Shown: in pieces, positions 1 to 64,000 of the stretch | How the letters are laid out: each line of letters begins with the position of its first letter | Numbering within the stretch: position 1 is the first letter of the stretch | Program-made: the position numbers and the translations under genes | Assembly (NCBI RefSeq): GCF_020073815.1 | Contig: NZ_JAIQZJ010000004.1 | Location: forward strand, 124,001 to 188,000 | DNA: 64,000 nt | Reading direction: 5' to 3' | Source: Nocardioides mangrovi | Lineage (GTDB): Bacteria; Actinomycetota; Actinomycetes; Propionibacteriales; Nocardioidaceae | The notes under the pieces: model-generated | Told to the model about the DNA's origin: nothing | Seen by the model: the letters and a program-made list of their open reading frames with translations, nothing else | The model's database searches: none

Positions 1-172
1 CCCGGTGGCCGGTGCCGCCGAGCTCGGCGACCAGCTCGGCCGGGTCGTCGCGGTCGACGAGCACCGTCGTCGCGCCGGCGTCGGCGAAGCGCCGCGCGGT
101 CGCGCTGCCGATGCCGCCGGTCGCCCCCGTGACGACGACGACCTTGTCCTGCATCTCCCGGGTCTCGCTCAC
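1..172 (-). CDS. SDR family oxidoreductase (partial, N-terminus only)
   Basis: Only the first ~57 codons lie inside the window; the gene continues past the left edge. The visible part is the start of a Rossmann fold with the glycine motif TGATGGIG at residues 15-22, then an acidic residue after the second strand (VDRDD). This marks a short-chain dehydrogenase/reductase that probably prefers NAD(H). The GTG start (172-170) overlaps the TGA of the preceding SDR gene (169-948) as GTGA, so the two are translationally coupled. Active site and substrate cannot be judged. The likely role is 3-hydroxyacyl-CoA or alcohol oxidation, inferred from neighbours only. Confidence 0.8.
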   Translation of the reverse strand, partial: MSETREMQDKVVVVTGATGGIGSATARRFADAGATTVLVDRDDPAELVAELGGTGHR

Positions 173-948
173 AGCAGCAGCACTCCTCCGTCGACGGGGA
201 CGCCCACGCCGGTGACGTACGCCGCGGCGTCGCTGGCCAGGAAGACCGCGGTGCTCGCGATGTCGACCGGGTCGCCCAGGCGGCCGATCGGCACGCGGGC
301 GTCGATGATCTTCTGCTGGTAGTTGGGGGAGTAGTTGGCGGTGGCCTCGGTGAGGAAGACGCCGGGGAGGATCGCGTTGACCCGGATCCCCTTCGCGCCC
401 CACTGGGCCGCGAGGTCGCGGGTCATGCCGAGCACGCCGGCCTTCGCCGCGCTGTAGCCGGTGGCCGGCATCTTCGCCGTCGTGAGCGCCATGACCGACG
501 ACAGGTTGACGACCGCGCTGCCCGGCTCCATCACCCGGCCGGCGGCCTGGGCCATCCAGTAGGAGCCCATCAGGTTCACGTCGACGACCTCGCGGAAGTG
601 CTCCGGGGTGTCCTCGGTGGCGGGGTGGTAGCGGCCGCCCCAGCCGGCGTTGTTGACGAGGACGTCCACGCGGCCGAGCTCGTCCACCGCGGTCCGCACG
701 AGGCGGTCGCAGTCCTCGACCTTCGTCACGTCGGTCTCGACGGCGACGCAGCGCCTGCCGAGGGCCTCGACGCGGGCGCGGGTCTCGTCCAGCATCTCGA
801 TCCGCCGGGCGCCGATCGCCACGTCGGCGCCCGCTGCGGCCATGCCCTGGGCGATCGCCACGCCGAGGCCGCTGCTCGCGCCGGTGACGACGGCGACCTT
901 GCCGTCCAGCCGGAACCGGTCCCGCCACGCGGGCTCGTCGTACTCCAT
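169..948 (-). CDS. SDR family NAD(P)-dependent oxidoreductase
   Basis: This is a complete classical SDR of 259 aa. Visible motifs are TGASSGLG (residues 22-29, cofactor loop), NNAG (99-102), the catalytic Ser around 150, Tyr165 and Lys169 (YSAAK), and a C-terminal VTG...PVDGG segment typical of FabG-like enzymes. ATG 948 is preceded by AGGA at a good distance, and the reading frame upstream of it is antisense to the kinase gene. It probably oxidises a hydroxyacyl-CoA or secondary alcohol; the substrate is unknown. It is the first gene of a minus-strand pair with the partial SDR, divergent from the kinase at 1073. Confidence 0.88.
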   Translation of the reverse strand: MEYDEPAWRDRFRLDGKVAVVTGASSGLGVAIAQGMAAAGADVAIGARRIEMLDETRARVEALGRRCVAVETDVTKVEDCDRLVRTAVDELGRVDVLVNNAGWGGRYHPATEDTPEHFREVVDVNLMGSYWMAQAAGRVMEPGSAVVNLSSVMALTTAKMPATGYSAAKAGVLGMTRDLAAQWGAKGIRVNAILPGVFLTEATANYSPNYQQKIIDARVPIGRLGDPVDIASTAVFLASDAAAYVTGVGVPVDGGVLLL

Positions 949-1072
949 GGGTCCTGTTCTACGGTCCCTCGCGGGCTTTGGCCCGCGGTGGCGCTCGGCG
1001 GCCTGTCGGTCTCTCCATCGCGTCGCGCGCGGCACGCTGGCGCGCGTCGCTCGGCGACCGGAGAGTGGTCGG
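949..1072. promoter_or_regulatory. Divergent intergenic promoter region
   Basis: 124 nt separate the minus-strand SDR from the plus-strand kinase and must hold both promoters. I see no copy of the TGGTCNGACCA operator or the AACGATCGTT palindrome found elsewhere in the window. A GGAGAG ribosome binding site lies at about 1060-1065. Confidence 0.4.
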
Positions 1073-2134
1073 GTGCCGGTCCAGGAGCTCTCCGATGTCG
1101 ATGTCGTCGATCGCGCCACCGAGGTCGCGCGCCGTACCTGGCCGGGCGCCGTCGTCTCGGAGGTGCGCCGGCTCGAGGGCGGCGTCTCGTCGCTGACGTA
1201 CGCCGCGCGCGTGTCGGCCGACGAGCTCGACCAGCAGGTCGTGCTCAAGCTCGCGCCGCCCGGACTCGAGCCGGTGCGCAACCGCGACGTGCTCCGCCAG
1301 GCGCGGGTGCTCGACGCCCTCGCCCCGGTGCCGGGCTTCCCCGTGCCGCGGGTGCTGCTGCGCGACGCCGGCGCGCCGCCGGAGGTCCCGCCGATGTTCG
1401 CGATGGAGCTGCGGCCCGGCCAGGCCTACGAGCCGCTGCTCGACGTCGCCGACCTCCCGCCGTCGGCGGCCGAGGTCGCGACCCGCGAGCACGAGCTCAC
1501 GCGGGCGCTGGCCCTGCTCCAGTCGCGGACGCCGGCGTCCCTCGGGGTCGGCGACGAGCCGGTCTCGACCGCCGGCGAGGAGCTGGCGCGCTGGCAGCGG
1601 CTCTTCGCGACCGTCGACGCCGACATCGCCCCCGGGCACGAGTCGCTCGGCGAGCGCCTCGCGGCGCGGGTCCCGGCCGACATCGAGCCCCGGCTGGTCC
1701 ACGGCGACTACCGCGCCGCCAACATGCTCTTCGTCGGCCCTCGTCTCGAGGCCGTCATCGACTGGGAGATCTGGTCGGTCGGCGACCCGCGCCCCGACCT
1801 GGCCTGGGTGCTGCTGCACACCGCGCCGTCGCACGTCTTCCACCCCGACCGGTCCGCCGCCGACCTCGAGGCCGGCCGCCTGATGCCGACGGCCGCCGAC
1901 CTGCTCGCGACGTACGTCGCCGCGCGCCGCGAGCTCGGCGCCTCAGTGGCCGAGCTCGCGGACGCGACCACCGACCTCGACTGGTTCCTCGGGGTCGCGC
2001 ACTACAAGGTCGCCTCGACGATCGCGGTGATCTGGAAGCGGGAGCGCAAGCGTCCCGAGCCCGACCCCAAGGTCGCGCACGCCGCCGCCCACCTCGACGA
2101 GGTGCTGGCGGCCGGGCACGCCGCGCTCGGCTGA
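1073..2134 (+). CDS. APH-like phosphotransferase (ACAD10/LvaA-type kinase fold)
   Basis: A 353-aa protein of the aminoglycoside-phosphotransferase/choline-kinase superfamily. It has the catalytic loop HGDYRAAN (His210, Asp212, Asn217) and the metal-binding aspartate in VIDWE (Asp230). GTG 1073 is chosen because GGAGAG sits 7-8 nt upstream; frames extending further left are antisense to the SDR. In bacteria and animals such kinases occur beside acyl-CoA dehydrogenases. LvaA of Pseudomonas putida and the kinase domain of ACAD10 phosphorylate 4-hydroxyacyl-CoAs so that they can be isomerised. By analogy this enzyme may phosphorylate a hydroxyacyl-CoA, since an ACAD, a MaoC and SDRs lie within 4 kb. 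Antibiotic resistance is unlikely in this context. Confidence 0.75.
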   Translation: MPVQELSDVDVVDRATEVARRTWPGAVVSEVRRLEGGVSSLTYAARVSADELDQQVVLKLAPPGLEPVRNRDVLRQARVLDALAPVPGFPVPRVLLRDAGAPPEVPPMFAMELRPGQAYEPLLDVADLPPSAAEVATREHELTRALALLQSRTPASLGVGDEPVSTAGEELARWQRLFATVDADIAPGHESLGERLAARVPADIEPRLVHGDYRAANMLFVGPRLEAVIDWEIWSVGDPRPDLAWVLLHTAPSHVFHPDRSAADLEAGRLMPTAADLLATYVAARRELGASVAELADATTDLDWFLGVAHYKVASTIAVIWKRERKRPEPDPKVAHAAAHLDEVLAAGHAALG

Positions 2135-2153
2135 CGGGCCGGGCCGCGGTGCG

Positions 2154-3161
2154 TCAGCGGACGGTGACGACGACCTTGCCGACCGCCGTCCGGTCCTCGA
2201 GGGACGCGAGCGCGTCGGCGGCCTTCTCCATCGGGTAGGTCGCCCCGATCGCCGGGCGCAGCCGGCCGTCGTCGAGCAGCGCCTGAACGCCGTCCCGCAC
2301 GCGCGCGAGCGTCCCGGGGTGCTCGGTCTCCATCACGTCCATCGTGATCCCGGTGAGGGTCAGGTTGCGCAGGAGCAGGCGGTTGACCTTGACCTCCGGG
2401 ATGGAGCCGCCGGCGAAGCCGACGACGACCCCGGTGCCGCCGATCCGGAGCGACCGGACCAGGTCGAGGAAGAGGTCCGCGCCGACCTGGTCGACGAACG
2501 CCTCGACACCGCGCCCGTTCGGCGTGAGCGCGCGCACCTGGTCGAGCCACGGTCCGCCGGTCCCGTCGGTGCGCACCACGTGCGTCGCGCCGGCCCGGGC
2601 CGCCATCTCGGCCTTCGCGGCCGACGACACCAGCGCGATCGTCGACACCTCGAACGCCGGGCCGAGGTCGAGCAGGCAGGTGCCGACCCCGCCGGCCGCA
2701 CCGGACACCAGGACGGTGTCGCCGGGGCGGAGGTTCGCCCGGTCGAGCGCGTACCAGGCGGTCGCGTAGTTCATGTAGATCGCGGCACCCTCGGCGTAGG
2801 ACATGTCGTCGGGGATCTTCACCATGAAGTCGTCGAGGGCGAGCGCCTGCTCGGCCATCCCGCCCTGCCAGACGATCGCGGAGATCCGGTCTCCGGGTGC
2901 GACCCACGAGTCGGCCGGCGCCTCGAGCACCGTGCCCGCGATCTCGCTGCCGCAGATGTAGGGCGCGTCGACGCCGGCCTGGTACTTCCCGCGGGTCTGC
3001 AGCGGGTCGATGAACGACAGCCCGACCGCGTGCACCTCGACCAGGACCCGGCGGCCGCCGGCCCGGCGGTGCGCGCCGAGCGGCTCCGGCACCTCGCGGA
3101 CGACGGCGGCCGTGGGCCCGTCGAGGGACTCGACGACGACCGCGCGCATCTGGCCGCCCAT
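2154..3161 (-). CDS. MDR/quinone-oxidoreductase-type NADPH-dependent reductase
   Basis: A 335-aa medium-chain dehydrogenase/reductase of the zinc-free quinone-oxidoreductase type: an N-terminal GroES-like domain (about 1-120) and a Rossmann domain with nucleotide motif SGAAGGVG (residues 153-160). The zinc-ligand cysteines of alcohol dehydrogenases are absent, so it should reduce an enoyl or quinone C=C bond. Its start overlaps the stop of the MaoC gene by one nt (TGATG), so hydratase and reductase are translated together. An internal Met at residue 5 (MRAVVV) is an equally plausible start. The substrate is unknown; an enoyl-CoA is likely from context. Confidence 0.82.
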   Translation of the reverse strand: MGGQMRAVVVESLDGPTAAVVREVPEPLGAHRRAGGRRVLVEVHAVGLSFIDPLQTRGKYQAGVDAPYICGSEIAGTVLEAPADSWVAPGDRISAIVWQGGMAEQALALDDFMVKIPDDMSYAEGAAIYMNYATAWYALDRANLRPGDTVLVSGAAGGVGTCLLDLGPAFEVSTIALVSSAAKAEMAARAGATHVVRTDGTGGPWLDQVRALTPNGRGVEAFVDQVGADLFLDLVRSLRIGGTGVVVGFAGGSIPEVKVNRLLLRNLTLTGITMDVMETEHPGTLARVRDGVQALLDDGRLRPAIGATYPMEKAADALASLEDRTAVGKVVVTVR

Positions 3162-3616
3162 CAGTCGAAGTACGCGAAGAGGGACTCGGCCACGCAGGCC
3201 GGCTTGTCCTCGCCCTCGATCTCGAAGGTCTGCTTCATCCGGAACTTCGACCCGCCCTCGACCGGCTCGACCGCGAGCAGCTCCGCGGTCATCCGGATCC
3301 GCGAGCCGACCCGCACGGGGTTGAGCCAGCGCACCTTGTCGTAGCCGTAGTTGAGCGCCAGCGAGTGGCCGTTCATCTCGAACAGCTCGTACTGGAACTT
3401 CGGACCCAGCGACAGGGTGTAGAGCCCGTGCGCGATCGTCACCCCCCAGGGGGAGGCCGCGCCCCGCTCGGGGTCGACGTGCAGCCGCTCCCAGTCCTCG
3501 GTGGCGTCGGCGAAGGCGTTGATCCGCTCCTGGGTCACCTCGTGCCAGTCGGTGGTGCCGAGCACCTGGCCCGCACGTGCGCGGAGCTCGTCCGCGCCGG
3601 TCATCACGATCGTCAT
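3161..3616 (-). CDS. MaoC-family hot-dog dehydratase
   Basis: About 151 aa, a single hot-dog fold. The segment FADATEDWERLHVDPE followed by GVTIAHGLYTLSL is the hydratase-2 region with the conserved Asp and His. Such proteins hydrate trans-2-enoyl-CoA to (R)-3-hydroxyacyl-CoA. Three in-frame ATGs lie at 3625, 3616 and 3604; 3616 is chosen because GGGGGG stands just upstream, but the start is uncertain. It is cotranscribed with the downstream reductase (1-nt overlap). A paralogue lies at 39792-40250. Confidence 0.8.
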   Translation of the reverse strand: MTIVMTGADELRARAGQVLGTTDWHEVTQERINAFADATEDWERLHVDPERGAASPWGVTIAHGLYTLSLGPKFQYELFEMNGHSLALNYGYDKVRWLNPVRVGSRIRMTAELLAVEPVEGGSKFRMKQTFEIEGEDKPACVAESLFAYFD

Positions 3617-3740
3617 ACCCCCCATGCAACAAGGCGATCGGCGTCCTGACGACCGGCTGACGGCAGGGGGCTGGAGAACTCCACACCGGCTCCTCGGCGC
3701 GGCGACCGCGTGTCCGCCGAGCCGCCGTACGGTCCCGGCC
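3617..3740. promoter_or_regulatory. Divergent promoter region between MaoC and ACAD
   Basis: 124 nt between divergent genes must carry both promoters. I see no strong palindrome and no match to the FadR-like operator. Confidence 0.35.
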
Positions 3741-4979
3741 ATGGACATGTCGATCCCCGCAGACGTCACCGCCTTCATCGCCGACCTCGACCGCTTCATC
3801 GACGAGGAGATCAAGCCGATCGAGGAGGCGAACCCCGAGTACTTCGACCACCGTCGGGAGTTCTCCCGCACCGACGTCGAGCGCGGTGGCATCCCCACCC
3901 GCCGGTGGCGGGAGATCATGCACGAGGCCCGGGTGCGGGCCGACAAGGCCGGCTTCTACCGCTACCCGCTGCCCGAGGCGCTCGGCGGCAAGGGCGGCTC
4001 CAACGTCGCGATGGCGGTGATCCGCGAGCACCTCGCGCACCGCGGGCCGGGTCTGCACGCCGAGCTCAGCCACGAGGCCTCGATGGTGGCCAACCTGCCG
4101 CTGGCCCTGGTGCTGCACGAGTACGGCACCGACGAGCAGAAGGAGGCCTACCTGGAGCGGCTGGTCTCGGGCGACATGGAGATGGCCTTCGGCCTCACCG
4201 AGCCGAACCACGGCAGCGACGCCACCTGGCTGGAGACGCGTGCCGTCCGCGACGGCGACGACTGGGTGATCACCGGCGCGAAGCGGTGGAACAGCGTCGT
4301 CGACGTGTCCGAGATCGACCTGGTCTTCGCCCGCACCAGCGGGCAGGACGGCAAGGCCGAGGGCATCTCGGCGTTCCTCGTCCCGACCGCCGCGGAGGGC
4401 TTCGAGGTGCCCTTCTACTGGTGGACCTTCAACATGCCGACCGACCACGCCGAGGTGCGGCTGAACGGCGTCCGCGTCCCCGCCGCCGCGATGATCGGCG
4501 AAGAGGGCCGCGGCCTGGACTGCGCCCAGCTCTTCGTCCACGAGAACCGCATCCGGCAGGCCGCGTCGTCTCTGGGCGCCGCGCAGTTCTGCATCGACAA
4601 GGCGCTGGAGTACACCGAGGAGCGCTCGCTCTTCGGTCAGAAGATGCGCGACTACCAGGGCGTGCAGTGGCAGCTGGTCGAGCTGCAGACCGAGGCCGAG
4701 CTGGTGCGCAACACGATCCTGCGGACGGCCTGGGAGATGGACAACCACGGCAAGACGGCGGTCAGCGACAAGGTCGCGATGGTGAACGTCCGGGGCAACC
4801 GGCTGGCCTGCGACGCGGCCGACCGCGCGATGCAGATCCACGGGGGTGTCGGCTACAGCCGGCACTACCCCTTCGAGCACATCTACCGGCACCACCGCCG
4901 CTACCGGATCACCGAGGGATCCGACGAGCTGCAGTACCGCCGGATCGCCGCCGGGATGTGGGACTTCAGGTCCCGCTGA
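3741..4979 (+). CDS. Acyl-CoA dehydrogenase
   Basis: A 412-aa FAD-dependent ACAD. It shows the FAD/substrate loop FGLTEPNHGSDATW, the C-terminal dimer motif MQIHGGVGYSRHYPFEHIYR and the last-helix motif TEGSDELQYRR. The Glu in TEG fits the usual catalytic-base position. ATG 3741 begins a typical N-terminal helix. The protein removes alpha/beta hydrogens from an acyl-CoA and passes electrons to ETF; chain or ring specificity cannot be read. It is convergent with the TetR gene, overlapping it by 14 nt at the 3' end. Confidence 0.9.
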   Translation: MDMSIPADVTAFIADLDRFIDEEIKPIEEANPEYFDHRREFSRTDVERGGIPTRRWREIMHEARVRADKAGFYRYPLPEALGGKGGSNVAMAVIREHLAHRGPGLHAELSHEASMVANLPLALVLHEYGTDEQKEAYLERLVSGDMEMAFGLTEPNHGSDATWLETRAVRDGDDWVITGAKRWNSVVDVSEIDLVFARTSGQDGKAEGISAFLVPTAAEGFEVPFYWWTFNMPTDHAEVRLNGVRVPAAAMIGEEGRGLDCAQLFVHENRIRQAASSLGAAQFCIDKALEYTEERSLFGQKMRDYQGVQWQLVELQTEAELVRNTILRTAWEMDNHGKTAVSDKVAMVNVRGNRLACDAADRAMQIHGGVGYSRHYPFEHIYRHHRRYRITEGSDELQYRRIAAGMWDFRSR

Positions 4980-5580
4980 GCGACCCGTCCAACCCGCCGT
5001 GCACCAGCTCCAGCACCAGCTCGACCACGACGTCCGGACCGCCGGTCGTGGCGAGCCGGTGCGCGCGGGCCGGCCAGGTGGACACCGAGAAGACCGTGCC
5101 GAGCGCGGCCTGGGTCACGGCGGCGACCTCGTCGGGGTCGAGGTTCGGCAGCCGGCGGGCGACGAGCTCCTCCCACCGGCGGGTGTAGTGGCCCATCCGC
5201 GCGGTGAAGGCCGGTCGCCACGGCTCGGCCAGGTTGCCGAGCTCCCGCTGGTGCAGGACGACGAGGTCGCGCCGCTCGAGGGCGAACCGGACGTGGTGGC
5301 GCAGTGCGCGGTCGAGGTCGTCGGCCGGGTCGGCCCCGGTCGGGGCGGTGGCCTCGTAGAGCTCGTCCATCGCGAGGTGCAGGAGGGTCGCGAGGATCTC
5401 GTCCTTGCCGCTGAAGTGGCGGTAGAGGGAGGGTCCGCTCAGGCCGGCGCGCGCGCCGATCTCGTCCATGCCGACGCCGTGGAAGCCCTTCTCGCGGAAG
5501 GCGAGGGCCGCCGCGTCCAGGATGCGCCGGTCCCGCTCGCGGAGGTCGACGGCGCGACGCACGTCCCGGGGCGGGGTCAC
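4966..5580 (-). CDS. TetR-family transcriptional regulator
   Basis: 204 aa. The N-terminal HTH spans about 15-62 (DRRILDAAALAFREKGFHG, DEIGARAGLS, SLYRHFSGKDEIL). The C-terminal ligand domain (about 70-204) has no recognised effector signature. The start is GTG at 5580. The intergenic region upstream holds the palindrome AACGATCGTT at 5605-5614, whose 13-nt form GTGAACGATCGTT recurs on the minus strand at 34983-34995, before a CoA ligase and a BadI-like gene. By position this TetR is the best candidate to bind that site, autoregulating itself and the LuxR-type gene. In this setting such repressors usually respond to acyl-CoAs, which is inference here. Confidence 0.88.
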   Translation of the reverse strand: MTPPRDVRRAVDLRERDRRILDAAALAFREKGFHGVGMDEIGARAGLSGPSLYRHFSGKDEILATLLHLAMDELYEATAPTGADPADDLDRALRHHVRFALERRDLVVLHQRELGNLAEPWRPAFTARMGHYTRRWEELVARRLPNLDPDEVAAVTQAALGTVFSVSTWPARAHRLATTGGPDVVVELVLELVHGGLDGSLSGT

Positions 5581-5601
5581 GAGCGGACGCTAGCACGGAC
5601 T

Positions 5602-5614
5602 GTGAACGATCGTT
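5602..5614. promoter_or_regulatory. Putative TetR operator (GTGAACGATCGTT)
   Basis: Contains the perfect 10-nt palindrome AACGATCGTT (5605-5614) in the divergent region between the TetR gene and the GAF-LuxR gene. The same 13 nt occur inverted at 34983-34995. Assignment to the adjacent TetR is inferred from position. Confidence 0.6.
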
Positions 5615-5631
5615 ATCATGGGCGATCTGAA

Positions 5632-5641
5632 TGGTCTGACC
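5632..5641. promoter_or_regulatory. FadR-type GntR operator, site A (TGGTCTGACC)
   Basis: Matches the FadR-family core TGGTCNGACC exactly, 30 nt before the LuxR start and 17 nt after the TetR-type palindrome. It is one member of a repeated set in this window. Confidence 0.6.
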
Positions 5642-5671
5642 GTTACGGTCGGGTGGGGAGGTGAGGTCGGG

Positions 5672-6865
5672 ATGGAGGCATCGTCGGCGGCCGCGTCGCG
5701 GCGTCGTGCCGAGCTCGCCGAGGCGGGCGCGGCGGCGTACCGCGTCGGCTACGAGCTCGTCGGCCCGCTCGACGACCTGCCCGAGCCCGGGGTCCCGGGC
5801 GAGTGCCTCCAGGACCTGCGGATGCTCGACGGACAGCTCGCGATCCTGGCGGGCCTGATGCGCGAGCGGCTCAGCGACGAGACCGTCGACCTGACCCGTC
5901 AGCAGGTCGCGGCGCACAGTCACGCGCTGCACGAGGTCCACACGGTGCGCTTCGGGATCCACGACCACCTCGGTCACGAGCGGCTCCGTCGTCTCGACGA
6001 GCTCGACCGCGGCCTCTCGCAGCTGCGGCTGGTCACCGACCAGGACCAGCTCCTCGAGTCGGTCTGCGAGGCGGCGGCCGAGTCCTGCGGCTTCGACCGC
6101 GTGATGCTCTCGCGCATCGACGACGACACCTGGGTGCCGTGGCACAGCTTCGCCCGCACCATCGGCCCGGCCGAGCGCCGCTTCCAGGCCTGGATGCGGC
6201 AGCCGCCGCGGATCCAGCTCTCCCACATGATGCTCGAGAGCGAGCTGGTGCGCCGGCGCGAGCCCGCGATCGTGCGCGACGCGGCCACGGACGCACGCGC
6301 CTACGCCCCGCTGGCCCAGGCCGCGACGCAGACGTCGTACGTCGCCGCGCCGATCATCTCGGGCGACCGGGTGATCGGGCTCCTGCACGCCGACAACACG
6401 ACCGGCTCGGTGGCCGACCTCGACCGCGACCTGCTGTGGTTCTTCGCGATCGGGTTCGCCCAGATCTTCGAGCGTGCGGTGCTCCTGGCCCGGCTGCGCG
6501 ACCAGCGCGCCGAGGTGATGCAGGCGATGAAGTCGGTCGAGGCCGTGCTCGACGAGCTGGCCACGACCGAGATCGAGCTCTCGACCCGGCAGCGGGCCTC
6601 GGAGCTCGCGAGCGCTCGGCCGGTGCCGCCCGCGGTGGTCGAGCGGTCCGTCGAGCTCGAGCGGATCCTGACCAGTCGTGAGCTCGAGGTGCTGGGCCTG
6701 ATGGCCACCGGTGCCACGAACGAGCGGATCGCCCAGCGGCTGGTGATCGGCACCCAGACGGTCAAGAGCCACGTGAAGCAGATCCTGCGCAAGCTCCGCG
6801 CGGAGAACCGCGCCGAGGCGATCTCTCAGTACCTCCGCCTGACGATCGGCGCCCGCGAGGACTGA
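5672..6865 (+). CDS. GAF-domain LuxR-family transcriptional regulator
   Basis: 397 aa. A GAF-like sensory domain covers about residues 130-280 (FDRVMLSRIDDDTWVPWHSF ... YVAAPIISGDRVIGLLHAD), followed by a helical linker. A C-terminal LuxR/FixJ HTH covers about 330-397 (LTSRELEVLGLMATGATN, TVKSHVKQILRKL). There is no receiver domain or kinase partner, so it probably senses a small molecule through GAF. ATG 5672 is chosen because AGGTGAGG precedes it; ATG 5618 would translate across two operator-like palindromes. It lies between the TetR and the ligase/ACAD operon and could activate the latter. Confidence 0.85.
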   Translation: MEASSAAASRRRAELAEAGAAAYRVGYELVGPLDDLPEPGVPGECLQDLRMLDGQLAILAGLMRERLSDETVDLTRQQVAAHSHALHEVHTVRFGIHDHLGHERLRRLDELDRGLSQLRLVTDQDQLLESVCEAAAESCGFDRVMLSRIDDDTWVPWHSFARTIGPAERRFQAWMRQPPRIQLSHMMLESELVRRREPAIVRDAATDARAYAPLAQAATQTSYVAAPIISGDRVIGLLHADNTTGSVADLDRDLLWFFAIGFAQIFERAVLLARLRDQRAEVMQAMKSVEAVLDELATTEIELSTRQRASELASARPVPPAVVERSVELERILTSRELEVLGLMATGATNERIAQRLVIGTQTVKSHVKQILRKLRAENRAEAISQYLRLTIGARED

Positions 6866-6872
6866 GGCCCGG

Positions 6873-6885
6873 GCCCCGTCGGGGC
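6873..6885 (+). terminator. Short GC hairpin after the LuxR gene
   Basis: GCCCC-GTC-GGGGC forms a 5-bp stem 8 nt after the LuxR stop. No T-tract follows, so intrinsic termination is uncertain. Confidence 0.3.
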
Positions 6886-6932
6886 GCCGCTGGGGGTCAC
6901 CACAGTCGGAGGTCGCCGCACCGTTGTCGATT

Positions 6933-6943
6933 CGGTCTGACCA
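6933..6943. promoter_or_regulatory. FadR-type operator, site B (CGGTCTGACCA)
   Basis: One mismatch to TGGTCNGACCA, 65 nt before the ligase ATG at 7008, in an AT-rich island (CCATTGTAATGTCG). Probably the control point for the 7008-11819 operon. Confidence 0.6.
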
Positions 6944-7007
6944 TTGTAATGTCGACATCGTTCTGCTGAGATCGACGTCACGTCGCTGGCCCTCCGAAGG
7001 GGATCCC

Positions 7008-8678
7008 ATGGCTCTGGCTACGGTGCACGACCGCTACTCCGACGAGGAGATCGCCCGCTTCTACGAGCAGGGGCTGTGGCAGGACTACACCCTGTTCGCG
7101 GCCGTGCGGGAGCAGGCGGAGGCGCAGCCCGACAAGGTCTTCGGCACCGACTCGACGACGTCGGTCACCTATGCCGAGCTCCGGGACCGGGCGCTCGAGC
7201 TCGCGCTCGGCCTGGTGCGTCGCGGCATCGGGGTCGGGGACCGGGTCGCCGTCCAGATCCCGAGCTGGACCGACTTCTTCGTGATCTCCGCGGCCGTGGC
7301 GCGGATCGGCGCGGTCATCGTGCCGATCATGCCGATCTACCGCCGCGACGAGGTCGGCTACATCGTCGGCGCGGCCGAGGTGAAGCTCGCGATCACCACC
7401 GATCACTACCGGGGCTTCGACCACGCCCGGCTCTTCCTCGACCTCCGGGCCGAGCACCCCGGGCTCGAGACGGTCGTGGTGCTGCGCGGCTCCGGCGTAC
7501 CCGCCGGCGCGATCTCGTACGACGAGCTGCCCGTCGCGATCGCGAGCCGGGAGGAGCTGGCCGCGGCCGAGGCCGAGATCGGTGCCGGCGTCGGGCCCGA
7601 CGAGCCGTTCGTGATCGTCTTCAGCTCCGGCACCACCAGCCGCCCCAAGGGCTGCCTGCACACCTTCAACACCATGGCCTGCGGCGCGCGCCTGCTCGGC
7701 CGGGGCTGGGGCTACACCAGCGACGACGTGCAGTTCGGCCCGTCCCCGGTCACCCACACGACCGGTCTGGTCACCAGCTTCATCCTCCCGCTCGTGCACG
7801 GCGCCGCCTCGCACCTGATGGAGCAGTGGGAGCCGCGCGAGGGCCTCGAGCGGATCGCCAAGTTCGGGTGCACCGGGTGCGTGAGCGCGACGACCTTCCT
7901 GCAGATGGTCCTCAACGTCTACGACCCCGACGTGCACGACGCGAGCAGCATGCGCTTCTGGGTCTCGGCGGGCGCGCCGATCCCGGGCAGCTTCGTCCGG
8001 TCGGCGCGCGAGCAGTTCCCCGAGATGAAGGTGTTGAGCCTCTACGGCCGCACCGAGAACATCACCACGACCTTCTGCACGGTCGAGGACGACCCGGAGC
8101 GCTCGATCACCTCCGACGGCAAGGCGCTCCCGCTCCAGGAGGTGCGGATCGTCGACGAGCAGGGTGCCGAGGTGCCGCGGGGCGAGGAGGGCGACATCGC
8201 CTACCGCGGGGCGATGAACTGCCTGGAGTACATCAACCAGCCCGAGGAGACCGCGGTCAACTACACCGCCGACGGCTTCCACCGTTCCGGCGACCTCGGC
8301 TCCATGGACGCCGACGGCTACGTGCGGGTCACCGGCCGGCTCAAGGACATCGTCATCCGCGGCGGCCTCAACATCTCGGTGCGCCAGGTCGAGGACCTGC
8401 TCTCCGCGCACCCGGCGGTGGGCGACATCGCCGTCGTCGGTATGCCCGACCCGAAGATGGGCGAGAAGGTCTGCGCCTACCTGGTCCCGGCGTCCGGCCA
8501 CGAGGCCCTCACGCTCGAGCAGATCCGCGACTACCTGCTCGGCGAGGGCCTCGCGATCCAGAAGGTGCCCGAGCGGCTCGAGATCGTGGGGGACCTGCCG
8601 ACCACGGCGACCGGCAAGATCCAGAAGCACCTGCTGCGCGCCGACATCGCGGCCAAGCTCGAGAGCGTGGACGCCTGA
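7008..8678 (+). CDS. AMP-forming acyl-CoA synthetase
   Basis: A 556-aa ANL-superfamily ligase that activates a carboxylate with ATP and CoA. Motifs in order: FSSGTTSRPKG (P-loop), YGRTEN (A5), HRSGDLG (A7 aspartate), GRLKDIVIRGG (hinge, A8), and TTATGKIQKH near the end with the A10 lysine. ATG 7008 is preceded by GAAGGGG. The sequence resembles medium-chain, cyclohexanecarboxylate or aromatic-acid ligases, but the substrate cannot be fixed. It is followed after 1 nt by an ACAD and is preceded by operator site B. Confidence 0.88.
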   Translation: MALATVHDRYSDEEIARFYEQGLWQDYTLFAAVREQAEAQPDKVFGTDSTTSVTYAELRDRALELALGLVRRGIGVGDRVAVQIPSWTDFFVISAAVARIGAVIVPIMPIYRRDEVGYIVGAAEVKLAITTDHYRGFDHARLFLDLRAEHPGLETVVVLRGSGVPAGAISYDELPVAIASREELAAAEAEIGAGVGPDEPFVIVFSSGTTSRPKGCLHTFNTMACGARLLGRGWGYTSDDVQFGPSPVTHTTGLVTSFILPLVHGAASHLMEQWEPREGLERIAKFGCTGCVSATTFLQMVLNVYDPDVHDASSMRFWVSAGAPIPGSFVRSAREQFPEMKVLSLYGRTENITTTFCTVEDDPERSITSDGKALPLQEVRIVDEQGAEVPRGEEGDIAYRGAMNCLEYINQPEETAVNYTADGFHRSGDLGSMDADGYVRVTGRLKDIVIRGGLNISVRQVEDLLSAHPAVGDIAVVGMPDPKMGEKVCAYLVPASGHEALTLEQIRDYLLGEGLAIQKVPERLEIVGDLPTTATGKIQKHLLRADIAAKLESVDA

Positions 8679-8679
8679 G

Positions 8680-9876
8680 GTGGACCTCACCGACGCACCC
8701 GACGAGGCGGCCTTCCGGGCGGAGGTGCGGGCCTGGCTCGAGCAGACCCTGCCCACCCTCGCCTGGCCCGAGCCCGCGCGCCTCGAGGACCGCAAGCCCT
8801 TCTGGCAGCAGTGGCAGCGCGCGCTCTTCGACGCCGGGTACGCCGGCCTCACCTGGGCCGAGGAGTACGGCGGCCGCGGGCTCGACGAACGCATGCGCGC
8901 CGTCTTCTCCGAGGAGTGCGACCGGGCCGGGGCGCCCGAGCGACTCAACATCATCGGCGAGGACTTCTGCGGCCCGACCATCGCGCACTTCGGCACGGCC
9001 GAGCAGAAGGAGCGGCTGCTCCGCCCGATCCTGACCGGCGAGGAGATCTGGTGCCAGCTCTTCTCCGAGCCCGACTCGGGCTCGGACCTGGCCTCGCTCC
9101 GCACGAGGGCGACCCGGGTCGAGGGAGGCTGGAGCATCTCGGGCCAGAAGATCTGGACCTCGCGTGCGCAGATCGCGGCGTACGCGATCCTGCTGGCGCG
9201 CACCGGAGGCGCCGAGCCCGACAAGGCGCGGCACCGCGGGATCACGTTCTTCCTGGTCCCGATGGACGCCGAGGGCATCACCGTCCGGCCGCTGCGGCAC
9301 ATGCTCGGCGAGGCCGAGTTCAACGAGGTCTTCCTCGACGAGGTCTTCGTGCCCGACGAGATGGTCGTCGGTGCGGTCGACGGCGGCTGGCGGGTCACGA
9401 TGGGCACGCTCGGCTTCGAGCGCGTCGCGATCGCCACCGGCCGGGTCAACACCACCAAGGCGATCCGCGACATCATCGACGACGTCCGCGCCGCCAAGGG
9501 CGCCGACGGGCAGCCGCGCGGCGCCGACCCGCACGTGCGCCAGCAGGTCGCGGACCTGTGGTCCCGCGCGCTGGTGCACCGGGCGATCTCGATGCGGGTC
9601 ATCACCGGCGCGGACGCCGGTGGACCGCCCGGACCGGTGACGTCGATCGGGAAGCTCTACTTCTGCCCGCTGGTGGAGGACCTCGCCGACTTCCGGCTCT
9701 CGCTGGAGCCGCTCGGCGGCCAGCTCGACCTCGACGACGAGCTCAACGACACCCGCGCGTGGCTGCGCCTCGCCAACCAGGCCCGGGGCACCGCGATCGC
9801 CGGCGGCTCGACCTACATCCAGCGCAACATCGTGTCGGAGCGGATCCTCGAGATGCCGCGTGGAGGAACGTCGTGA
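8680..9876 (+). CDS. Acyl-CoA dehydrogenase (FadE-type)
   Basis: 398 aa, GTG start one base after the ligase stop. FAD/substrate loop WCQLFSEPDSGSDLAS is present. At the end AIAGGSTYIQRNIVSERIL has Gly where medium-chain enzymes carry the catalytic Glu. The helix-G segment TLGFERVAIATG supplies a Glu at the position used by isovaleryl- and long-chain-type ACADs. That favours branched or bulky acyl-CoA substrates (inference). The stop overlaps the next gene as GTGA, so the three genes from 7008 to 11819 form a tight operon. Confidence 0.9.
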   Translation: MDLTDAPDEAAFRAEVRAWLEQTLPTLAWPEPARLEDRKPFWQQWQRALFDAGYAGLTWAEEYGGRGLDERMRAVFSEECDRAGAPERLNIIGEDFCGPTIAHFGTAEQKERLLRPILTGEEIWCQLFSEPDSGSDLASLRTRATRVEGGWSISGQKIWTSRAQIAAYAILLARTGGAEPDKARHRGITFFLVPMDAEGITVRPLRHMLGEAEFNEVFLDEVFVPDEMVVGAVDGGWRVTMGTLGFERVAIATGRVNTTKAIRDIIDDVRAAKGADGQPRGADPHVRQQVADLWSRALVHRAISMRVITGADAGGPPGPVTSIGKLYFCPLVEDLADFRLSLEPLGGQLDLDDELNDTRAWLRLANQARGTAIAGGSTYIQRNIVSERILEMPRGGTS

Positions 9877-11819
9877 CCTACGTGTGGACCCCCGACGAGG
9901 ACTACCTGGAGAACTCCAACGTCGCCCGGCTGATGCGCACGCTCGGCGTCGCGACCGCCGACGAGCTCCGCGCGCGGTCGGTCGGGGACATCGGCGCGTT
10001 CTGGCAGGCCGTGGTCGAGGACCTCGACATCCCGTTCGCGACGCCGTACGCCCAGGTCGTCGACCAGACGCGGGGCGTGGCCTGGCCGGAGTGGTTCCCC
10101 GGCGGCGGCCTCAACGCGGTCGACGCCTGCCTGGGCAAGTGGGCGGGACGGACGCCGGAGGCGGCCGCCGTCGTGCACGAGGCCGAGGACGGCACGACCT
10201 CCGAGGTGACCTACGCCGAGCTGGCCGACCGGGTCGCGCGGGTCCGGGCAGGCCTGCGCGCCGCGGGCATCGGCAAGGGCGACGCCGTCGCGCTCTACAT
10301 GCCGATGACGCCGGACGCCGTGGTCGCGACGTACGCCGTGGTGAGCACCGGGGCGATGCTCGTCCCCCTCTTCTCCGGCTTCGCCCCCGGCGCGATCGCC
10401 TCGCGTGTGCAGGACGCCGGCGCCGTCGCCGTGATCACCGCCGACGGCACGCTGCGTCGCGGTCGCTCGACCTCGATGCTGCCCCAGCTGCGCGAGGCAC
10501 TCGGGAGCTGCCCGACCGTGCGGACCGTCGCCGTCGTCGACAACATCGGCGAGCGCGGCGCTCTCGGCCCCGGTGAGGTCGCGTGGGAGGACTGGCTGGC
10601 GCTGGACCCCGACCCGGATGTCGAGCCGACCAGCGCCTCCGACGTGCTCCTGCTGGCCTACACCTCGGGCACCACCGGCAAGCCGAAGGGCGCCGTGCAC
10701 ACCCACGCCGGCTTCGTGGTGAAGACCGCCTGCGAGGTGTCCTACGGCTTCGAGATGGGTCCGGGCCGCACCTTCTGCTGGATCACCGACATGGGCTGGA
10801 TCATGGGTCCGCTCTCGATCCTCGGCACCCACGGCACCGGCGGCACGCTGCTGCTCTACGAAGGCTCGCCCGACGTCCCGGACACCACCCGCCTCTGGCG
10901 CCTGGTCGAGCGCCACCGCGTCTCGATGCTCGGCGTCAGCCCGACCCTGATCCGCGCGCTGCGCAGCAAGGGGCTGCTGCCGACCCAGGCGCTCGACTCG
11001 GTGCGCGTGCTCGGCTCGACGGGCGAGCCGTGGGACCCGGAGTCCTACGAGTGGCTGGCGCGCGACGTCTTCGGCAGCCGGGTGCCGATCATCAACTTCT
11101 CCGGTGGCACCGAGGTCGGCGGCTCCTTCCTCTGCCCCTACCCGGTCGAGCCGATCCGCTCGTGCTCCCTCGGCGGCCCGGCCCTCGGCATGGACGTCGA
11201 CGTCGTCGACGACCGCGCCCGGCCGGTGCGCGGCGAGATCGGCGAGCTGGTCTGCCGCCAGCCCTGGCCGGCGATGACCCGCGGCATCTGGAACGACGAC
11301 GCCGAGGGCTCGCGCTACCACGAGGCCTACTGGTCGACGTACGACGGACTGTGGCGGCACGGCGACTACGCCCTGTGCGAGGAGTACGGCGACGGCACGA
11401 CCGGCTGGTTCATCCTCGGCCGGTCCGACGACGTCATGAACGTGGCCGGCAAGCGCGTGGCCCCGGCCGAGATCGAGTCGGTCGTCGCGGTCGACGAGGG
11501 CGTCGCCGAGTCCGCGGTCGTCGGCATCCCCGACACGACCAAGGGCGAGGCCGTCTGGGTCTTCTACGTCGCCCGCGGGGACGAGGAGGAGTCCGTGGTC
11601 GCGGCGCGGGTGCGTGGGCGGGTCGCCGCCGAGGTCGGCAAGCCCTTCGCCCCGAGCCAGGTGCTCCGGGTGCAGCAGCTCCCGAAGACCCGCTCGGCCA
11701 AGATCCTCCGTCGGGCGATCAGGGCCGCGGTGCTCGACGCCGACCCCGGCGACCTGTCGGGTGCGGAGAACCCCCAGGCCGTCGACGAGATCCGGGTCCA
11801 GGTCAAGGCGCTGCCGTGA
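9873..11819 (+). CDS. Acetyl/acetoacetyl-CoA synthetase-family AMP-forming ligase
   Basis: 648 aa, longer than the other ligases here because it carries the N-terminal ACS cap domain (about 1-80). Motifs: YTSGTTGKPKG, the acetyl-CoA-synthetase-like WITDMGWIMGP, SGGTEVGGSF, RHGDYA, GRSDDVMNVAGKRVAP and the C-terminal acetylatable-lysine region TRSAKILRR. It should activate a short or keto acid such as acetate, propionate or acetoacetate-like products. GTG 9873 overlaps the ACAD stop (GTGA). It may recover short acids released by downstream thiolysis. Confidence 0.85.
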   Translation: MTYVWTPDEDYLENSNVARLMRTLGVATADELRARSVGDIGAFWQAVVEDLDIPFATPYAQVVDQTRGVAWPEWFPGGGLNAVDACLGKWAGRTPEAAAVVHEAEDGTTSEVTYAELADRVARVRAGLRAAGIGKGDAVALYMPMTPDAVVATYAVVSTGAMLVPLFSGFAPGAIASRVQDAGAVAVITADGTLRRGRSTSMLPQLREALGSCPTVRTVAVVDNIGERGALGPGEVAWEDWLALDPDPDVEPTSASDVLLLAYTSGTTGKPKGAVHTHAGFVVKTACEVSYGFEMGPGRTFCWITDMGWIMGPLSILGTHGTGGTLLLYEGSPDVPDTTRLWRLVERHRVSMLGVSPTLIRALRSKGLLPTQALDSVRVLGSTGEPWDPESYEWLARDVFGSRVPIINFSGGTEVGGSFLCPYPVEPIRSCSLGGPALGMDVDVVDDRARPVRGEIGELVCRQPWPAMTRGIWNDDAEGSRYHEAYWSTYDGLWRHGDYALCEEYGDGTTGWFILGRSDDVMNVAGKRVAPAEIESVVAVDEGVAESAVVGIPDTTKGEAVWVFYVARGDEEESVVAARVRGRVAAEVGKPFAPSQVLRVQQLPKTRSAKILRRAIRAAVLDADPGDLSGAENPQAVDEIRVQVKALP

Positions 11820-11836
11820 CCGCTCCCGGGTTCGCG

Positions 11837-12607
11837 CTAGGCCTCGACGTCGATCGAGGTGCGGTCCTCGACCGCCATCACCGCCTCGGCGTACCCGTGG
11901 ACGTGCCGCTGCATCCGGCGTACGGCGGCCTCCGGGTCGCCGGCGCGGATCGCCTCGGTGATCGACTTGTGCGCCTGGGCCGTCGTCTGCCGGACCGCCG
12001 AGTCGACGAAGCCCTGGTTGTCGGTCGAGGTGTAGATCGCCCGCGACAGCGCGAGCATGAAGCCGTTGAGCAGCTCGTTGTGGCTGGCGACCGCCACGGC
12101 GACGTGCCAGTCCACGTTGGCCTGGAGGAACTCCCCGAGCGACCCGTCGCGGGCGATCGAGTCGTTGGCGCGGTCGAGCGCGGCGAGGTCGTCGTCGGTC
12201 CGGTGCAGCGCCGCCAGCCGGGCGCACGAGGGCTCGATCGCCTCGCGCGTCTCGTGGAGCGCGGCGAGCCGGATGTTGCGGCCGCGGATGAGCAGGTCGA
12301 CCGAGCTGGCGATCGACTCCTCGCCGAGACGCTGGATGAAGGCGCCACCGGCGCGGCCGGTCTTGATCCGCACCAGGCCCTGCACCTCGAGGATCCGCAG
12401 CGCCTCCCGCACGGTGGCGCGGCTCATCCCGGTCTGGGTGACGAGCTCCCGCTCGGGCGGCAGCGCCGTGCCCTCGGGGAACTCGCCCCGCAGGATGCGC
12501 TCGCGCAGCTCGTCGGCGAGCACGTCGGACGCCTTGGGGACCGACATCGGTGCCAGCTGGACCGCGACCCGCGTCGTGCCGTTCTCGGGCGATGCCGGTT
12601 CGGCCAT
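11837..12607 (-). CDS. GntR-family regulator, FadR/FCD subfamily
   Basis: 256 aa. The winged HTH covers about 26-92 (ADELRERILRGEFPEGTALP, MSRATVREALRILEVQGLVR). The C-terminal all-helical FCD domain (about 105-250) holds the metal/effector residues, with HVAVAVASHN and HKSITEAIRAGD...RMQRHVH. ATG 12607 has GGGGA upstream; ATG 12619 is less favoured. It is divergent from the ACAD at 12669, with TGGTCATACC between them. FCD regulators bind TGGT-N3-ACCA sites, so this protein or its paralogue at 50826 is the likely reader of the repeated operator. Effectors of the family are acyl-CoAs or carboxylates. Confidence 0.88.
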   Translation of the reverse strand: MAEPASPENGTTRVAVQLAPMSVPKASDVLADELRERILRGEFPEGTALPPERELVTQTGMSRATVREALRILEVQGLVRIKTGRAGGAFIQRLGEESIASSVDLLIRGRNIRLAALHETREAIEPSCARLAALHRTDDDLAALDRANDSIARDGSLGEFLQANVDWHVAVAVASHNELLNGFMLALSRAIYTSTDNQGFVDSAVRQTTAQAHKSITEAIRAGDPEAAVRRMQRHVHGYAEAVMAVEDRTSIDVEA

Positions 12608-12632
12608 CGTTCCCCACATTCTCAGATGTTTT

Positions 12633-12643
12633 TGGTCATACCT
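12633..12643. promoter_or_regulatory. GntR-type operator, site C (TGGTCATACCT)
   Basis: TGGT-CAT-ACC core in the 61-nt region between the divergent GntR and ACAD genes, within an AT-rich stretch. Suits autoregulation of the GntR gene and control of the ACAD. Confidence 0.6.
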
Positions 12644-12668
12644 AAAGTAACAGCGAAAGGACCCCGAG

Positions 12669-13712
12669 ATGGAGTGGAGACTCTCCGAGGAGCAGGTGTC
12701 CTACCAGGAGACGCTCCGGGACTGGCTGTCCGCGGTCGCGCCGGTCGAGTCCGTCCGCGGCTGGATCGAGGCCGCGGACCCGGCACCCTTCGTCGAGCGC
12801 CTCGCCGCTGACGGCTGGCTCGGCGTCGGCGTCGACGAGGAGCTCGGCGGCCAGGGCGGCGGTGTCGTCGAGCTCGCGCTCACGGCGGAGGAGCTCGGTC
12901 GTGCCGCGGCGCCGTCCGCGGCCTGGCTGGCCACGGTCCTCGCCGTCCCCGGTCTCGCTGGCTTCCCCGACCGCACCACGGCGTGGCTGGCGCCCGCCGA
13001 GGACGCACCCGACGCGGCGACCGGGGTCCGGGTCGACGGCGACGGGCGGCTGAGCGGCACGGTGCCGCGCGTCCTCGCCGGCGACGAGGCGGCGGCGTAC
13101 GTCGTGGCCGTCGGTGCCCCGGGCGACCGGGCGCTCCGGCTGGTGGAGCGGGCCGCCCCCGGCGTCGAGGTGGCACCGCGCCGGCTGCTCGACGGCACGC
13201 GCACGGTCGCCGACGTCCACCTGGACGCGGCACGGTCCGCGCCGCTCGACCCGGACGCGGCGGCCGCCGTCCGCCGGGCCACCGACCTCGCGGCCGTCCT
13301 CGTCGCCGCCGACGCGCTGGGCGCCATGGAGCGGATGCTCGAGATGGCGGTCGCGTACAGCCTGCAGCGCCGCCAGTTCGGGGTGCCCATCGGTTCCTTC
13401 CAGGCGGTCAAGCACGCCGCGGCCGGCATCGAGGTCGCGGTCGAGGCGTCGCGCTCGGCCCTCTACTTCGCGGCCGCCTCGGTCGAGGCCGGGCTCGAGG
13501 AGTGCTCGCTGCACGCCGCGGCGGTCAAGGCGCAGGTGACCGCGGAGGCGAGCCGGGCCGCCGACACCGCGCTGACCATGCACGGCGCGATCGGCTACAC
13601 CTGGGAGCACGACCTGCACCTCTTCTACAAGCGGGCGCGGCTGGACCGGTCGCTCTTCGGCGAGCCGACCGCGTGGAACGAGCGGATCGCCGACGGGCTG
13701 GCCCTCGTCTGA
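12669..13712 (+). CDS. Short acyl-CoA dehydrogenase-family protein
   Basis: 347 aa, about 40-50 residues shorter than ordinary ACADs. The N-terminal helical part is present. The middle beta-domain is abbreviated and lacks a clear TEPxxGSD substrate loop. The C-terminal helices are typical (QRRQFGVPIGSFQAVKH, MHGAIGYTWEHDLHLFYKRA). The shape matches one chain of the heteromeric alpha2beta2 FadE enzymes of actinobacterial steroid-side-chain catabolism, where one partner carries an incomplete FAD site. A partner may be the ACAD at 13855 or 8680. Start ATG 12669 follows AAAGGACC. Confidence 0.8.
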   Translation: MEWRLSEEQVSYQETLRDWLSAVAPVESVRGWIEAADPAPFVERLAADGWLGVGVDEELGGQGGGVVELALTAEELGRAAAPSAAWLATVLAVPGLAGFPDRTTAWLAPAEDAPDAATGVRVDGDGRLSGTVPRVLAGDEAAAYVVAVGAPGDRALRLVERAAPGVEVAPRRLLDGTRTVADVHLDAARSAPLDPDAAAAVRRATDLAAVLVAADALGAMERMLEMAVAYSLQRRQFGVPIGSFQAVKHAAAGIEVAVEASRSALYFAAASVEAGLEECSLHAAAVKAQVTAEASRAADTALTMHGAIGYTWEHDLHLFYKRARLDRSLFGEPTAWNERIADGLALV

Positions 13713-13727
13713 GCGCCCTCGGGGCGC
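13713..13727 (+). terminator. Hairpin directly after the short ACAD gene
   Basis: GCGCCC-TCG-GGGCGC, a 6-bp perfect GC stem starting at the base after the stop codon. There is no T-run. It separates the short ACAD from the operon beginning at 13855. Confidence 0.4.
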
Positions 13728-13771
13728 CGACTGTGCCCGCCTCCAGTGGGCCGTCGTCGACCCGTAGTTTC

Positions 13772-13781
13772 TGGTCAGACC
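13772..13781. promoter_or_regulatory. FadR-type operator, site D (TGGTCAGACC)
   Basis: Exact TGGTCNGACC core, preceded by TTTC and followed by TTTTGTTAG, about 75 nt before the GTG of the 13855 ACAD. Likely controls the long 13855-22632 operon. Confidence 0.65.
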
Positions 13782-13854
13782 TTTTGTTAGAGTCGCACCA
13801 ATTCGCTCCCCGTCGGCATCGGGGCACGGCGAGCGTCGTAGGAAGGAATCGTTC

Positions 13855-15021
13855 GTGGACTTCGAGCTGACGGAGGACCAGCAGACCATCCGCAAGGCGG
13901 TGGCCGAGCTGGCGGCCAAGTTCGACGACCAGTACTGGATGGAGAAGGACGCGGAGCACGAGTTCCCTCGTGAGTTCTACGACGCCTTCGCCGACGGCGG
14001 CTGGCTCGGCATCACCGCGCCCGAGGAGTACGGCGGGAGCGGCTTCGGCATCACCGAGGCCTCGATCCTGCTCGAGGAGGTCGCCGCGTCCGGCGCCGGC
14101 ATGAACGGCGCGAGCTCGATGCACCTCTCGATCTTCGGGATGCACCCGGTGATCGTGCACGGCTCGGATGCGATGAAGCAGGAGACGCTGCCCCGCATCG
14201 TGACCGGCGACCTGCACGTCTGCTTCGGCGTGACCGAGCCCGGGGCCGGCCTCGACACCACGAAGATCACCACCTTCGCCAAGCGCGACGGCTCCGACTA
14301 CGTGATCAACGGCCGCAAGGTCTGGATCTCCAAGGCGATGGAGTCCGAGAAGATCCTGCTGCTGACCCGCACCAGCAAGTTCGAGGACGTCGACAAGAAG
14401 ACCGACGGCCTCACCCTCTTCCTCACCGATCTCGACCGCGCCCACGTCGACATCCGGCCGATCAAGAAGATGGGCCGCAACGCGGTCACCTCCAACGAGC
14501 TCTTCATCGACGACCTGCGCGTGCCGGAGGAGCACCGGATCGGCGAGGAGGGCCAGGGCTTCAAGTACATCCTCGACGGCCTCAACCCCGAGCGCTGCCT
14601 GGTCGCCGCGGAGGCGCTCGGCATCGGCCGGGCTGCGCTGCGTCGCGCGGTCCGCTACGCCAACGAGCGCGAGGTCTTCGGCCGGCCGATCGGCATGAAC
14701 CAGGGCCTGCAGTTCCCGCTCGCCGACTCCCTCGCGCGCCTCGACGCGGCCGAGATGATCCTGCGCAAGGCCACCTGGCTCTACGACCAGGGCAAGCCGT
14801 GTGCGCGCGAGGCCAACACCGCCAAGTACCTCTGCGCCGACGCGGCCTTCGACACCGCCGACCGCGCGCTCCAGACGCACGGCGGCATGGGCTACTCCGA
14901 GGAGTACCACGTCGCCCGCTACTTCCGGGAGGCGCGGCTGACCCGCATCGCCCCGCTCTCGCAGGAGATGGTGCTCAACTTCCTGGGCTCCCACGTCCTC
15001 GGGCTGCCGAGGAGCTACTGA
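13855..15021 (+). CDS. Acyl-CoA dehydrogenase
   Basis: 388 aa, GTG start with AGGAAGGA upstream. Motifs: CFGVTEPGAGLDTTK, RKVWISKAM, helix G GLNPERCLVAAEALG and QTHGGMGYSEEYHVARYFREARL. The catalytic Glu is probably the one in PER (isovaleryl/long-chain position), because the C-terminal segment RIAPLSQEM lacks the EGT motif. This subgroup is common in actinobacterial and proteobacterial acyl-CoA catabolism of branched or cyclic acids. It is first in a coupled operon: the next gene overlaps by 1 nt. Confidence 0.9.
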   Translation: MDFELTEDQQTIRKAVAELAAKFDDQYWMEKDAEHEFPREFYDAFADGGWLGITAPEEYGGSGFGITEASILLEEVAASGAGMNGASSMHLSIFGMHPVIVHGSDAMKQETLPRIVTGDLHVCFGVTEPGAGLDTTKITTFAKRDGSDYVINGRKVWISKAMESEKILLLTRTSKFEDVDKKTDGLTLFLTDLDRAHVDIRPIKKMGRNAVTSNELFIDDLRVPEEHRIGEEGQGFKYILDGLNPERCLVAAEALGIGRAALRRAVRYANEREVFGRPIGMNQGLQFPLADSLARLDAAEMILRKATWLYDQGKPCAREANTAKYLCADAAFDTADRALQTHGGMGYSEEYHVARYFREARLTRIAPLSQEMVLNFLGSHVLGLPRSY

Positions 15022-15779
15022 TGACCGGACCCTTCTCCCTCGCCGGTCGCTCGGCGCTCGTCACCGGCGCGGGTGCCGGTGTCGGCGCCGCCGTCGCGCA
15101 GGCGTACGCCGCCGCCGGGGCCGCCGTCCTCGTGACCGACGTCGACAAGGACGCGGCCGCCGCCGTCGCCGACCGGATCGTCGCCTCCGGGGGCCGGGCG
15201 GAGTCGTGCGCGCTCGACGTCCGCGACGCCGATCAGGCGACGCAGGCCGCCACGCAGGCCGCCGGCCTCAACGACGGCACCCTGAACATCGTCGTCAACA
15301 ACGCGGGCGTGATCAGCCCGGCGATGTTCCCCAAGATGACACCGGACGCGTTCCAGCTCGTCCTCGGCGTGCACGTCGGCGGCACCTTCACCGTCAGCCA
15401 GGCCGCCCTGCCCGTCCTCCCCGACGACGGCACCGGCCGGATCATCAACGTGACCTCCGCGGCCGGGCTCGTCGGCACGATCGGCCAGGCCAACTACGGC
15501 GCCGCCAAGGCCGGCGTCATCGGCCTCACCAAGTCGCTCGCCAAGGAGCTGGCCCGTCGTTCGATCACCGTCAACGCCGTCGCCCCGCTCGCCGCGACTG
15601 CCATGACCGAGAACATCCGCACCAACGAGAAGCTCGCGGAGATGACGCTCGCGCGGATCCCGCTCGGCCGCTGGGCCGACCCGGACGAGATCGCCGCGAC
15701 GTTCGTCTTCTTCGCCTCCGACGCCGCGTCGTACATCACCGGGCAGGTCCTGCCCGTCGACGGCGGGACGGTGATCTGA
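15021..15779 (+). CDS. SDR family 3-hydroxyacyl-CoA dehydrogenase-like oxidoreductase
   Basis: 252 aa classical SDR: TGAGAGVG (residues 15-22), NNAG (93-96), Ser146, Tyr159 and Lys163 (YGAAK), and C-terminal ITGQVLPVDGG. Asp40 after strand 2 suggests NAD specificity. It lies between an ACAD and a thiolase with 1-nt overlaps on both sides, so it very probably oxidises the 3-hydroxyacyl-CoA intermediate of that pathway. Confidence 0.87.
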   Translation: MTGPFSLAGRSALVTGAGAGVGAAVAQAYAAAGAAVLVTDVDKDAAAAVADRIVASGGRAESCALDVRDADQATQAATQAAGLNDGTLNIVVNNAGVISPAMFPKMTPDAFQLVLGVHVGGTFTVSQAALPVLPDDGTGRIINVTSAAGLVGTIGQANYGAAKAGVIGLTKSLAKELARRSITVNAVAPLAATAMTENIRTNEKLAEMTLARIPLGRWADPDEIAATFVFFASDAASYITGQVLPVDGGTVI

Positions 15780-16948
15780 TGCCGCTGCAGGGCCGCACCG
15801 CGTGGCTGGCCGAGGCGCTGCGCACCCCCATGGGCAAGGCGCACCCCGACCGGGGCTGGTACCGCGACGTCCACCCCAACGTGATGCTCGGTGCCGTCTA
15901 CACCGCGCTGCTCGAGTCCACCGGCGTCGCGCCGGGTGACGTCGAGGACCTCGTCGTCGGCTGCACCGCGCCGTTCGGCGAGCAGTCGCGCAACGTCGCC
16001 CGCAACGCCTGGCTCCAGGCGGGCTACCCCGCCGAGGTGCCGGCGACGGTGCTGGACCGGCGCTGCGGCTCGGCCCAGTCCGCGGTCGAGATGGCGGCGG
16101 CGCTGATCGCTTCAGGCACCCACGACCTGGTGATCGCCGGCGGCGTCGAGCACATGGGCCACATCCCCATGACCGCCGTCGTCGAGATCGAGAAGCTGTA
16201 CGGCGCGGCCTGGCCGGCCGAGCTGCTCGCTGCCTCGGACTTCCCGGCGATGGGCGAGGCAGCCGAGCGGATCGCCGAGCGGTGGGACATCAGCCGTGCC
16301 GAGATGGACGCGTTCGCGGTGCGCTCCCACGAGCTGGCCGCGGCCGCCGTCGAGGCGGGCCGCTTCGAGCGCGAGATGATCCCGCTCGAGCTCGACGGCG
16401 AGCGTCGTACGACCGACCAGGGCATCCGTCCGGGCACCACGCTCGAGGGCCTCGCCGGCCTGAAGACCCCGTTCCGGGAGGACGGCCGGGTCACCGCCGG
16501 CAGCTCCTCGCCGCTGACCGACGGCGCCGCCGGCGTCCTGGTCGCCTCGGACGACGCGGTCACCCGGCACGGCCTGACCCGGCGGGCGAAGGTGCTCGAC
16601 CAGACGACGGTCGGCGTGGACCCCGCGATCATGCTCACCGGTCCGATCCCGGCCACCCAGCGGCTGCTGGAGCGCAACGGGATGACGATGTCCGACATCG
16701 ACCTGGTCGAGTGCAACGAGGCCTTCGCCTCCGTCGTGCTCGCCTGGGAGCGTGAGCTCAAGGCCGACCTCGACCGTGTCAACGTCAACGGCGGCGCCAT
16801 CGCCCTGGGCCACCCGGTCGGGGCGTCCGGCTCGCGGCTCTTCGCCACGCTGCTGGCCGAGATGGAGCGACGCGACGTCGAGGTCGGCCTGGTCACGATG
16901 TGCTGCGGCGGCGGTCTCGGCACGGCCACCCTGGTGCAGCGGGTCTAG
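15779..16948 (+). CDS. Thiolase (acetyl-CoA acyltransferase)
   Basis: 389 aa degradative-type thiolase. Nucleophile Cys96 in DRRCGSAQSA, catalytic His in GHPVGASGSR and second Cys in MCCGGGLGTA near the C-terminus; NEAFAS is also present. It cleaves a 3-oxoacyl-CoA with CoA. ATG 15779 overlaps the SDR stop by 1 nt. The adjacent ACAD, SDR and thiolase form an almost complete beta-oxidation set. Confidence 0.92.
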   Translation: MPLQGRTAWLAEALRTPMGKAHPDRGWYRDVHPNVMLGAVYTALLESTGVAPGDVEDLVVGCTAPFGEQSRNVARNAWLQAGYPAEVPATVLDRRCGSAQSAVEMAAALIASGTHDLVIAGGVEHMGHIPMTAVVEIEKLYGAAWPAELLAASDFPAMGEAAERIAERWDISRAEMDAFAVRSHELAAAAVEAGRFEREMIPLELDGERRTTDQGIRPGTTLEGLAGLKTPFREDGRVTAGSSSPLTDGAAGVLVASDDAVTRHGLTRRAKVLDQTTVGVDPAIMLTGPIPATQRLLERNGMTMSDIDLVECNEAFASVVLAWERELKADLDRVNVNGGAIALGHPVGASGSRLFATLLAEMERRDVEVGLVTMCCGGGLGTATLVQRV

Positions 16949-16957
16949 GGGCCACCG

Positions 16958-18202
16958 ATGATCGACGTCGGCGCCTTCCTGCACCCCGGGGACGGGGTGT
17001 GGTGGGGACAGGGGAGCGCAGAGCCCGAGCCGCTGGTCAACGCCGTCCTCGACGTCGTCGACCGGGTCGGCCCGATCCGCGCGTTCTCCGGGCTCACCTG
17101 GAACGAGCGCCTCTCCGGTGACCTGCCCGAGCAGCTGACCGTCGTCTCGTACGGCGGCCTCGGCCGGCTCCGGGCCCTGAGCCGGCACGGGCGCCTCGAC
17201 GTCGTGCCCTGCCACTACTCCGCGATCCCGCGGATGTTCGCGACGGGGGCGCTGCCCAACGACGTCGGCTTCGTCCAGGTGTCGCCGCCCGACCGCGACG
17301 GCTACGTGACGCTCGGGACCGGCGTCGAGTACGTCGCCGACGCGATCCCGCACACCCGCACCCTGATCGCCGAGATCAACGCGCAGATGCCGCCCACGGT
17401 CGGCGGGCCGCGACTGCCGCTGTCCGCCTTCGCCGCCGTCGTGGAGACCGACCGGCCGCTCCGCGAGGCGCCCGGGCGTCCGGCGGACCACGTCGACGTC
17501 GCGATCGCCGGCCACGTCGCGTCGATCATCGACGACGGCGCCACCATCCAGATCGGGGTCGGGTCGCTCCCGTCGGCGGTCCTCGAGGCTCTCGCCGGCC
17601 ACCGCGACCTCGGCTTCCACAGCGGGATGCTCAGCGACACCGTGCTCACGCTCGTCGAGAAGGGAGTGATCACCGGCGCCAAGAAGGAGATCGATGCCGG
17701 CGTCGTGGTCACGGGTGCCGCGCTGTGCTCAGCCGGCGGCTACGCGCGGCTCGGCGCCCTTCCCGTCGAGTTCCGCGCCGCGTCGTACACGCACGCGCCG
17801 CCGGTCCTCTCCCAGCTGGGCTCGCTCGTCTCGATCAACTCCGCGATCGAGGTCGACCTGCTCGGCCAGGTGGGCGCCGAGCTCGCGCGCGGTGTCCACA
17901 TCGGCGCGACCGGCGGCCAGGTGGACTTCAGCCGGGCCGCGTCGCTGACCGGCACCCGGTCGATCATCGCGCTGCGCTCGACCGTCGGGTCGGGCGAGAC
18001 GTCCGAGTCGACGATCGTCCCCGCGCTGCGCAGCGGCGTCGTCACGACCGCGCGCGTCGACGTCGACGCCGTCGTCACCGAGCACGGGGTCGCCATGCTG
18101 ACCGGCTGCACGGTCGCCGAGAGGGCGCTGCGACTGATCGAGGTCGCCGCGCCGGAGCACCGCGAGGCGCTGCAGCGCAGCCTCGCCGAGCAGGAGATGT
18201 GA
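16958..18202 (+). CDS. Acetyl-CoA hydrolase/4-hydroxybutyrate CoA-transferase-family protein, catalytic Glu replaced
   Basis: 414 aa, two-domain family-I-like CoA-transferase (N-terminal half about 1-170, C-terminal half about 180-410). Characterised transferases have a catalytic Glu in an H-[ST]-E-M segment of the C-terminal domain. Here the corresponding stretch is FHSGMLSD, with Gly223 in place of Glu. The nearby GVGSLPSAVLEAL is conserved. Without the Glu a covalent glutamyl-CoA mechanism is not possible, so the protein may hydrolyse, bind or act on CoA esters differently. It lies 9 nt after the thiolase and overlaps the next start by 1 nt. Confidence 0.82.
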   Translation: MIDVGAFLHPGDGVWWGQGSAEPEPLVNAVLDVVDRVGPIRAFSGLTWNERLSGDLPEQLTVVSYGGLGRLRALSRHGRLDVVPCHYSAIPRMFATGALPNDVGFVQVSPPDRDGYVTLGTGVEYVADAIPHTRTLIAEINAQMPPTVGGPRLPLSAFAAVVETDRPLREAPGRPADHVDVAIAGHVASIIDDGATIQIGVGSLPSAVLEALAGHRDLGFHSGMLSDTVLTLVEKGVITGAKKEIDAGVVVTGAALCSAGGYARLGALPVEFRAASYTHAPPVLSQLGSLVSINSAIEVDLLGQVGAELARGVHIGATGGQVDFSRAASLTGTRSIIALRSTVGSGETSESTIVPALRSGVVTTARVDVDAVVTEHGVAMLTGCTVAERALRLIEVAAPEHREALQRSLAEQEM

Positions 18203-19155
18203 TGTCCCAGACGCAGGCCTTCCCCAACGCCACCCGTGGCGAGACGCGCACCGTGCAGATCCGCGAGGTCGGCCCCCGCGACGGCTTCCAGAACGAGCCG
18301 GAGACGATCGCGACGCCGGACAAGATCCGGCTGATCGACGCCCTCGGCCGCGCCGGGTTCAAGCGGATCGAGGTCGCCAGCTTCGTCCGGCCCGACGTCA
18401 TCCCGCAGCTCTCCGACGGCATCGAGGTGCTGCGCGGCATCGACCTGCCCGACGACGTCGACCGGATGGTGCTGATCCCCAACAGCCGCGGCCTCGACAA
18501 CGCCCTCGCCGTCCGGGACCTCTTCGAGGAGGCCACGCTCTTCGTCAGCGCGAGCCAGACGCACAACACGAAGAACATCAACCGGTCGGTCGAGGAGACG
18601 ATGGCCGACGTGGCCGTCATGGGCAAGCGCATCGTCGCCGAGGACCTCACGCTCTGCGCCGTCATCGCGACGTCCTTCGGCTGCCCCTACGAGGGACCCG
18701 TGCCCATGGACCGGGTCCTCGACCTGGCCGAGCAGTTCGCCGCCGCGGGCGCCACCGAGATCGGCTTCGGCGACACCACCGGCATGTGCAACCCGGCGTA
18801 CTCCCGCGCCTTCTTCGAGGCCGCCATCGAGCGGCTCCCCGGCATCGAGGTCACCGCCCACTTCCACAACACCCGGGGGCAGGGCCTCGCCAACGCGTAC
18901 GCCGCGCTCGAGGCCGGCTGCCGCAGCTTCGAGTCCAGCTTCGGCGAGCTCGGCGGCTGCCCGGTCCCGAAGGGGTCCACGGGCAACATCGCCACCGAGG
19001 ACCTCGTCTCGATGTTCCACGAGATGGGCGTCGACACCGGCCTGGACCTCGCGGCCGTGATCGAGGCGGCCCGGGAGGCACAGTCCACCCTGGGCCGGAA
19101 GCTGACCAGCCACTCGATCGTCGCCGGGCCGGTCACCTGGTACCCGGCGTCCTGA
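18202..19155 (+). CDS. Hydroxymethylglutaryl-CoA lyase-like enzyme
   Basis: 317 aa TIM-barrel DRE-metallolyase. [12 protein letters not shown] near residue 25 holds the Arg-Asp pair that binds substrate and metal, HFHNTRG carries the metal-binding histidines, and [11 protein letters not shown] holds the catalytic Cys. HMG-CoA lyase splits a tertiary 3-hydroxy-3-methylacyl-CoA into acetyl-CoA and a keto product. In a non-leucine context such enzymes can cleave other tertiary hydroxyacyl-CoAs, so a branched or alicyclic substrate is possible. It overlaps the CoA-transferase stop by 1 nt and is followed after 38 nt by the BadH-like gene. Confidence 0.87.
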
Positions 19156-19193
19156 ACCACTCACCCGATCCCACCAACACAGGAGAGACACCC

Positions 19194-19955
19194 ATGAGCA
19201 ACCGAGTCGCACTGGTCACCGGAGGCGCCCAGGGCATCGGCAAGGGCATCGCCACCACGCTCGGTGCCGAGGGCTTCCGGGTGGTCATCGCCGACCTCAA
19301 CCTCGAGGTCGCCGAGCAGACCGCCAAGGAGATCAGCGCCGCGGGCGGCGAGGCGATCGCGGTCCAGGTCGACGTGACCTCCACCGAGTCGGTCCGTGCG
19401 GCCGTCGCGACCGTCGAGCAGGAGCTCGGCCCGGTCGAGGTGGTCGTCAACAACGCCGGCTTCGACGACTTCATGCCCTTCGTCAAGACCACCGAGGACT
19501 TCTGGGAGCGCATCCTCGACGTCAACTTCAAGGGTCACCTGCGGGTCATCCAGGCGACCGTGCCCGGCATGATCGAGCGCGGCTTCGGGCGGGTCATCAA
19601 CATCGGCTCCGACGCCGGCCGCGTCGGCTCCTCCCTCGAGGCCGTCTACTCCGGCGCCAAGGGCGGCATCATCGCCTTCGGCAAGACCCTGGCCCGCGAG
19701 GTCGCCACCAAGGGCGTCACGGTCAACACCGTCTGCCCCGGCCCGACGGACACCCCGGCGCTGCGCAAGTTCGCCGACGGCCAGGGCGACGACGCCGAGA
19801 AGGTGATCGGCGGCATGGCCCGCGCCGTCCCGATGAAGCGCCTCGGCACCCCCGAGGACATCGGCCCCGCCGTGGCGTTCTTCGCCTCCGACGGCGCCGG
19901 CTTCGTCACCGGCCAGACGCTGTCGGTCAGCGGCGGCCTGACGATGGCCGGATGA
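19194..19955 (+). CDS. BadH-like 2-hydroxycyclohexane-1-carboxyl-CoA dehydrogenase (SDR)
   Basis: 253 aa SDR with GGAQGIG (10-16), NNAG (86-89), Ser139, Tyr152 and Lys156. The blocks [28 protein letters not shown] and [14 protein letters not shown] are as I recall them in BadH of Rhodopseudomonas palustris, which oxidises 2-hydroxycyclohexanecarboxyl-CoA to the 2-keto thioester. ATG 19194 has AGGAGAG upstream. The next gene (MenB/BadI-like) overlaps as ATGA, mirroring badH-badI. The function is inferred from motifs and gene order; no alignment was run. Confidence 0.75.
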
Positions 19956-20779
19956 GCCCCGAGACCTGGACCCCGCAGGGCGAGTGGACGGACATCCGCT
20001 ACGAGACGACCCCGGACGGGATCGCCAGGATCACCATCGACCGCCCCGAGGTGCACAACGCCTTCCGGCCGCAGACCCTGGTCGAGGTCGACCAGGCGCT
20101 GCGGCTCGCCCGGGAGGACGAGCGGGTCGGCGTCATCGTCCTCACGGGCGCCGGCGACCGCGCCTTCTGCTCCGGCGGTGACCAGCGGGTGCGTGGCGAG
20201 AGCGGCTACCAGCTCGACGAGAGCGCGACCGGCCGCTTCCACGTGACCGACCTCCACGTCGCGATGCGGCGCTGCCCCAAGCCGATCGTCGCGATGGTGG
20301 CGGGCTGGGCGATCGGCGGCGGCCACGTGCTGCACCTCGTCTGCGACCTGACCATCGCGGCCGACAACGCCCGCTTCGGCCAGGTCGGCCCGCGGGTCGG
20401 CTCCTTCGACGGCGGCTACGGGTCGAGCATCCTCGCCGACCTCGTCGGGCCGAAGAAGGCCAAGGAGATCTGGTTCCTCTGCCGGCAGTACGACGCCGCG
20501 ACCGCGCTCGAGATGGGTCTGGTCAACACGGTCGTCCCCCTGGCCGACCTCGAGGCCGAGACGATGCGCTGGTGCCGCGAGATGCTCGCGCTCTCGCCGT
20601 ACGCGCTGCGGCTCTCGAAGCTCAGCTTCCACGCCCACGAGGACGGCTACGCCGGCATCCAGCAGCTGGCCCACGACGCCAACCTCCTCTTCTACGGCAC
20701 CGCCGAAGCCGCCGAGGGCCGCGAGGCCTTCAAGGCCAAGCGCGCCCCCGACTTCACCCCGTTCCCGCGGCGTCCCTGA
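19952..20779 (+). CDS. MenB/BadI-like crotonase (ring-cleaving or ring-forming)
   Basis: 275 aa crotonase. Hallmarks of the 1,4-dihydroxynaphthoyl-CoA synthase/2-ketocyclohexanecarboxyl-CoA hydrolase branch: [53 protein letters not shown] and [11 protein letters not shown]. The sequence as a whole resembles MenB strongly. However, QVGP has Gly where Mycobacterium MenB carries Asp185, and there are no menaquinone genes nearby. The 4-nt overlap with the BadH-like SDR favours BadI-type hydrolysis of a 2-ketocycloalkanecarboxyl-CoA to a dicarboxyl-CoA. The alternative is true MenB. Confidence 0.7.
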
Positions 20780-20802
20780 CCCGCCGACCCCAGGAGAGTC
20801 CT

Positions 20803-21576
20803 GTGTCCGACACCGTCGTCACCTGGCGCACCCACGCACCCGGCATCTGGGTGGTCACCATGGACCGCCCGCCGGCCAACGCTCTCGGCCTGCCGATCCT
20901 CGACGGGCTGCACGCGCTGTGCGACGCCGCCGAGGCGGCCGGCGACGTGAAGGTCGTCGTGATCGAGTCGGCTCTGGACGGCTTCTTCGCCGCCGGGGCC
21001 GACATCAAGCACATGTCGACCATCGACGCGTCGTCCTTCCTCGCCTACGGCGACCGGATGCGCTCGGCGAACGACCGGCTCGAGGCCGCCTCCTTCCTCT
21101 CCATCGCCGCCGTCGACGGGCTCGCCCTGGGCGGCGGGCTCGAGCTCGCGATGGCCTGCACGATGCGGGTGGCGGGCGCCGCCGCGAGGCTCGGCCTCCC
21201 CGAGGTCAAGCTGGGGCTGATCCCCGGCGCCGGCGGCACCCAGCGGCTCCCGCGGCTGGTGGGCCACGGCCGGGCCCTCGACATCATGCTGACCGCGCGC
21301 CAGGTGCCCGCCGACGAGGCGCACGCGATCGGCCTCGTCGACCGGCTGACCGACGGCCGGGCCGTCGACGCGGCGCTCGACCTGGCCGCCGAGCTGGCCG
21401 GGTCGTCGCTGCCGGCCCAGCTCGCCGTCGTCCGCAGCGTCACCGCCGCCTCCGAGCTGCCGCTCGAGCAGGGCATGAAGCTCGAGGCCGAGCAGGAGCA
21501 GGGACTCTTCGAGCACGGCGAGGCCGCGGAGGGCATCGCCGCCTTCGTCGCCAAGCGCCGGCCCGACTTCGCCTGA
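20803..21576 (+). CDS. Enoyl-CoA hydratase
   Basis: 257 aa crotonase, GTG start with CAGGAGAG upstream. Both catalytic glutamates are present: Glu114 in GGGLELA and Glu134 in LPEVKLGLIPGAGGTQRL. The oxyanion-hole glycines are also in place. It should hydrate 2-enoyl-CoA, possibly a cyclohex-1-ene-1-carboxyl-CoA (BadK role) given its BadH-like and BadI-like neighbours. The ring substrate is inference. It is followed after 3 nt by a transporter gene. Confidence 0.87.
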   Translation: MSDTVVTWRTHAPGIWVVTMDRPPANALGLPILDGLHALCDAAEAAGDVKVVVIESALDGFFAAGADIKHMSTIDASSFLAYGDRMRSANDRLEAASFLSIAAVDGLALGGGLELAMACTMRVAGAAARLGLPEVKLGLIPGAGGTQRLPRLVGHGRALDIMLTARQVPADEAHAIGLVDRLTDGRAVDAALDLAAELAGSSLPAQLAVVRSVTAASELPLEQGMKLEAEQEQGLFEHGEAAEGIAAFVAKRRPDFA

Positions 21577-21579
21577 CCC

Positions 21580-22632
21580 GTGCCGCCCCTGGCCCCCGAG
21601 ACCAGCAGGACGACGCTGCTGGCCGCGCTGGTGACCGTCTGGGTGCTGTGGGGCTCGGTCTACCTCGCCATCCGCATCGTGGTCGACGAGGTCGACCCCT
21701 TCCAGGCGATGGCCCAGCGGTTCGCCGCGGCGGCGCTGATCCTCGCCGCGATCGTCGTCGTACGGCGTGGTGCACGAGGCCTCCGCGTGTCCCGCCGGGA
21801 GGTCGGCGCGCTGGTGGCCACGGGCGTGCTGCTGGTCGGGCTCGGCAACGGGTTGCAGGCGCTCGCCCAGGTGCGCGGCCTGCCCTCGGGCGTGGCCGCG
21901 CTCGTCGTCGCGACCGTCCCGGCGTGGGCGGTGCTGCTCCGGGTCGCCACGGGGGAGCGACCGTCGTCGATGACCCTCGCCGGCGTCGCCGTCGGCTTCC
22001 TCGGCCTGGCGGTGCTCGTCCTGCTCGGCCACGGCGTCGGCGAGGCCCTGCCGATCGGTGCCGTCCTGCTCTGCCTGGGCAGCAGCATCAGCTGGACCCT
22101 CGGCTCCTTTCTGGCCGGGACGCTCGCCCTCCCCGACGACCTCTTCGTGGTGGCGACGTACCAGCAGCTGGTCGCCGCCTGCTGCTCCTCGCTGCTGGCG
22201 TTCGGTCACGGCGAGCGGTTCAGCGTCGACTACTCGGTGGGCGGCTGGGCGGCGCTCGCCTACCTCGTGGTGGCCTGCTCGATCGTCTCGTTCGTCGCCT
22301 TCGCGTGGCTGCTCACGCACGTGCCGCTGTCGCTCACCGCCACCCACGCCTACGTCAACCCGGTGGTCGCCGTGCTGCTCGGCTGGGCGATCCTCGCCGA
22401 GCCCCTCGGGGCCCCGGTCCTGGTCGGCGGCGGCATCGTCGTGAGCGCCGTGGTGCTCATCGTGACGGCCGAGCGTCGGCCCTCCGACCCCCTCTCGGAA
22501 GGGGCTCCTGTGACGGCGATCACTCCTGTGGGGGAGGCGAATGCCCCTTCAGAGGGGCGAAACTATCGAATTGTCAGACCACAATCTCTCCCACGAGCCG
22601 GTACGGACGAGCCGTGCCGCTCTCACGAGTAG
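21580..22632 (+). CDS. EamA/DMT-family transporter
   Basis: 350 aa inner-membrane protein with about ten hydrophobic segments forming two EamA repeats (for example TVWVLWGSVYLAIR and YVNPVVAVLLGWAILAEPLG). It probably exports or exchanges a small metabolite; the substrate is unknown. The start is GTG 21580. The last ~45 residues (after VLIVTAERRP) are hydrophilic and coincide with a hairpin and the operator of the next operon. That tail is therefore probably unconserved read-through sequence. Confidence 0.83.
   Translation: MPPLAPETSRTTLLAALVTVWVLWGSVYLAIRIVVDEVDPFQAMAQRFAAAALILAAIVVVRRGARGLRVSRREVGALVATGVLLVGLGNGLQALAQVRGLPSGVAALVVATVPAWAVLLRVATGERPSSMTLAGVAVGFLGLAVLVLLGHGVGEALPIGAVLLCLGSSISWTLGSFLAGTLALPDDLFVVATYQQLVAACCSSLLAFGHGERFSVDYSVGGWAALAYLVVACSIVSFVAFAWLLTHVPLSLTATHAYVNPVVAVLLGWAILAEPLGAPVLVGGGIVVSAVVLIVTAERRPSDPLSEGAPVTAITPVGEANAPSEGRNYRIVRPQSLPRAGTDEPCRSHE
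22543..22558 (+). terminator. Hairpin inside the 3' end of the EamA gene
   Basis: GCCCCT-TCAG-AGGGGC gives a 6-bp stem within the last 90 bases of the transporter frame, followed by GAAACTATCG rather than a T-run. May attenuate read-through into the Liv operon. Confidence 0.35.
22571..22581. promoter_or_regulatory. FadR-type operator, site E (TTGTCAGACCA)
   Basis: One mismatch to TGGTCNGACCA, extended as TTGTCAGACCACAA. It lies 61 nt before the Liv binding-protein start and overlaps the 3' end of the transporter gene. Confidence 0.5.
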
Positions 22633-22641
22633 GGGAGAGCT

Positions 22642-23877
22642 GTGAAGAGCACAGTTTCGACTAAGGCGGCGACGACCATGGCGGTCGTCCTGGTCCTGGG
22701 CACCACCCTCGCCGCCTGCGGGTCGGCGAGCAGCAACGACTCGGGGAGCGATGGCGGTGACGACAGCACGATCAAGATCGCGCTGATCCCGCCGACGAGC
22801 GGGGCGCTGGCCCAGTTCGGCACCGATGCGGTGAAGGGCTGGCAGGTCGCCGCCGACATGGTCAACGCCAAGGGCGGCATCGACGGCCACAAGGTCGAGC
22901 TGATCACCAAGGGCACCGACGCCGACCCGGCCACCACGATCCGCGTGGCCAAGGAGGCGGTGACCCAGGACGGCGCCCAGTTCATCGGCGCCGTGATGAC
23001 CTCGCCCGAGCACGCGGCGCTCAACGCCCAGCTCGCCGGCATGGGGGCGCTCGACTTCAACGCGCTCGGCAAGGACGACGCGCTGGTGGGCGAGCAGTGC
23101 TCGCCGAACGCCTTCCACATCGTCCAGACGAGCAGCATGGACCTCAACGGCCTGGCGTCCTCCATCGACGAGATGCCCGGTGACAAGTGGGCGATCATGG
23201 CCGTCGACTACGCCACCGGGCACAGCGCCGCCGACAAGTTCACCGAGGAGGCGGAGAAGGCCGGCAAGACGATCGTCTCGACGCAGTTCGCGCCGCTCAA
23301 CACGACCGACTTCGGCTCCTACATCACGAAGATCAAGGACAGCGGCGCCGACGCGGTCTTCGCGGTGGAGTACGGCGCCGACGGCGTCGCCTTCGTCAAG
23401 CAGGCCGAGCAGTTCAACCTCTCGTCCCAGGTCAAGACGGTCCTCGGCTTCAACATGGTCTCCGAGCCGCTCTTCCCGACGCTCGGCGACAGCATCGTCG
23501 GCTACTACAACAACGTCGGGTACGACGTGAACGCCGACAACGACCTCAACCAGGAGTTCGTGGACGCCTACACGAAGGCCAACGGCAGCGCGCCGTACTA
23601 CGTCCCGGCCGACAACTTCCTCGCCGCCGAGACGCTCTTCGCCGGCATCGAGAAGGCGGGCAGCACCGACCCCGACGACGTCGCGGCCGCGCTGAACGAC
23701 CTCACCTTCGACTCGATCGACGGGTCGGTGACGCTCCGCGGCGCCGACCACCAGCTGCTCCGGCCGTCGTACCTCGGTCAGGTCGAGGGCAGCGGCAAGG
23801 ACCTCAGCTTCAAGATCCTGAGCTCGGCGGAGGCGTCCACCACGACGCCCGAGCCCAGCGCCGACTGCAAGATGTGA
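22642..23877 (+). CDS. livK: Liv-type ABC transporter substrate-binding lipoprotein
   Basis: 411 aa. Lipoprotein signal peptide with lipobox LAAC (Cys26), a Ser/Gly/Asp linker, then a two-lobed type-I periplasmic-binding fold (IKIALIPPTSGALAQFGTD, NAKGGIDGHKVELI). The GTG start has GGGGAGAG upstream. It is anchored outside the membrane and delivers ligand to LivHM. In the family, ligands include branched-chain amino acids but also aromatic acids and amides; the catabolic setting favours a carboxylic acid. It ends with a conserved-looking Cys (ADCKM), as does the paralogue at 51613. Confidence 0.9.
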   Translation: MKSTVSTKAATTMAVVLVLGTTLAACGSASSNDSGSDGGDDSTIKIALIPPTSGALAQFGTDAVKGWQVAADMVNAKGGIDGHKVELITKGTDADPATTIRVAKEAVTQDGAQFIGAVMTSPEHAALNAQLAGMGALDFNALGKDDALVGEQCSPNAFHIVQTSSMDLNGLASSIDEMPGDKWAIMAVDYATGHSAADKFTEEAEKAGKTIVSTQFAPLNTTDFGSYITKIKDSGADAVFAVEYGADGVAFVKQAEQFNLSSQVKTVLGFNMVSEPLFPTLGDSIVGYYNNVGYDVNADNDLNQEFVDAYTKANGSAPYYVPADNFLAAETLFAGIEKAGSTDPDDVAAALNDLTFDSIDGSVTLRGADHQLLRPSYLGQVEGSGKDLSFKILSSAEASTTTPEPSADCKM

Positions 23878-23887
23878 GGACGGGTTC

Positions 23888-24742
23888 GTGAACGCCGCGC
23901 AGCTGCTCAACGGCATCGCCCTGGGCTCCTTGTTGATGGTCCTGAGCTCGGGCCTGGCGATGATCTACGGCCTGCGCGGCGTCACGAACTTCGCGCACGG
24001 CGCGCTCTACATGTCCGGCGCGTACCTCGCCTACACGCTCTCGGACCGGCTCAGCTTCTGGGCCGCGCTGGTCCTGGTCCCGGTGATCCTCGCGGTCATC
24101 GGGGTGGTGCTGGAGATGGTCTTCTTCCGGCCGCTCCAGCACCGGTCCCACATCGAGCTCGGGCTCATCACCTTCGGCCTGGCGCTCATCGCCGAGCGCC
24201 TGGTCGTGCTGATCTGGGGGGAGAAGACCCTCTCGGTCGACCCGCCCCCCGGGCTGACGGGCACCACATCCGTCCTCGGGGTCGACTACCCGACGTACCG
24301 GCTCGGGATCATCGTCGTGGCGCTGGCGCTGGCGGCGATCCTCGTCATGTGGCTGCGCTACACCCGCACCGGGCTCTACGTCCGGGCGGCCAGCCAGGAC
24401 ATCGAGACCGCCGGGATCATGGGCATCGACGTCAACCGGGTGAGCCTGATCGTCGTCAGCTTCGGCGCCGCCCTGGCCGGCCTGGCCGGGACGCTCGCGG
24501 CGCCCTACGTCTCGCTCGACCCCAACATGGGCAACAGCTTCCTCATCATCGTCCTCATCGTCGTGGTGATCGGCGGCATCGGCAGCATCGGTGGCGCGAT
24601 GGTCGCCGGCATGGGCCTCGGGATCATCCAGACGGTCAGCACCGTCTGGTCGCCGTCGGTCGCCGTGGTCGTCCCGTACGTCGCCCTCGTGGTCGTCCTT
24701 CTCTGGCGACCGCAGGGCCTGGCCGGAAAGAGAGTCTCGTGA
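23888..24742 (+). CDS. livH: Liv-type ABC transporter permease LivH
   Basis: 284 aa integral membrane protein with multiple transmembrane helices. It carries LivH hallmarks: GLAMIYGLRGVTNFAHGA near the N-terminus and VVVIGGIGSIGGAMVAG near the C-terminus. With LivM it forms the membrane channel. It lies 10 nt after the binding protein; the stop overlaps livM as GTGA. Confidence 0.93.
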   Translation: MNAAQLLNGIALGSLLMVLSSGLAMIYGLRGVTNFAHGALYMSGAYLAYTLSDRLSFWAALVLVPVILAVIGVVLEMVFFRPLQHRSHIELGLITFGLALIAERLVVLIWGEKTLSVDPPPGLTGTTSVLGVDYPTYRLGIIVVALALAAILVMWLRYTRTGLYVRAASQDIETAGIMGIDVNRVSLIVVSFGAALAGLAGTLAAPYVSLDPNMGNSFLIIVLIVVVIGGIGSIGGAMVAGMGLGIIQTVSTVWSPSVAVVVPYVALVVVLLWRPQGLAGKRVS

Positions 24743-25779
24743 GCGTGACCACCCTCCCTGACGCACCGCCGGCGGACGTCGTCGCACCGAGGTCCCGGCG
24801 CCGGCCGGGGCGCACCCTCCTCGGCGCCGGGCTCATCGTGGCGGTGCTGCTCGCCGGCCTCTCGGTGCCCTACATCATCAAGGACCCCTACACGATGGGG
24901 CTCGTCCTCGAGATGGCGCTCCTGGGCCTGCCCGCGCTGGGCATCGGCTTCCTGGCCCGCCACCTCGGCCTGATCAGCCTCGGCCACTCGGCCTTCTTCG
25001 GCGCCGCCGCCTACTCGGTCGGCATCGCGGTCAACCGGTGGGACCTCTCGCTCACGGCGGCCGTCGGCTTCGCCGTCGTCGTCGGCACCCTGGTCTCGCT
25101 CGTGATGGGCGTGCTCGTGGTGCGGGCGTCCGGCATGGGCTTCCTCATGCTGACGCTGGCGCTGTCGATGGCGCTGTGGCAGCTGGCCCTGCAGACCTCC
25201 TTCCGGCCGTGGACCGGCGCGCACGACGGCCTGCTGATCAACGCCGGCGCGGACGCGAGCTTCCTCGGCATGGGGCCGAGGGAGATCCAGGACCCCGGCC
25301 TCTTCTGGGCCGGCGTGTGGGTCTCGCTCATGGGTGCGGCCCTCGTGCTCTGGCTGGTCGGTCGCTCCCGCTTCGGCGTGCTGCTTGAGGGCATCCGCGA
25401 GAACGAGGAGCGGATGCGCTTCTCCGGCTACGGCACCTTCCTGCCGCGGCTCGCGGCCTTCACGCTCACCGGCGTCGTGGCCTCGCTGGGTGGCGCGCTC
25501 TTCGCGGTCAACGCCGGCTACATCTCGCCCGACATCCTCGGCTTCACCCGCGCCGGTGACTCGCTCATCGCCGTCCTCATCGGCGGGCCGGCGAGCCTCG
25601 CGGGGCCGCTGATCGGCACCGGACTCTTCGTGTGGGCCCAGGCGCACCTCAACTTCGGCGGCAACCTGCACCTCTTCACCGGGATCGCGCTGATCCTCGT
25701 CCTCGTCTTCCTGCCCGGCGGCCTGACCGGCGCCGTGCAGCGCATCGCCCGAGCCCTCCGGAAGGGAGGATCGCGATGA
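24739..25779 (+). CDS. livM: Liv-type ABC transporter permease LivM
   Basis: 346 aa. A cytoplasmic N-terminal extension of about 35 residues precedes the first membrane helix. Family motifs are present: GHSAFFGAAAYSVGI, RENEERMRFSGYGTF and LIGGPASLAGPLIGT. GTG 24739 overlaps the livH stop; the end overlaps livG as ATGA. Confidence 0.92.
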   Translation: MSVTTLPDAPPADVVAPRSRRRPGRTLLGAGLIVAVLLAGLSVPYIIKDPYTMGLVLEMALLGLPALGIGFLARHLGLISLGHSAFFGAAAYSVGIAVNRWDLSLTAAVGFAVVVGTLVSLVMGVLVVRASGMGFLMLTLALSMALWQLALQTSFRPWTGAHDGLLINAGADASFLGMGPREIQDPGLFWAGVWVSLMGAALVLWLVGRSRFGVLLEGIRENEERMRFSGYGTFLPRLAAFTLTGVVASLGGALFAVNAGYISPDILGFTRAGDSLIAVLIGGPASLAGPLIGTGLFVWAQAHLNFGGNLHLFTGIALILVLVFLPGGLTGAVQRIARALRKGGSR

Positions 25780-26473
25780 GCATCTTCTCCGCGTCGGGCC
25801 TGACGGTCCGCTACGGCGCGCTCGCCGCGCTGACCGACGTCGCCATCGAGCTCGAGCCGGGCGTGGTCCACGGCGTGATCGGCCCGAACGGAGCCGGCAA
25901 GTCGACCTTCATCGACGCCCTGTCCGGCCGCCGACGGCCGTCCTCCGGCGTCGTCCGGCTCGACGGCGACGACATCACCCGCCGCTCGGTGCGGTGGCGT
26001 CGCGCCCACGGCGTCTCCCGGTCCTTCCAGCGGACCAGCGTCTTCGGGTCGATGACCGTCCGGACGCAGCTGGAGATGATCGCCCGCCGCAACGACGAGC
26101 CCGACCTGGACGAGATCGTCTCGACGCTCGGCCTCGACGAGGTCCAGGACCAGGTCTGCTCGGAGATCGCCTACGGCACCCAGCGGTCCGTCGACCTCGC
26201 GATCGCCCTGATCGGGCGGCCGCGGGTGGTGCTCCTCGACGAGCCGTGCGCCGGCCTGGTGGCCGACGAGTCGGTCCGGATGCTCGAGCACGTCCGCACC
26301 CTCTGCACGGAGCGCGACGTCGCGGCCCTCCTGGTCGAGCACGACGTCGAGGGCGTGTTCCGCACCTGCGACGTCATCACCGTCCTCGACCTCGGCTCGG
26401 TGCTCGCCACGGGCGCCCCGGCCGAGGTCCGCGCCAACCCGGACGTCGTCCGGGCCTACCTGGGGAGCGCCGC

Positions 26474-26477
<4 letters not shown>
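25776..26477 (+). CDS. livG: Liv-type ABC transporter ATPase LivG
   Basis: 233 aa ABC ATPase. Walker A GPNGAGKS near residue 40, Q-loop SFQRTSVF, signature IAYGTQRSVDLAIAL, Walker B VVLLDEPCAGL and switch His in VEHDVE. Energises uptake through LivHM. Coupled to livM and livF by 4-nt overlaps. Confidence 0.93.
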
Positions 26478-27166
<689 letters not shown>

Positions 27167-27218
27167 GTCACGTCAGCGGCCCGACTGGAGCGACCTCCAC
27201 CGTCGCCGGGTCACCTCA

Positions 27219-27229
27219 TGGTCTGACCA
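27219..27229. promoter_or_regulatory. FadR-type operator, site F (TGGTCTGACCA)
   Basis: Perfect palindrome, extended to ATGGTCTGACCAT (27218-27230). It is the best copy in the window. It lies 53 nt before the racemase GTG and about 18 nt upstream of a possible -10 TAGTCT (27243-27248), so a bound repressor could cover the -35 region. Confidence 0.7.
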
Positions 27230-27282
27230 TTTATGCCCGGCCTAGTCTGGTCGGGACAGCGCCCGAACAGGGAGGACGCCAC

Positions 27283-28470
27283 GTGGAGCACACAGGCCCG
27301 CTCGCCGGGCTCAAGGTCGTCGAGATCGGCAGCATCGGCCCGGGTCCGTTCTGCGCGATGCTGCTGGCCGACCTCGGCGCCGACGTGGTCCGGCTCGACC
27401 GCGCGAGCGGCGCGGCCCTGGTCGGTCCCAACGCCGACTTCCGCACCGAGGTCATGCACCGCGGCCGCCGGTCGGTCGCCGTCGACCTCAAGAACCCCCG
27501 CGGCCGCGAGGTCGTGCTCGAGCTGGTCCGGGACGCCGACGCCCTGCTCGAGGGCTTCCGCCCCGGCGTCACCGAGCGGTTGGGCGTCGGCCCGGAGGAC
27601 TGCTGGGCGGTGAACCCGCGGCTGGTCTACGGCCGGATGACCGGCTACGGCCAGGACGGCCCGATGGCGCAGGCGGTCGGCCACGACCTCAACTACGTCG
27701 CGCAGAGCGGCGTCCTCTCGATGATCGGCCGCGCCGGTCGGGCTCCGGTCCCGCCGTTGAGCCTGGTCGGTGACTTCGGTGGCGGCGGCCTGATCCTCGC
27801 GCTCGGCCTCCTGGCCGCCGTGATCGAGGCACGGGAGTCCGGCCGCGGGCAGGTCGTCGACGCGGCGATGACCGACGGTGCGGCGCTGCTCGGCGCGGCG
27901 TTCCACGGCTTCGTCAGCAACGGCACCTGGCACAGCGGCAACGCCGGTCGCGGCACCAACATCGTCGACAGCGGCGCCCCCTTCTACGACGCCTACGCCT
28001 GCTCGGACGGCGCCTACCTCGCCGTCGCGGCGATGGAGCCGCACTTCTACGCCGAGCTGCTCGAGGTCCTCGAGCTGGACCCCGCGACCCTGCCGCCCCA
28101 GCTCGACCAGTCGCAGTGGCCCGCGCTCAAGCAGACCATCGCCGACCGCGTCCGCACCCGGACCCGCGCGGACTGGGTGGCGCGCGCCGACGGTCGTGCG
28201 TGCGTCTCCGCGGTCCTCGACCCGGAGGAGGCCTGGGCCCACCCGCACAACGTCGCCCGGCAGACCTTCACCGAGCTCGCCGGCGTCACCCAGCCGACCC
28301 CCCAGCCGCGCTTCGGCCGCACCCCGGCCCGCATCGACGGGCCGCCCCCGGCCCCCGGTGAGCACACCCGGTCCGCGCTCGCCGACTGGGGCGTCGACCC
28401 CGACACGATCGCCGCCTGGGAGCAGGCCGGCGCCGTACGACAGGAATCCCTGCAGGAGGAGATGGCGTGA
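27283..28470 (+). CDS. Alpha-methylacyl-CoA racemase (CaiB/BaiF family)
   Basis: 395 aa class-III CoA-transferase fold. The racemase subgroup is marked by GHDLNYVAQSGVLS (His134) and LVGDFGGGGLILALG (Asp164), the His/Asp acid-base pair of mycobacterial Mcr and AMACR, and by QVVDAAMTDGAALLG. It interconverts (R)- and (S)-2-methylacyl-CoAs so that an S-specific ACAD can act. This implies methyl-branched substrates somewhere in the pathway. GTG 27283 follows ACAGGGAGG. The stop overlaps the next crotonase as GTGA. Confidence 0.88.
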   Translation: MEHTGPLAGLKVVEIGSIGPGPFCAMLLADLGADVVRLDRASGAALVGPNADFRTEVMHRGRRSVAVDLKNPRGREVVLELVRDADALLEGFRPGVTERLGVGPEDCWAVNPRLVYGRMTGYGQDGPMAQAVGHDLNYVAQSGVLSMIGRAGRAPVPPLSLVGDFGGGGLILALGLLAAVIEARESGRGQVVDAAMTDGAALLGAAFHGFVSNGTWHSGNAGRGTNIVDSGAPFYDAYACSDGAYLAVAAMEPHFYAELLEVLELDPATLPPQLDQSQWPALKQTIADRVRTRTRADWVARADGRACVSAVLDPEEAWAHPHNVARQTFTELAGVTQPTPQPRFGRTPARIDGPPPAPGEHTRSALADWGVDPDTIAAWEQAGAVRQESLQEEMA

Positions 28471-29273
28471 GAGCGCTCGACCGCACCTACGAGACGTTGC
28501 TGCTGGAGGAGGTGGAGCCCGGCATCGTCGTCGTCACGCTCAACCGGCCCACGCGCTACAACGCGATGACGAACACCATGTTCGACGAGCTGGAGCGGAT
28601 GGCGCTCGACCTCAACGACGAGGATGACTGCCGCGCGGTGGTGCTCACCGGTGCGGGCAAGGCGTTCTGCGCCGGCTACGACCTCGCCGACGCGGACCTG
28701 CTGGCCGACCTCGGCGCGATGGCGATGCTCGACCAGCAGGAGCGCGCCTGCCGCGCCCTGCTCGCGGTCCGCTCGATGCGGCACCCGGTCATCGCGGCGG
28801 TCAACGGCGCGGCCACCGGTGGCGGCCTCGCGCTCACCCTGGCCTGCGACATCCGGATCGCCGGACCCGAGGCGAAGTTCAACACCGCCTTCGTGAAGAT
28901 CGGGCTCTCCTCCGGCGACCTCGGCACCTCGTGGACCCTCAGCCGGCTGTGCGGCCCCGCCATCGCCAGCGAGCTCGGCTTCACCGGCCGGATGGTGCTC
29001 GCCGAGGAGGCCGCCGCGCTGCGCCTGGTCAACCGGGTCGCCGACGACTGCGTCGCGGCCGCCCTCGAGCTGGCCCGCGAGATCAGCTCCAACAGCCCCG
29101 GCGGCGTCCAGCTCTCGAAGCGCGCGCTCCAGGCCAACATGGAGGTCGGCTCCTTCGCCGCCGCCATCGAGCTCGAGAACAGGGGCCAGGCGCTGCTCAC
29201 CCGCGGCACCGACATGCCCGAAGCCCTCGCGGCCTTCAAGGAGAAGCGCCCGCCGATCTTCACCGGAGCGTGA
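28467..29273 (+). CDS. Crotonase-family protein lacking both hydratase glutamates
   Basis: 268 aa enoyl-CoA hydratase/isomerase fold, GTG start in a 4-nt overlap. The oxyanion-hole segments are intact (FCAGYDLAD, GAATGGGLA). Positions that carry the two catalytic Glu of hydratases are Ala122 and Val143. Asp151 in SSGDLGTSW aligns with the catalytic Asp of dienoyl-CoA isomerases. Isomerase or other chemistry is therefore likelier than hydration. It is a tandem paralogue of the next gene. Confidence 0.82.
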   Translation: MRALDRTYETLLLEEVEPGIVVVTLNRPTRYNAMTNTMFDELERMALDLNDEDDCRAVVLTGAGKAFCAGYDLADADLLADLGAMAMLDQQERACRALLAVRSMRHPVIAAVNGAATGGGLALTLACDIRIAGPEAKFNTAFVKIGLSSGDLGTSWTLSRLCGPAIASELGFTGRMVLAEEAAALRLVNRVADDCVAAALELAREISSNSPGGVQLSKRALQANMEVGSFAAAIELENRGQALLTRGTDMPEALAAFKEKRPPIFTGA

Positions 29274-30091
29274 GTCACGTGGACATCGACTTCCCCGAGC
29301 TGGAGACGCTCACGTTCGAGATCGCCGAGGAGGGCGTCGGCGTGCTGCGGATCAACCGCCCGGACCGGATGAACTCCCAGACGATCCGGATGTTCAGCGA
29401 GTACGGCGAGGCCGCGTTCGCGCTGCGCGACGCACCCCTGCGCTCGCTCGTCGTGACCGGCGCCGGCGACCGGGCCTTCTGCGCCGGCTTCGACCTCGAC
29501 GAGATCCACCAGATCACCGAGATGGGCGTGCGGGAGTTCCTCAAGTTCCAGGAGACCGCGACCGGCGGTATCCAGGCCATCCGGCACCTGCCCTTCCCGG
29601 TCATCGCCGCGATCCACGGCCCGGCCACCGGCGGCGGACTCGCGCTCGCGCTCGCCGCGGACATCCGCCTCTGCGACGAGAAGGCCAAGTTCTCCGCGGC
29701 CTTCGTCAAGGTCGGTCTCTCGGTCGGCGAGCTCGGCACCTCCTACCACCTGACCCGGCTGCTCGGCCCGGCCGTGGCCGCCGAGATCGGCTACACCGCC
29801 CGCATCGTGGGCGCGGAGGAGGCCGCCCGCATCGGCCTCGTCAACCGGATGGTGCCGGCCGACTCGCTGTGGGAGGAGACCCTCGCGATGGCGCGGCTGA
29901 TCGCCAGCAACAGCCCCAGCGGGGTGCGGATGTCCAAGCGCGCGATCCAGCGCAACCAGGAGATCACGTCGTACGCCGCGGCCCTGGAGCTGGAGAACCG
30001 CGGGCAGGCCCTGATGTCGCGCACGCGGGACATGCCGGAGGCGCTCGCGGCGTTCAAGGAGAAGCGCCCGCCCGTCTTCACGGGCGAGTGA
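29270..30091 (+). CDS. Crotonase-family protein, tandem paralogue
   Basis: 273 aa with the same architecture as the preceding gene and high visible similarity (SNSPxGVxxSKRA, ELENRGQALxxRxxDMPEALAAFKEKRPPxFTG). The hydratase glutamates are replaced by Ala125 and Val146; Glu154 stands where the neighbour has Asp151. The pair probably arose by duplication, then diverged at this acidic residue. GTG 29270 overlaps the previous stop; GTG 29279 is an alternative start. Confidence 0.82.
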   Translation: MSHVDIDFPELETLTFEIAEEGVGVLRINRPDRMNSQTIRMFSEYGEAAFALRDAPLRSLVVTGAGDRAFCAGFDLDEIHQITEMGVREFLKFQETATGGIQAIRHLPFPVIAAIHGPATGGGLALALAADIRLCDEKAKFSAAFVKVGLSVGELGTSYHLTRLLGPAVAAEIGYTARIVGAEEAARIGLVNRMVPADSLWEETLAMARLIASNSPSGVRMSKRAIQRNQEITSYAAALELENRGQALMSRTRDMPEALAAFKEKRPPVFTGE

Positions 30092-30100
30092 GCGGCGCCG

Positions 30101-31156
30101 ATGAGTGACTGGGACTGGTCCGAGGACGACCTCGGCCGGCTGGCCGCGTTCCTCGCCGACCGGGGGCTGACCTCGGGCGCCGTGAGCACGCGCCGGATCG
30201 GCGACGGGCACTCCAACCTCACCTACCTGGTGAGCGACGGAGCCGGCCGGAGCGTCGTCGTCCGCCGGCCGCCGCCCCCGCCGACGCCGCCGGGCGCCCA
30301 CGACATGCTCCGCGAGGCGCGTTGGATCGACGCCCTCGCCGGGACGTCGGTGCCGGTGGCGCCGCTGCTCGCCACGGCCGAGGCCGGCGAGGTGATCGAC
30401 GTGCACTTCTACGTCATGGGCTTCGCACGCGGACCGGTCGTCACGACACGGACCCCCACGCCGCTGGACACGCCCGGCGTACGCCGCGACCTCGGCCACG
30501 CGCTCGTGGACACCCTGGCCGACCTCCACGCCGTCGACTGGCGGGGCCGCGGCCTCGCCGACATGGGCCGGCCGGAGGGCTTCAACGAGCGGCACCTCCA
30601 CCGGATGGGCCGGCTGGTCGCGGACGGTGCGGGTGACCCGCCCGCCCACTTCGCCCCGATCGTGTCGTGGCTGTCCGCCCGGGTCCCCGCCGAGTCCGGG
30701 GCGGCGATCGTCCACAACGACTACCGCGTGGGCAACGTCGTCCTCTCGGAGTCCGCGCCGGGCACCATCGCCGCCGTGCTCGACTGGGAGCTGACCACGA
30801 TCGGCGACCCACTCTTCGACCTCGGCTACTTCCTCTCCTCGGTGCCCGAGCCGGACACGGCGATGACGCCGACCGAGGAGCTCGGCACAGCGATGCTCGA
30901 GCCCGGCTGGCCCACGCGCAAGGAGCTCGCCGACCGCTACGCCGAGCGCACGGGCGCCGACCTCGCGGACCTCACCTGGTACACCACGCTCGCGCTCTGG
31001 AAGCTCGCCGTGCTCTACGAGTACGGCCGGCGCCGCGCCGTCCGCGGCGTCGGCGACCCCTACTACGCAGACCAGGCGCTCGTGCAGTCCTTCCTGGACG
31101 CGGCGCACCACACCGCCGGGCTCGACCCGGCCCCTCGACCCTCGGAGCACCCGTGA
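30101..31156 (+). CDS. APH-like phosphotransferase (ACAD-associated kinase fold)
   Basis: 351 aa. Catalytic loop HNDYRVGN (about residue 206) and metal-binding Asp in VLDWELTTIGDP. This is the subtype that in animals is fused to an ACAD (ACAD10/11) and in bacteria lies in acyl-CoA operons. It follows the crotonase pair after 9 nt and overlaps the next gene as GTGA. A role in phosphorylating a hydroxyacyl-CoA is inferred. It is distinct from the kinase at 1073, which has HGDYRAAN. Confidence 0.83.
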   Translation: MSDWDWSEDDLGRLAAFLADRGLTSGAVSTRRIGDGHSNLTYLVSDGAGRSVVVRRPPPPPTPPGAHDMLREARWIDALAGTSVPVAPLLATAEAGEVIDVHFYVMGFARGPVVTTRTPTPLDTPGVRRDLGHALVDTLADLHAVDWRGRGLADMGRPEGFNERHLHRMGRLVADGAGDPPAHFAPIVSWLSARVPAESGAAIVHNDYRVGNVVLSESAPGTIAAVLDWELTTIGDPLFDLGYFLSSVPEPDTAMTPTEELGTAMLEPGWPTRKELADRYAERTGADLADLTWYTTLALWKLAVLYEYGRRRAVRGVGDPYYADQALVQSFLDAAHHTAGLDPAPRPSEHP

Positions 31157-32169
31157 CCCAGACCCGCCCGGAGTTCCACGACGCGATCGTCACCCCCGCC
31201 GACCTCGACGGGCTGCCGACCGGCTTCTTCGACCGCTTCGTCGTCAACCTGCACCCGACGTCCGGCACGGCGCCGTCGGTGCTCGTCGGCTGCGGACTGC
31301 ACCCCGTCCGTGGCACCGTCGACGGCTTCGCGGTGCTCGTGACGCCCACCGAGCAGCGCAACGCGCGCTTCTACACCGAGCTCGCCGCGACCGACTGGTC
31401 GTCCTGCGGCCCGCTCTCGTGGGAGGTCGTCGAGCCCAACCGCGAGTGGCGGCTCGCGCTCGGCGACAACCCGACCGGGATGACCTTCGACGTGACCTGG
31501 CGGGCTCGGGCGCCGTACTGGTGGGGGACCGTCGACGTCGACAACCCGTCGGGCGGCACGACCTCCTTCGACCACCTCTTCCAGTCCGGCCTGGTCTCCG
31601 GGACGCTGACCGTCGACGGCGACACGACCCCGGTCGACGGGTGGTACTCCCAGCGCGACCGCTCCCGCGGGCTGCGCACGATGGCCGGCGGCCAGGGGCT
31701 GCACATCTGGTACCAGGCGCAGTTCCCCGACCGCTCGATCGGCTTCCTGCTGGTCGAGCGGCGCGACGGCTCGCGGATCATGCTCGAGGGCGCCGTGATG
31801 CACACCGACGGCACGCTCGACGACATCGTCGACGTCCGGCACGCGCTGGTGCTCGACGACCTGGACCTGCGCGGCGGCACCGTCGAGGTGACCACGGCCT
31901 CGGGCGCCGTCTACCGCGTCGGGTGCGACGGCACGGCCGGTGGCGGCTTCATGGCCGGCGCCGGCTACGGCGGCCACCACGGCGAGGCGAAGGGCGTCGA
32001 CCACGTGGAGGGCGAGACCTGGGAGCTCGGCTCCGTCTCCCAGCGGACGCTGGACTCCTCGCTCACCGACCGGCTCGCGACCTTCGACTGGGACGGTACG
32101 GCGGGGTCGGGGATCTTCGAGCTCGCGCTGTCCCGCTCCTCGTCGTACTCGTACGTGTCGACGCTGTAG
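31153..32169 (+). CDS. Conserved hypothetical, beta-rich protein
   Basis: 338 aa with no family I can name confidently. It is rich in Trp, Gly and beta-prone segments (EWRLALGDNPTGMTFDVTW, YWWGTVDVDNPSGG, DGWYSQRDRSRGLR, HIWYQAQFPD), suggesting a two-domain lipocalin-like or hydroxyneurosporene-synthase-like barrel. There is no signal peptide. It is coupled to the kinase by a GTGA overlap, which implies a shared substrate, perhaps a hydrophobic acid or hydroxyacyl compound. Function unknown. Confidence 0.7.
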   Translation: MTQTRPEFHDAIVTPADLDGLPTGFFDRFVVNLHPTSGTAPSVLVGCGLHPVRGTVDGFAVLVTPTEQRNARFYTELAATDWSSCGPLSWEVVEPNREWRLALGDNPTGMTFDVTWRARAPYWWGTVDVDNPSGGTTSFDHLFQSGLVSGTLTVDGDTTPVDGWYSQRDRSRGLRTMAGGQGLHIWYQAQFPDRSIGFLLVERRDGSRIMLEGAVMHTDGTLDDIVDVRHALVLDDLDLRGGTVEVTTASGAVYRVGCDGTAGGGFMAGAGYGGHHGEAKGVDHVEGETWELGSVSQRTLDSSLTDRLATFDWDGTAGSGIFELALSRSSSYSYVSTL

Positions 32170-32188
32170 TCATCGCTAGCGTCCTTCC

Positions 32189-32935
32189 ATGGACCTCGGA
32201 CTCGCCGACGCGCCCGCACTCGTCACCGGAGGCAACCGGGGGATCGGCCTGGCCGTCGCCCATGCGCTTGCCCGGGAGGGTGCGCGGGTCGCGCTGCTCG
32301 GCCGCGACGCCGCCGCCCTGGCCGCCGCCGCGACGGCGGTCGGGCGGGGCACGCTGACGGTCACCGCCGACACCACCGACGACGCCGCCGTGCGGGCCGC
32401 CGTGGAGACCGTGGTCCAGGAGCTCGGCGGTCTCGACGTGGTCGTCAACGCCGCTGCGCCACGGGCGCAGCCGGGCCAGCCGACCGGCCTCGCAGGCCTG
32501 GACGATGCCGACCTGCTGCACCAGGTCGACACCAAGGCGCTCGGCTACGCGCGGGTCGTGCGCGCGGCCGCGCCGCACCTCGAGCGCGGCGGCGGGCGGG
32601 TGGTGAACATCAGCGGCATGAACGCGCGCTCCACCGGGTCGATCGCCGGGTCGGTGCGCAACATCGCCGTCGTCGCGATCACCAAGAACCTCGCCGACGA
32701 GCTCGGTCCCCGGGGCGTCACGGCCACCTGCGTGCACCCCGGGCTCACCGTCACCGAGCGGGTCGAGGGCGACCCGGCCTACCTGGAGCAGGCGAGCCGC
32801 AACGGCATCGGACGACCGGTCACCGCCGACGATGTCGCGGCGGTGGTCACCTTCCTGGCCTCGCCCCGCGGGGCCGTCGCCAACGGTGCGGTGATCACCG
32901 TCGACGGCGGCCGGCCGGGGCCGATCTGGACCTGA
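32189..32935 (+). CDS. SDR-fold protein with Tyr and Lys of the active site replaced
   Basis: 248 aa Rossmann-fold SDR: GGNRGIG (14-20), NISG near 140 and a normal C-terminus (NGAVITVDGG). Where classical SDRs have YxxxK this protein reads GSVRN, so Tyr becomes Gly154 and Lys becomes Asn158; NNAG is NAAA. It can bind NAD(P) but probably lacks normal SDR catalysis, or uses other residues. The start is ATG 32189, 19 nt after the preceding gene. See the similar losses at 48291 and 59381. Confidence 0.8.
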   Translation: MDLGLADAPALVTGGNRGIGLAVAHALAREGARVALLGRDAAALAAAATAVGRGTLTVTADTTDDAAVRAAVETVVQELGGLDVVVNAAAPRAQPGQPTGLAGLDDADLLHQVDTKALGYARVVRAAAPHLERGGGRVVNISGMNARSTGSIAGSVRNIAVVAITKNLADELGPRGVTATCVHPGLTVTERVEGDPAYLEQASRNGIGRPVTADDVAAVVTFLASPRGAVANGAVITVDGGRPGPIWT

Positions 32936-32977
32936 GCACCCCCGTGGCCCAGCAGATCGGGGTCCAGCAGTCCAGCT

Positions 32978-34111
32978 CTAGAAGATCGACTTCGCGATGA
33001 TCTCGCGCTGGATCTCGTTGGTGCCGCCGAAGATCGGCGGCGCCAGGGCGCGGCGCACCTGGAACTCCATGCCGTACTCGCGGGCGTAGCCCGCACCGCC
33101 CATCAGCTGCATGCCCTCGAGCGCCGCCTTGCGGGCCACCTCGGTCGCACGCATCTTGGCCATCGAGGACTCACGGGCGAGGCCGTCCTCGTGGCCCTCG
33201 TCGATCGCCTGGGCGACGTCGTACACGAAGGCGCGGGTGGTCTCGATGTCGGTGGCGAGGTCGGCGACGCGGTGCCGCAGCGCCTGGAAGTCCGAGATCG
33301 GCTGGCCGAAGGCGTCGCGCTGGCGCATGTAGGCGACGGCGTCCTCGAGCGCGCGGCGGGCGTTGCCGATGCTGAACGCGGCGATGATCATCCGTTCGAC
33401 CGAGAGCCCGCGCATCAGGTGCTTCCAGCCCTGGCCGGGCTCGCCGACGACGGCGGAGGCGGACACCCGGGCGCCGGTGAAGAAGACGTCGTTGCAGGTG
33501 CGCGCCTCCATGGTCCGCACCTCGCGCATCTCGATGCCCGGGGTGGCGCACGGGACCATGAGCAGGGTGAGCCCGGTGTGCTTGGGGCCCGAGGTGTCCT
33601 CACGGACCAGGGTGAGCATGTGCTCGGCGACGTGGGCCGCCGAGATCCAGGTCTTCTGGCCGTCGAGGACGTACTCGTCGCCGTCGCGCACCCCGCGGGT
33701 CCGGACGGCGCCGAGGTCCGAGCCGGTGCCCGGCTCGGACAGGGCGATCGCCTCGATCCGGCCGGCGGCCAGGTTGGAGACGATCGTCTTCTTCTGCTCC
33801 TCGGTGCCCCACTTGAGATAGGTCTGCGCGGCGGTCAGACCGGTGGAGTAGCCGAGCACGGGAGCCAGGCCGCGGTTGGTCTCCTCGAGGAAGACGCACT
33901 CGTCGACGAAGCCGGCGCCGCCCCCGCCGTACTCCGACGGGAGGGAGACGCCGAGCCACCCGAGCGCGGCCATCTTCTCGAGGATGACCGGGCTGTTGGC
34001 GATCGCCTCGTGGTCGGTCAGCTCCTCGAGGCCGGCGAAGCCGCCGACCTCGCGGGCGCAGAAGTCCTCGATGGCGGCCGCGAACTCGAGCCGCTCGGCG
34101 TCCAGGCGCAT
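32978..34111 (-). CDS. Acyl-CoA dehydrogenase
   Basis: 377 aa ACAD. EAIALSEPGTGSDLGAV is the substrate/FAD loop, and IFGGTNEIQREIIAKSIF ends the protein with Gly in the medium-chain Glu position. GLSVERMIIAA in helix G supplies the probable catalytic Glu (isovaleryl/long-chain type). It is translated 3 nt after the BadI-like gene on the minus strand, so it may create the ring double bond of the substrate that the BadI-like enzyme later opens. Confidence 0.9.
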   Translation of the reverse strand: MRLDAERLEFAAAIEDFCAREVGGFAGLEELTDHEAIANSPVILEKMAALGWLGVSLPSEYGGGGAGFVDECVFLEETNRGLAPVLGYSTGLTAAQTYLKWGTEEQKKTIVSNLAAGRIEAIALSEPGTGSDLGAVRTRGVRDGDEYVLDGQKTWISAAHVAEHMLTLVREDTSGPKHTGLTLLMVPCATPGIEMREVRTMEARTCNDVFFTGARVSASAVVGEPGQGWKHLMRGLSVERMIIAAFSIGNARRALEDAVAYMRQRDAFGQPISDFQALRHRVADLATDIETTRAFVYDVAQAIDEGHEDGLARESSMAKMRATEVARKAALEGMQLMGGAGYAREYGMEFQVRRALAPPIFGGTNEIQREIIAKSIF

Positions 34112-34114
34112 GCC

Positions 34115-34909
34115 TCAGTTCCCCCGGTACGCCGAGAAGTCGGGCTGGCGCTTCTCGTTGAAGGCGGTGATGCCCTCCTTGGACTCCTCGGTCTCGCCGA
34201 ACATCTTCAGCGTCGTGTAGGCCATGTTGCCGACGCTGATGAAGTGCTCGGTGTCGGTGTTGAAGGACTGCTTGAGCACCTTGAGCGCGGTGGGGGAGTA
34301 GGAGTTCATGGTCTTGGCCCACTCGCGCACCTCGTCCTTGAGCGAGGCGGCCGGGACGACCTTGTTGACCAGGCCCCAGTCCAGCGCCTCCTCGGCGGTG
34401 AGCCGGCGCAGCATGAACCAGATCTCGCGGGCGCGCTTCTCGCCGACGACGCGGGCGAGGTAGCCGGAGCCGAGGCCGGCGTCGAAGGAGCCGACGCGCG
34501 GGCCGTTCTGGCCGAAGGTCGCGGTGTCGGCCGCGATGGTGAGGTCGGCGAGCACGTGGAGCACGTGGCCGCCGCCGATCGCGATGCCGTTGACGGCGGC
34601 GATGACGGGCTTGGGCACGTCGCGGATCACGCGGTGCAGGGACTCGACCTCGAAGAGGCCGCTGACCGACGGGCCGTAGTCCCCGGTCTCCATCCGCTGC
34701 TTCTGGTCACCGCCCGAGCAGAACGCCTTGTCGCCGGCGCCGGTCAGGCAGATGGTGCCGACCTCGTCGCTGGCCCAGGCCCGCTTGAAGCTCAGCACGA
34801 GCTCGTCGACGGTGCGGGCGCGGAAGGCGTTGTAGCGCTCGGGCCGGTTGATGGTGATCCAGGCGAGACCGTCCTCGACCTCGTACGTCACGTCCGTGAA
34901 GTCGTCCAT
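34115..34909 (-). CDS. BadI-like 2-ketocyclohexanecarboxyl-CoA hydrolase (crotonase)
   Basis: 264 aa crotonase. [62 protein letters not shown] (GSFD 140-143) and EKRAREIWFMLRRLTAEEA match what I recall of BadI of R. palustris better than MenB. BadI adds water and opens a 2-ketocycloalkane-1-carboxyl-CoA ring to give a dicarboxylic acyl-CoA such as pimeloyl-CoA. ATG 34909 has GAGGA upstream. Upstream lie a FadR-like operator and a TetR-type palindrome. The MenB-like paralogue is at 19952. Confidence 0.75.
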   Translation of the reverse strand: MDDFTDVTYEVEDGLAWITINRPERYNAFRARTVDELVLSFKRAWASDEVGTICLTGAGDKAFCSGGDQKQRMETGDYGPSVSGLFEVESLHRVIRDVPKPVIAAVNGIAIGGGHVLHVLADLTIAADTATFGQNGPRVGSFDAGLGSGYLARVVGEKRAREIWFMLRRLTAEEALDWGLVNKVVPAASLKDEVREWAKTMNSYSPTALKVLKQSFNTDTEHFISVGNMAYTTLKMFGETEESKEGITAFNEKRQPDFSAYRGN

Positions 34910-34950
34910 TGCGATCCTCGGTGTCCTCTCTCCTCGGGCCCTGCCCGCTT

Positions 34951-34961
34951 TGGCCTGACCA
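34951..34961. promoter_or_regulatory. FadR-type operator, site G (TGGCCTGACCA)
   Basis: One mismatch to TGGTCNGACCA, 42 nt before the BadI-like ATG and 20 nt from the TetR-type palindrome at 34982. The same pairing of motifs as at 5.6 kb. Confidence 0.55.
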
Positions 34962-34981
34962 TTGCCGACTGTAGGTCGGCG

Positions 34982-34995
34982 GAACGATCGTTCAC
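34982..34995. promoter_or_regulatory. Putative TetR operator (GAACGATCGTTCAC)
   Basis: Perfect 12-nt palindrome GAACGATCGTTC (34982-34993). Read on the minus strand it gives GTGAACGATCGTT, identical over 13 nt to the site beside the TetR gene at 5602-5614. It lies in the 182-nt divergent region between the BadI-like gene and the ligase at 35092. Confidence 0.6.
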
Positions 34996-35091
34996 AAGTG
35001 CCCTGCGGTGTTCCGACTGGTGGTGTCGACATCCACATCGGGCCCGGCGGTCGCGGTGGTCCGCTCCGGGCCGCCCGACGATGCTCGACGG

Positions 35092-36726
35092 GTGACCGAC
35101 GACTTCCCGACCCTGTGCGCGTCCTTCCAGGCCGTGGCCGCCGAGGGCGGTGACCGGCTCGCCCTCGCGGCACCCGGTCACCCCGGCATCACCTGGCGGG
35201 AGTACGCCGAGCAGGTGGCCGGCCTCGCGGTCGGCTTCGCCGCTCTCGGCGTACGACGGGGCGAGCGGGTCGCGCTGCTCATGGGCCCGCGCCCCGAGTT
35301 CTCGGTGGCCGACACCGCGCTGCTGCACGCGGGAGCCACGCCGTACTCCCTCCAGGAGAGCGAGCCCGTCGACCGCCTCGTCGCCCTGCTGGGCGTGGCC
35401 GGCAGCCGCGTCCTCGTGACCGACGCGCGGCTCCTGCCGCTGGCCCGCGACGCCGCCGCACGGATGCCGCTGACGCTCGTGAGCGTCGACGGGCCGGCCG
35501 ACGGGGTGCTCGGGCTCGACGACGTGCGAGCGGCGGCGGACCCGGATGCCGACGCGGCGGCGCTCTGGCGCGCGGTCACCCCGGACGACATCGCGACGCT
35601 GATCTTCACCTCCGGGACGACGGGGGTGCCGAAGGCGGTCCAGCTCTCGCACCGGGCGATCTCCTCCTCCGCCGCCGACACGTTCGCGCTCGCGCCGGTC
35701 ACGCGCTTCGGCGAGGTGCTCTCCTACCTCCCCCTCAACCACATCGCCGAGCGGTTCATGAGCCACTACGCGGGCCTGACCGCGGGGCTGACCGTGCACT
35801 CGGTCCCGGACCCGGCGACGCTCTACGACGAGATCGTCCGGGTCCGGCCGACCCGGTTCTTCGGAGTTCCCCGCATCTACGAGAAGCTCGTCGACCGGAT
35901 CCGCGCGCTGCTCGACGCGGACCCGTCGCTCGACGCCGACGGGCTGCGCGCGGCGGTCGGCCTCGACCGCGCCGAGTACCTCGGCGTCGCGACCGCGCCG
36001 GCGGCGTACGAGATGCTCGCCTACCTCCACGCGGTCGGCTTCCCGGTCTCCGACATCTGGGGCATGTCCGAGGCGGTGATGTGCACGCTCAACCCGCCCG
36101 GCGACATCCGGCTCGGGACGGTGGGGCGCTTCCTGCCCGGCATGGAGGGGCGCATCGCCGAGGACGGCGAGGTCCAGGTCCGGGGGCGGCACGTCTTCTC
36201 CGGCTACGTCGGCGACCCGGACCGGACGGCCGAGATCCTCGGCGCCGACGGCTGGGTCCGGACCGGCGACCTGGGCCGCATCGACGACGACTACCTCACC
36301 ATCCTCGGCCGGAAGAAGGAGCTGCTGATCACGGCGACCGGCAAGAACCTGATGCCGGCGGTGATCGAGGGCGCGGTCAAGAGCGCCTCGCCGCTCATCG
36401 ACCACGTCGTCGCGATCGCCGACGGACGCCGCTACGTCACCGCGCTGGTCGCCCTCGACGAGGACCAGCTCCGCTCCTTCGCCGCGGGTCGCGGCCTCAC
36501 CGGCGACTTCGCCGAGCTCGCCGCGAGCCCGGAGGTCCGCGCCGAGGTCGATGCCGCCGTCCGTGCCGGCAACGAGAGGCTGGCGAAGCCGGAGACCGTC
36601 CGGGGCTTCGCGATCGCGGACGCGCCGTGGCCGCCCGGAGGCGACGAGGTCACCACCACCGCCAAGCTCCGGCGCGCCGAGATCACCACCAAGTACGCCA
36701 CCACGATCGAGAGGCTCTACGCATGA
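35092..36726 (+). CDS. Long-chain-type AMP-forming acyl-CoA synthetase
   Basis: 544 aa ANL ligase. FTSGTTGVPKA, the long-chain-type block SYLPLNHIAERFMSHY, WGMSEAVM, RTGDLG and the hinge GRKKELLITATGKNLMP are typical of FadD15-like long-chain synthetases. GTG 35092 is preferred over ATG 35008 because earlier codons look non-coding. It lies divergent from the BadI-like gene behind the shared operators and is coupled to a second ligase by an ATGA overlap. Confidence 0.86.
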   Translation: MTDDFPTLCASFQAVAAEGGDRLALAAPGHPGITWREYAEQVAGLAVGFAALGVRRGERVALLMGPRPEFSVADTALLHAGATPYSLQESEPVDRLVALLGVAGSRVLVTDARLLPLARDAAARMPLTLVSVDGPADGVLGLDDVRAAADPDADAAALWRAVTPDDIATLIFTSGTTGVPKAVQLSHRAISSSAADTFALAPVTRFGEVLSYLPLNHIAERFMSHYAGLTAGLTVHSVPDPATLYDEIVRVRPTRFFGVPRIYEKLVDRIRALLDADPSLDADGLRAAVGLDRAEYLGVATAPAAYEMLAYLHAVGFPVSDIWGMSEAVMCTLNPPGDIRLGTVGRFLPGMEGRIAEDGEVQVRGRHVFSGYVGDPDRTAEILGADGWVRTGDLGRIDDDYLTILGRKKELLITATGKNLMPAVIEGAVKSASPLIDHVVAIADGRRYVTALVALDEDQLRSFAAGRGLTGDFAELAASPEVRAEVDAAVRAGNERLAKPETVRGFAIADAPWPPGGDEVTTTAKLRRAEITTKYATTIERLYA

Positions 36727-38381
36727 CCGCGTTCGACGTCGAGACCCTGCGCGGCCGCCGGGCCGACCAGCGGTGGAACCGCATGTCGGTGGGCGACCTG
36801 CTCGAGCGGGTCACCTGGAGCACGCCCGACAAGGTCGCCCTCGTGGGCTGGGCCGGCGCGTTCTCCGAACCGCGCTTCGAGCGGGTCACGTACGCCGAGG
36901 GCGACCGGATCGCCAACCAGGTCGCCCACGCGCTGCTCGCCGAGGGCGCACAGCCGGGCGACCGGGTGCTGCTCTACTGCGACAACTCCGTCGAGGCGCT
37001 GCTCACGATGGTCGGCATCGCCAAGGCCGGGATGGTCGCCGTACCGGTCAACTCGCTGCTCGCTCCGGACGTGCTGCGCCACGCCCTCGAGCTGGTCGAG
37101 CCCGCGGTCGTGGTGGCCGACGCCGGGCTGGTGGCGCGCGGAGCCGAGGTGCTCGCGGCCCACGGCCGGACGCCCGCGGCCCTCATCGAGGTCGACGGGG
37201 AGGCCGGCCCGGGCGGCCGCTCGTTCGGCGCCTGGATCGACGCCCAGCCGACCCACGAGGTCGACGTGCCCGTCAGCGGCGACGACATCTGGGCGCTGCT
37301 CTTCACGTCCGGCACCACCTCGATGCCCAAGGCCTCGATGACGGCGCACTCCTACACCTACCTGAGCGGCTACGCCTACGCGATGTCGCAGACCCGCGGG
37401 CTGCGCTACGAGACCGACCTCGTGCTCGCGACCTTCCTCCCGATCGTCTACCACTGCGGCCACAACTCGGGGATCGTGCCGGCCTGGATGAGCGGCGGCA
37501 CGGCGGTGGTCGGGCGCCGGCCCGACGACGTCGGCCTGGCCGAGGCAGTGACGCGCGAGAAGGTGACGTCGGTCTGGGCGGGCTCGCCGCTGTGGGTCGA
37601 GCGCCTGGTGGCCGTGGCCGAGCAGCGCGACGACATCGACCTGTCCTCGCTGACGACGGTCATGTTCTCGTGGGGCGCGATGGGGGCGGACCTGCTGCCG
37701 CGGCTGGCGGCGGTGGCGCCCCAGGCCCAGCCGCTCGAGGTCTTCGGGCAGACCGAGTCGCAGTCGTGCTTCCGGTTCTGGCCCCAGATGCACCCCGACC
37801 GGGCCGCCGAGGCCGTCGCGGGCACCAACCACGTCGGGCTCCCGACGCCACTGCTCGCCGCCGACGTCCACGATCCCGACGGCACCAGCCTGCGCGGTCG
37901 GGCCGGCGAGCCGGGCGAGGCCGTCTACCGCAGCCCGATGATCACGCAGGGCTACTACCGCAACCCGGAGGCGACCGCGGAGGCCTTCCGCGACGGGTGG
38001 TTCCACTCCGGGGACAGCTGCCGCTACGTCGAGCCGTCGGCGCAGGACCAGGTCATGGTCGACCGGCTCAAGGACGTCGTGAAGACGGGCGGCGAGAACG
38101 TCTCCAGCCTGCGTGTCGAGAACGTCCTGGCCGAGCACCCGGCCATCGCCCGCGTCGCCGTCGTCGGCCTGCCGGACCCGACCTGGGGCGAGCTCGTCAC
38201 CGCCGTCGTCTCCCTCGTCCCGGGGGAGCTCGTCGAGGAGGCCGACCTCATCGCGTGGGCCCGCGCCCGGTTGGCCGGCTACGAGACCCCGAAGCGGGTC
38301 GTGTTCGTGGCAGACCTCCCCGAGACCGTGGGCGGCAAGGTGCGCAAGCACGAGCTCCGAGCCCGGCTCGCGAGCGCCTGA
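36723..38381 (+). CDS. AMP-forming acyl-CoA synthetase
   Basis: 552 aa ANL ligase: FTSGTTSMPKA, VFGQTESQ, HSGDS, DRLKDVVKTGGENVSS and GGKVRKHELR with the C-terminal lysine. This subgroup includes cyclohexanecarboxylate and medium-chain ligases; the exact acid is unknown. Two ligases in tandem suggest activation of two related acids, or of a dicarboxylic acid at both ends. It starts inside the stop of the preceding ligase and is followed after 1 nt by a thioesterase. Confidence 0.87.
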   Translation: MTAFDVETLRGRRADQRWNRMSVGDLLERVTWSTPDKVALVGWAGAFSEPRFERVTYAEGDRIANQVAHALLAEGAQPGDRVLLYCDNSVEALLTMVGIAKAGMVAVPVNSLLAPDVLRHALELVEPAVVVADAGLVARGAEVLAAHGRTPAALIEVDGEAGPGGRSFGAWIDAQPTHEVDVPVSGDDIWALLFTSGTTSMPKASMTAHSYTYLSGYAYAMSQTRGLRYETDLVLATFLPIVYHCGHNSGIVPAWMSGGTAVVGRRPDDVGLAEAVTREKVTSVWAGSPLWVERLVAVAEQRDDIDLSSLTTVMFSWGAMGADLLPRLAAVAPQAQPLEVFGQTESQSCFRFWPQMHPDRAAEAVAGTNHVGLPTPLLAADVHDPDGTSLRGRAGEPGEAVYRSPMITQGYYRNPEATAEAFRDGWFHSGDSCRYVEPSAQDQVMVDRLKDVVKTGGENVSSLRVENVLAEHPAIARVAVVGLPDPTWGELVTAVVSLVPGELVEEADLIAWARARLAGYETPKRVVFVADLPETVGGKVRKHELRARLASA

Positions 38382-38382
38382 C

Positions 38383-39168
38383 ATGGCGTTCGTGCGCTCC
38401 GGCGCGGAGGAGCTCTTCGGGATCGAGCTGACGGTCGGCGAGGGCGAGGCGCGGGCCTCGATGCCGGTCGGCCCGTGGTTGGTCGGCCCGGACGGGCTGC
38501 CGTCGGCGGGGGCGCTCGGCGTGCTCGCCGATGACACCTTCGGGTACGCCGTCAACGCGGCCGCCCCGGGCGGCGGCTGGTCGTCGACCACCGAGCTGTC
38601 GGTCACCTTCGTCCGTCCGCTCCCGACCTCGGGGCGGGTGCACGGCCGGGCCCTCGTCGCCGCGAGCGATGCGGCGGGAGGAGTGGCCCGGGGCGAGCTG
38701 CGCGACGACGCGGGCGAGCTCGTGGCCTACGGCCACGGTCGCAACAGGTACGTGGCGATCCCGCCGCCGCTCGAGGCGATCTCCTCCGGGCGGGTCGCCC
38801 ACGGGCTGGAGCTGCCCGCCCCCGGCGAGGCCGCCGGTCTCCTCGCGATCCTCGGCGACGTCGAGGTCGCGGAGCCCGGGCTCCGCCTGACCCTCGGGCC
38901 GCGGCTCGGCAACCCCCGCGGCACGCTCCACGGCGGGATCTCGCTGGCGCTCTGCGAGCTCGCGGCGGTCTACGCGGTCCCGGGGCTCAGCACCACCAGC
39001 GCGTCGACGCACTACCTGCGGCCGGCGCCGATCGGCACCCGGCTGCTCGTCGAGCCGACGGTCCGGCACCGCGGCCGCACCCTCGCGGTCGTCGAGGTGT
39101 CGGTCCGACGTGAGGACGGCGCCGAGTGCGTGCGCGCGACCGTGGTGCGGGAGGCGTCAGCGACGTAG
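38383..39168 (+). CDS. Double hot-dog acyl-CoA thioesterase-like protein
   Basis: 261 aa made of two hot-dog domains (about 1-125 and 135-261). The second has the PaaI-type motif NPRGTLHGGISLALCELAA; the first has the related GALGVLADDTFGYAV. Such proteins hydrolyse acyl-CoAs and relieve CoA trapping. A paralogue with the same layout is at 47521. It is coupled to the ligase operon and convergent with the next gene (12-nt overlap). Confidence 0.8.
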   Translation: MAFVRSGAEELFGIELTVGEGEARASMPVGPWLVGPDGLPSAGALGVLADDTFGYAVNAAAPGGGWSSTTELSVTFVRPLPTSGRVHGRALVAASDAAGGVARGELRDDAGELVAYGHGRNRYVAIPPPLEAISSGRVAHGLELPAPGEAAGLLAILGDVEVAEPGLRLTLGPRLGNPRGTLHGGISLALCELAAVYAVPGLSTTSASTHYLRPAPIGTRLLVEPTVRHRGRTLAVVEVSVRREDGAECVRATVVREASAT

Positions 39169-39666
39169 GCCCATGGCCCCGCTGAGCGGCATCGGCCACG
39201 GCACCGCCGCGGCCTGCGCCACCCAGGCGTCGATCCCGGCAGCGACGTCGTCGGGGTAGGGCAGCGCCCGGCGGCTGTCGAGGTCGACGTGGACCAGCGC
39301 GATCTCGACCGTGCACGAGAGGACCTCCCGACGTCGGTCGAGGATCAGGGAGATCACGTGCCCCGCGCGGGAGGATCGCTCCAGGAAGAGCGTGTGCACG
39401 CTGAAGGGATCGCCCTCGTGCATCTCGCTGAAGTAGCGGATGTGGTGCTCGGCCGTGAAGACGCCCATCCGCCTGTTCGCGCGGTAGTCACGGTCGATCC
39501 CGACGTCCCGGCAGATCCGGTCGGCGCCGTGGGCGCCGTAGTCGAGGTAGTGCCGCACGTTCATGTGCCCGTTGTCGTCGATGAACTCGGGGGCGACGGT
39601 GCCCTCGAGGACCGCCGGCACGGCGAGCACCTCGTCGTACGTCGGCTGCTGGGTGGTCGGTGGCAT
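39157..39666 (-). CDS. 4HBT-type acyl-CoA thioesterase
   Basis: 169 aa single hot-dog protein. DDNGHMNVRHYLDYG carries the catalytic Asp of the 4-hydroxybenzoyl-CoA thioesterase/YbgC type; FSEMHEGDPFSVHTLFLERS follows. It hydrolyses an acyl- or carnitinyl-CoA thioester. It lies alone on the minus strand with a 125-nt divergent promoter region towards the MaoC gene. Confidence 0.82.
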   Translation of the reverse strand: MPPTTQQPTYDEVLAVPAVLEGTVAPEFIDDNGHMNVRHYLDYGAHGADRICRDVGIDRDYRANRRMGVFTAEHHIRYFSEMHEGDPFSVHTLFLERSSRAGHVISLILDRRREVLSCTVEIALVHVDLDSRRALPYPDDVAAGIDAWVAQAAAVPWPMPLSGAMGLRR

Positions 39667-39791
39667 GGCGGCACCGTAGGACGCGGGAGCGCCGGGTGCG
39701 CAGCACCGCGGAGAGCGCGGGTGTGGGGCTCGACAGGTCGCGGGTCCGGCGTCCTTTGACCGGGCGGTCCCGCATCGTGTGTCGTCGTCGC

Positions 39792-40250
39792 ATGCTGGAG
39801 ATCACCGTGGCCGAGCTGGCCGAGGCGCAGGGGCTCGACCTGGGCGCATCCCCGTGGATGGAGGTCACCCAGGAGCGGGTCGGCACCTTCGCGGACGCGA
39901 CCGACGACCACCAGTGGATCCACGTCGACACCGAGCGCGCGGCCGGCGGTCCCTTCGGCGGCACGATCGCGCACGGCTACCTGACCCTGTCGCTCGTGCC
40001 GGCGCTGCTCAAGCAGCTGATGGTGATCACCGACCACGGCCGGGGGACCAACTACGGGCTGGAGAAGGTGCGCTTCACCTCGGTCGTGCCCGTCGGCGCC
40101 GAGATCCGGCTGGCCGCCTCGATCCCCGGGGCGATCCGCCGCGACGACGGCGGCGTGCAGTACCGCGTCGCCCTCCGCGTCGAGGTGATGGGGCAGGAGA
40201 AGCCGGCGATGGTCGGCGAGTCGATCTACATGACCTACCCGGCGGGCTGA
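39792..40250 (+). CDS. MaoC-family hot-dog dehydratase
   Basis: 152 aa. FADATDDHQWIHVDTERA and FGGTIAHGYLTLSLVPAL give the hydratase-2 Asp/His site. It is close in sequence to the MaoC at 3161 (shared HVD, IAHG, NYG, KVR, KPA, VGES). Probably an (R)-specific enoyl-CoA hydratase. ATG 39792 starts the typical MLEITVAEL helix. Single gene, convergent with the SDR at 40270. Confidence 0.84.
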   Translation: MLEITVAELAEAQGLDLGASPWMEVTQERVGTFADATDDHQWIHVDTERAAGGPFGGTIAHGYLTLSLVPALLKQLMVITDHGRGTNYGLEKVRFTSVVPVGAEIRLAASIPGAIRRDDGGVQYRVALRVEVMGQEKPAMVGESIYMTYPAG

Positions 40251-40269
40251 GCCCTGCCCGGGGGCAGGA

Positions 40270-41022
40270 TCAGGCCTGGGTGGTCGGGCGGACGACGACC
40301 TCGGCCACGCCCATCCGGCGCGGCGCCCGGACGACGAAGGCGATGACGTCCGCGATGTCGCTCGGGAGCAGCGGCTCGACGTCGGCGAAGAGCCGTTCGT
40401 AGTGCTCCTGCACCGGCTGCTGCTGGTGGCCGAAGAGCTCGGTCTCGACGACGCCCGGCTCGATGACCGAGACCCGGACGTGGTGCGGCGCGAACTCCTG
40501 GCGCCACGACTCCGACGCGGCCGTCACCCCGAACTTCGTGGCGTTGTAGATCGCCACGTTGCGGTTGGCGAAGCGGCCCGCGATCGACGAGATGTTGACC
40601 AGGTCGGCGACCCGCCGCGGACCGGTCGCGGCCGCGTCCACGAGGTGGGGCAGGGCGGCCTTGGTGACGTACATCAGCGCCTTGAGGTTGAGGTCGACCA
40701 TGGTCTCCCACTCCTCGAGCGTCGCCTCGAGCGTGGGGCCGTTGAGCATCCGCCCGGCGTTGTTGACCACCGTGTCGAGCCGGCCGAATCTCTCGACGGT
40801 CGCGGAGACCGCACCGGTGGCCGCGACCGGGTCCCGCAGGTCCGCGGGCAGGACGAGGCACCGCTCGCCGATCTCCGCGGCCAGCTCGTCGAGCCGGTCG
40901 GAGCGGCGGCCCACCACAGCCACCGCGGCGCCGTACGACGCGAGGGTGACCGCGACCGCGCGGCCGATCCCGCTGGTCGCGCCGGTCACGAGGGCGACGG
41001 TGCCCTCGAGGTCGCGACTCAC
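40270..41022 (-). CDS. SDR family oxidoreductase
   Basis: 250 aa: TGATSGIG (13-20), NNAG (87-90), Ser145, Tyr159 and Lys163. GRRSDR after strand 2 suggests NADPH preference. It resembles the YdfG-like/clavulanic-acid-type SDR group (WETMVDLNLKALMYVT, SSIAGRFANRNVAIYNATK). GTG 41022 overlaps the stop of the luciferase-like gene (GTGA), so the two enzymes act on a shared substrate or pathway. Confidence 0.86.
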   Translation of the reverse strand: MSRDLEGTVALVTGATSGIGRAVAVTLASYGAAVAVVGRRSDRLDELAAEIGERCLVLPADLRDPVAATGAVSATVERFGRLDTVVNNAGRMLNGPTLEATLEEWETMVDLNLKALMYVTKAALPHLVDAAATGPRRVADLVNISSIAGRFANRNVAIYNATKFGVTAASESWRQEFAPHHVRVSVIEPGVVETELFGHQQQPVQEHYERLFADVEPLLPSDIADVIAFVVRAPRRMGVAEVVVRPTTQA

Positions 41023-42032
41023 CGGGCGAAGGTCTCGATGATCGCGGTGGTGTTCTCGGCGACCCGCTCGGCCGACAGCGTGAAGCTGGGGGAGTAGAGG
41101 GCGGCGTGGTCGTAGCGCTTCTCGAGCCGCTCGACCTGCTCGCGGACGTCGTCGGTGGTGCCGTAGGCGGCCATCTCCGCGAGCATCGCGTCGGAGACGG
41201 CATCGACCATCGCGTCGTGGTCCTTGGCCCGGAAGGCCGCCTGGATCTCCGCCGTCTCGGCGCCGAAGCCGGAGGCCTCCATGACCGTCCCGTAGGCCTT
41301 GGGCGCGACGTAGAAGGCGATCTGGGCGGCCGCCTCGCGCCGCGCCTGCTCGACGGAGTCGGCGATGGCGGTGATGATCACGCCCTTGAGCGCGACGTCG
41401 GAGGCGCTTCGGCCGGTCTTCTCGGCGCCGCGCTCGATCGCGGGCCGGGCGACGTCGCCGAGGTACTGGTCGGTGATCGTCGGGTGGCAGATCAGGCCGT
41501 TGGACACCCGGCCCGCGACCTCGATCATCCGGGCGTTCACGCCGGCGGTGTAGATCGGGATCTCCGGGCGCAGGGGCGGCTCGATGTCGGCGGTCGGCGT
41601 GATGTTGCAGGAGTAGAAGCGACCCTCGTGCACGACGGGTCCCTCGTGGAGCTGCCAGAGCCGGCGCAGCAGCGGGATCAGCTCCTCCATCCGTGAGGCC
41701 GGGCCGTCGGGGTCGGTGACCCCGTGCCAGCCGACCATCATCCCGCGGGTGCCGGTGCCGAGCCCGAGCGTGAAGCGGCCCTCGCTCATCTCGTCGAGGA
41801 AGCGCGCGTCGTTGGCGAGCACGAGGGGCGAGCGGCCGACGGCGTACGCGATCGCGCTGCCCACGCCGATCCGCGTGGTGGCCGCGGCCATCGCGGCCAC
41901 GGAGACGACGGCGGAGCGGTTGAGGAACTCTCCCGACCAGGCCCCGTCGAAGCCCGCCTGCTCGGCGCGCACGGTGATGTCGCGGGTGTCCTTCAGCCCG
42001 CCTGCCAGCACGGTGATCCCTCGTGTCGTCAC
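41019..42032 (-). CDS. LLM-class F420/FMN-dependent oxidoreductase
   Basis: 337 aa luciferase-like monooxygenase fold (TIM barrel), beginning MTTRGITVLAGGLKDT with the cofactor segments GVGSAIAYAVGRSPLVLAND and FTLGLGTGTRGMM, and PIYTAGVNARMIEVAGRV. These enzymes use F420 or FMN for alcohol or enoyl redox steps. F420 use is inferred from the actinobacterial setting. First gene of a two-gene minus operon. Confidence 0.83.
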   Translation of the reverse strand: MTTRGITVLAGGLKDTRDITVRAEQAGFDGAWSGEFLNRSAVVSVAAMAAATTRIGVGSAIAYAVGRSPLVLANDARFLDEMSEGRFTLGLGTGTRGMMVGWHGVTDPDGPASRMEELIPLLRRLWQLHEGPVVHEGRFYSCNITPTADIEPPLRPEIPIYTAGVNARMIEVAGRVSNGLICHPTITDQYLGDVARPAIERGAEKTGRSASDVALKGVIITAIADSVEQARREAAAQIAFYVAPKAYGTVMEASGFGAETAEIQAAFRAKDHDAMVDAVSDAMLAEMAAYGTTDDVREQVERLEKRYDHAALYSPSFTLSAERVAENTTAIIETFAR

Positions 42033-42156
42033 CCGCTCAGCATCGGCGCGCGCGGCGACCGGGGCAATCGGAGGTACCCCTGCCGGGTGGAGGGCTCACC
42101 AGTGGCGGCGACCGCCGCCGGTGGCGTCGTACCTCCGCCGCGGTGACCATGGCGAC

Positions 42157-43080
42157 GTGGACCCACAGATCCAGCTCGGCATCGCCGTCAACGACGAGCT
42201 CTTCAGCCCGGACCCCGGTGCCCGGCGTGCTGTGCTCGACCACATGGGCGACGTCGGGCTCGACCACCTGACGGTCGGCGACCACATCAGCTTCCACGGC
42301 GGCACCGGGTTCGACGGCTTCGTCGCGGCCACCGCCGCGCTCGCCTCCCACGACTCCCTCAAGGTCCTGATCGGCGTCTACCTCGCGGGCCTGCGGCACC
42401 CGATGGCCACCGCGCGGTCGCTCGCGACCCTGTCGCAGCTGGCGCCCGGTCGGCTGACGCTGGGTGTCGGCGTGGCCGGCGAGGACCGCTCCGAGGTCAG
42501 CAACATGGGCGTGGACCCGAGCACCCGCGGCCGTCGCATGGACGAGACCCTCGGCCTGCTTCGACGGCTCGCCACGGGTGAGGCGGTCGACCACGACGGC
42601 GAGTTCTTCCACCTCGAGTCCGCGAGGATCCTGCCTCCCGTCGAGCCGCGGGTCCCGATCGTCATCGGCGGTGCGGGCGACGTGGCTGTCCGCCGTACGG
42701 CGGCGTACGGCGACGGCTGGCTCGGCATGTGGTGCTCGGCGCGCCGCTACGGCGCGACCCACCAGCAGCTGCTCGAGGCCTGCGAGCAGGCGGGCCGGGA
42801 CGCGCCGACCTTCGCCGGCCTCAACATGTGGGTGGGGCTCGGCTCCGACGCGGCCGCCGCGCGCACCCGCCTCGGCGAGCGGATGTCGGCGCTCTACAAC
42901 CTCCCGGCCGAGAAGTTCCAGCACATCACCGCGGCCGGCCGGCCCGAGGACGTCGCCGACTTCCTGTCCGGCTACGTCGAGGCCGGCGCGCGCACGCTGA
43001 CGCTGGTGCCCGTCAGCGACGACATCCACACCGCGATCGAGCTCTCGGGCCAGGTCCGCACGCTGCTGCTGGGCTCGTGA
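42157..43080 (+). CDS. LLM-class F420/FMN-dependent oxidoreductase
   Basis: 307 aa luciferase-like barrel: LDHLTVGDHISFHGGTGFDG, LKVLIGVYLAGLRHP, RLTLGVGVAGEDRSE and PIVIGGAGDVAVRRTAAYGDGW are typical F420-dependent family blocks. It is not a close copy of the enzyme at 41019. GTG 42157 is the only start in frame close to the conserved N-terminus. First of a four-gene coupled operon (4-nt overlap with the next gene). Confidence 0.82.
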   Translation: MDPQIQLGIAVNDELFSPDPGARRAVLDHMGDVGLDHLTVGDHISFHGGTGFDGFVAATAALASHDSLKVLIGVYLAGLRHPMATARSLATLSQLAPGRLTLGVGVAGEDRSEVSNMGVDPSTRGRRMDETLGLLRRLATGEAVDHDGEFFHLESARILPPVEPRVPIVIGGAGDVAVRRTAAYGDGWLGMWCSARRYGATHQQLLEACEQAGRDAPTFAGLNMWVGLGSDAAAARTRLGERMSALYNLPAEKFQHITAAGRPEDVADFLSGYVEAGARTLTLVPVSDDIHTAIELSGQVRTLLLGS

Positions 43081-44054
43081 AGGCCGCGCTCCAGCGGGAG
43101 TACGGCGGCCCGGAGGTCCTGCGGGTCGAGGACGTGCCGGACCCTGAGGCGCGACCCGGCTGGACGACCGTGCGGCTCCGGGCGGCGGCGCTGAACTGGC
43201 ACGACGTCCTCGTGCGCCGCGGGCAGTACTCCTCGCCGCTGCCGCACGTCCCGGGCGCCGACGGCGCCGGGATCGACGAGAGCACCGGCGAGGAGGTCGT
43301 CGTGCTGCCCTCGCTGTGGTGGGGCAGCGACGAGTCCGCGCCGGCGACGGGCTGGGAGATCCTCGGTGACCACCGCTTCGGCACCTACGCCGAGCGGGTG
43401 GCGGTGCCGGTCGAGTGCGTGCGTCCCAAGCCCGCGGGACTGAGCTGGGCGCAGGCCGCGGCCCTGCCGCTGGTCGGCGTCACCGCCTACCGCGCGCTCT
43501 TCTCCCGGGCCGGCCTGCGCCAGGGTGAGTCGCTGCTCGTGCTCGGCGCGGGCGGCGGCGTGGCCACGATGGCGGTCTCACTCGCCGCGGCCGTCGGCGC
43601 GACCGTGTTCGTCACCTCGTCGTCGGTCGACAAGATCGACGCCGCGCGCGACCTGGGCGCCGCAGGCGGCGTCCTCTACACCGACGACGGCTGGCCGGAG
43701 GCAGCGCGGGAGGCCAACCAGGGCAGGGGATTCGACGTCGTGCTCGACTCCGTCGGCACGTGGGCGCAGTCGCTGCGGGCGCTGCGTCCCGGAGGTCGGC
43801 TGGTGGTCCTCGGCGCCTCCCGCTCGGAGCACGAGGAGCTCGCCGTCCGGCCCTACTACTTCGCCCAGCACACCCTGCTCGGCACCACCATGGGCAGTCC
43901 CGCCGACTTCGCCGGCCTGCTCGACCTGCTCGCGGCGTACGCCGTGCCGCCGCCGGTGATCGACAGCACCCATCCGCTCGACGACGTGGTCGAGGCCCAC
44001 CGTCGCCTGGAGGCGGGCGCCGCCTTCGGCAAGATCATCCTGGAGACCAGCTGA
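43077..44054 (+). CDS. MDR/quinone-oxidoreductase-like zinc-independent reductase
   Basis: 325 aa MDR protein. GroES-like domain about 1-125; Rossmann motif LVLGAGGGVATMA replaces the usual GxGxxG with an Ala-containing loop; VLGASRSEHEEL follows. There is no structural-zinc Cys cluster. Probably an NADPH-dependent enoyl or quinone reductase. GTG 43077 overlaps the preceding stop and its own stop overlaps the next ATG by 1 nt. Confidence 0.82.
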   Translation: MKAALQREYGGPEVLRVEDVPDPEARPGWTTVRLRAAALNWHDVLVRRGQYSSPLPHVPGADGAGIDESTGEEVVVLPSLWWGSDESAPATGWEILGDHRFGTYAERVAVPVECVRPKPAGLSWAQAAALPLVGVTAYRALFSRAGLRQGESLLVLGAGGGVATMAVSLAAAVGATVFVTSSSVDKIDAARDLGAAGGVLYTDDGWPEAAREANQGRGFDVVLDSVGTWAQSLRALRPGGRLVVLGASRSEHEELAVRPYYFAQHTLLGTTMGSPADFAGLLDLLAAYAVPPPVIDSTHPLDDVVEAHRRLEAGAAFGKIILETS

Positions 44055-44830
44055 TGCCCGTCCGCTACGACGTCGACGACCACGGCGCCGCGTTCGTCCT
44101 GCTCGACAGCCCCGAGACCCGCAACGCGCTCAGCGACGAGCTGCTCGACGAGCTGCTCGCCCGGCTGGCCGACGCGAAGGCGGACGAGGCCGTCCGGGTC
44201 GTGGTCCTGGGCTCCACCCACGACCGGGTCTTCTCGGCCGGCGGCGACCTGAAGGCGTTCGCGTCCGACGTACCCACGGTGACGAAGTACGCCGGTCTCG
44301 ATCGCTTCCCCCGGCTCTACGAGCTGATCGGCGGCCTCGGCAAGCCGGTGATCTGTGCCGCCGGCGGCGACGTGCTCGCCGGTGCCTTCGGCCTCGCCCT
44401 GGCCTGCGACCTGGTCATCGCCCGCGAGGGGGTCCGGTTCGGCTGTCCCGAGATCAACGTCGGCGTCTTCCCCTTCATGATCTCGGCGCTGATCTACCGT
44501 AACCTCGACCGGCTGAAGGCCAACGAGCTGATGATGCTCGGCGACCCGATCGACGCGACGGAGGCCGCCCGCCTCAACATCGTCAACGCGGTCGTGCCGG
44601 CCGAGGAGTTCGAGGCCACGGTCCGGAGCTGGGCGCACCGGCTCGCGGCGAAGTCGCCGTTGCTGATGCGGATGGGCAAGGACGCGATCGACGCCACCCG
44701 CGACATGAGCCTCCCGGACGCCCTGTCGGCGCTGCGGTCGCAGCTCGCGCTGGCCTTCACGACCGACGACATCCAGGAGGGCGTCAGCGCCTTCCGGGAG
44801 AAGCGCGACCCCGTGTGGCGGATGAGATGA
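44054..44830 (+). CDS. Enoyl-CoA hydratase/isomerase-family protein
   Basis: 258 aa crotonase. FSAGGDLKAF and DVLAGAFGLALACD form the oxyanion hole; the second glutamate is present in FGCPEINVGVFPF but the first (GGxxE) is replaced by Gly. One Glu alone is compatible with isomerase activity. It follows an MDR reductase and overlaps the small Cys protein as ATGA. Confidence 0.83.
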   Translation: MPVRYDVDDHGAAFVLLDSPETRNALSDELLDELLARLADAKADEAVRVVVLGSTHDRVFSAGGDLKAFASDVPTVTKYAGLDRFPRLYELIGGLGKPVICAAGGDVLAGAFGLALACDLVIAREGVRFGCPEINVGVFPFMISALIYRNLDRLKANELMMLGDPIDATEAARLNIVNAVVPAEEFEATVRSWAHRLAAKSPLLMRMGKDAIDATRDMSLPDALSALRSQLALAFTTDDIQEGVSAFREKRDPVWRMR

Positions 44831-45072
44831 GGACGGCTACGCACGCTCCACGCATCTACTGGTTCGTGGTCTGCTCCCACACGAGGATCGCCCGCGTCGA
44901 CGGCGCGTACGTGCCGGTCCCGGACTCGGTCGCGCACGCCAAGCAGATGGGCAGCTCGCTGACCGCCTGCGGGAAGCCGGTCGGCACCTGGACCCGGCTG
45001 TTCGAGATCGCCTTCCCGAGCGACGGCGAGAACTGCGCCGACTGCCTGGCCGCGGTGACACCTCGGCGCTGA
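44827..45072 (+). CDS. Small conserved hypothetical protein, possible metal-binding Cys motif
   Basis: 81 aa starting at ATG 44827, which overlaps the crotonase stop (ATGA). It contains WFVVCSH, SLTACGK, a central WTRLFE and NCADCLAAV near the C-terminus. Four Cys in C-x2-H / C / C-x2-C context hint at a zinc knuckle. It may be a structural or regulatory companion of the operon enzymes. I do not recognise the family. Confidence 0.6.
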   Translation: MRTATHAPRIYWFVVCSHTRIARVDGAYVPVPDSVAHAKQMGSSLTACGKPVGTWTRLFEIAFPSDGENCADCLAAVTPRR

Positions 45073-45156
45073 CGCCCGCCGAGCACTGGAGAGAGCCACA
45101 CCCGGCTGCCCTGCGGCCGCGGGCGCTCAGGAGTCCGGCTGCCTAGGGTCGGCCGG

Positions 45157-46335
45157 GTGACTGACGGTCAGATCGTTCTCCTCGACGGGGCCAGGACCCC
45201 GGTCGGCAGCTTCGGCGGCGCCTTCAAGGACGTCCCCGGATTCGAGCTCGGCGCGACCGCGGTGCGGGCCGCGCTCGACCGCTCGGACGTCGCACCCGAG
45301 GAGGTGCGCGAGGTCGTCATGGGGTGCATCGGCCAGGTCGGTCCCGACGCCTACAACGCCCGACGCGTCGCCGTGACCGCCGGACTCCCGACGAGCACGC
45401 CGGCGTACACCGTCAACCGCCTGTGCGGATCCGGCCTCCAGGCGATCTGGTCGGCGGCGATGGAGATGCGCTGGAACGACCTCGACATCACCGTGGCCGG
45501 CGGCGACGAGTCGATGACGCGGATGCCCTTCTACGACTTCGGCGCCCGCTCCGGCTACCAGCTCGGCGACCGCGCGCTCGTCGACGGCACGGTCATGATG
45601 CTCACCGACCCCTTCCACGGCATCCACATGGGCATCACCGCCGAGCGCGTCGCCGAGCGGTACGGCGTCTCGCGCGCCGAGCAGGACGAGTTCGCCGCCG
45701 AGTCGCAGCGCCGGGCGGCCACGCCCGAGGCGAGGGCGGCGTTCGCCGAGGAGATCGTCCCGGTCGAGGTCGGTGGCCGCCGACCGGTCACCGTCACCGA
45801 GGACGAGCACCCCAAGCCGGAGACCACCGTCGAGGCGCTCGGCCGGCTCCGCCCGGCCTTCCAGAAGGACGGCTCGGTCACCGCCGGCAACGCGTCGGGC
45901 ATCAACGACGGCGGTGCCGCCGTCGTGCTCGCGACTGCGGGTGCGGCCGCGGCCCGCGGCCTCACCCCGCTCGTGTCGCTCGAGGCGGTGGCGACCGCCG
46001 CCATGGAGCCCGAGCTGATGGGCTACGCGCCCGTCCTGGCGCTGCGGTCACTCTTCGAGCAGACCGGCACCCGGCCCTCCGACATCGACGTGATCGAGCT
46101 CAACGAGGCCTTCGCGTCCCAGGCCGTCGCCGTGATCCGCGACGCCGAGCTCGACCCCGCCCGGGTCAACCCGTACGGCGGCGCCATCGCCCTCGGCCAC
46201 CCGGTCGGCGCCACCGGCGCCATCCTGTCCCTCCGGGTCGCCAAGACCCTCGTCCGCGAGGACCAGGAGCTCGGCATCGTGACGATGTGCATCGGCGGCG
46301 GCCAGGCCCTCGCCGCCCTCTTCCGCCGCGTCTGA
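45157..46335 (+). CDS. Thiolase (acetyl-CoA C-acyltransferase)
   Basis: 392 aa thiolase with nucleophile Cys90 (NRLCGSGLQA), NEAFAS, catalytic His in GHPVGATGA and second Cys in MCIGGGQALA. Degradative or biosynthetic role cannot be told apart by sequence; the catabolic setting favours cleavage. GTG 45157 follows an 84-nt gap. It differs from the thiolase at 15779, which has MCCGGG. Confidence 0.92.
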   Translation: MTDGQIVLLDGARTPVGSFGGAFKDVPGFELGATAVRAALDRSDVAPEEVREVVMGCIGQVGPDAYNARRVAVTAGLPTSTPAYTVNRLCGSGLQAIWSAAMEMRWNDLDITVAGGDESMTRMPFYDFGARSGYQLGDRALVDGTVMMLTDPFHGIHMGITAERVAERYGVSRAEQDEFAAESQRRAATPEARAAFAEEIVPVEVGGRRPVTVTEDEHPKPETTVEALGRLRPAFQKDGSVTAGNASGINDGGAAVVLATAGAAAARGLTPLVSLEAVATAAMEPELMGYAPVLALRSLFEQTGTRPSDIDVIELNEAFASQAVAVIRDAELDPARVNPYGGAIALGHPVGATGAILSLRVAKTLVREDQELGIVTMCIGGGQALAALFRRV

Positions 46336-46387
46336 GGCCGCGCGCGCCACTCACCACGTCGCGCTCGGGGTCGACACCGGCCCGACA

Positions 46388-46397
46388 ATGTCATACA
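46388..46397. promoter_or_regulatory. Shared decamer ATGTCATACA before the flavoprotein gene
   Basis: AT-rich decamer in the 113-nt gap upstream of the nitronate-monooxygenase-like gene. The identical decamer occurs at 61236-61245 in the promoter of the BCR-like cluster. Possible common regulatory or promoter element. Confidence 0.35.
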
Positions 46398-46448
46398 TTT
46401 CGACGTACTCAGACATGCATGATGTCGAACAACGTCGAAAGGCTCTCC

Positions 46449-47507
46449 GTGGATGCACCGACCGGACCGATCGCGAACCGCTGGACCCGCCTGGTCGGGG
46501 TCGCCCACCCGATCGTGCAGGAGGGACTCGGTCCGTTCCGGACCCCGCGGCTGGCCGCGGCGGTGTCGAACGCCGGTGGGCTGGGGACCGTCTCGATGCC
46601 GGGGATGCCCGAGGATCTCGAGGCCGGGGCGCGGCTCTTCCGCGACCACATCGAGGAGTGCGCGACGCTGACCGACCGGCCCTTCGCGGTCAACATCCCG
46701 GTCGGCGTGGACGCGAACGGCGAGGTCCTGCCCTTCACCGACGTCTACATCCGCATGGTCCTCGACGCCCGGGCCGCGGACGCCGAGCTGGCCCGGCGCC
46801 TGACCGTGCTCACCACCTCGGCCGGCTTCCCGGGGGCGTACGTCGACCGGATCCACGACGCCGGCATGGTCCACCAGCACAAGGTCGGGTCGACCCGTCA
46901 GGCGGTGAAGGCCGCCCAGGCCGGCGTCGACGTCGTCCTCGCCGCCGGGTTCGAGATGGGCGGCCATGCGCCCGCGGCGATGGTCCACACCTACGTCCTG
47001 GTCCCGAGCGTGACCGAGGCGGTCGACGTGCCCGTCCTGCTCACCGGCGGTGCTCGCGACGGGCGCGGCCTCGCGGCCGCCCTGGCGATGGGGGCCGAGG
47101 GTGTCGCCATGGGCACGCGCTTCATCACCAGTCGCGACAACTCGGACTGGCACCCGGCGTACATCCAGGCCCTCCTCGACGCCCGGGAGGGCGACGACGT
47201 CGCCTTCGACGGGGTCTACGGTCCCTGCCGCGGGCTGCGCAACGCGGCGTCGGACGAGCTGGTCGGGCGCGGGCGCCACGGGGGGAGCGACGCGGTCGCC
47301 GAGACGCGGTGGAAGATCGAGTCGATGCAGCGCGCCCAGACCGAGGGCGATGTCGAGCACAGCCTGGTGATGACCGGCCAGGTCGCGTCGGCCATCCGCG
47401 AGCTCGTCGACGTGGCCGAGTTCGTGCCGGCCATGGCCCAGGAGGCCGCGGACGTGCTCAGGGGCGTGGTGGGCAGCCAGCTCGGGACCCCGGTCGCCGT
47501 CGGCTGA
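46449..47507 (+). CDS. Nitronate monooxygenase/2-nitropropane dioxygenase-like flavoprotein
   Basis: 352 aa FMN-binding TIM barrel: LAAAVSNAGGLGTVS, AGVDVVLAAGFEMGGHAP (His near the flavin) and VLLTGGARDGRGLAAALAMG followed by EGVAMGTRFI. Family members oxidise nitronates or act as FMN-dependent enoyl reductases, so the real substrate is open. GTG 46449 is preferred because GAAAGG lies 6 nt upstream; ATG 46422 lacks a ribosome binding site and would translate the AT-rich promoter. Confidence 0.8.
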   Translation: MDAPTGPIANRWTRLVGVAHPIVQEGLGPFRTPRLAAAVSNAGGLGTVSMPGMPEDLEAGARLFRDHIEECATLTDRPFAVNIPVGVDANGEVLPFTDVYIRMVLDARAADAELARRLTVLTTSAGFPGAYVDRIHDAGMVHQHKVGSTRQAVKAAQAGVDVVLAAGFEMGGHAPAAMVHTYVLVPSVTEAVDVPVLLTGGARDGRGLAAALAMGAEGVAMGTRFITSRDNSDWHPAYIQALLDAREGDDVAFDGVYGPCRGLRNAASDELVGRGRHGGSDAVAETRWKIESMQRAQTEGDVEHSLVMTGQVASAIRELVDVAEFVPAMAQEAADVLRGVVGSQLGTPVAVG

Positions 47508-47520
47508 CCGGTTCGGCCGA

Positions 47521-48294
47521 CTACTGAGCGGTCACGCGGGCGGAGACGACGACCCGGCCGTCCACGGTGCCGGTGACGTCGCCGACCCACAGCGATCGGC
47601 CCGCGTGGACCGTGTGCGCCCGGAGGTCGACCGTGGCGCCGGGCGCCCCGGCCCGCGTGTGGACGCAGTGGACCGAGGTGGTCGCCAGGTCGCAGCCGGC
47701 GTCGATCCTGGCCTGGGTGGCCACCAGCTCGGCGGCCGCGAAAGAGACGCCGCCGTGGAGGACTCCGCGCGGGTTCTCCAGTTCCGGGACCACGGCGAGC
47801 CGGGTGATGTCGCCGTCCCGCTCCAGCCCGAGCAGCGCCGCGAGTCCGCCTGCGACGGCCGCGGGGGTCGGGAGACCGCCCTGTCGCTGGGCCGCATCCG
47901 GCTCGGCCGGCCCGACGCGCCGTCCGCGCTCACGGCAGTGCGCCAGGACGCGGCCCTCCGCGTCGAGGACCTCGCCGACGGCGTACGAGCCGACCTCCAC
48001 GGTGTGGGCGCGGCCGATGAGGCGGCCGGTGGTCGGCAGCGGCGCCAGCAGGTCGAGGGACAGCTCGGTGCTGACCGTCCATGCGTCCGGGGGCAGGCTC
48101 TCGATGAGCGAGTAGCCGAGGACCTCGTCGACCAGCACGCCGAGCGCGCCGACGGCCGTCCGGCCGTCCGGTCCGACGTGGCGCTCGTCGAGCACCAGGG
48201 AGCCGGTCATCGCGGCCCCTGCGCCTCCGGTCGCGTCGATCTCGTCGACGCCGAACCAGAGGTCGGGCGACGTCGCTCGGGTCGCGGTGCTCAC
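47521..48294 (-). CDS. Double hot-dog acyl-CoA thioesterase-like protein
   Basis: 257 aa with two hot-dog halves: AVGALGVLVDEVLGYSL in the first and NPRGVLHGGVSFAAAELVA in the second, the same plan as the protein at 38383. Predicted to hydrolyse acyl-CoAs. GTG 48294 overlaps the stop of the SDR-like gene (GTGA), so the two are coupled. Confidence 0.8.
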   Translation of the reverse strand: MSTATRATSPDLWFGVDEIDATGGAGAAMTGSLVLDERHVGPDGRTAVGALGVLVDEVLGYSLIESLPPDAWTVSTELSLDLLAPLPTTGRLIGRAHTVEVGSYAVGEVLDAEGRVLAHCRERGRRVGPAEPDAAQRQGGLPTPAAVAGGLAALLGLERDGDITRLAVVPELENPRGVLHGGVSFAAAELVATQARIDAGCDLATTSVHCVHTRAGAPGATVDLRAHTVHAGRSLWVGDVTGTVDGRVVVSARVTAQ

Positions 48295-49082
48295 GCGGCC
48301 GAGATCCCGCCGTTGACGCTGATGGCCTGTCCGGTGAGCTTCGCCGCGCTCGGCCCGCCCAGGAAGACGACGAGCGAGGCCTGGTCCTCGGGCTCGGCGA
48401 CCCCCAGGTGCGCCTGGGCGGCCGCGCGCTCGAAGAGCTTCTTGCTGAAGCCGTCGCGCAGCACGTTCTCGGCCGTCGGGGTCCCGGCGATCAGGGACGG
48501 GGTGAGCACGTTGCAGCGCACGCCGTCCCGCTTGCCCTCGATCGCCGCGACCCGCGTGAACATGACGATCGCCGCCATCGCGGCGCCGAGCACCGACTCT
48601 CCCGGGGTGGCGACCTTGGCGGCGTCGGAGGCGATCGTGATGATGCTGCCGCCGCCCTGGTCGGCCAGCAGCGGCATGGCGGCCCGGGTGAGCAGCATCG
48701 GTGGCAGTGCCTGGCCCAGCATGATCCCGGCCACGTCGTCGTACGGGATCCGGCTCAGGAGCTCGGGCCGGTACGTGGCGGTCGTCGAGCTGACCACGAC
48801 GTCGAGCCCGCCGAGCAGCCGGTGCGCCTCGTGGACGATGTGCTCGACCTGCTCGTGCTGCGCGGCGTCGCAGCGCAGGAACTCCACCTGGGCCTCCGGT
48901 GCCTGCCTGCGCAGGTCGTCGCGCACCGCCACCCCCCGCTCCTCGGTGCGAGCCAGCAGGGCGAGGCGGCGCACCCCCGCGTCGAGGAAGGCTCGAGCGC
49001 TCGCGAGCCCCACGCCGGAGGTGCCGCCGGCGATGAGCACGGCCGCCTCGTCGTACCGGGCGACCTTCGGCCTGTCGACCAC
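48291..49082 (-). CDS. BadH-like SDR-fold protein with Tyr/Lys active site lost
   Basis: 263 aa. Cofactor loop GGTSGVG (19-25) and C-terminal KLTGQAISVNGG are intact. In SDAAKVATPGESVLGAAMAA, which aligns without gaps to the BadH block around SDAGRVGSS, the catalytic Tyr is Leu165 and the Lys is Met169. NNAG is replaced by SSTT (98-101). The paralogue at 59381 has the same changes. It either has a new function such as dehydration, isomerisation or a structural role, or uses a different base. A TGTAG-N4-CTACA repeat and a GTGA-N6-TCAC site lie upstream. Confidence 0.8.
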   Translation of the reverse strand: MVDRPKVARYDEAAVLIAGGTSGVGLASARAFLDAGVRRLALLARTEERGVAVRDDLRRQAPEAQVEFLRCDAAQHEQVEHIVHEAHRLLGGLDVVVSSTTATYRPELLSRIPYDDVAGIMLGQALPPMLLTRAAMPLLADQGGGSIITIASDAAKVATPGESVLGAAMAAIVMFTRVAAIEGKRDGVRCNVLTPSLIAGTPTAENVLRDGFSKKLFERAAAQAHLGVAEPEDQASLVVFLGGPSAAKLTGQAISVNGGISAA

Positions 49083-49095
49083 GGATTCCTCCTCA

Positions 49096-49109
49096 TGTAG
49101 GGATCTACA
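49096..49109. promoter_or_regulatory. Inverted repeat TGTAG-GGAT-CTACA
   Basis: Perfect 5-bp arms 14 nt upstream of the SDR-like start, in the divergent region towards the ligase at 49204. Operator or 5' hairpin; the factor is unknown. Confidence 0.4.
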
Positions 49110-49161
49110 AATTTAGTGACTGAGTGAACTTGAGTGTCTCAGATCGACGCGGCACCATGGC

Positions 49162-49175
49162 GTGACCCAGGTCAC
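49162..49175. promoter_or_regulatory. CRP/FNR-like palindrome GTGACCCAGGTCAC
   Basis: Perfect 6+6 inverted repeat containing GTGA-N6-TCAC, the core read by CRP/GlxR-type regulators, 28 nt before the ligase ATG at 49204. Overlap with the leader makes repression more likely than activation. Confidence 0.45.
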
Positions 49176-49203
49176 TTGCCGTCCACCGAGCCCGGAGCGC
49201 CGT

Positions 49204-50832
49204 ATGTCCACCACCGCCGCCCTCACCACCTCCTACCGACCGGCCGAGCCGGGTGAGGTCCGGGAGGCCACCGTCTGCGACCTCCTGCGTCATGCCGCGG
49301 CGACCGTGCCCGGCCGCCTGGCCCTCGTCGACTTCGGCCCCGAGGAGCGCCGCGAGTGGAGCTACGCCGAGCTGCTCACGGATGCGGAGCTCGCCGCCCG
49401 GGCGCTCCTGGCTCGCTACGAGCGCGGTGACCGCATCGCGGTCTGGGCACCCAACAGCGGGGAGTGGGTCGTCCTGCAGCACGCGATCGCGTTGGCCGGA
49501 ATGGTCCTCGTGGCGCTCAATCCCGCCTACCGAGGACGGGAGATGGAGTTCGTCCTGAACCAGTCCGGGGCCGCGGCGCTCTTCTGTCCCGGGCTCTACC
49601 GGGGGTTCGACATGGCGGCGCTCGCCGACGACATCCACCCGCGCGTGCCCACGCTGCGCGGCGTCCACCGCTTCGAGGACTGGGAGGCGTTCCTGGCCAG
49701 CGGCGATCCCCGGACGGAGCTTCCGGAGGTCCAGCCGCGCGACCTCATCCAGGTCCAGTACACGTCGGGTACGACGGGCTTCCCCAAGGGCGCGATGCTC
49801 CACCACATGGGCCTGGTCAACGAGGCCACCTTCGTCGCCGAGCGGGCGGGCATGGCCGACGGCGGCGTCTACGTCAACGCGATGCCGATGTACCACATCG
49901 GGGGCGGCGCGGTGACGTCCTTCGGCGCGTGGGCGATGCGTGGCACCTTCGTGCTCCTGCCCGGCTTCGACCCGGGCGCGGTCCTCGAGGCGTTCGAGGC
50001 CTACCGGGGAACCCACACCCTGCTGGTGCCGACGATGCTGATCGCCGTCCTCGACCATCCCGACCTGCTCACCCGTGAGCTGTCGAGCGTGCAGACCATC
50101 CTGAGCGGCGCCGCTTCCGTCCCGGCGTCACTGGTGCGTCGGACGATCGCGACCCTGGACTGCCAGTTCAGCATCCTCTTCGGCCAGACCGAGTCGCACG
50201 GCGTGGTGAGCCAGACGCGGGTGACCGACACGCCGGACGACCAGGCCGACACCGTCGGGCAGCCGTTGCCCCGGCTCGAGCTCAAGATCGCCGACGTGCA
50301 GGGTGAGCCGGTGCCGATCGGCGCGCAGGGCGAGATCTGTGTCCGCGGCTACCAGAACATGCTCGGCTACTTCGACATGGAGGAGGAGACCACCGCGACC
50401 ATCGACGCCGACGGCTGGCTCCACATGGGCGACATCGGGACGCTCGACGAGCGAGGCTTCCTGCGGGTCACCGGCCGGGTGAAGGACATGATCGTGCGGG
50501 GCGGCATGAACCTCTACCCGGCGGAGATCGAGGCGGTCCTGCTGGACCACCCGGCCGTCGAGACCGCCGCGGTGGTCGGCGTACCGGACGAGCACTGGGG
50601 TGAGCAGGTCGGCGCGGTCCTCCGCATCCGGTCGGGGTTCGAGCGGCCGACGTCGGCAGAGCTGACGGCGTTCGTCCGTGAGCACATCGCCCCGCACAAG
50701 GCACCGGTGTACTGGGCCTTCGCCGAGACGCTGCCGATGACCCCGAGCGGCAAGATCCAGAAGTTCGTGCTCCGCGAGCAGCTCTCGACCGGTGACCTCG
50801 TCTTCGACGAGGTCCGGTCGCCGACTCACTGA
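49204..50832 (+). CDS. AMP-forming acyl-CoA synthetase
   Basis: 542 aa ANL ligase: YTSGTTGFPKG, LFGQTESHGV, HMGDIG, hinge GRVKDMIVRGGMNLYP and PSGKIQKFVLRE. YHIGGGAVTSFGAW lies in the acyl pocket. It belongs to the FadD/aromatic-acid-ligase branch; the acid is unknown. ATG 49204 has GGAG 7 nt upstream. Convergent with the GntR gene (7-nt overlap). Confidence 0.87.
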   Translation: MSTTAALTTSYRPAEPGEVREATVCDLLRHAAATVPGRLALVDFGPEERREWSYAELLTDAELAARALLARYERGDRIAVWAPNSGEWVVLQHAIALAGMVLVALNPAYRGREMEFVLNQSGAAALFCPGLYRGFDMAALADDIHPRVPTLRGVHRFEDWEAFLASGDPRTELPEVQPRDLIQVQYTSGTTGFPKGAMLHHMGLVNEATFVAERAGMADGGVYVNAMPMYHIGGGAVTSFGAWAMRGTFVLLPGFDPGAVLEAFEAYRGTHTLLVPTMLIAVLDHPDLLTRELSSVQTILSGAASVPASLVRRTIATLDCQFSILFGQTESHGVVSQTRVTDTPDDQADTVGQPLPRLELKIADVQGEPVPIGAQGEICVRGYQNMLGYFDMEEETTATIDADGWLHMGDIGTLDERGFLRVTGRVKDMIVRGGMNLYPAEIEAVLLDHPAVETAAVVGVPDEHWGEQVGAVLRIRSGFERPTSAELTAFVREHIAPHKAPVYWAFAETLPMTPSGKIQKFVLREQLSTGDLVFDEVRSPTH

Positions 50833-51602
50833 GGAGTCACGAGGCCGCCGGCGCGGCTGGCGGACAGCTCGGTCCCGGTCCAGTCGAGGGAGGCGTCGAG
50901 GTCCTCGCCGACGGCCTCGACGTAGGCCCGCACGTGTCGGTCCATCCGTCGGCGGGCGAGGTCCGCGTCGCCGGCACGGACCGCCTCGGTGATCGCGAGG
51001 TGGGCGCGGCAGGTGTCGGCCCGGACCTGGGCGTCGACGCGCCCGACATGACCGGTCGAGTCGTAGATCAGCTCGGCCAGCGCCTCCATGAGCCCGGCCA
51101 GCAGCTCGTTGCCCGAGGCCCGGGCGACGGCGACGTGCCAGTCCACGTTGGCGCGCAGGAAGCCGCTCACCTCGCCGGCGATCGCCATGGCGTGGTTGCT
51201 GGCGTCCATCGAGGCCAGGCCGGCACCGGTACGCCGGGCGGCGGCCAGGCCGGCGCAGGCCGGCTCGACCGCCGCCCGGGTCTGCAGCAGTGCCCCGACC
51301 GCGACGTGCGGTCCACGCAGCACCATGCGGACCGACCTCGCGACCAGGTGGCCGTCGGGCCGACGGACGTAGGCACCGCCGGCCCGACCCGTTCGGATCT
51401 CCACCAGCCCGTGGACCTCCAGGATCCTGAGCGCCTCACGCACCGAGGTGCGGCTCAGGCCGGACTGCGTCACCAGGGCCCGCTCGGACGGGAGCGCGGT
51501 GCCCTCGGGGAGGAAGCCGCCGGTGATGCGGTCCGCGAGCGCCTCGGCCAGCACGTCGCTGGCCTTGGGCACCCGGAGGCGGCCGAGGGATCCGGACGTC
51601 AT
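50826..51602 (-). CDS. GntR-family regulator, FadR/FCD subfamily
   Basis: 258 aa, clear paralogue of the regulator at 11837 (shared VPKASDVLA, PEGTALP, REALRILEV, GRAGGA, NVDWHVAVA). The wHTH is at about 12-80 and the FCD domain at about 90-240, with its His/Asp effector pocket. It is the last gene of the minus-strand operon that runs from the SDR at 60154, 10 nt after the binding-protein gene, so it is probably expressed with the transporter it controls. A candidate reader of the TGGTCNGACCA sites. Confidence 0.88.
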   Translation of the reverse strand: MTSGSLGRLRVPKASDVLAEALADRITGGFLPEGTALPSERALVTQSGLSRTSVREALRILEVHGLVEIRTGRAGGAYVRRPDGHLVARSVRMVLRGPHVAVGALLQTRAAVEPACAGLAAARRTGAGLASMDASNHAMAIAGEVSGFLRANVDWHVAVARASGNELLAGLMEALAELIYDSTGHVGRVDAQVRADTCRAHLAITEAVRAGDADLARRRMDRHVRAYVEAVGEDLDASLDWTGTELSASRAGGLVTPQ

Positions 51603-51612
51603 GCGAGCGAGG

Positions 51613-52839
51613 TCACTTCAGGTTGCAGTCCGGGTTGGCCGTCGGGTTGTTCTCCGACGCCGGAATGGCCGCGGTGGCCTTGAGGATCAGCTGTCCCTGG
51701 GCATCTCGCTCCACGGTGCCGACGTAGGTGGGCGCCTCGATCTGGTGGTCCTCGGCGCGCATCGTGACCTCGCCCTGGATCGAGTCGTAGGTGAGGCCCT
51801 CGAGTGCGTCGGCGACGTCGCCCGGTGCGATGCTGCCCGCCTTCTCGATGCCGGCGAAGATCGTCTGCATCCCCATGTACCCGTTGCCGATGTTCTCGGT
51901 CGGGCCCTCACCGTTCTTCTCGGTGTAGGCCTTCACGAAGGCGGCGGTCTCAGGGGTGTCGGCGGTCGGCAGCCAGTTGTTGGTGCCCAGGGCGCCGACG
52001 AGCCGGTCGTCGTCGAGTGCGGCCAACGTCGTCGACGACAGACCCGTGTTGGCGAGCACCGTGTCGTACTTCTGCAGCACGCCGAACTGCAGGGCCTGCT
52101 TGTAGAAGTTCACCGCGTCGGCGCCGGCGAGCGACACGACGAGGCCACCCTTGCCGCTGAGCTGGCTGAGGTAGCTGCCGAAGTCCGTGGTGCCGAGAGG
52201 TGAGAACAGCTTCGCGCCGAGATCGCTCCCCTCGTCCTCGAGCGCGTTCTCGACACCGGTGGTGCTCGCCTGCCCGAAGGAGTAGTCCGCGGCGATGCTG
52301 TCCCACTGCGGCTCATCCTCCTGCCCCAGCCAGTAGGCGATCGTGTTGATCCCGACCGTGTCGTTGGCCGTGGTCCGGAAGTAGCGCGGCGTGCACGCCT
52401 TCCCCGTCAGGTCGTCGCTCTGTCCCTGGGTGCCGATCATCAGGGCGTCCCAGGCCTCGAGCTTGGGCGTCACCGCCGCCATCTCGGGCGACGACACCAT
52501 GCCGATCACGTACGGCGCCTGCTTGTCCTGCACCAGCTTCTGGGCGGCCGCGAGGGCTCCCTCGGGGGTGCCGAGGTCGTCGGCGAACTCGAGCTCGATC
52601 TTGTGTCCGTCGATCCCGCCGTCGGCGTTCGCCTCGTCGGCGGCGAACTGGATCCCCTTGCGCTGCTCCTCGCCGTACGCCGCGTAGGGCCCCGACTGGG
52701 GCGTGACGACGGCGACCCGGATCGGGCCGTCGGTGTCCTGCTTGGCGGTGTTGGCGGCGCCGCCGGAGCAGCCCGCGGCCGCCATGGTCAGGCCGGCGGC
52801 GGCGACGATCGCTCCGCCTCGGACTCGTGCGTTCTTCAT
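51613..52839 (-). CDS. livK: Liv-type ABC transporter substrate-binding lipoprotein
   Basis: 408 aa from ATG 52839, which has GGGAG 6 nt upstream; ATG 52851 is an alternative. Lipoprotein signal with Cys24 (AAAGC), then a type-I binding fold (IRVAVVTPQSGPYAAYGEEQ, GGIDGHKIELEF). It shares TTDFGSY and a terminal Cys (NPDCNLK) with the binding protein at 22642 but is otherwise divergent, so the ligand probably differs. Its gene comes after livF rather than before livH. Confidence 0.9.
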   Translation of the reverse strand: MKNARVRGGAIVAAAGLTMAAAGCSGGAANTAKQDTDGPIRVAVVTPQSGPYAAYGEEQRKGIQFAADEANADGGIDGHKIELEFADDLGTPEGALAAAQKLVQDKQAPYVIGMVSSPEMAAVTPKLEAWDALMIGTQGQSDDLTGKACTPRYFRTTANDTVGINTIAYWLGQEDEPQWDSIAADYSFGQASTTGVENALEDEGSDLGAKLFSPLGTTDFGSYLSQLSGKGGLVVSLAGADAVNFYKQALQFGVLQKYDTVLANTGLSSTTLAALDDDRLVGALGTNNWLPTADTPETAAFVKAYTEKNGEGPTENIGNGYMGMQTIFAGIEKAGSIAPGDVADALEGLTYDSIQGEVTMRAEDHQIEAPTYVGTVERDAQGQLILKATAAIPASENNPTANPDCNLK

Positions 52840-52883
52840 CTGTTCTCCCATCAGGACGGCCGCAGGGCCAGGTGTGGTGCGGA

Positions 52884-53585
52884 TCAGACCCCGACGAGGT
52901 CGCGGAGCGCCTCGTCCGAGGTGTCTTCGACGCGGCCCTCAGCGACCGTCTCGCCCTTGAGCAGTACGGCGTACCGATCGGCGAGGCGGGTCACGAGGTC
53001 CAGGCGCTGCTCGATGAGCAGCATCGACGTGCCGGCCGCCTTGAGGTCGGCGAGGCAGTCCCCGAGAAGATCGATGACCACCGGCGCGAGGCCCTCGGAC
53101 GGTTCGTCCAGGAGCAGCACCCGTGGGTTGGACATGAGCGCACGACCGATGGCCAGCATCTGCTGCTGGCCGCCGCTGAGCTGCGTGCCCAGCGAGTCGC
53201 GTCGCTCCTTCAGGTCCGGGAAGGTGCGGTACACGCTGGCGAGGTCCCAGGGCCCGCGCCGGCGTGGTGCCGTCCCGACGACCAGGTTCTCCTCCACGGT
53301 CAGCGTGGGGAGGATCCAGCGGCCCTGCGGCACGAGGGCCGCGCCGCGCCGGGCGGCCTCGTGCGGGCGTCGACCGCGCAGCGGCGCACCGTCGACCGTG
53401 ATGCTGCCGCCGCGGAGGTGGGCGATCCCGAACATCGCGTTGAGGCTGGTGGTCTTCCCCACCCCGTTCGGGCCGAGCAGCGCGAAGGACTCGCCCTCGG
53501 CGACCTCGAAGCTCAGACCGTCGAGGATGAGGGCGTCGTCGTAGTAGGCGCGGACGCCGTCGAAGGCCAGCACCGGGGCGGTCAT
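52884..53585 (-). CDS. livF: Liv-type ABC transporter ATPase LivF
   Basis: 233 aa ABC ATPase: Walker A GPNGVGKTT, Q-loop PQGRWILP, signature LSGGQQQMLAIGR, Walker B LLLDEPSEGLAP, then LLIEQRLD where the usual switch His is Arg. The ATG overlaps the livG stop (ATGA). Confidence 0.92.
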   Translation of the reverse strand: MTAPVLAFDGVRAYYDDALILDGLSFEVAEGESFALLGPNGVGKTTSLNAMFGIAHLRGGSITVDGAPLRGRRPHEAARRGAALVPQGRWILPTLTVEENLVVGTAPRRRGPWDLASVYRTFPDLKERRDSLGTQLSGGQQQMLAIGRALMSNPRVLLLDEPSEGLAPVVIDLLGDCLADLKAAGTSMLLIEQRLDLVTRLADRYAVLLKGETVAEGRVEDTSDEALRDLVGV

Positions 53586-54280
53586 GCCGCGCTCCGGCCG
53601 AGGTAGGCCGCCACGACCTGCGGATCCCGGCGCACCTCCTGCGGTACGCCGTCGGCGATCACCGCTCCGTGGTCGAGCACCGTGAGCCGGTCGCACACGC
53701 GGTAGACGACCTCGAGGTGGTGCTCGACGAGCACCACCGTCATGCCGCGGTCCCGCACCAGGGCCGCGAGGTGGTCGGCGAGCGCGATGCTCTCCTCCCG
53801 CGACAGTCCCGCGGCGGGCTCGTCGAGCAGCACCAGGTCCGGGGCGCCGACCAGGGCGAGGGCGATGTCGACGCGTCGCTGTTCGCCGTACCCGATCTCG
53901 GCGGGCGTGACGGACAGGCACTGCCCGAGGTCCAGGGCAGCGACGATGGCGTCGACGTCCTGCTCGCCCACCAGCCGGGCGGCGAGGTCGAGCTGGTCCG
54001 CGACGGTGAGGGTCGGGTAGACGCTGATGCGCTGGAACGATCGGGCGATGCCGAGGTGCCGACGCCGACTGGCCGAGAGGTCGGTGATGTGCCGACCGCG
54101 GTAGCGCACGGTGCCGCTGGTCGGTCGACGCCGGCCGGACACCAGGTCGATGCAGGTGCTCTTGCCGGCGCCGTTGGGACCGATGAGGCCGTGGATCGAG
54201 CCTTCGGCGACCTCGAGGGTCACCTGGTTGACGGCCTTGACGCTGCCGTAGGCGAAGGAGAGGTCATCGAGCTGCAGCAC
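53582..54280 (-). CDS. livG: Liv-type ABC transporter ATPase LivG
   Basis: 232 aa ABC ATPase: Walker A GPNGAGKST, Q-loop SFQRISVYP, signature IGYGEQRRVDIALAL, Walker B LVLLDEPAAGL and switch VEHHLE. GTG 54280 lies inside the end of livM (17-nt overlap). Confidence 0.92.
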   Translation of the reverse strand: MLQLDDLSFAYGSVKAVNQVTLEVAEGSIHGLIGPNGAGKSTCIDLVSGRRRPTSGTVRYRGRHITDLSASRRRHLGIARSFQRISVYPTLTVADQLDLAARLVGEQDVDAIVAALDLGQCLSVTPAEIGYGEQRRVDIALALVGAPDLVLLDEPAAGLSREESIALADHLAALVRDRGMTVVLVEHHLEVVYRVCDRLTVLDHGAVIADGVPQEVRRDPQVVAAYLGRSAA

Positions 54281-55367
54281 GGCGGGCTCCTGCGGTGTCG
54301 GTGGAGGGGGCGGCTCCGGCGTCGAGCGGATCGCGAGCGGGCGCGGGTGGGGCGGGCTCCGTGGCGCGGTGACGGACCCGGACGACGGCCGCCGTCCGCG
54401 CCCGTGCCGCGATCTCGGCGAGCCCGCCGGGCGCCACCAGGACGACGATGATGAGCACGACGCCGAGCACCGCCTGGTAGTGCGCGCCGCTGCCCGACAG
54501 GTAGTTCTGCAGCACGATGAAGAGAGCTGCTCCCACCGGGGGACCCAGCACGCTGCGTACGCCGCCGATGACGGCGACGATCAGCGCCAGTCCGCCGGTG
54601 GACCAGTAGAGGGTCTCGAGCGAGATGAAGCTCGTGGTGACCAGGTTGACCGTGCCGGCCAGGCTGGCGACGAGCCCGGAGACGGTGAAGGCGACGACCC
54701 GGGGCCAGTAGGTGGCGTAGCCGGAGAAGCGCACCCGCTCCTCGTTGTCGCGGATCGAGGCCAGTCGCCGACCCCAGGTCGTCCGGCTCAGTGCCCACAG
54801 CGCGGCGACCGAGGCCATGAGCAGGCCCCACACGAGCGGCCACGCGTCGACGGGGTTGCCGTACATCACGACGTCCTTGCCGAGCAGCGACCCCTCGAGC
54901 GAGACGTTGAGCCCGTCGGCGCCCCGGGTGATCGAGTGGAGCTGCCCGCCGGCCACCCACACCAGCATCCCGATGGCGAGGGTGAGCATCGCGAACGCGA
55001 TGCCCGGGACCCGGATCGTCACCAGTCCGACCACGAGCGCCGCGACCACCCCACAGCCGATGCCGGCGAGCAGGGTCAGCCCGATCGGCAGCGAGGCGTG
55101 CTCGGCGACGTACGCCGTGCCGTAGCCGGCGATGCCGTAGAACGCCGCATGGCCGAAGCTGAGCTGTCCGGTCTGGCGCAGCAGCCATCCGATGCTGAGG
55201 GCGAGGATGCCCATGATCGCGGCCTGCTGGGCGAGCTGGAGCTGGTAGAGCGTCAGCACGTACGGCGCGCCGAGGCCGACGAGCGCCAGGACGACCCAGC
55301 CGGCGACCTCCCACCGGGCGCCGCGGCGGGCCCGGCGCAGGGTGTCGGCGACGGTCGGCGCGCTCAC
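54264..55367 (-). CDS. livM: Liv-type ABC transporter permease LivM
   Basis: 367 aa multi-helix membrane protein: GHAAFYGIAGYGTAYV, RDNEERVRFSGYATYWP and VIGGVRSVLGPPVGAA are LivM blocks. It has a Pro/Ala-rich cytoplasmic tail of about 45 residues that overlaps the livG start. GTG 55367 overlaps the livH stop. Confidence 0.9.
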   Translation of the reverse strand: MSAPTVADTLRRARRGARWEVAGWVVLALVGLGAPYVLTLYQLQLAQQAAIMGILALSIGWLLRQTGQLSFGHAAFYGIAGYGTAYVAEHASLPIGLTLLAGIGCGVVAALVVGLVTIRVPGIAFAMLTLAIGMLVWVAGGQLHSITRGADGLNVSLEGSLLGKDVVMYGNPVDAWPLVWGLLMASVAALWALSRTTWGRRLASIRDNEERVRFSGYATYWPRVVAFTVSGLVASLAGTVNLVTTSFISLETLYWSTGGLALIVAVIGGVRSVLGPPVGAALFIVLQNYLSGSGAHYQAVLGVVLIIVVLVAPGGLAEIAARARTAAVVRVRHRATEPAPPAPARDPLDAGAAPSTDTAGARRAAAR

Positions 55368-56218
55368 AGCGCCGTCCTCCTGCCCGCGATGCCCTGCGGT
55401 CGCAGGAGCAGCACCACGAGCATCAGCAGGTAGGGCACGTACGCCGACAGCGTGGGCGCGTGGACCGCGGTGATGGAGTTGGCGAGGCCGATCAGGAGCG
55501 CTGCGACCATCGGCCCGCCGATGCTGCCGAGGCCGCCGACGACGACCACGATGAAGGTGATGATCAGGATCTGGGTGCCCATCGCGGGCGAAAGCGTCAG
55601 GTAGGGACCGGCCAGGACGCCGGCGAGCCCGGCCAGCCCGAAGCCGAGAGCCACGACCGTGGCGGACACCCGGTCGACGTCCACGCCCATCGCGCCGGCC
55701 GTCACCCGGTCGTCGCTGGATGCCCGGACGAAGAGTCCCGTGCGTGAGAACTTGAGCCAGGTCATCAGGCCGGCGCAGGCCAGCAGCCCGACCGCGATCA
55801 CGAAGAGCCGGTACGTCGGGTAGGTGGCGAACCCGAGGTCGGTGCTCCCGGCGAGCACCGAGGGCGGGTCGATCGTGTAGGCCTGGGTGCCCCACACGGA
55901 CTGCACCACGTCGGCGATCACGAAGGTGAGGCCGAAGGTCAGCAGCACCATGTCCAATGGGCTCCGGCCGACGAGGTAGCGCAGGCCGAACCGGTCCACG
56001 AGAAGCCCGGCCACGGCGAGCACGACGGGCACCACGACGAGGGCGACCCAGAACGACGTCCGGCCCGAGAGCGACATCGCGACGTACGCCGCGAGCATGT
56101 AGACGGCTCCGTGGGCGAAGTTGACCACGCCGCGGAGGCCGAAGATCAACGCCAGTCCCGAGGAGAGGACGAGGAGGAGGACGCCGAACGCGAGACCGTT
56201 CAGCACCTGGACTGACAT
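55364..56218 (-). CDS. livH: Liv-type ABC transporter permease LivH
   Basis: 284 aa membrane protein: GLALIFGLRGVVNFAHGAVY and VVGGLGSIGGPMVAALLIG. ATG 56218 has AGGAG 5 nt upstream; GTG 56224 would be too close to it. It lies 96 nt downstream of the ACAD in the same operon, a gap that could hold an internal promoter. Confidence 0.92.
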   Translation of the reverse strand: MSVQVLNGLAFGVLLLVLSSGLALIFGLRGVVNFAHGAVYMLAAYVAMSLSGRTSFWVALVVVPVVLAVAGLLVDRFGLRYLVGRSPLDMVLLTFGLTFVIADVVQSVWGTQAYTIDPPSVLAGSTDLGFATYPTYRLFVIAVGLLACAGLMTWLKFSRTGLFVRASSDDRVTAGAMGVDVDRVSATVVALGFGLAGLAGVLAGPYLTLSPAMGTQILIITFIVVVVGGLGSIGGPMVAALLIGLANSITAVHAPTLSAYVPYLLMLVVLLLRPQGIAGRRTAL

Positions 56219-56314
56219 GGACACTCCTGGGTTGTCGGGAGATGGGCAGGGTGCAGCAACCGAGGGACCCGGGTGGGTCCGCGGCGGATCGGGGCGGGAC
56301 GGCGGGGGAGCCGG

Positions 56315-57514
56315 TCAGCGCCTCTCGTGCGCGGCGTAGGCGTCCTTGGCGACGAGCATCTTCTGCAGCTCGTTCGCGCCCTCCCAGATCTGGGTGACCT
56401 TGGCGTCACGCATCAGCCGCTCGACGGTGTAGTCGCGCATGTAGCCGTTGCCCCCGTGGAGCTGGACCGCGGTCGTCGTCACGGACATGGCGGTGTCGGA
56501 GCAGAAGAGCTTCGCCATCGACACCGCCGCTCGGGACGCGCTGGTGTTCTCCACCGCGAGGTCGCAGGCGTGGTGCAGCAGCGCCCGACCCGCCGCGACC
56601 GCGGTCGCCATGTCGGCGACCATGGCCCGCACCAGCTGGAACCGTGAGAGCGACTGCCCGAACTGCTCGCGCTGCGCGGTGTAGGCCAACGCCTCGTCCA
56701 AGGCCGCCTGGGCGATGCCCAGCGCCTGCGCCGCGACCAGCGGTCGGGTGTAGGTCAGCGTGTCCATCATGTACTGGTAGCCACGCGCCGGGTCGCCGAC
56801 CACGTGGCCGTCCGGCACGAAGACGTCGTCGAGGTGGACGTCAGCGGTGGGGAAGCCGTGGAAGCCCATCTTCTCCTCGGGCTTGCCGAAGCCCAGCCCC
56901 TCGTCGCCGGCGTGAACGAGGAAGACGCCGTACGAGCTGTCGGCGCCGCTGCGCGCCAGGACGGCGTACCACGTGGAGTGGCCGGCGTTGGAGATGAACC
57001 GCTTCTGGCCGTTGAGCAGCCAGCCGCCGTCGACGCGCTCCGCACGGGTGCGGAGCGAGGCGAGGTCCGTGCCGCCCGTGGGTTCGGTCAGGCAGAAGCT
57101 CGCCAGCTCGTCGCCCCGCGCGACACCCGGCACGACCGTCGCGGCGAGCGCCGGATCGGCGTGGACCGCGACGGGGGTGAGGGCCGCCCAGGGGGTGAGC
57201 AGGATGCTCGCCGAGCTCGCGCAACCGCGGGCCACCTCCTCCACCGCGATGACCTGGGTGTGCAGGTCGGCACCGGATCCGCCGAGCTCCTCGGGGAACG
57301 CCAGGCCGGCGAGCTCCATCTCGCGGAACGCCGCCCGGGAGTGCTCGGGCACCGTGCCGGTGCGGTCGGTCTCGGCGGCGTGCGGCCTGATCCGGTCGTC
57401 GACCATCCTGCGGACGCTCGCGCGGAACTCCTCGAGCTCGGTCCGAGCCGTGACCGCGTGACCTCCGTGAGAGGCGTCCTGCGCAGGGCTGGCCTGCGTC
57501 GCCGCGATGGTCAT
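56315..57514 (-). CDS. Acyl-CoA dehydrogenase (medium/short-chain type)
   Basis: 399 aa ACAD with an extra N-terminal stretch of about 20 residues. SFCLTEPTGGTDLASL is the substrate/FAD loop; QLHGGNGYMRDYTVERLMRDAKV and QIWEGANELQK follow. The Glu in WEG is the classical medium-chain catalytic base, unlike the ACADs at 8680, 13855 and 32978. ATG 57514 overlaps the ligase stop by 4 nt. It is the likely desaturase for the acid activated by that ligase. Confidence 0.91.
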   Translation of the reverse strand: MTIAATQASPAQDASHGGHAVTARTELEEFRASVRRMVDDRIRPHAAETDRTGTVPEHSRAAFREMELAGLAFPEELGGSGADLHTQVIAVEEVARGCASSASILLTPWAALTPVAVHADPALAATVVPGVARGDELASFCLTEPTGGTDLASLRTRAERVDGGWLLNGQKRFISNAGHSTWYAVLARSGADSSYGVFLVHAGDEGLGFGKPEEKMGFHGFPTADVHLDDVFVPDGHVVGDPARGYQYMMDTLTYTRPLVAAQALGIAQAALDEALAYTAQREQFGQSLSRFQLVRAMVADMATAVAAGRALLHHACDLAVENTSASRAAVSMAKLFCSDTAMSVTTTAVQLHGGNGYMRDYTVERLMRDAKVTQIWEGANELQKMLVAKDAYAAHERR

Positions 57515-59388
57515 GAGACCGCCTCGACCACGTGGACCCGGCTGTCGAACTCGTAGCCCGACAGAGCCGCCCTCATGTCCTCGACCGCGCGCTGGTCGCG
57601 GACCGCCACGACGGCGCAGAGCCGAGCGCCGGCGTGGTCCAGCGCCACCTCGGCGGTCGGGTCGATCTGGTGCGCGAGGCCGGCGACCACCCGGGTCACG
57701 ACGTCGATGCGCAGGGCGGGCTTGGACACCTTGCCCACCGGCGTCAGCGGCATCTCGTCGACCACGATGACCTCGACCGGGGCCGCCGCCCGCTCGTGCA
57801 CGTGCTCGCGGCAGAACGCCAGCAGGGACTGCGGGTCCGGCGCGGTGCCGAGCACCGGCTCGACGTAGACGACGGGCAGCTCTCCCTTCGCCGGGTCGGG
57901 CCTCCCGACCGCGGCCGCGATCTGGACCTCCGGGTGGGCGACCAGCGCCTCCTCGATCTCCTTGGGGTCGATGTTGTGGCCGCCACGGATGATCAGGTCC
58001 TTGGCCCGCCCGAACACCCAGACGAAGCCGTCCTCGTCGACCGAGCCGAGGTCGCCGGTGTTGCCCCACCGCCAGTGCGGAGGCAGGTCGCTCGGCACGC
58101 CCTCGGGGAAGTAGCCGCCGTCGAGTGCGGGGTCGAGATAGCCCGACATGACGGTCGGCGTGGCGGTGAGCAGGGCACCCCGCTCGCCGGGCGCGCAGTC
58201 GCGGAGCCAACGCCCGTCGGCGTCGAGCTCGACCGCCTTGACGCGCACGAAGGGCAGGGTCCGCCCCACCGAGCCGACCCGTGGCTGAGAGCCGTCGTTG
58301 AAGTGACCGGTCGTGGTGCCGTGCAGCTCGGTCATGCCCCAGTTCTCGCGCAGCCAGATCCCGAAGCGCTCGTGGAACCGCAGCACGAGGTCCATGGGCA
58401 CGGTGCTGCCGCCGACGTGGAAGTCGCGGACGACGCAGCCCTCGGAGCTGCCCGAGCCGTGCAGCAGGGCGAGCGCCGTGGTCGGCGTCGCCAGCAACGA
58501 GGTCACCCGGTAGTGACGAGCGATGTCCCAGAAGGCTGCGACGGCCTCACGGGACCGGAAGCCGACCTCGGTCAGGGTGAGCAGCGTCCCGCCGAAGACG
58601 AGGGTGCGCAGGCCGAGCGAGATCGTGCCACCGCAGTGGAAGTTCGGCATGCCGTGGGCGGTCACGCCGTCGGTCTCGTTGCCCATCAGGGCCGCGACGT
58701 TCCAGGCGACCCGCAGCTGCCCGGCCTGGGACATCCGGACCAGCTTGGGGGTGCCGGTGGTGCCGCCGGTCGGCATGATCAGGGCATCGCGCCACGGGTC
58801 CTCGTCGGGGGCGAAGTCGAGCCCGCCGCCGTACGCCGCGGCCCGCGTCCGCAGGTCGGCACGGGGGTCGTCGTCGTCGACGTAGAGCACTTCGACGAGG
58901 GTCGGCACGTCGGCGAGCAGGGCCGCGGCACCGCCCTTGGCGTCGAGCGTCTCGCGGGTCGTGACGAGCACGGTCGCGCCGACCTGGCGAAGGATGGCGA
59001 CCACCGGCGCGAGGTCGAGGAAGGGGTTGAGCGGCACGACCGTGCCCGCGGTCTGGCCGCCCCACAGGGCCGTGAGCCCCTCGGGGACCATCGGCAGCAT
59101 CAGGCCGACGGCCGACGGCCTGCCGCCGGCGATCGCGTGGAAGAGGTTGGCGCTCGACTCGATGTCCGCGATCAGGTCGGCGAAGCTCACCGAGCGGGCC
59201 GGCGTGAGGAGGTCGGGGGGCTCGATCAGCACGATGGCCGGCTTGTCCGGCTGCTCGCGAGCGACCTCGCGCAGGCATCCGAGCACGGTGTCGGCCGGCA
59301 GCAGCCCCTCCTCGCCGTACGTCGTCTCGATCGCCACGACGTCGGCGACGCTGCGGAGGCGGCGGCGGACGAGGCGTCGGTCAGACAA
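57511..59388 (-). CDS. AMP-forming acyl-CoA synthetase with C-terminal extension
   Basis: 625 aa, about 70 residues longer than the other FadD-type ligases. Motifs: PTGGTTGTPKL (first Ser of the usual TSGTTG replaced), WGMTELHG, NTGDLG, GRAKDLIIRGGHNIDP and TPVGKVSKPALR. The extra C-terminal part (about 560-625) contains a predicted alpha/beta unit with no recognised family. The start appears to be TTG 59388 with GGGGGA 7 nt upstream; it overlaps the SDR-like gene by 8 nt. Substrate unknown. Confidence 0.83.
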   Translation of the reverse strand: MSDRRLVRRRLRSVADVVAIETTYGEEGLLPADTVLGCLREVAREQPDKPAIVLIEPPDLLTPARSVSFADLIADIESSANLFHAIAGGRPSAVGLMLPMVPEGLTALWGGQTAGTVVPLNPFLDLAPVVAILRQVGATVLVTTRETLDAKGGAAALLADVPTLVEVLYVDDDDPRADLRTRAAAYGGGLDFAPDEDPWRDALIMPTGGTTGTPKLVRMSQAGQLRVAWNVAALMGNETDGVTAHGMPNFHCGGTISLGLRTLVFGGTLLTLTEVGFRSREAVAAFWDIARHYRVTSLLATPTTALALLHGSGSSEGCVVRDFHVGGSTVPMDLVLRFHERFGIWLRENWGMTELHGTTTGHFNDGSQPRVGSVGRTLPFVRVKAVELDADGRWLRDCAPGERGALLTATPTVMSGYLDPALDGGYFPEGVPSDLPPHWRWGNTGDLGSVDEDGFVWVFGRAKDLIIRGGHNIDPKEIEEALVAHPEVQIAAAVGRPDPAKGELPVVYVEPVLGTAPDPQSLLAFCREHVHERAAAPVEVIVVDEMPLTPVGKVSKPALRIDVVTRVVAGLAHQIDPTAEVALDHAGARLCAVVAVRDQRAVEDMRAALSGYEFDSRVHVVEAVS

Positions 59389-60154
59389 CGGAGATCCCCC
59401 CGTTGACGCTGAGCACCTGGCCGGTGACCCGGCGGGAGCGTGGCGACGTCAGGTACAGGGCGGCATGCGCGAGATCGCTGGGCTCCGTCAGTCCGAGGGA
59501 CGCGGCGCGGGTGATCTTGTCGAAGATCTTCTTGCTGAACTCCTGCGACATCGCGCGGTCGTACGACGCGGTGTCGACGATCAGCGACGGCGTCAGCACG
59601 TTGACCCGGATCCCGTCGCGCTTGGCCTCGACGGCGAGGGTCTGGGAGAACGTGACGATGGCCGCCATCGCGGCGCCGATCCCGGTCTCGCCGGGCGTCG
59701 GCACCTTGGCGGCGTCGCTCGCGATCGTGACGATGGCGCCCGAGCCCTGCCGGCGCATGAACGGCAGCACGGCGCGGACGGTCAGCAGCGGCCCCAGTGC
59801 CTGCTGGGTGAGGATGTCGCGCAGCTGCTCGAGGGGGATCTCGTGCAGCAACGTCGGCTGGTACGGCGCGACCGTCGAGCAGACCAGCACGTCGATGCCG
59901 CCGAGGACCCGGTGCGCGGTGGCCGCCGCCTCGAGCGCGCCGTCCGGGTCGTTGAGATCCGCCGACACGAACTCGACACGTGCACTCGGAGCCTCCTCCA
60001 GCACCAGCTCGACCGCCCGCTTGCCGCGCTCCTCGTCACGTCCGATCAGCACCAGGTCGGTGCAGCCGGCGCGGACGTACTCGATCCCGGTCGCCAGCCC
60101 GACCCCGGACGTGCCTCCGGCGATCACCACACGCTGTCCGGCGAACTCGCTCAT
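59381..60154 (-). CDS. BadH-like SDR-fold protein with Tyr/Lys active site lost (paralogue)
   Basis: 257 aa. GGTSGVG (13-19) and VTGQVLSVNGG are intact. In SDAAKVPTPGETGIGAAMAA the catalytic Tyr is Ile159 and the Lys is Met163; NNAG is CSTV (92-95). It closely follows the protein at 48291 in the shared blocks AAMAAIV, KRDGxRxNVLTPSLI and EFSKKxF. Two independent copies with the same substitutions argue for a selected function. ATG 60154 has GGAG upstream. It opens the 60154-50826 operon. Confidence 0.82.
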   Translation of the reverse strand: MSEFAGQRVVIAGGTSGVGLATGIEYVRAGCTDLVLIGRDEERGKRAVELVLEEAPSARVEFVSADLNDPDGALEAAATAHRVLGGIDVLVCSTVAPYQPTLLHEIPLEQLRDILTQQALGPLLTVRAVLPFMRRQGSGAIVTIASDAAKVPTPGETGIGAAMAAIVTFSQTLAVEAKRDGIRVNVLTPSLIVDTASYDRAMSQEFSKKIFDKITRAASLGLTEPSDLAHAALYLTSPRSRRVTGQVLSVNGGISVV

Positions 60155-60346
60155 CGCCACTCCGTTCCTCATCCGAACGCTGAATCGTTCGATAGGTGAA
60201 CTCTCAGACCATTTATCGGACGCAGGTGTGATCGGCGCCACGATCGTTGGTGCGGCCCATCGTGGCGTCACGTTTGACGTTTTGCAAGCCTCGGAGCGCA
60301 GATTTGTCTAAATCGAGGAGGCATCACGTCGGGCCGCGTGGAGCGA
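60155..60346. promoter_or_regulatory. Intergenic promoter region of the second Liv operon
   Basis: 192 nt between the PaaX stop and the SDR-like start. Contents: CGAACG-N6-CGTTCG (60174-60191), an operator half-site TCAGACCA (60204-60211, weak copy I of the FadR-like motif) and CCACGATCGTTGG (60238-60250), which contains 9 of the 10 bases of AACGATCGTT. The region is AT-rich for this genome and very probably carries the operon promoter. Confidence 0.5.
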
Positions 60347-61219
60347 TCAGGCCGGGCCTGACTCCCGGTTGATCTCCCAGAACCGCTCGTGGGCGGGCGT
60401 CGACCAGTGCCGGCGCAGGCGGCGGAAGAGCGCGGCCCCGTCCCGGCCGACCCAGTCGGGGAGCAGGGCGACGGGCAGCATCGGGTCGCGTCGCATGAAC
60501 CGCTGCTGGAGGCTGAGGAGCGAGAGGTAGGACAGCAGCACGTCGTCGGGCTCGACGACCTCCTCGCGGCCCTCCTCCTGCTCGAGGAACGTGGAGTACG
60601 TCGCCCCCAGTGCGTCGAGGTCCCAGGAGCGCTCGAGCATCGTGGTCGCGTCGAGGCCGACGTCCCGCAGGTGGCCCACGAACGCGAAGCTCGTCTCCTG
60701 CAGCTCCAGCGCGGAGATCAGCCGTCGCAGCTCCTCGACCCGACCGGCGTGCGGGGTCAGCCACACCCCAGGTGTCGGGTTGCCCATGCCGAGCCAGGAC
60801 AATCCCCCGTACAGGCGAGCGCGGGTGGTGCGCTGCTGCTGCGGCACCGTGACGTGCAGGACGAGCCAGCGCTCGTCCCACTCCTCGCCCCCGTCGAGGA
60901 AGAGGTGCGAGCGCCGGACGCCGCTCTCGACGAGCTCGCGACCGCGTTCGGCGAGCCGCCAGCGCACCGCGCGGCCGCGGCGCTCGCGCTCGACCCAGCC
61001 GACGGCCGCCGAGCGCGCCAGCAGCTGACGACAGGCGTGGTCCTCCACCCCCAACCCGGCGAACACCCGGAGCAGGGCGGCGGTCCAGACGCCCTCGTCA
61101 GTGTCCTTGAGCATCTCGCCCACCACGGTGATGAGCAGCGACCGGGCGCTCGCGGGCGGCAGCACGGGAACCCCGCCGCGATTGCCGGGATATCCGTCGG
61201 TGACAACCACGGGCCCCAT
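60347..61219 (-). CDS. PaaX-family transcriptional regulator
   Basis: About 290 aa from ATG 61219; GTG 61246 would add nine residues and run across the shared promoter motif. The layout fits PaaX: N-terminal winged HTH (SARSLLITVVGEMLKDT, ACRQLLARSAAVGWV), a central effector domain (WLVLHVTVP...LYGGLSWLGMGNPTPGVWLTP) and a C-terminal helical segment (FMRRDPMLPVALLPDWVGRD). PaaX repressors respond to aryl-CoA thioesters such as phenylacetyl-CoA. It is divergent from the BCR-like genes, so an aryl-CoA effector is plausible (inference). Confidence 0.88.
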   Translation of the reverse strand: MGPVVVTDGYPGNRGGVPVLPPASARSLLITVVGEMLKDTDEGVWTAALLRVFAGLGVEDHACRQLLARSAAVGWVERERRGRAVRWRLAERGRELVESGVRRSHLFLDGGEEWDERWLVLHVTVPQQQRTTRARLYGGLSWLGMGNPTPGVWLTPHAGRVEELRRLISALELQETSFAFVGHLRDVGLDATTMLERSWDLDALGATYSTFLEQEEGREEVVEPDDVLLSYLSLLSLQQRFMRRDPMLPVALLPDWVGRDGAALFRRLRRHWSTPAHERFWEINRESGPA

Positions 61220-61235
61220 TGTGGCGAAACCATCG

Positions 61236-61273
61236 ATGTCATACACTTTTGAAGACTTGATAACGAAATTCGT
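61236..61273. promoter_or_regulatory. Divergent PaaX/BCR promoter: ATGTCATACA and ACGAAATTCGT
   Basis: AT-rich stretch between the PaaX and BCR-like genes. ATGTCATACA (61236-61245) is shared with 46388-46397. ACGAAATTCGT (61263-61273) is a perfect 11-nt inverted repeat suited to a PaaX dimer. TTGATA (61257-61262) may be a -35 element. Confidence 0.5.
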
Positions 61274-61295
61274 CTAACTCCAATGGAGGCAGTGC

Positions 61296-62459
61296 ATGGC
61301 GAGCTCAGCGCTCGAGGAACTCCGGGGAGCGGCCCGGGACCATCGGAGCTACATCGCGCGGTGGCGCGCTGAGCACCCCGGAGCCCTCGTGCTCGGGGTG
61401 ATGCCGATGAACTACCCGCGGGAGCTCGCTCACGCCGCCGGCGTCCTGCCCGTCATCGTGCCCGACGACCTGGAGCCCGTGACCGAAGGACGGGGGCTGA
61501 TCCCCGAGTTCTACTGCGGCTACACGCGCAACCTGGCCGACCAGGCCGCCACCGGCCGCCTCGGCCAGTACGACGCCATCCTGCTCGCCGACCACTGCAT
61601 CCAGCTGCTCGGCGCGACCGACGTGGGCAGGGTCCTCGAGCCGCAGCGCGAGGTCTTCCTCGGGATGCTCGCCACGTCGTTGAGCGACTCGTGGGCCGAC
61701 GCGAAGGTCAGGGAGACCCTCCAGCAGCATCGCCGGGAGATCGAGCGGATCACGGGGACGACGATCCAGGAGGAGGCCCTCCGCTCGTCCATCCGCGCCT
61801 TCAACGCCGACCGGGCGTTGCTGCGCGGGCTCCTCGACGCCCGCGCCGCCGGCAGCACGTCGTACTCCCCGGTCGAGCTCGTCGACCTGGTCGCCTCGGC
61901 CCAGGTGATGGATCCGCTCGACCACCTTCCCCTGCTGCGAGAGGTGATCGGCGAGCGCTCCGAGCAGGCCTCGGAACGTGACGACCGGGTCCGGGTCCAC
62001 ATCTCGGGGCACCTCTGCCACGCGCCCCGACGCGAGCTCCTCGAGGCGATCGAGGAGTCCGGGGCGACGGTCGTCGACGACGACATCTACACCGGCCGCC
62101 GGTACGCGCAGACCGACGTCGACGAGTCGCTGCCTCCGCTGGAGGCGCTCGGCCACTGGTACGCGCAGCGCAACGTCAACCTCCCCTGTCCGACCCGCGT
62201 CCAGCAGGAGGTCGACTGGGACGGCTGGCTGCTGGAGGCGATCGAGCGCAGCGGCGCCGAGGTCGTCGTCCACCTGATGCCGAAGTTCTGCGAGCCGCAC
62301 ATGCTCTATTACCCCGAGCTCCGCAAGGCGCTGGATGCCGCCGGCATCCCGCAGCTGCTGATCGAGACCGAGCACGAGGGCATCCCGCTCGAGTCCTTCC
62401 GCACCCGCATCGAGGCGCTCGTCGAGCGCGCGCTGCGCATGCGGCCCGCCTACGCCTGA
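61296..62459 (+). CDS. Benzoyl-CoA reductase/2-hydroxyacyl-CoA dehydratase family, small subunit (BcrC/BzdN/HgdB-like)
   Basis: 387 aa, close to the usual length of BcrC/BzdN. The family layout is visible: PMNYPRELAHAAGVLPVIV near the start, SGHLCHAPRRELLEAIEESG followed by DDDIYTGRRY in the middle, and FCEPHMLYYPELRKALDAAG near the end. Cysteines are at 74, 101, 241, 298 and 332; three of them should ligate a [4Fe-4S] cluster. The family either reduces benzoyl-CoA to a cyclic dienoyl-CoA or dehydrates 2-hydroxyacyl-CoAs, after one-electron activation by an ATPase. ATG 61296 has GGAGG 7 nt upstream. Confidence 0.85.
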   Translation: MASSALEELRGAARDHRSYIARWRAEHPGALVLGVMPMNYPRELAHAAGVLPVIVPDDLEPVTEGRGLIPEFYCGYTRNLADQAATGRLGQYDAILLADHCIQLLGATDVGRVLEPQREVFLGMLATSLSDSWADAKVRETLQQHRREIERITGTTIQEEALRSSIRAFNADRALLRGLLDARAAGSTSYSPVELVDLVASAQVMDPLDHLPLLREVIGERSEQASERDDRVRVHISGHLCHAPRRELLEAIEESGATVVDDDIYTGRRYAQTDVDESLPPLEALGHWYAQRNVNLPCPTRVQQEVDWDGWLLEAIERSGAEVVVHLMPKFCEPHMLYYPELRKALDAAGIPQLLIETEHEGIPLESFRTRIEALVERALRMRPAYA

Positions 62460-62480
62460 CATCTCACTCCTGGAGGAAGC

Positions 62481-63824
62481 ATGACCATCACGACAGACGA
62501 GCCCCGCAAGGACCGCAGCCGCCGCCTCGACGTCACCCGCGCCGGCGGTCAGCTGATCACCGACTACTGGGAGGACCTGTTCACCGCACGCGAGCAGGGC
62601 AAGCAGATCGTCTGGTACAACGGCGGCGCCCTGAACCCGATCTTCCAGGCCGCCGGCCTGGCGTGGTGCCACGGCGAGGCGTTCTCGGCCCGGCTGGCCG
62701 CCCAGCAGCTGGAGGGCCCGGCCCAGCTCGCCGGGGCGGAGTACGGCTACCAGGCCGAGCTGTGCTCCTACTCGCGCACCCACCTCGGTTGCTCGGTGCT
62801 CACGATGGGCGCCGACGACGGCACCGAGAGCGGCATCGTCGGGATGCACGACCAGGAGGTGCTGGCCGCCAAGCTGCCCAAGCCGGACTTCTTCGTGAAC
62901 AACTACGCCGGCTGCTCGACCGGCCAGCAGTGGGACGGCGTCTCGTTCCGGATCTTCGGCAAGCAGCTCCCGATCTTCAACGTCTCCCATCCCTACCTGT
63001 GGGGCAACAAGCCCGATGCGGGATACCTGGTGGGGGAGGAGTGGGAGGCCGCGTCGACGTACGTCGCCGAGCAGCTCCGTGAGCTGATCGCGTGGCTCGA
63101 GACCCAGACCGGTCGCCCCTTCGACTGGGACCTGCTCTCCGAGTCGATGCACTACATCAAGCGTGCCGCCGAGCTGCGGCGCGAAGGGCTCGAGCTGACC
63201 AAGGCTCGCCCGGCCCCGGCGACCTTCTGGGACTGGATCGCCAGCGTCGCGCCGATCAACTTCCTCCCGGGCGACCAGCAGCTGGTCGACTACTTCCAGG
63301 ACGTGAGGGACGAGATCCAGGGCCGCATCGACCAGGGCATCTCCGCAGTCGAGGACGAGAAGTACCGCCTCTACTTCGACGGCATCATGAACTGGAACAA
63401 GCTCGGCTTCCTCTCGCGCAAGTTCGCCGAGCACGGCGCGGCCGTGCTGGCCGGGCGCTACATCCAGAACGCCTTCTGGCAGGAGCCCCAGCTCATCGAT
63501 CCGGACGACCCGATCAAGGGCATGGCCCAGCACTACCTGCTCTGCCCGACCAACCACGGCGCGAAGACGATCGACTACCTGACGCTGCGCGACTGCGAGG
63601 CCTACGACATCGACGGGATCGTCTTCCACTCCACGCGGACCTGCCGCGCCTTCACCGGTCCGCAGCGCCTGCTGGCGAAGTCGGCCCAGGACAAGCTCGG
63701 GATCCCCTCGATCTTCTTCGAGGGCGACGTCGCCGATGCGTCCTTCTACAAGGAGGAGATCCTGGAGAGCCGCCTGGTCGCCATGCTCGAGTCCATCGAC
63801 ATGAAGCGCGCGCGGGCCTCGTGA
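62481..63824 (+). CDS. Benzoyl-CoA reductase/2-hydroxyacyl-CoA dehydratase family, large subunit (BcrB/BzdO-like)
   Basis: 447 aa, matching BzdO/BcrB length. Cysteines are at 63, 95, 104, 145, 355, 372 and 388. STRTCRAFTG followed by DKLGIPSIFFEGDVADASFY is the conserved C-terminal region of this subunit, and YAGCSTGQQW holds a likely cluster ligand. It should pair with the 387-aa subunit to form the catalytic heterodimer with one or two [4Fe-4S] clusters. ATG 62481 has GGAGGAAG upstream; the stop overlaps the activator start (GTGA). Sequence alone does not separate reductase from dehydratase. Confidence 0.85.
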   Translation: MTITTDEPRKDRSRRLDVTRAGGQLITDYWEDLFTAREQGKQIVWYNGGALNPIFQAAGLAWCHGEAFSARLAAQQLEGPAQLAGAEYGYQAELCSYSRTHLGCSVLTMGADDGTESGIVGMHDQEVLAAKLPKPDFFVNNYAGCSTGQQWDGVSFRIFGKQLPIFNVSHPYLWGNKPDAGYLVGEEWEAASTYVAEQLRELIAWLETQTGRPFDWDLLSESMHYIKRAAELRREGLELTKARPAPATFWDWIASVAPINFLPGDQQLVDYFQDVRDEIQGRIDQGISAVEDEKYRLYFDGIMNWNKLGFLSRKFAEHGAAVLAGRYIQNAFWQEPQLIDPDDPIKGMAQHYLLCPTNHGAKTIDYLTLRDCEAYDIDGIVFHSTRTCRAFTGPQRLLAKSAQDKLGIPSIFFEGDVADASFYKEEILESRLVAMLESIDMKRARAS

Positions 63825-64000
63825 GCCACTACCTCGGCGTGGACCTCGGGTCGACCACGGCGAAGGCCGTCGTGGTCGACGACGAGGGCGCGATTGTGTC
63901 CAGCGCGACCATCGCGATGGGGGCCGTCTCGCGCGCGGGCATGGAGGCCGCCGTCGCGCGTGCTCTCGAGCGCGCCGGCATCGAGCGGGACGCGCTCGCC
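63821..64000 (+). CDS. ATP-dependent activator of the BCR/dehydratase (partial, ASKHA ATPase)
   Basis: Only the first 60 codons are in the window. GVDLGSTTAKAVVVDDEG (residues 6-23) is the phosphate-1 loop of acetate-kinase/Hsp70-like activators (HgdC, BcrA/BcrD, BzdP/BzdQ). These bind a [4Fe-4S] cluster between two subunits and inject an electron into the partner at the cost of ATP. GTG 63821 overlaps the large-subunit stop. The gene, and any second activator and ferredoxin, continue beyond the right edge. Confidence 0.88.
   Translation, partial: MSHYLGVDLGSTTAKAVVVDDEGAIVSSATIAMGAVSRAGMEAAVARALERAGIERDALA

Follow-up and report, generated by a model that had tools for sequence, protein, structure and literature searches.

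The locus considered here lies in a window of 64,000 nucleotides of Nocardioides mangrovi (contig NZ_JAIQZJ010000004.1, positions 124,001 to 188,000 of the forward strand), to whose numbering all coordinates below refer, and raises the question of whether the crotonase encoded between a dehydrogenase and a hydratase gene in the run 19194-21576 opens an alicyclic ring as BadI does or belongs to the MenB enzymes of the vitamin K (menaquinone) pathway. The preliminary description of the run took this crotonase, encoded from 19952, to be BadI-like, a reading that gave way once cut-offs, trees, an AU test (p 0.0077), and residues all grouped it with MenB. The explanation regarded as probable is that the run forms part of the core operon of a mobile ring-acid island of Actinomycetes, in which a BadI-type crotonase encoded from 34115 opens the ring and 19952 is an optional second MenB of class I.

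The run is composed of three genes on the plus strand, all with coding-like base composition, in agreement with the earlier description: a BadH-like short-chain dehydrogenase/reductase (SDR) of 253 amino acids resembling 2-hydroxycyclohexanecarboxyl-CoA dehydrogenase (19194-19955), a MenB/BadI-type crotonase of 275 amino acids that is an optional gene of the operon (19952-20779), and an enoyl-CoA hydratase of 257 amino acids (20803-21576), for which 20803 is the likelier start, the mechanical open reading frame (20572-21576) beginning further upstream. Gene order and the overlap of 4 nt between the first two genes had been said to recall badH-badI. The order was indeed found on two plasmids (see below), whereas the overlap was ruled out as a badH-badI signature, as it is ordinary in the window (14 of 40 same-strand neighbour pairs) and the two genes are gapped elsewhere, by 1-135 nt at 22 of the 24 other loci with both genes and by 1.0 and 2.1 kb at the remaining two, with start codons estimated by script and several of the 24 loci representing one genome under two ids.

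The SDR possesses the motifs GGAQGIG, NNAG, and YSGAK, and its best NCBIfam model is that of BadH, TIGR03206, with 305 bits against a cut-off of 431.2 and the next model at 232. Two SDRs adjoining an annotated badI score 347 and 382 on TIGR03206, also below the cut-off, and an annotated BadH scores 480. The SDR is 50% identical to the annotated BadH of Paraburkholderia, 47-50% to three SDRs adjoining annotated badI, and 49% to the SDR of a chcpca-like cluster of R. opacus, and it shares 24-36% identity with the five other SDRs of the window that were compared (36% with the one at 15021). Because BadH is its best model with a score under the cut-off, and given the identities of 47-50%, the predicted product is BadH-like, as had been proposed, yet outside the curated BadH family. 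The hydratase has GGGLE and PE at the expected sites of the two glutamates already pointed out in the preliminary description, which we take to be catalytic. It scores 216 bits with its best model, PRK07658, under the cut-off of 313, and no BadK model stood among the 25 of 73 model matches listed; to judge by sequence, the third gene encodes an ordinary enoyl-CoA hydratase.

The crotonase passes two MenB models, NF005637 (435 bits, cut-off 380) and TIGR01929 (385 bits, cut-off 343), and stays under both the long-form MenB model PRK08321 (300 bits, cut-off 378) and the BadI model TIGR03210 (275 bits, cut-off 467.6). Its ten best matches among solved structures are all MenB or naphthoate synthases, and it is 63% identical to the MenB of E. 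coli, 59% to that of S. aureus, and 72% to that of Rubrobacter marinus. In a tree of 45 rows, chosen from about 116 collected, it falls in the MenB part, in a group of 24 rows (100/100) that includes MenBs encoded in men operons of Rubrobacter and Solirubrobacter relatives and stands beside E. coli MenB (80/66). The same MenB placement was obtained in a larger, first tree, in which five long-MenB rows were on the wrong strand (fixed in the 45-row tree) and two short rows were left out. A single BadI-type clade of the 45-row tree (100/100) comprises five annotated BadI proteins, the product of 34115-34909 with its orthologues, the chcpca-like crotonase, and an Azoarcus relative. Constraining 19952 to this clade was rejected by the AU test mentioned above, and constraining all 11 island MenBs to it was rejected more strongly (p 6e-58), the groups in these tests having been named only after the first tree was known.

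At the residue level, 19952 retains 0 of 35 BadI-diagnostic columns, which were defined with 19952 itself among the 39 MenB rows, and 29 of 34 columns diagnostic of men-operon MenBs. It has the E. coli MenB residue at 33 of 44 columns selected in and around the active site, and its active-site residues include Q144, G146, S151, D153, W174, and Y248. The bicarbonate position is occupied by Gly, while the long MenB of the same genome has Asp in that column; Gly instead of Asp here, together with Gln, Ser, and Asp in the active site, is a mark of class I MenB. Val in place of Thr at E. coli position 155 was considered as a catabolic mark and ruled out, as men-operon MenBs such as that of L095 share it. 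No fixed difference in either direction (90% in one group and at most 10% in the other) was found when 16 island MenBs were compared with 23 MenBs that were either encoded in men operons or used as references. Model score, clade, AU test, and diagnostic residues reject membership of the BadI family, and the product of 19952 is, as predicted from its sequence, a class I MenB of the DHNA-CoA synthase family. The genome encodes a long class II MenB on another contig (553 bits, cut-off 378), so that 19952 is a second MenB-type gene. The preliminary description had named MenB grouping combined with the absence of another menB as one outcome that would overturn it; the grouping was found, but another menB is present. 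The menD gene likewise lies on a different contig from the window, and 19952 has no genetic link to the men genes.

The BadI-type crotonase gene of the window (34115-34909) is situated 13 kb from the run on the other, minus strand, where it adjoins an acyl-CoA dehydrogenase gene (32978-34111, minus strand). Its product reaches 317 of the 467.6 bits of the BadI cut-off and belongs to the sister group of the five annotated BadI proteins in the 45-row tree, with an intermediate group consensus (8 of 35 BadI-diagnostic residues and 8 of 34 diagnostic of men-operon MenBs). Neither the SDR nor 34115 reaches the cut-off of its model (BadH and BadI, respectively), and the 34115 group has only eight of the 35 residues, which weighs against the role given to 34115 here.

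Orthologues of the SDR (at least 74% identity) were identified in 21 distinct genomes from overlapping samples at three taxonomic ranks (order, 196 genomes; class, 394; family, 341). This set, from which G650 (SDR at 59% identity) was left out, was counted alone, since several genomes recur under different handles. An orthologue of 34115 (at least 77% identity) is present somewhere in the genome in all 21, at a distance from the SDR of up to 60 kb in 17 and of 849 kb in one, and on a separate contig in three. The MenB type occurs in 13 of the 21, adjoining the SDR in ten, a kilobase away in one, and at 14-17 kb in two. The hydratase follows the SDR directly in eight, one of which has the MenB type 17 kb off, and neither gene stands in the 1.5 kb covered beside the SDR in two. 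The operon recurs on a complete plasmid of M. paragordonae, where the hydratase (64% identity) comes straight after the SDR without a MenB-type gene between the two, and a 34115 orthologue lies elsewhere on the plasmid. In a tree of the SDR and the HMG-CoA lyase, MenB adjacency changes at least four times on the starred branches. Because 34115 is found in 21 of 21 genomes against 13 of 21 for the MenB type, and MenB adjacency has changed repeatedly, it is 34115 that stably accompanies the BadH-like SDR, with MenB as an optional member. The proposed breakdown of alicyclic acids remains plausible, in a conserved island that includes a BadI-type crotonase, with the difference that the putative ring hydrolase is most likely 34115-34909 and not 19952.

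The core operon extends over about 12.7-21.6 kb, starting at 12669, with the run at its end. Divergent from it is a FadR/GntR-type regulator (11837-12619, minus strand), assigned to this family by the annotation of its R. ruber orthologue. The plus strand then encodes an acyl-CoA dehydrogenase-like protein (12669-13712), an acyl-CoA dehydrogenase (13855-15021), a FabG-like SDR (15021-15779), a thiolase (15779-16948; TIGR01930, 420 bits, cut-off 241), a member of the acetyl-CoA hydrolase/CoA-transferase family (16958-18202; TIGR03948, 180 bits, cut-off 675; named after the annotated R. ruber orthologue), and an HMG-CoA lyase-like enzyme (18199-19155; NF004283, 322 bits, cut-off 246; aligned to the solved HMG-CoA lyase 1ydo). 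The run is followed, also on the plus strand, by an EamA-family transporter (21580-22632; PRK11272, 185 bits, below cut-off; orthologue annotated as EamA) and a branched-chain-amino-acid-type ABC importer set (22678-27166), read from open reading frames only.

Between about 7 and 63 kb, much of the gene content of the window is found again in seven genomes as a conserved island of ~55 kb, which was compared in three Nocardioides, Citricoccus, R. opacus, Intrasporangium, and the megaplasmid of R. ruber. These islands were picked for holding the operon, so that the occurrence of operon genes in all seven is by selection: the regulator, the acyl-CoA dehydrogenase at 13855, the FabG-like SDR, and the thiolase are in seven of seven, as are all genes from 13855 to 20779 (62-90% identity), and the acyl-CoA dehydrogenase-like gene at 12669 is in six. 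The importer set is found in four, and 34115 with its dehydrogenase, side by side, in all seven; the island MenB is as conserved as its SDR neighbour. R. ruber and M. paragordonae have the island on plasmids, the latter in a form that lacks MenB, and both plasmids also carry P450, alcohol dehydrogenase, and aldehyde dehydrogenase genes, which suggests that a hydrocarbon or terpenoid may first be oxidised to an acid. The gene content, with HMG-CoA lyase, CoA-transferase, thiolase, and acyl-CoA dehydrogenases, is consistent with degradation of a ring-bearing acid. No description of the island was recognised among the papers listed by searches of the open-licence PMC literature. The genomic island MmGI-1 of M. 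massiliense was rejected as a match, its gene content, as given in passages of PMC4263727, being different.

A BCR-like enzyme had been suggested as the natural feed of the pathway. Two large subunits of the benzoyl-CoA reductase (BCR)/2-hydroxyacyl-CoA dehydratase family are encoded at 61296-63824 (plus strand), a pair (61296 and 62481) found in five of the seven islands and followed by one activase gene that crosses the window end; inspection by eye of the genes after them revealed no second ATPase subunit. Class I benzoyl-CoA reductase consists of four subunits, including two different ATPase subunits, a composition other than the two large subunits and one activase found here. A 2-hydroxyacyl-CoA dehydratase would fit these genes about as well, and the suggested feed, although its family is present, is doubtful.

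In the explanation regarded as probable, the BadH-like SDR would oxidise a 2-hydroxycycloalkane-carboxyl-CoA to the 2-oxo thioester, as its family implies, the BadI-type 34115-34909 and not 19952 would most likely open the ring hydrolytically, and hydratase 20803 may act in ring or beta-oxidation steps. The predicted DHNA-CoA synthase 19952 would convert OSB-CoA to DHNA-CoA and water and be kept between the SDR and the hydratase as an optional second MenB beside the long class II MenB. If a 4-substituted 2-oxocyclohexanecarboxyl-CoA is opened, one round of beta-oxidation would lead to a 3-substituted glutaryl-CoA, a route proposed because HMG-CoA lyase, CoA-transferase, and thiolase are present in the operon. 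This intermediate would become 3-hydroxy-3-alkylglutaryl-CoA, with the dehydrogenase, hydratase, HMG-CoA lyase, CoA-transferase, and thiolase of the operon finishing the degradation. For 4-methylbenzoyl-CoA breakdown in Magnetospirillum, 3-methylglutaryl-CoA and 3-methylglutaconyl-CoA are reported in an excerpt of PMC9636800. The steroid ring C/D enzymes EchA20 and IpdAB provide a chemical precedent only. Several observations run counter to this explanation, namely, the gene order, with an annotated badI filling the slot of MenB on two plasmids, the second MenB, for which the genomes with a long MenB (13 of 21) have no obvious use, and the single slot that MenB holds in distant lineages, where it is as conserved as the SDR.

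The 19952 type also occurs in men operons, with menC, menD, and menE neighbours at 15 of the 66 related loci read, gene calling having recovered 66 of 80 match proteins, MenD being confirmed by model, and the names MenC, MenE, and MenF resting on position and reading. A search of 20 genomes with the long MenB as query identified a long MenB in all ten chosen for the island operon (66-89% identity). In Thermocrispum, N. alkalitolerans, N. zeae, and Mumia, which have a menD over the cut-off, a protein of the 19952 type, 81-85% identical to 19952, is the only MenB found at E <= 1e-40. Since no other MenB was found beside these relatives in genomes with menD, and the type is present in men operons, they are probably working MenBs. 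Similarly, the island genome G533 (93% complete), in which menD is present, yielded no MenB besides the island copy. Among the genomes with an SDR orthologue, the MenB type is present in 0 of 6 menD-less and 9 of 11 tested menD-bearing genomes (Fisher, p 0.002), a comparison in which the six menD-less genomes are one family, three of them only 81-88% complete, and three genomes were equated with G001, G004, and G007 by identical rows and coordinates. Reduced to two informative independent pairs, the association is not significant, and it gives only a hint that the MenB type follows menD. At loci with a solo gene of the 19952 type, no other window gene was matched at 30 of 33 (48% identity, half coverage; matches at L025, L028, and L066), and the view of these solo relatives as island remnants was rejected.

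Whether the MenB gene is a mere passenger, i.e., a horizontally moving housekeeping gene without functional link to the island, is a stricter form of the probable explanation, and the odds of the two overlap; on its own, this form appears rather unlikely. The island copies are not one clade (AU p 0.00015), at least four changes being forced in the larger tree, plasmids carry the island in R. ruber and, in a version that lacks MenB, in M. paragordonae, and in other genomes the only MenB found is encoded by a nearly identical gene, but a passenger would not be expected in the same slot and strand, mostly with short gaps, in Nocardioides, Citricoccus, Brevibacterium, Intrasporangium, Rhodococcus, and Nocardia.

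The reactions of MenB and BadI are near reverses, and hydrolysis by 19952 is therefore compatible with its sequence. It is conceivable, if doubtful, that 19952 is an enzyme of MenB lineage recruited to open rings by hydrolysis in the manner of BadI (a reverse Dieckmann reaction), the substrate perhaps being a fused ring, or one with substituents, that 34115 does not accept. Its gene stands in the place of badI in two plasmid clusters with the order SDR-badI-hydratase, this place is kept in distant Actinomycetes, a separate long MenB exists in 13 of the 21 genomes, and the draft genome of Kribbia has the gene although menD was not found. Such recruitment is harder to reconcile with the lack of any fixed difference from men-operon MenBs, with repeated loss or movement of the gene while the SDR, the hydratase, and 34115 mostly stay, and with close relatives that are the only MenBs found in menD-bearing genomes. 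A more specific form, considered improbable, is that MenB was recruited whole with an unchanged active site and reverses the condensation, opening one ring of a fused bicyclic, naphthoyl-like beta-keto-acyl-CoA, with 34115 opening the second; a reverse-running MenB would account for two ring-type crotonases in one island. That 19952 is BadI itself, a 2-ketocyclohexanecarboxyl-CoA hydrolase, is hardly credible, for the gene order beside annotated badI in Cupriavidus and P. fungorum, the shared superfamily and QVGP motif, and 53-54% identity to those BadI proteins are set against 275 of 467.6 bits, a position outside the BadI-type clade, 0 of the 35 diagnostic residues as defined above, and a BadI-type paralogue, 34115, in the same window.

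A crotonase gene beside a badH-like gene in Actinomycetes may be named badI or naphthoate synthase by context, a tempting annotation that is corrected here, where the data separate the two readings of 19952 and point to 34115 as a better candidate for the ring hydrolase in a widespread, partly plasmid-borne island. The question is sharpened to why a second MenB, indistinguishable from biosynthetic ones, keeps the badI-like slot of a catabolic operon.

Among known systems, the class I MenBs of E. coli, Staphylococcus, and the men operons of Rubrobacter and Solirubrobacter relatives are like 19952 in identity, cut-offs, and residues; they differ in their men-gene setting, while 19952 lies in a catabolic operon of a genome with an extra long MenB. 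The order of the run recurs on plasmids of two species, Cupriavidus basilensis and Paraburkholderia fungorum, where the gene between the SDR and the hydratase is annotated as badI; in Cupriavidus, the hydratase is followed by a DMT transporter. Their hydratases are 37-42% identical to that of the window, and the following transporters of the window and Cupriavidus have no BLAST match to each other, so that plasmids and window resemble each other more in the types of gene than through orthology; the resemblance still leaves room for MenB doing the work of badI.

The BadH-BadI-BadK and AliA-AliB pathway of Rhodopseudomonas and Aromatoleum CIB, as set out in passages of PMC9795900, shares with the window a BadH-like SDR, a hydratase, acyl-CoA dehydrogenases, ligases, and a BadI-type gene, and the same passages report that deleting badHI abolished growth of Aromatoleum CIB on cyclohexane carboxylate under both oxic and anoxic conditions. 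The window differs in having its BadI-type gene 13 kb off on the other strand, in the scores of this gene and the SDR below the equivalog cut-offs, and in the addition of HMG-CoA lyase, CoA-transferase, and thiolase. MrcDEF of Castellaniella is proposed to open a 4-isopropenyl ring in an excerpt of PMC4109377, and a crotonase of Azoarcus KH32C, which may be the MrcE relative mentioned in that excerpt, groups with 34115 (59% identity). Both hosts are anaerobic-capable Betaproteobacteria, unlike the host of the window, and in Azoarcus, the SDR adjoining the crotonase is only 33% identical to 19194, with another SDR of the cluster at 48%.

In the chcpca cluster of Rhodococcus aetherivorans BCP1, badH and its flanking genes are induced by cyclohexanecarboxylate or naphthenic acids, and the putative badI adjoining badH is annotated as a naphthoate synthase, as stated in passages of PMC5906575; the window resembles it in having a gene open to that annotation beside a badH-like gene. 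In the chcpca-like cluster of R. opacus, likened to that of BCP1 by gene content alone, the crotonase groups with 34115 and not with 19952.

The gene at 19952 in the window's operon encodes a class I MenB, and another contig of the same genome encodes a long class II MenB. The actinomycetes G003, G005, G008, G010, and G012 possess both menD and a class I MenB, and the long class II MenB used as a query against them gave no match above 47% identity; replacement of one class of MenB by the other therefore seems to have occurred. Kribbia dieselivorans (G014, locus L066) also has a class I MenB, while neither menD nor the long MenB was found in its searched genome, reflecting either a gap in the draft or a class I MenB with another job.

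The catabolic island is also partly plasmid-borne. In Rhodococcus ruber, a linear plasmid of 470 kb (NZ_CP145320.1; L157, L132) carries much of it, and in Mycobacterium paragordonae a 306-kb plasmid (NZ_CP025547.1; L136, L192) bears its operon without MenB; both plasmids also encode P450, alcohol dehydrogenase, and aldehyde dehydrogenase.

On the minus strand, 50826-56224 comprises a second regulator, which resembles the FadR/GntR-type one at 11837, together with another set of ABC importer genes of the branched-chain-amino-acid type, so named from a reading of the ORFs. Of the seven islands compared, two contain this region, and both belong to Nocardioides. The 2-hydroxyacyl-CoA dehydratase/benzoyl-CoA reductase family, whose enzymes are oxygen-sensitive as a rule, is represented by two large subunits (61296-63824) and a single activase (approximately 63821 to past the window's end; L101:822-1736), a set present in five of the seven islands. 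Among solved structures, this activase best matches the activator of 2-hydroxyisocaproyl-CoA dehydratase.
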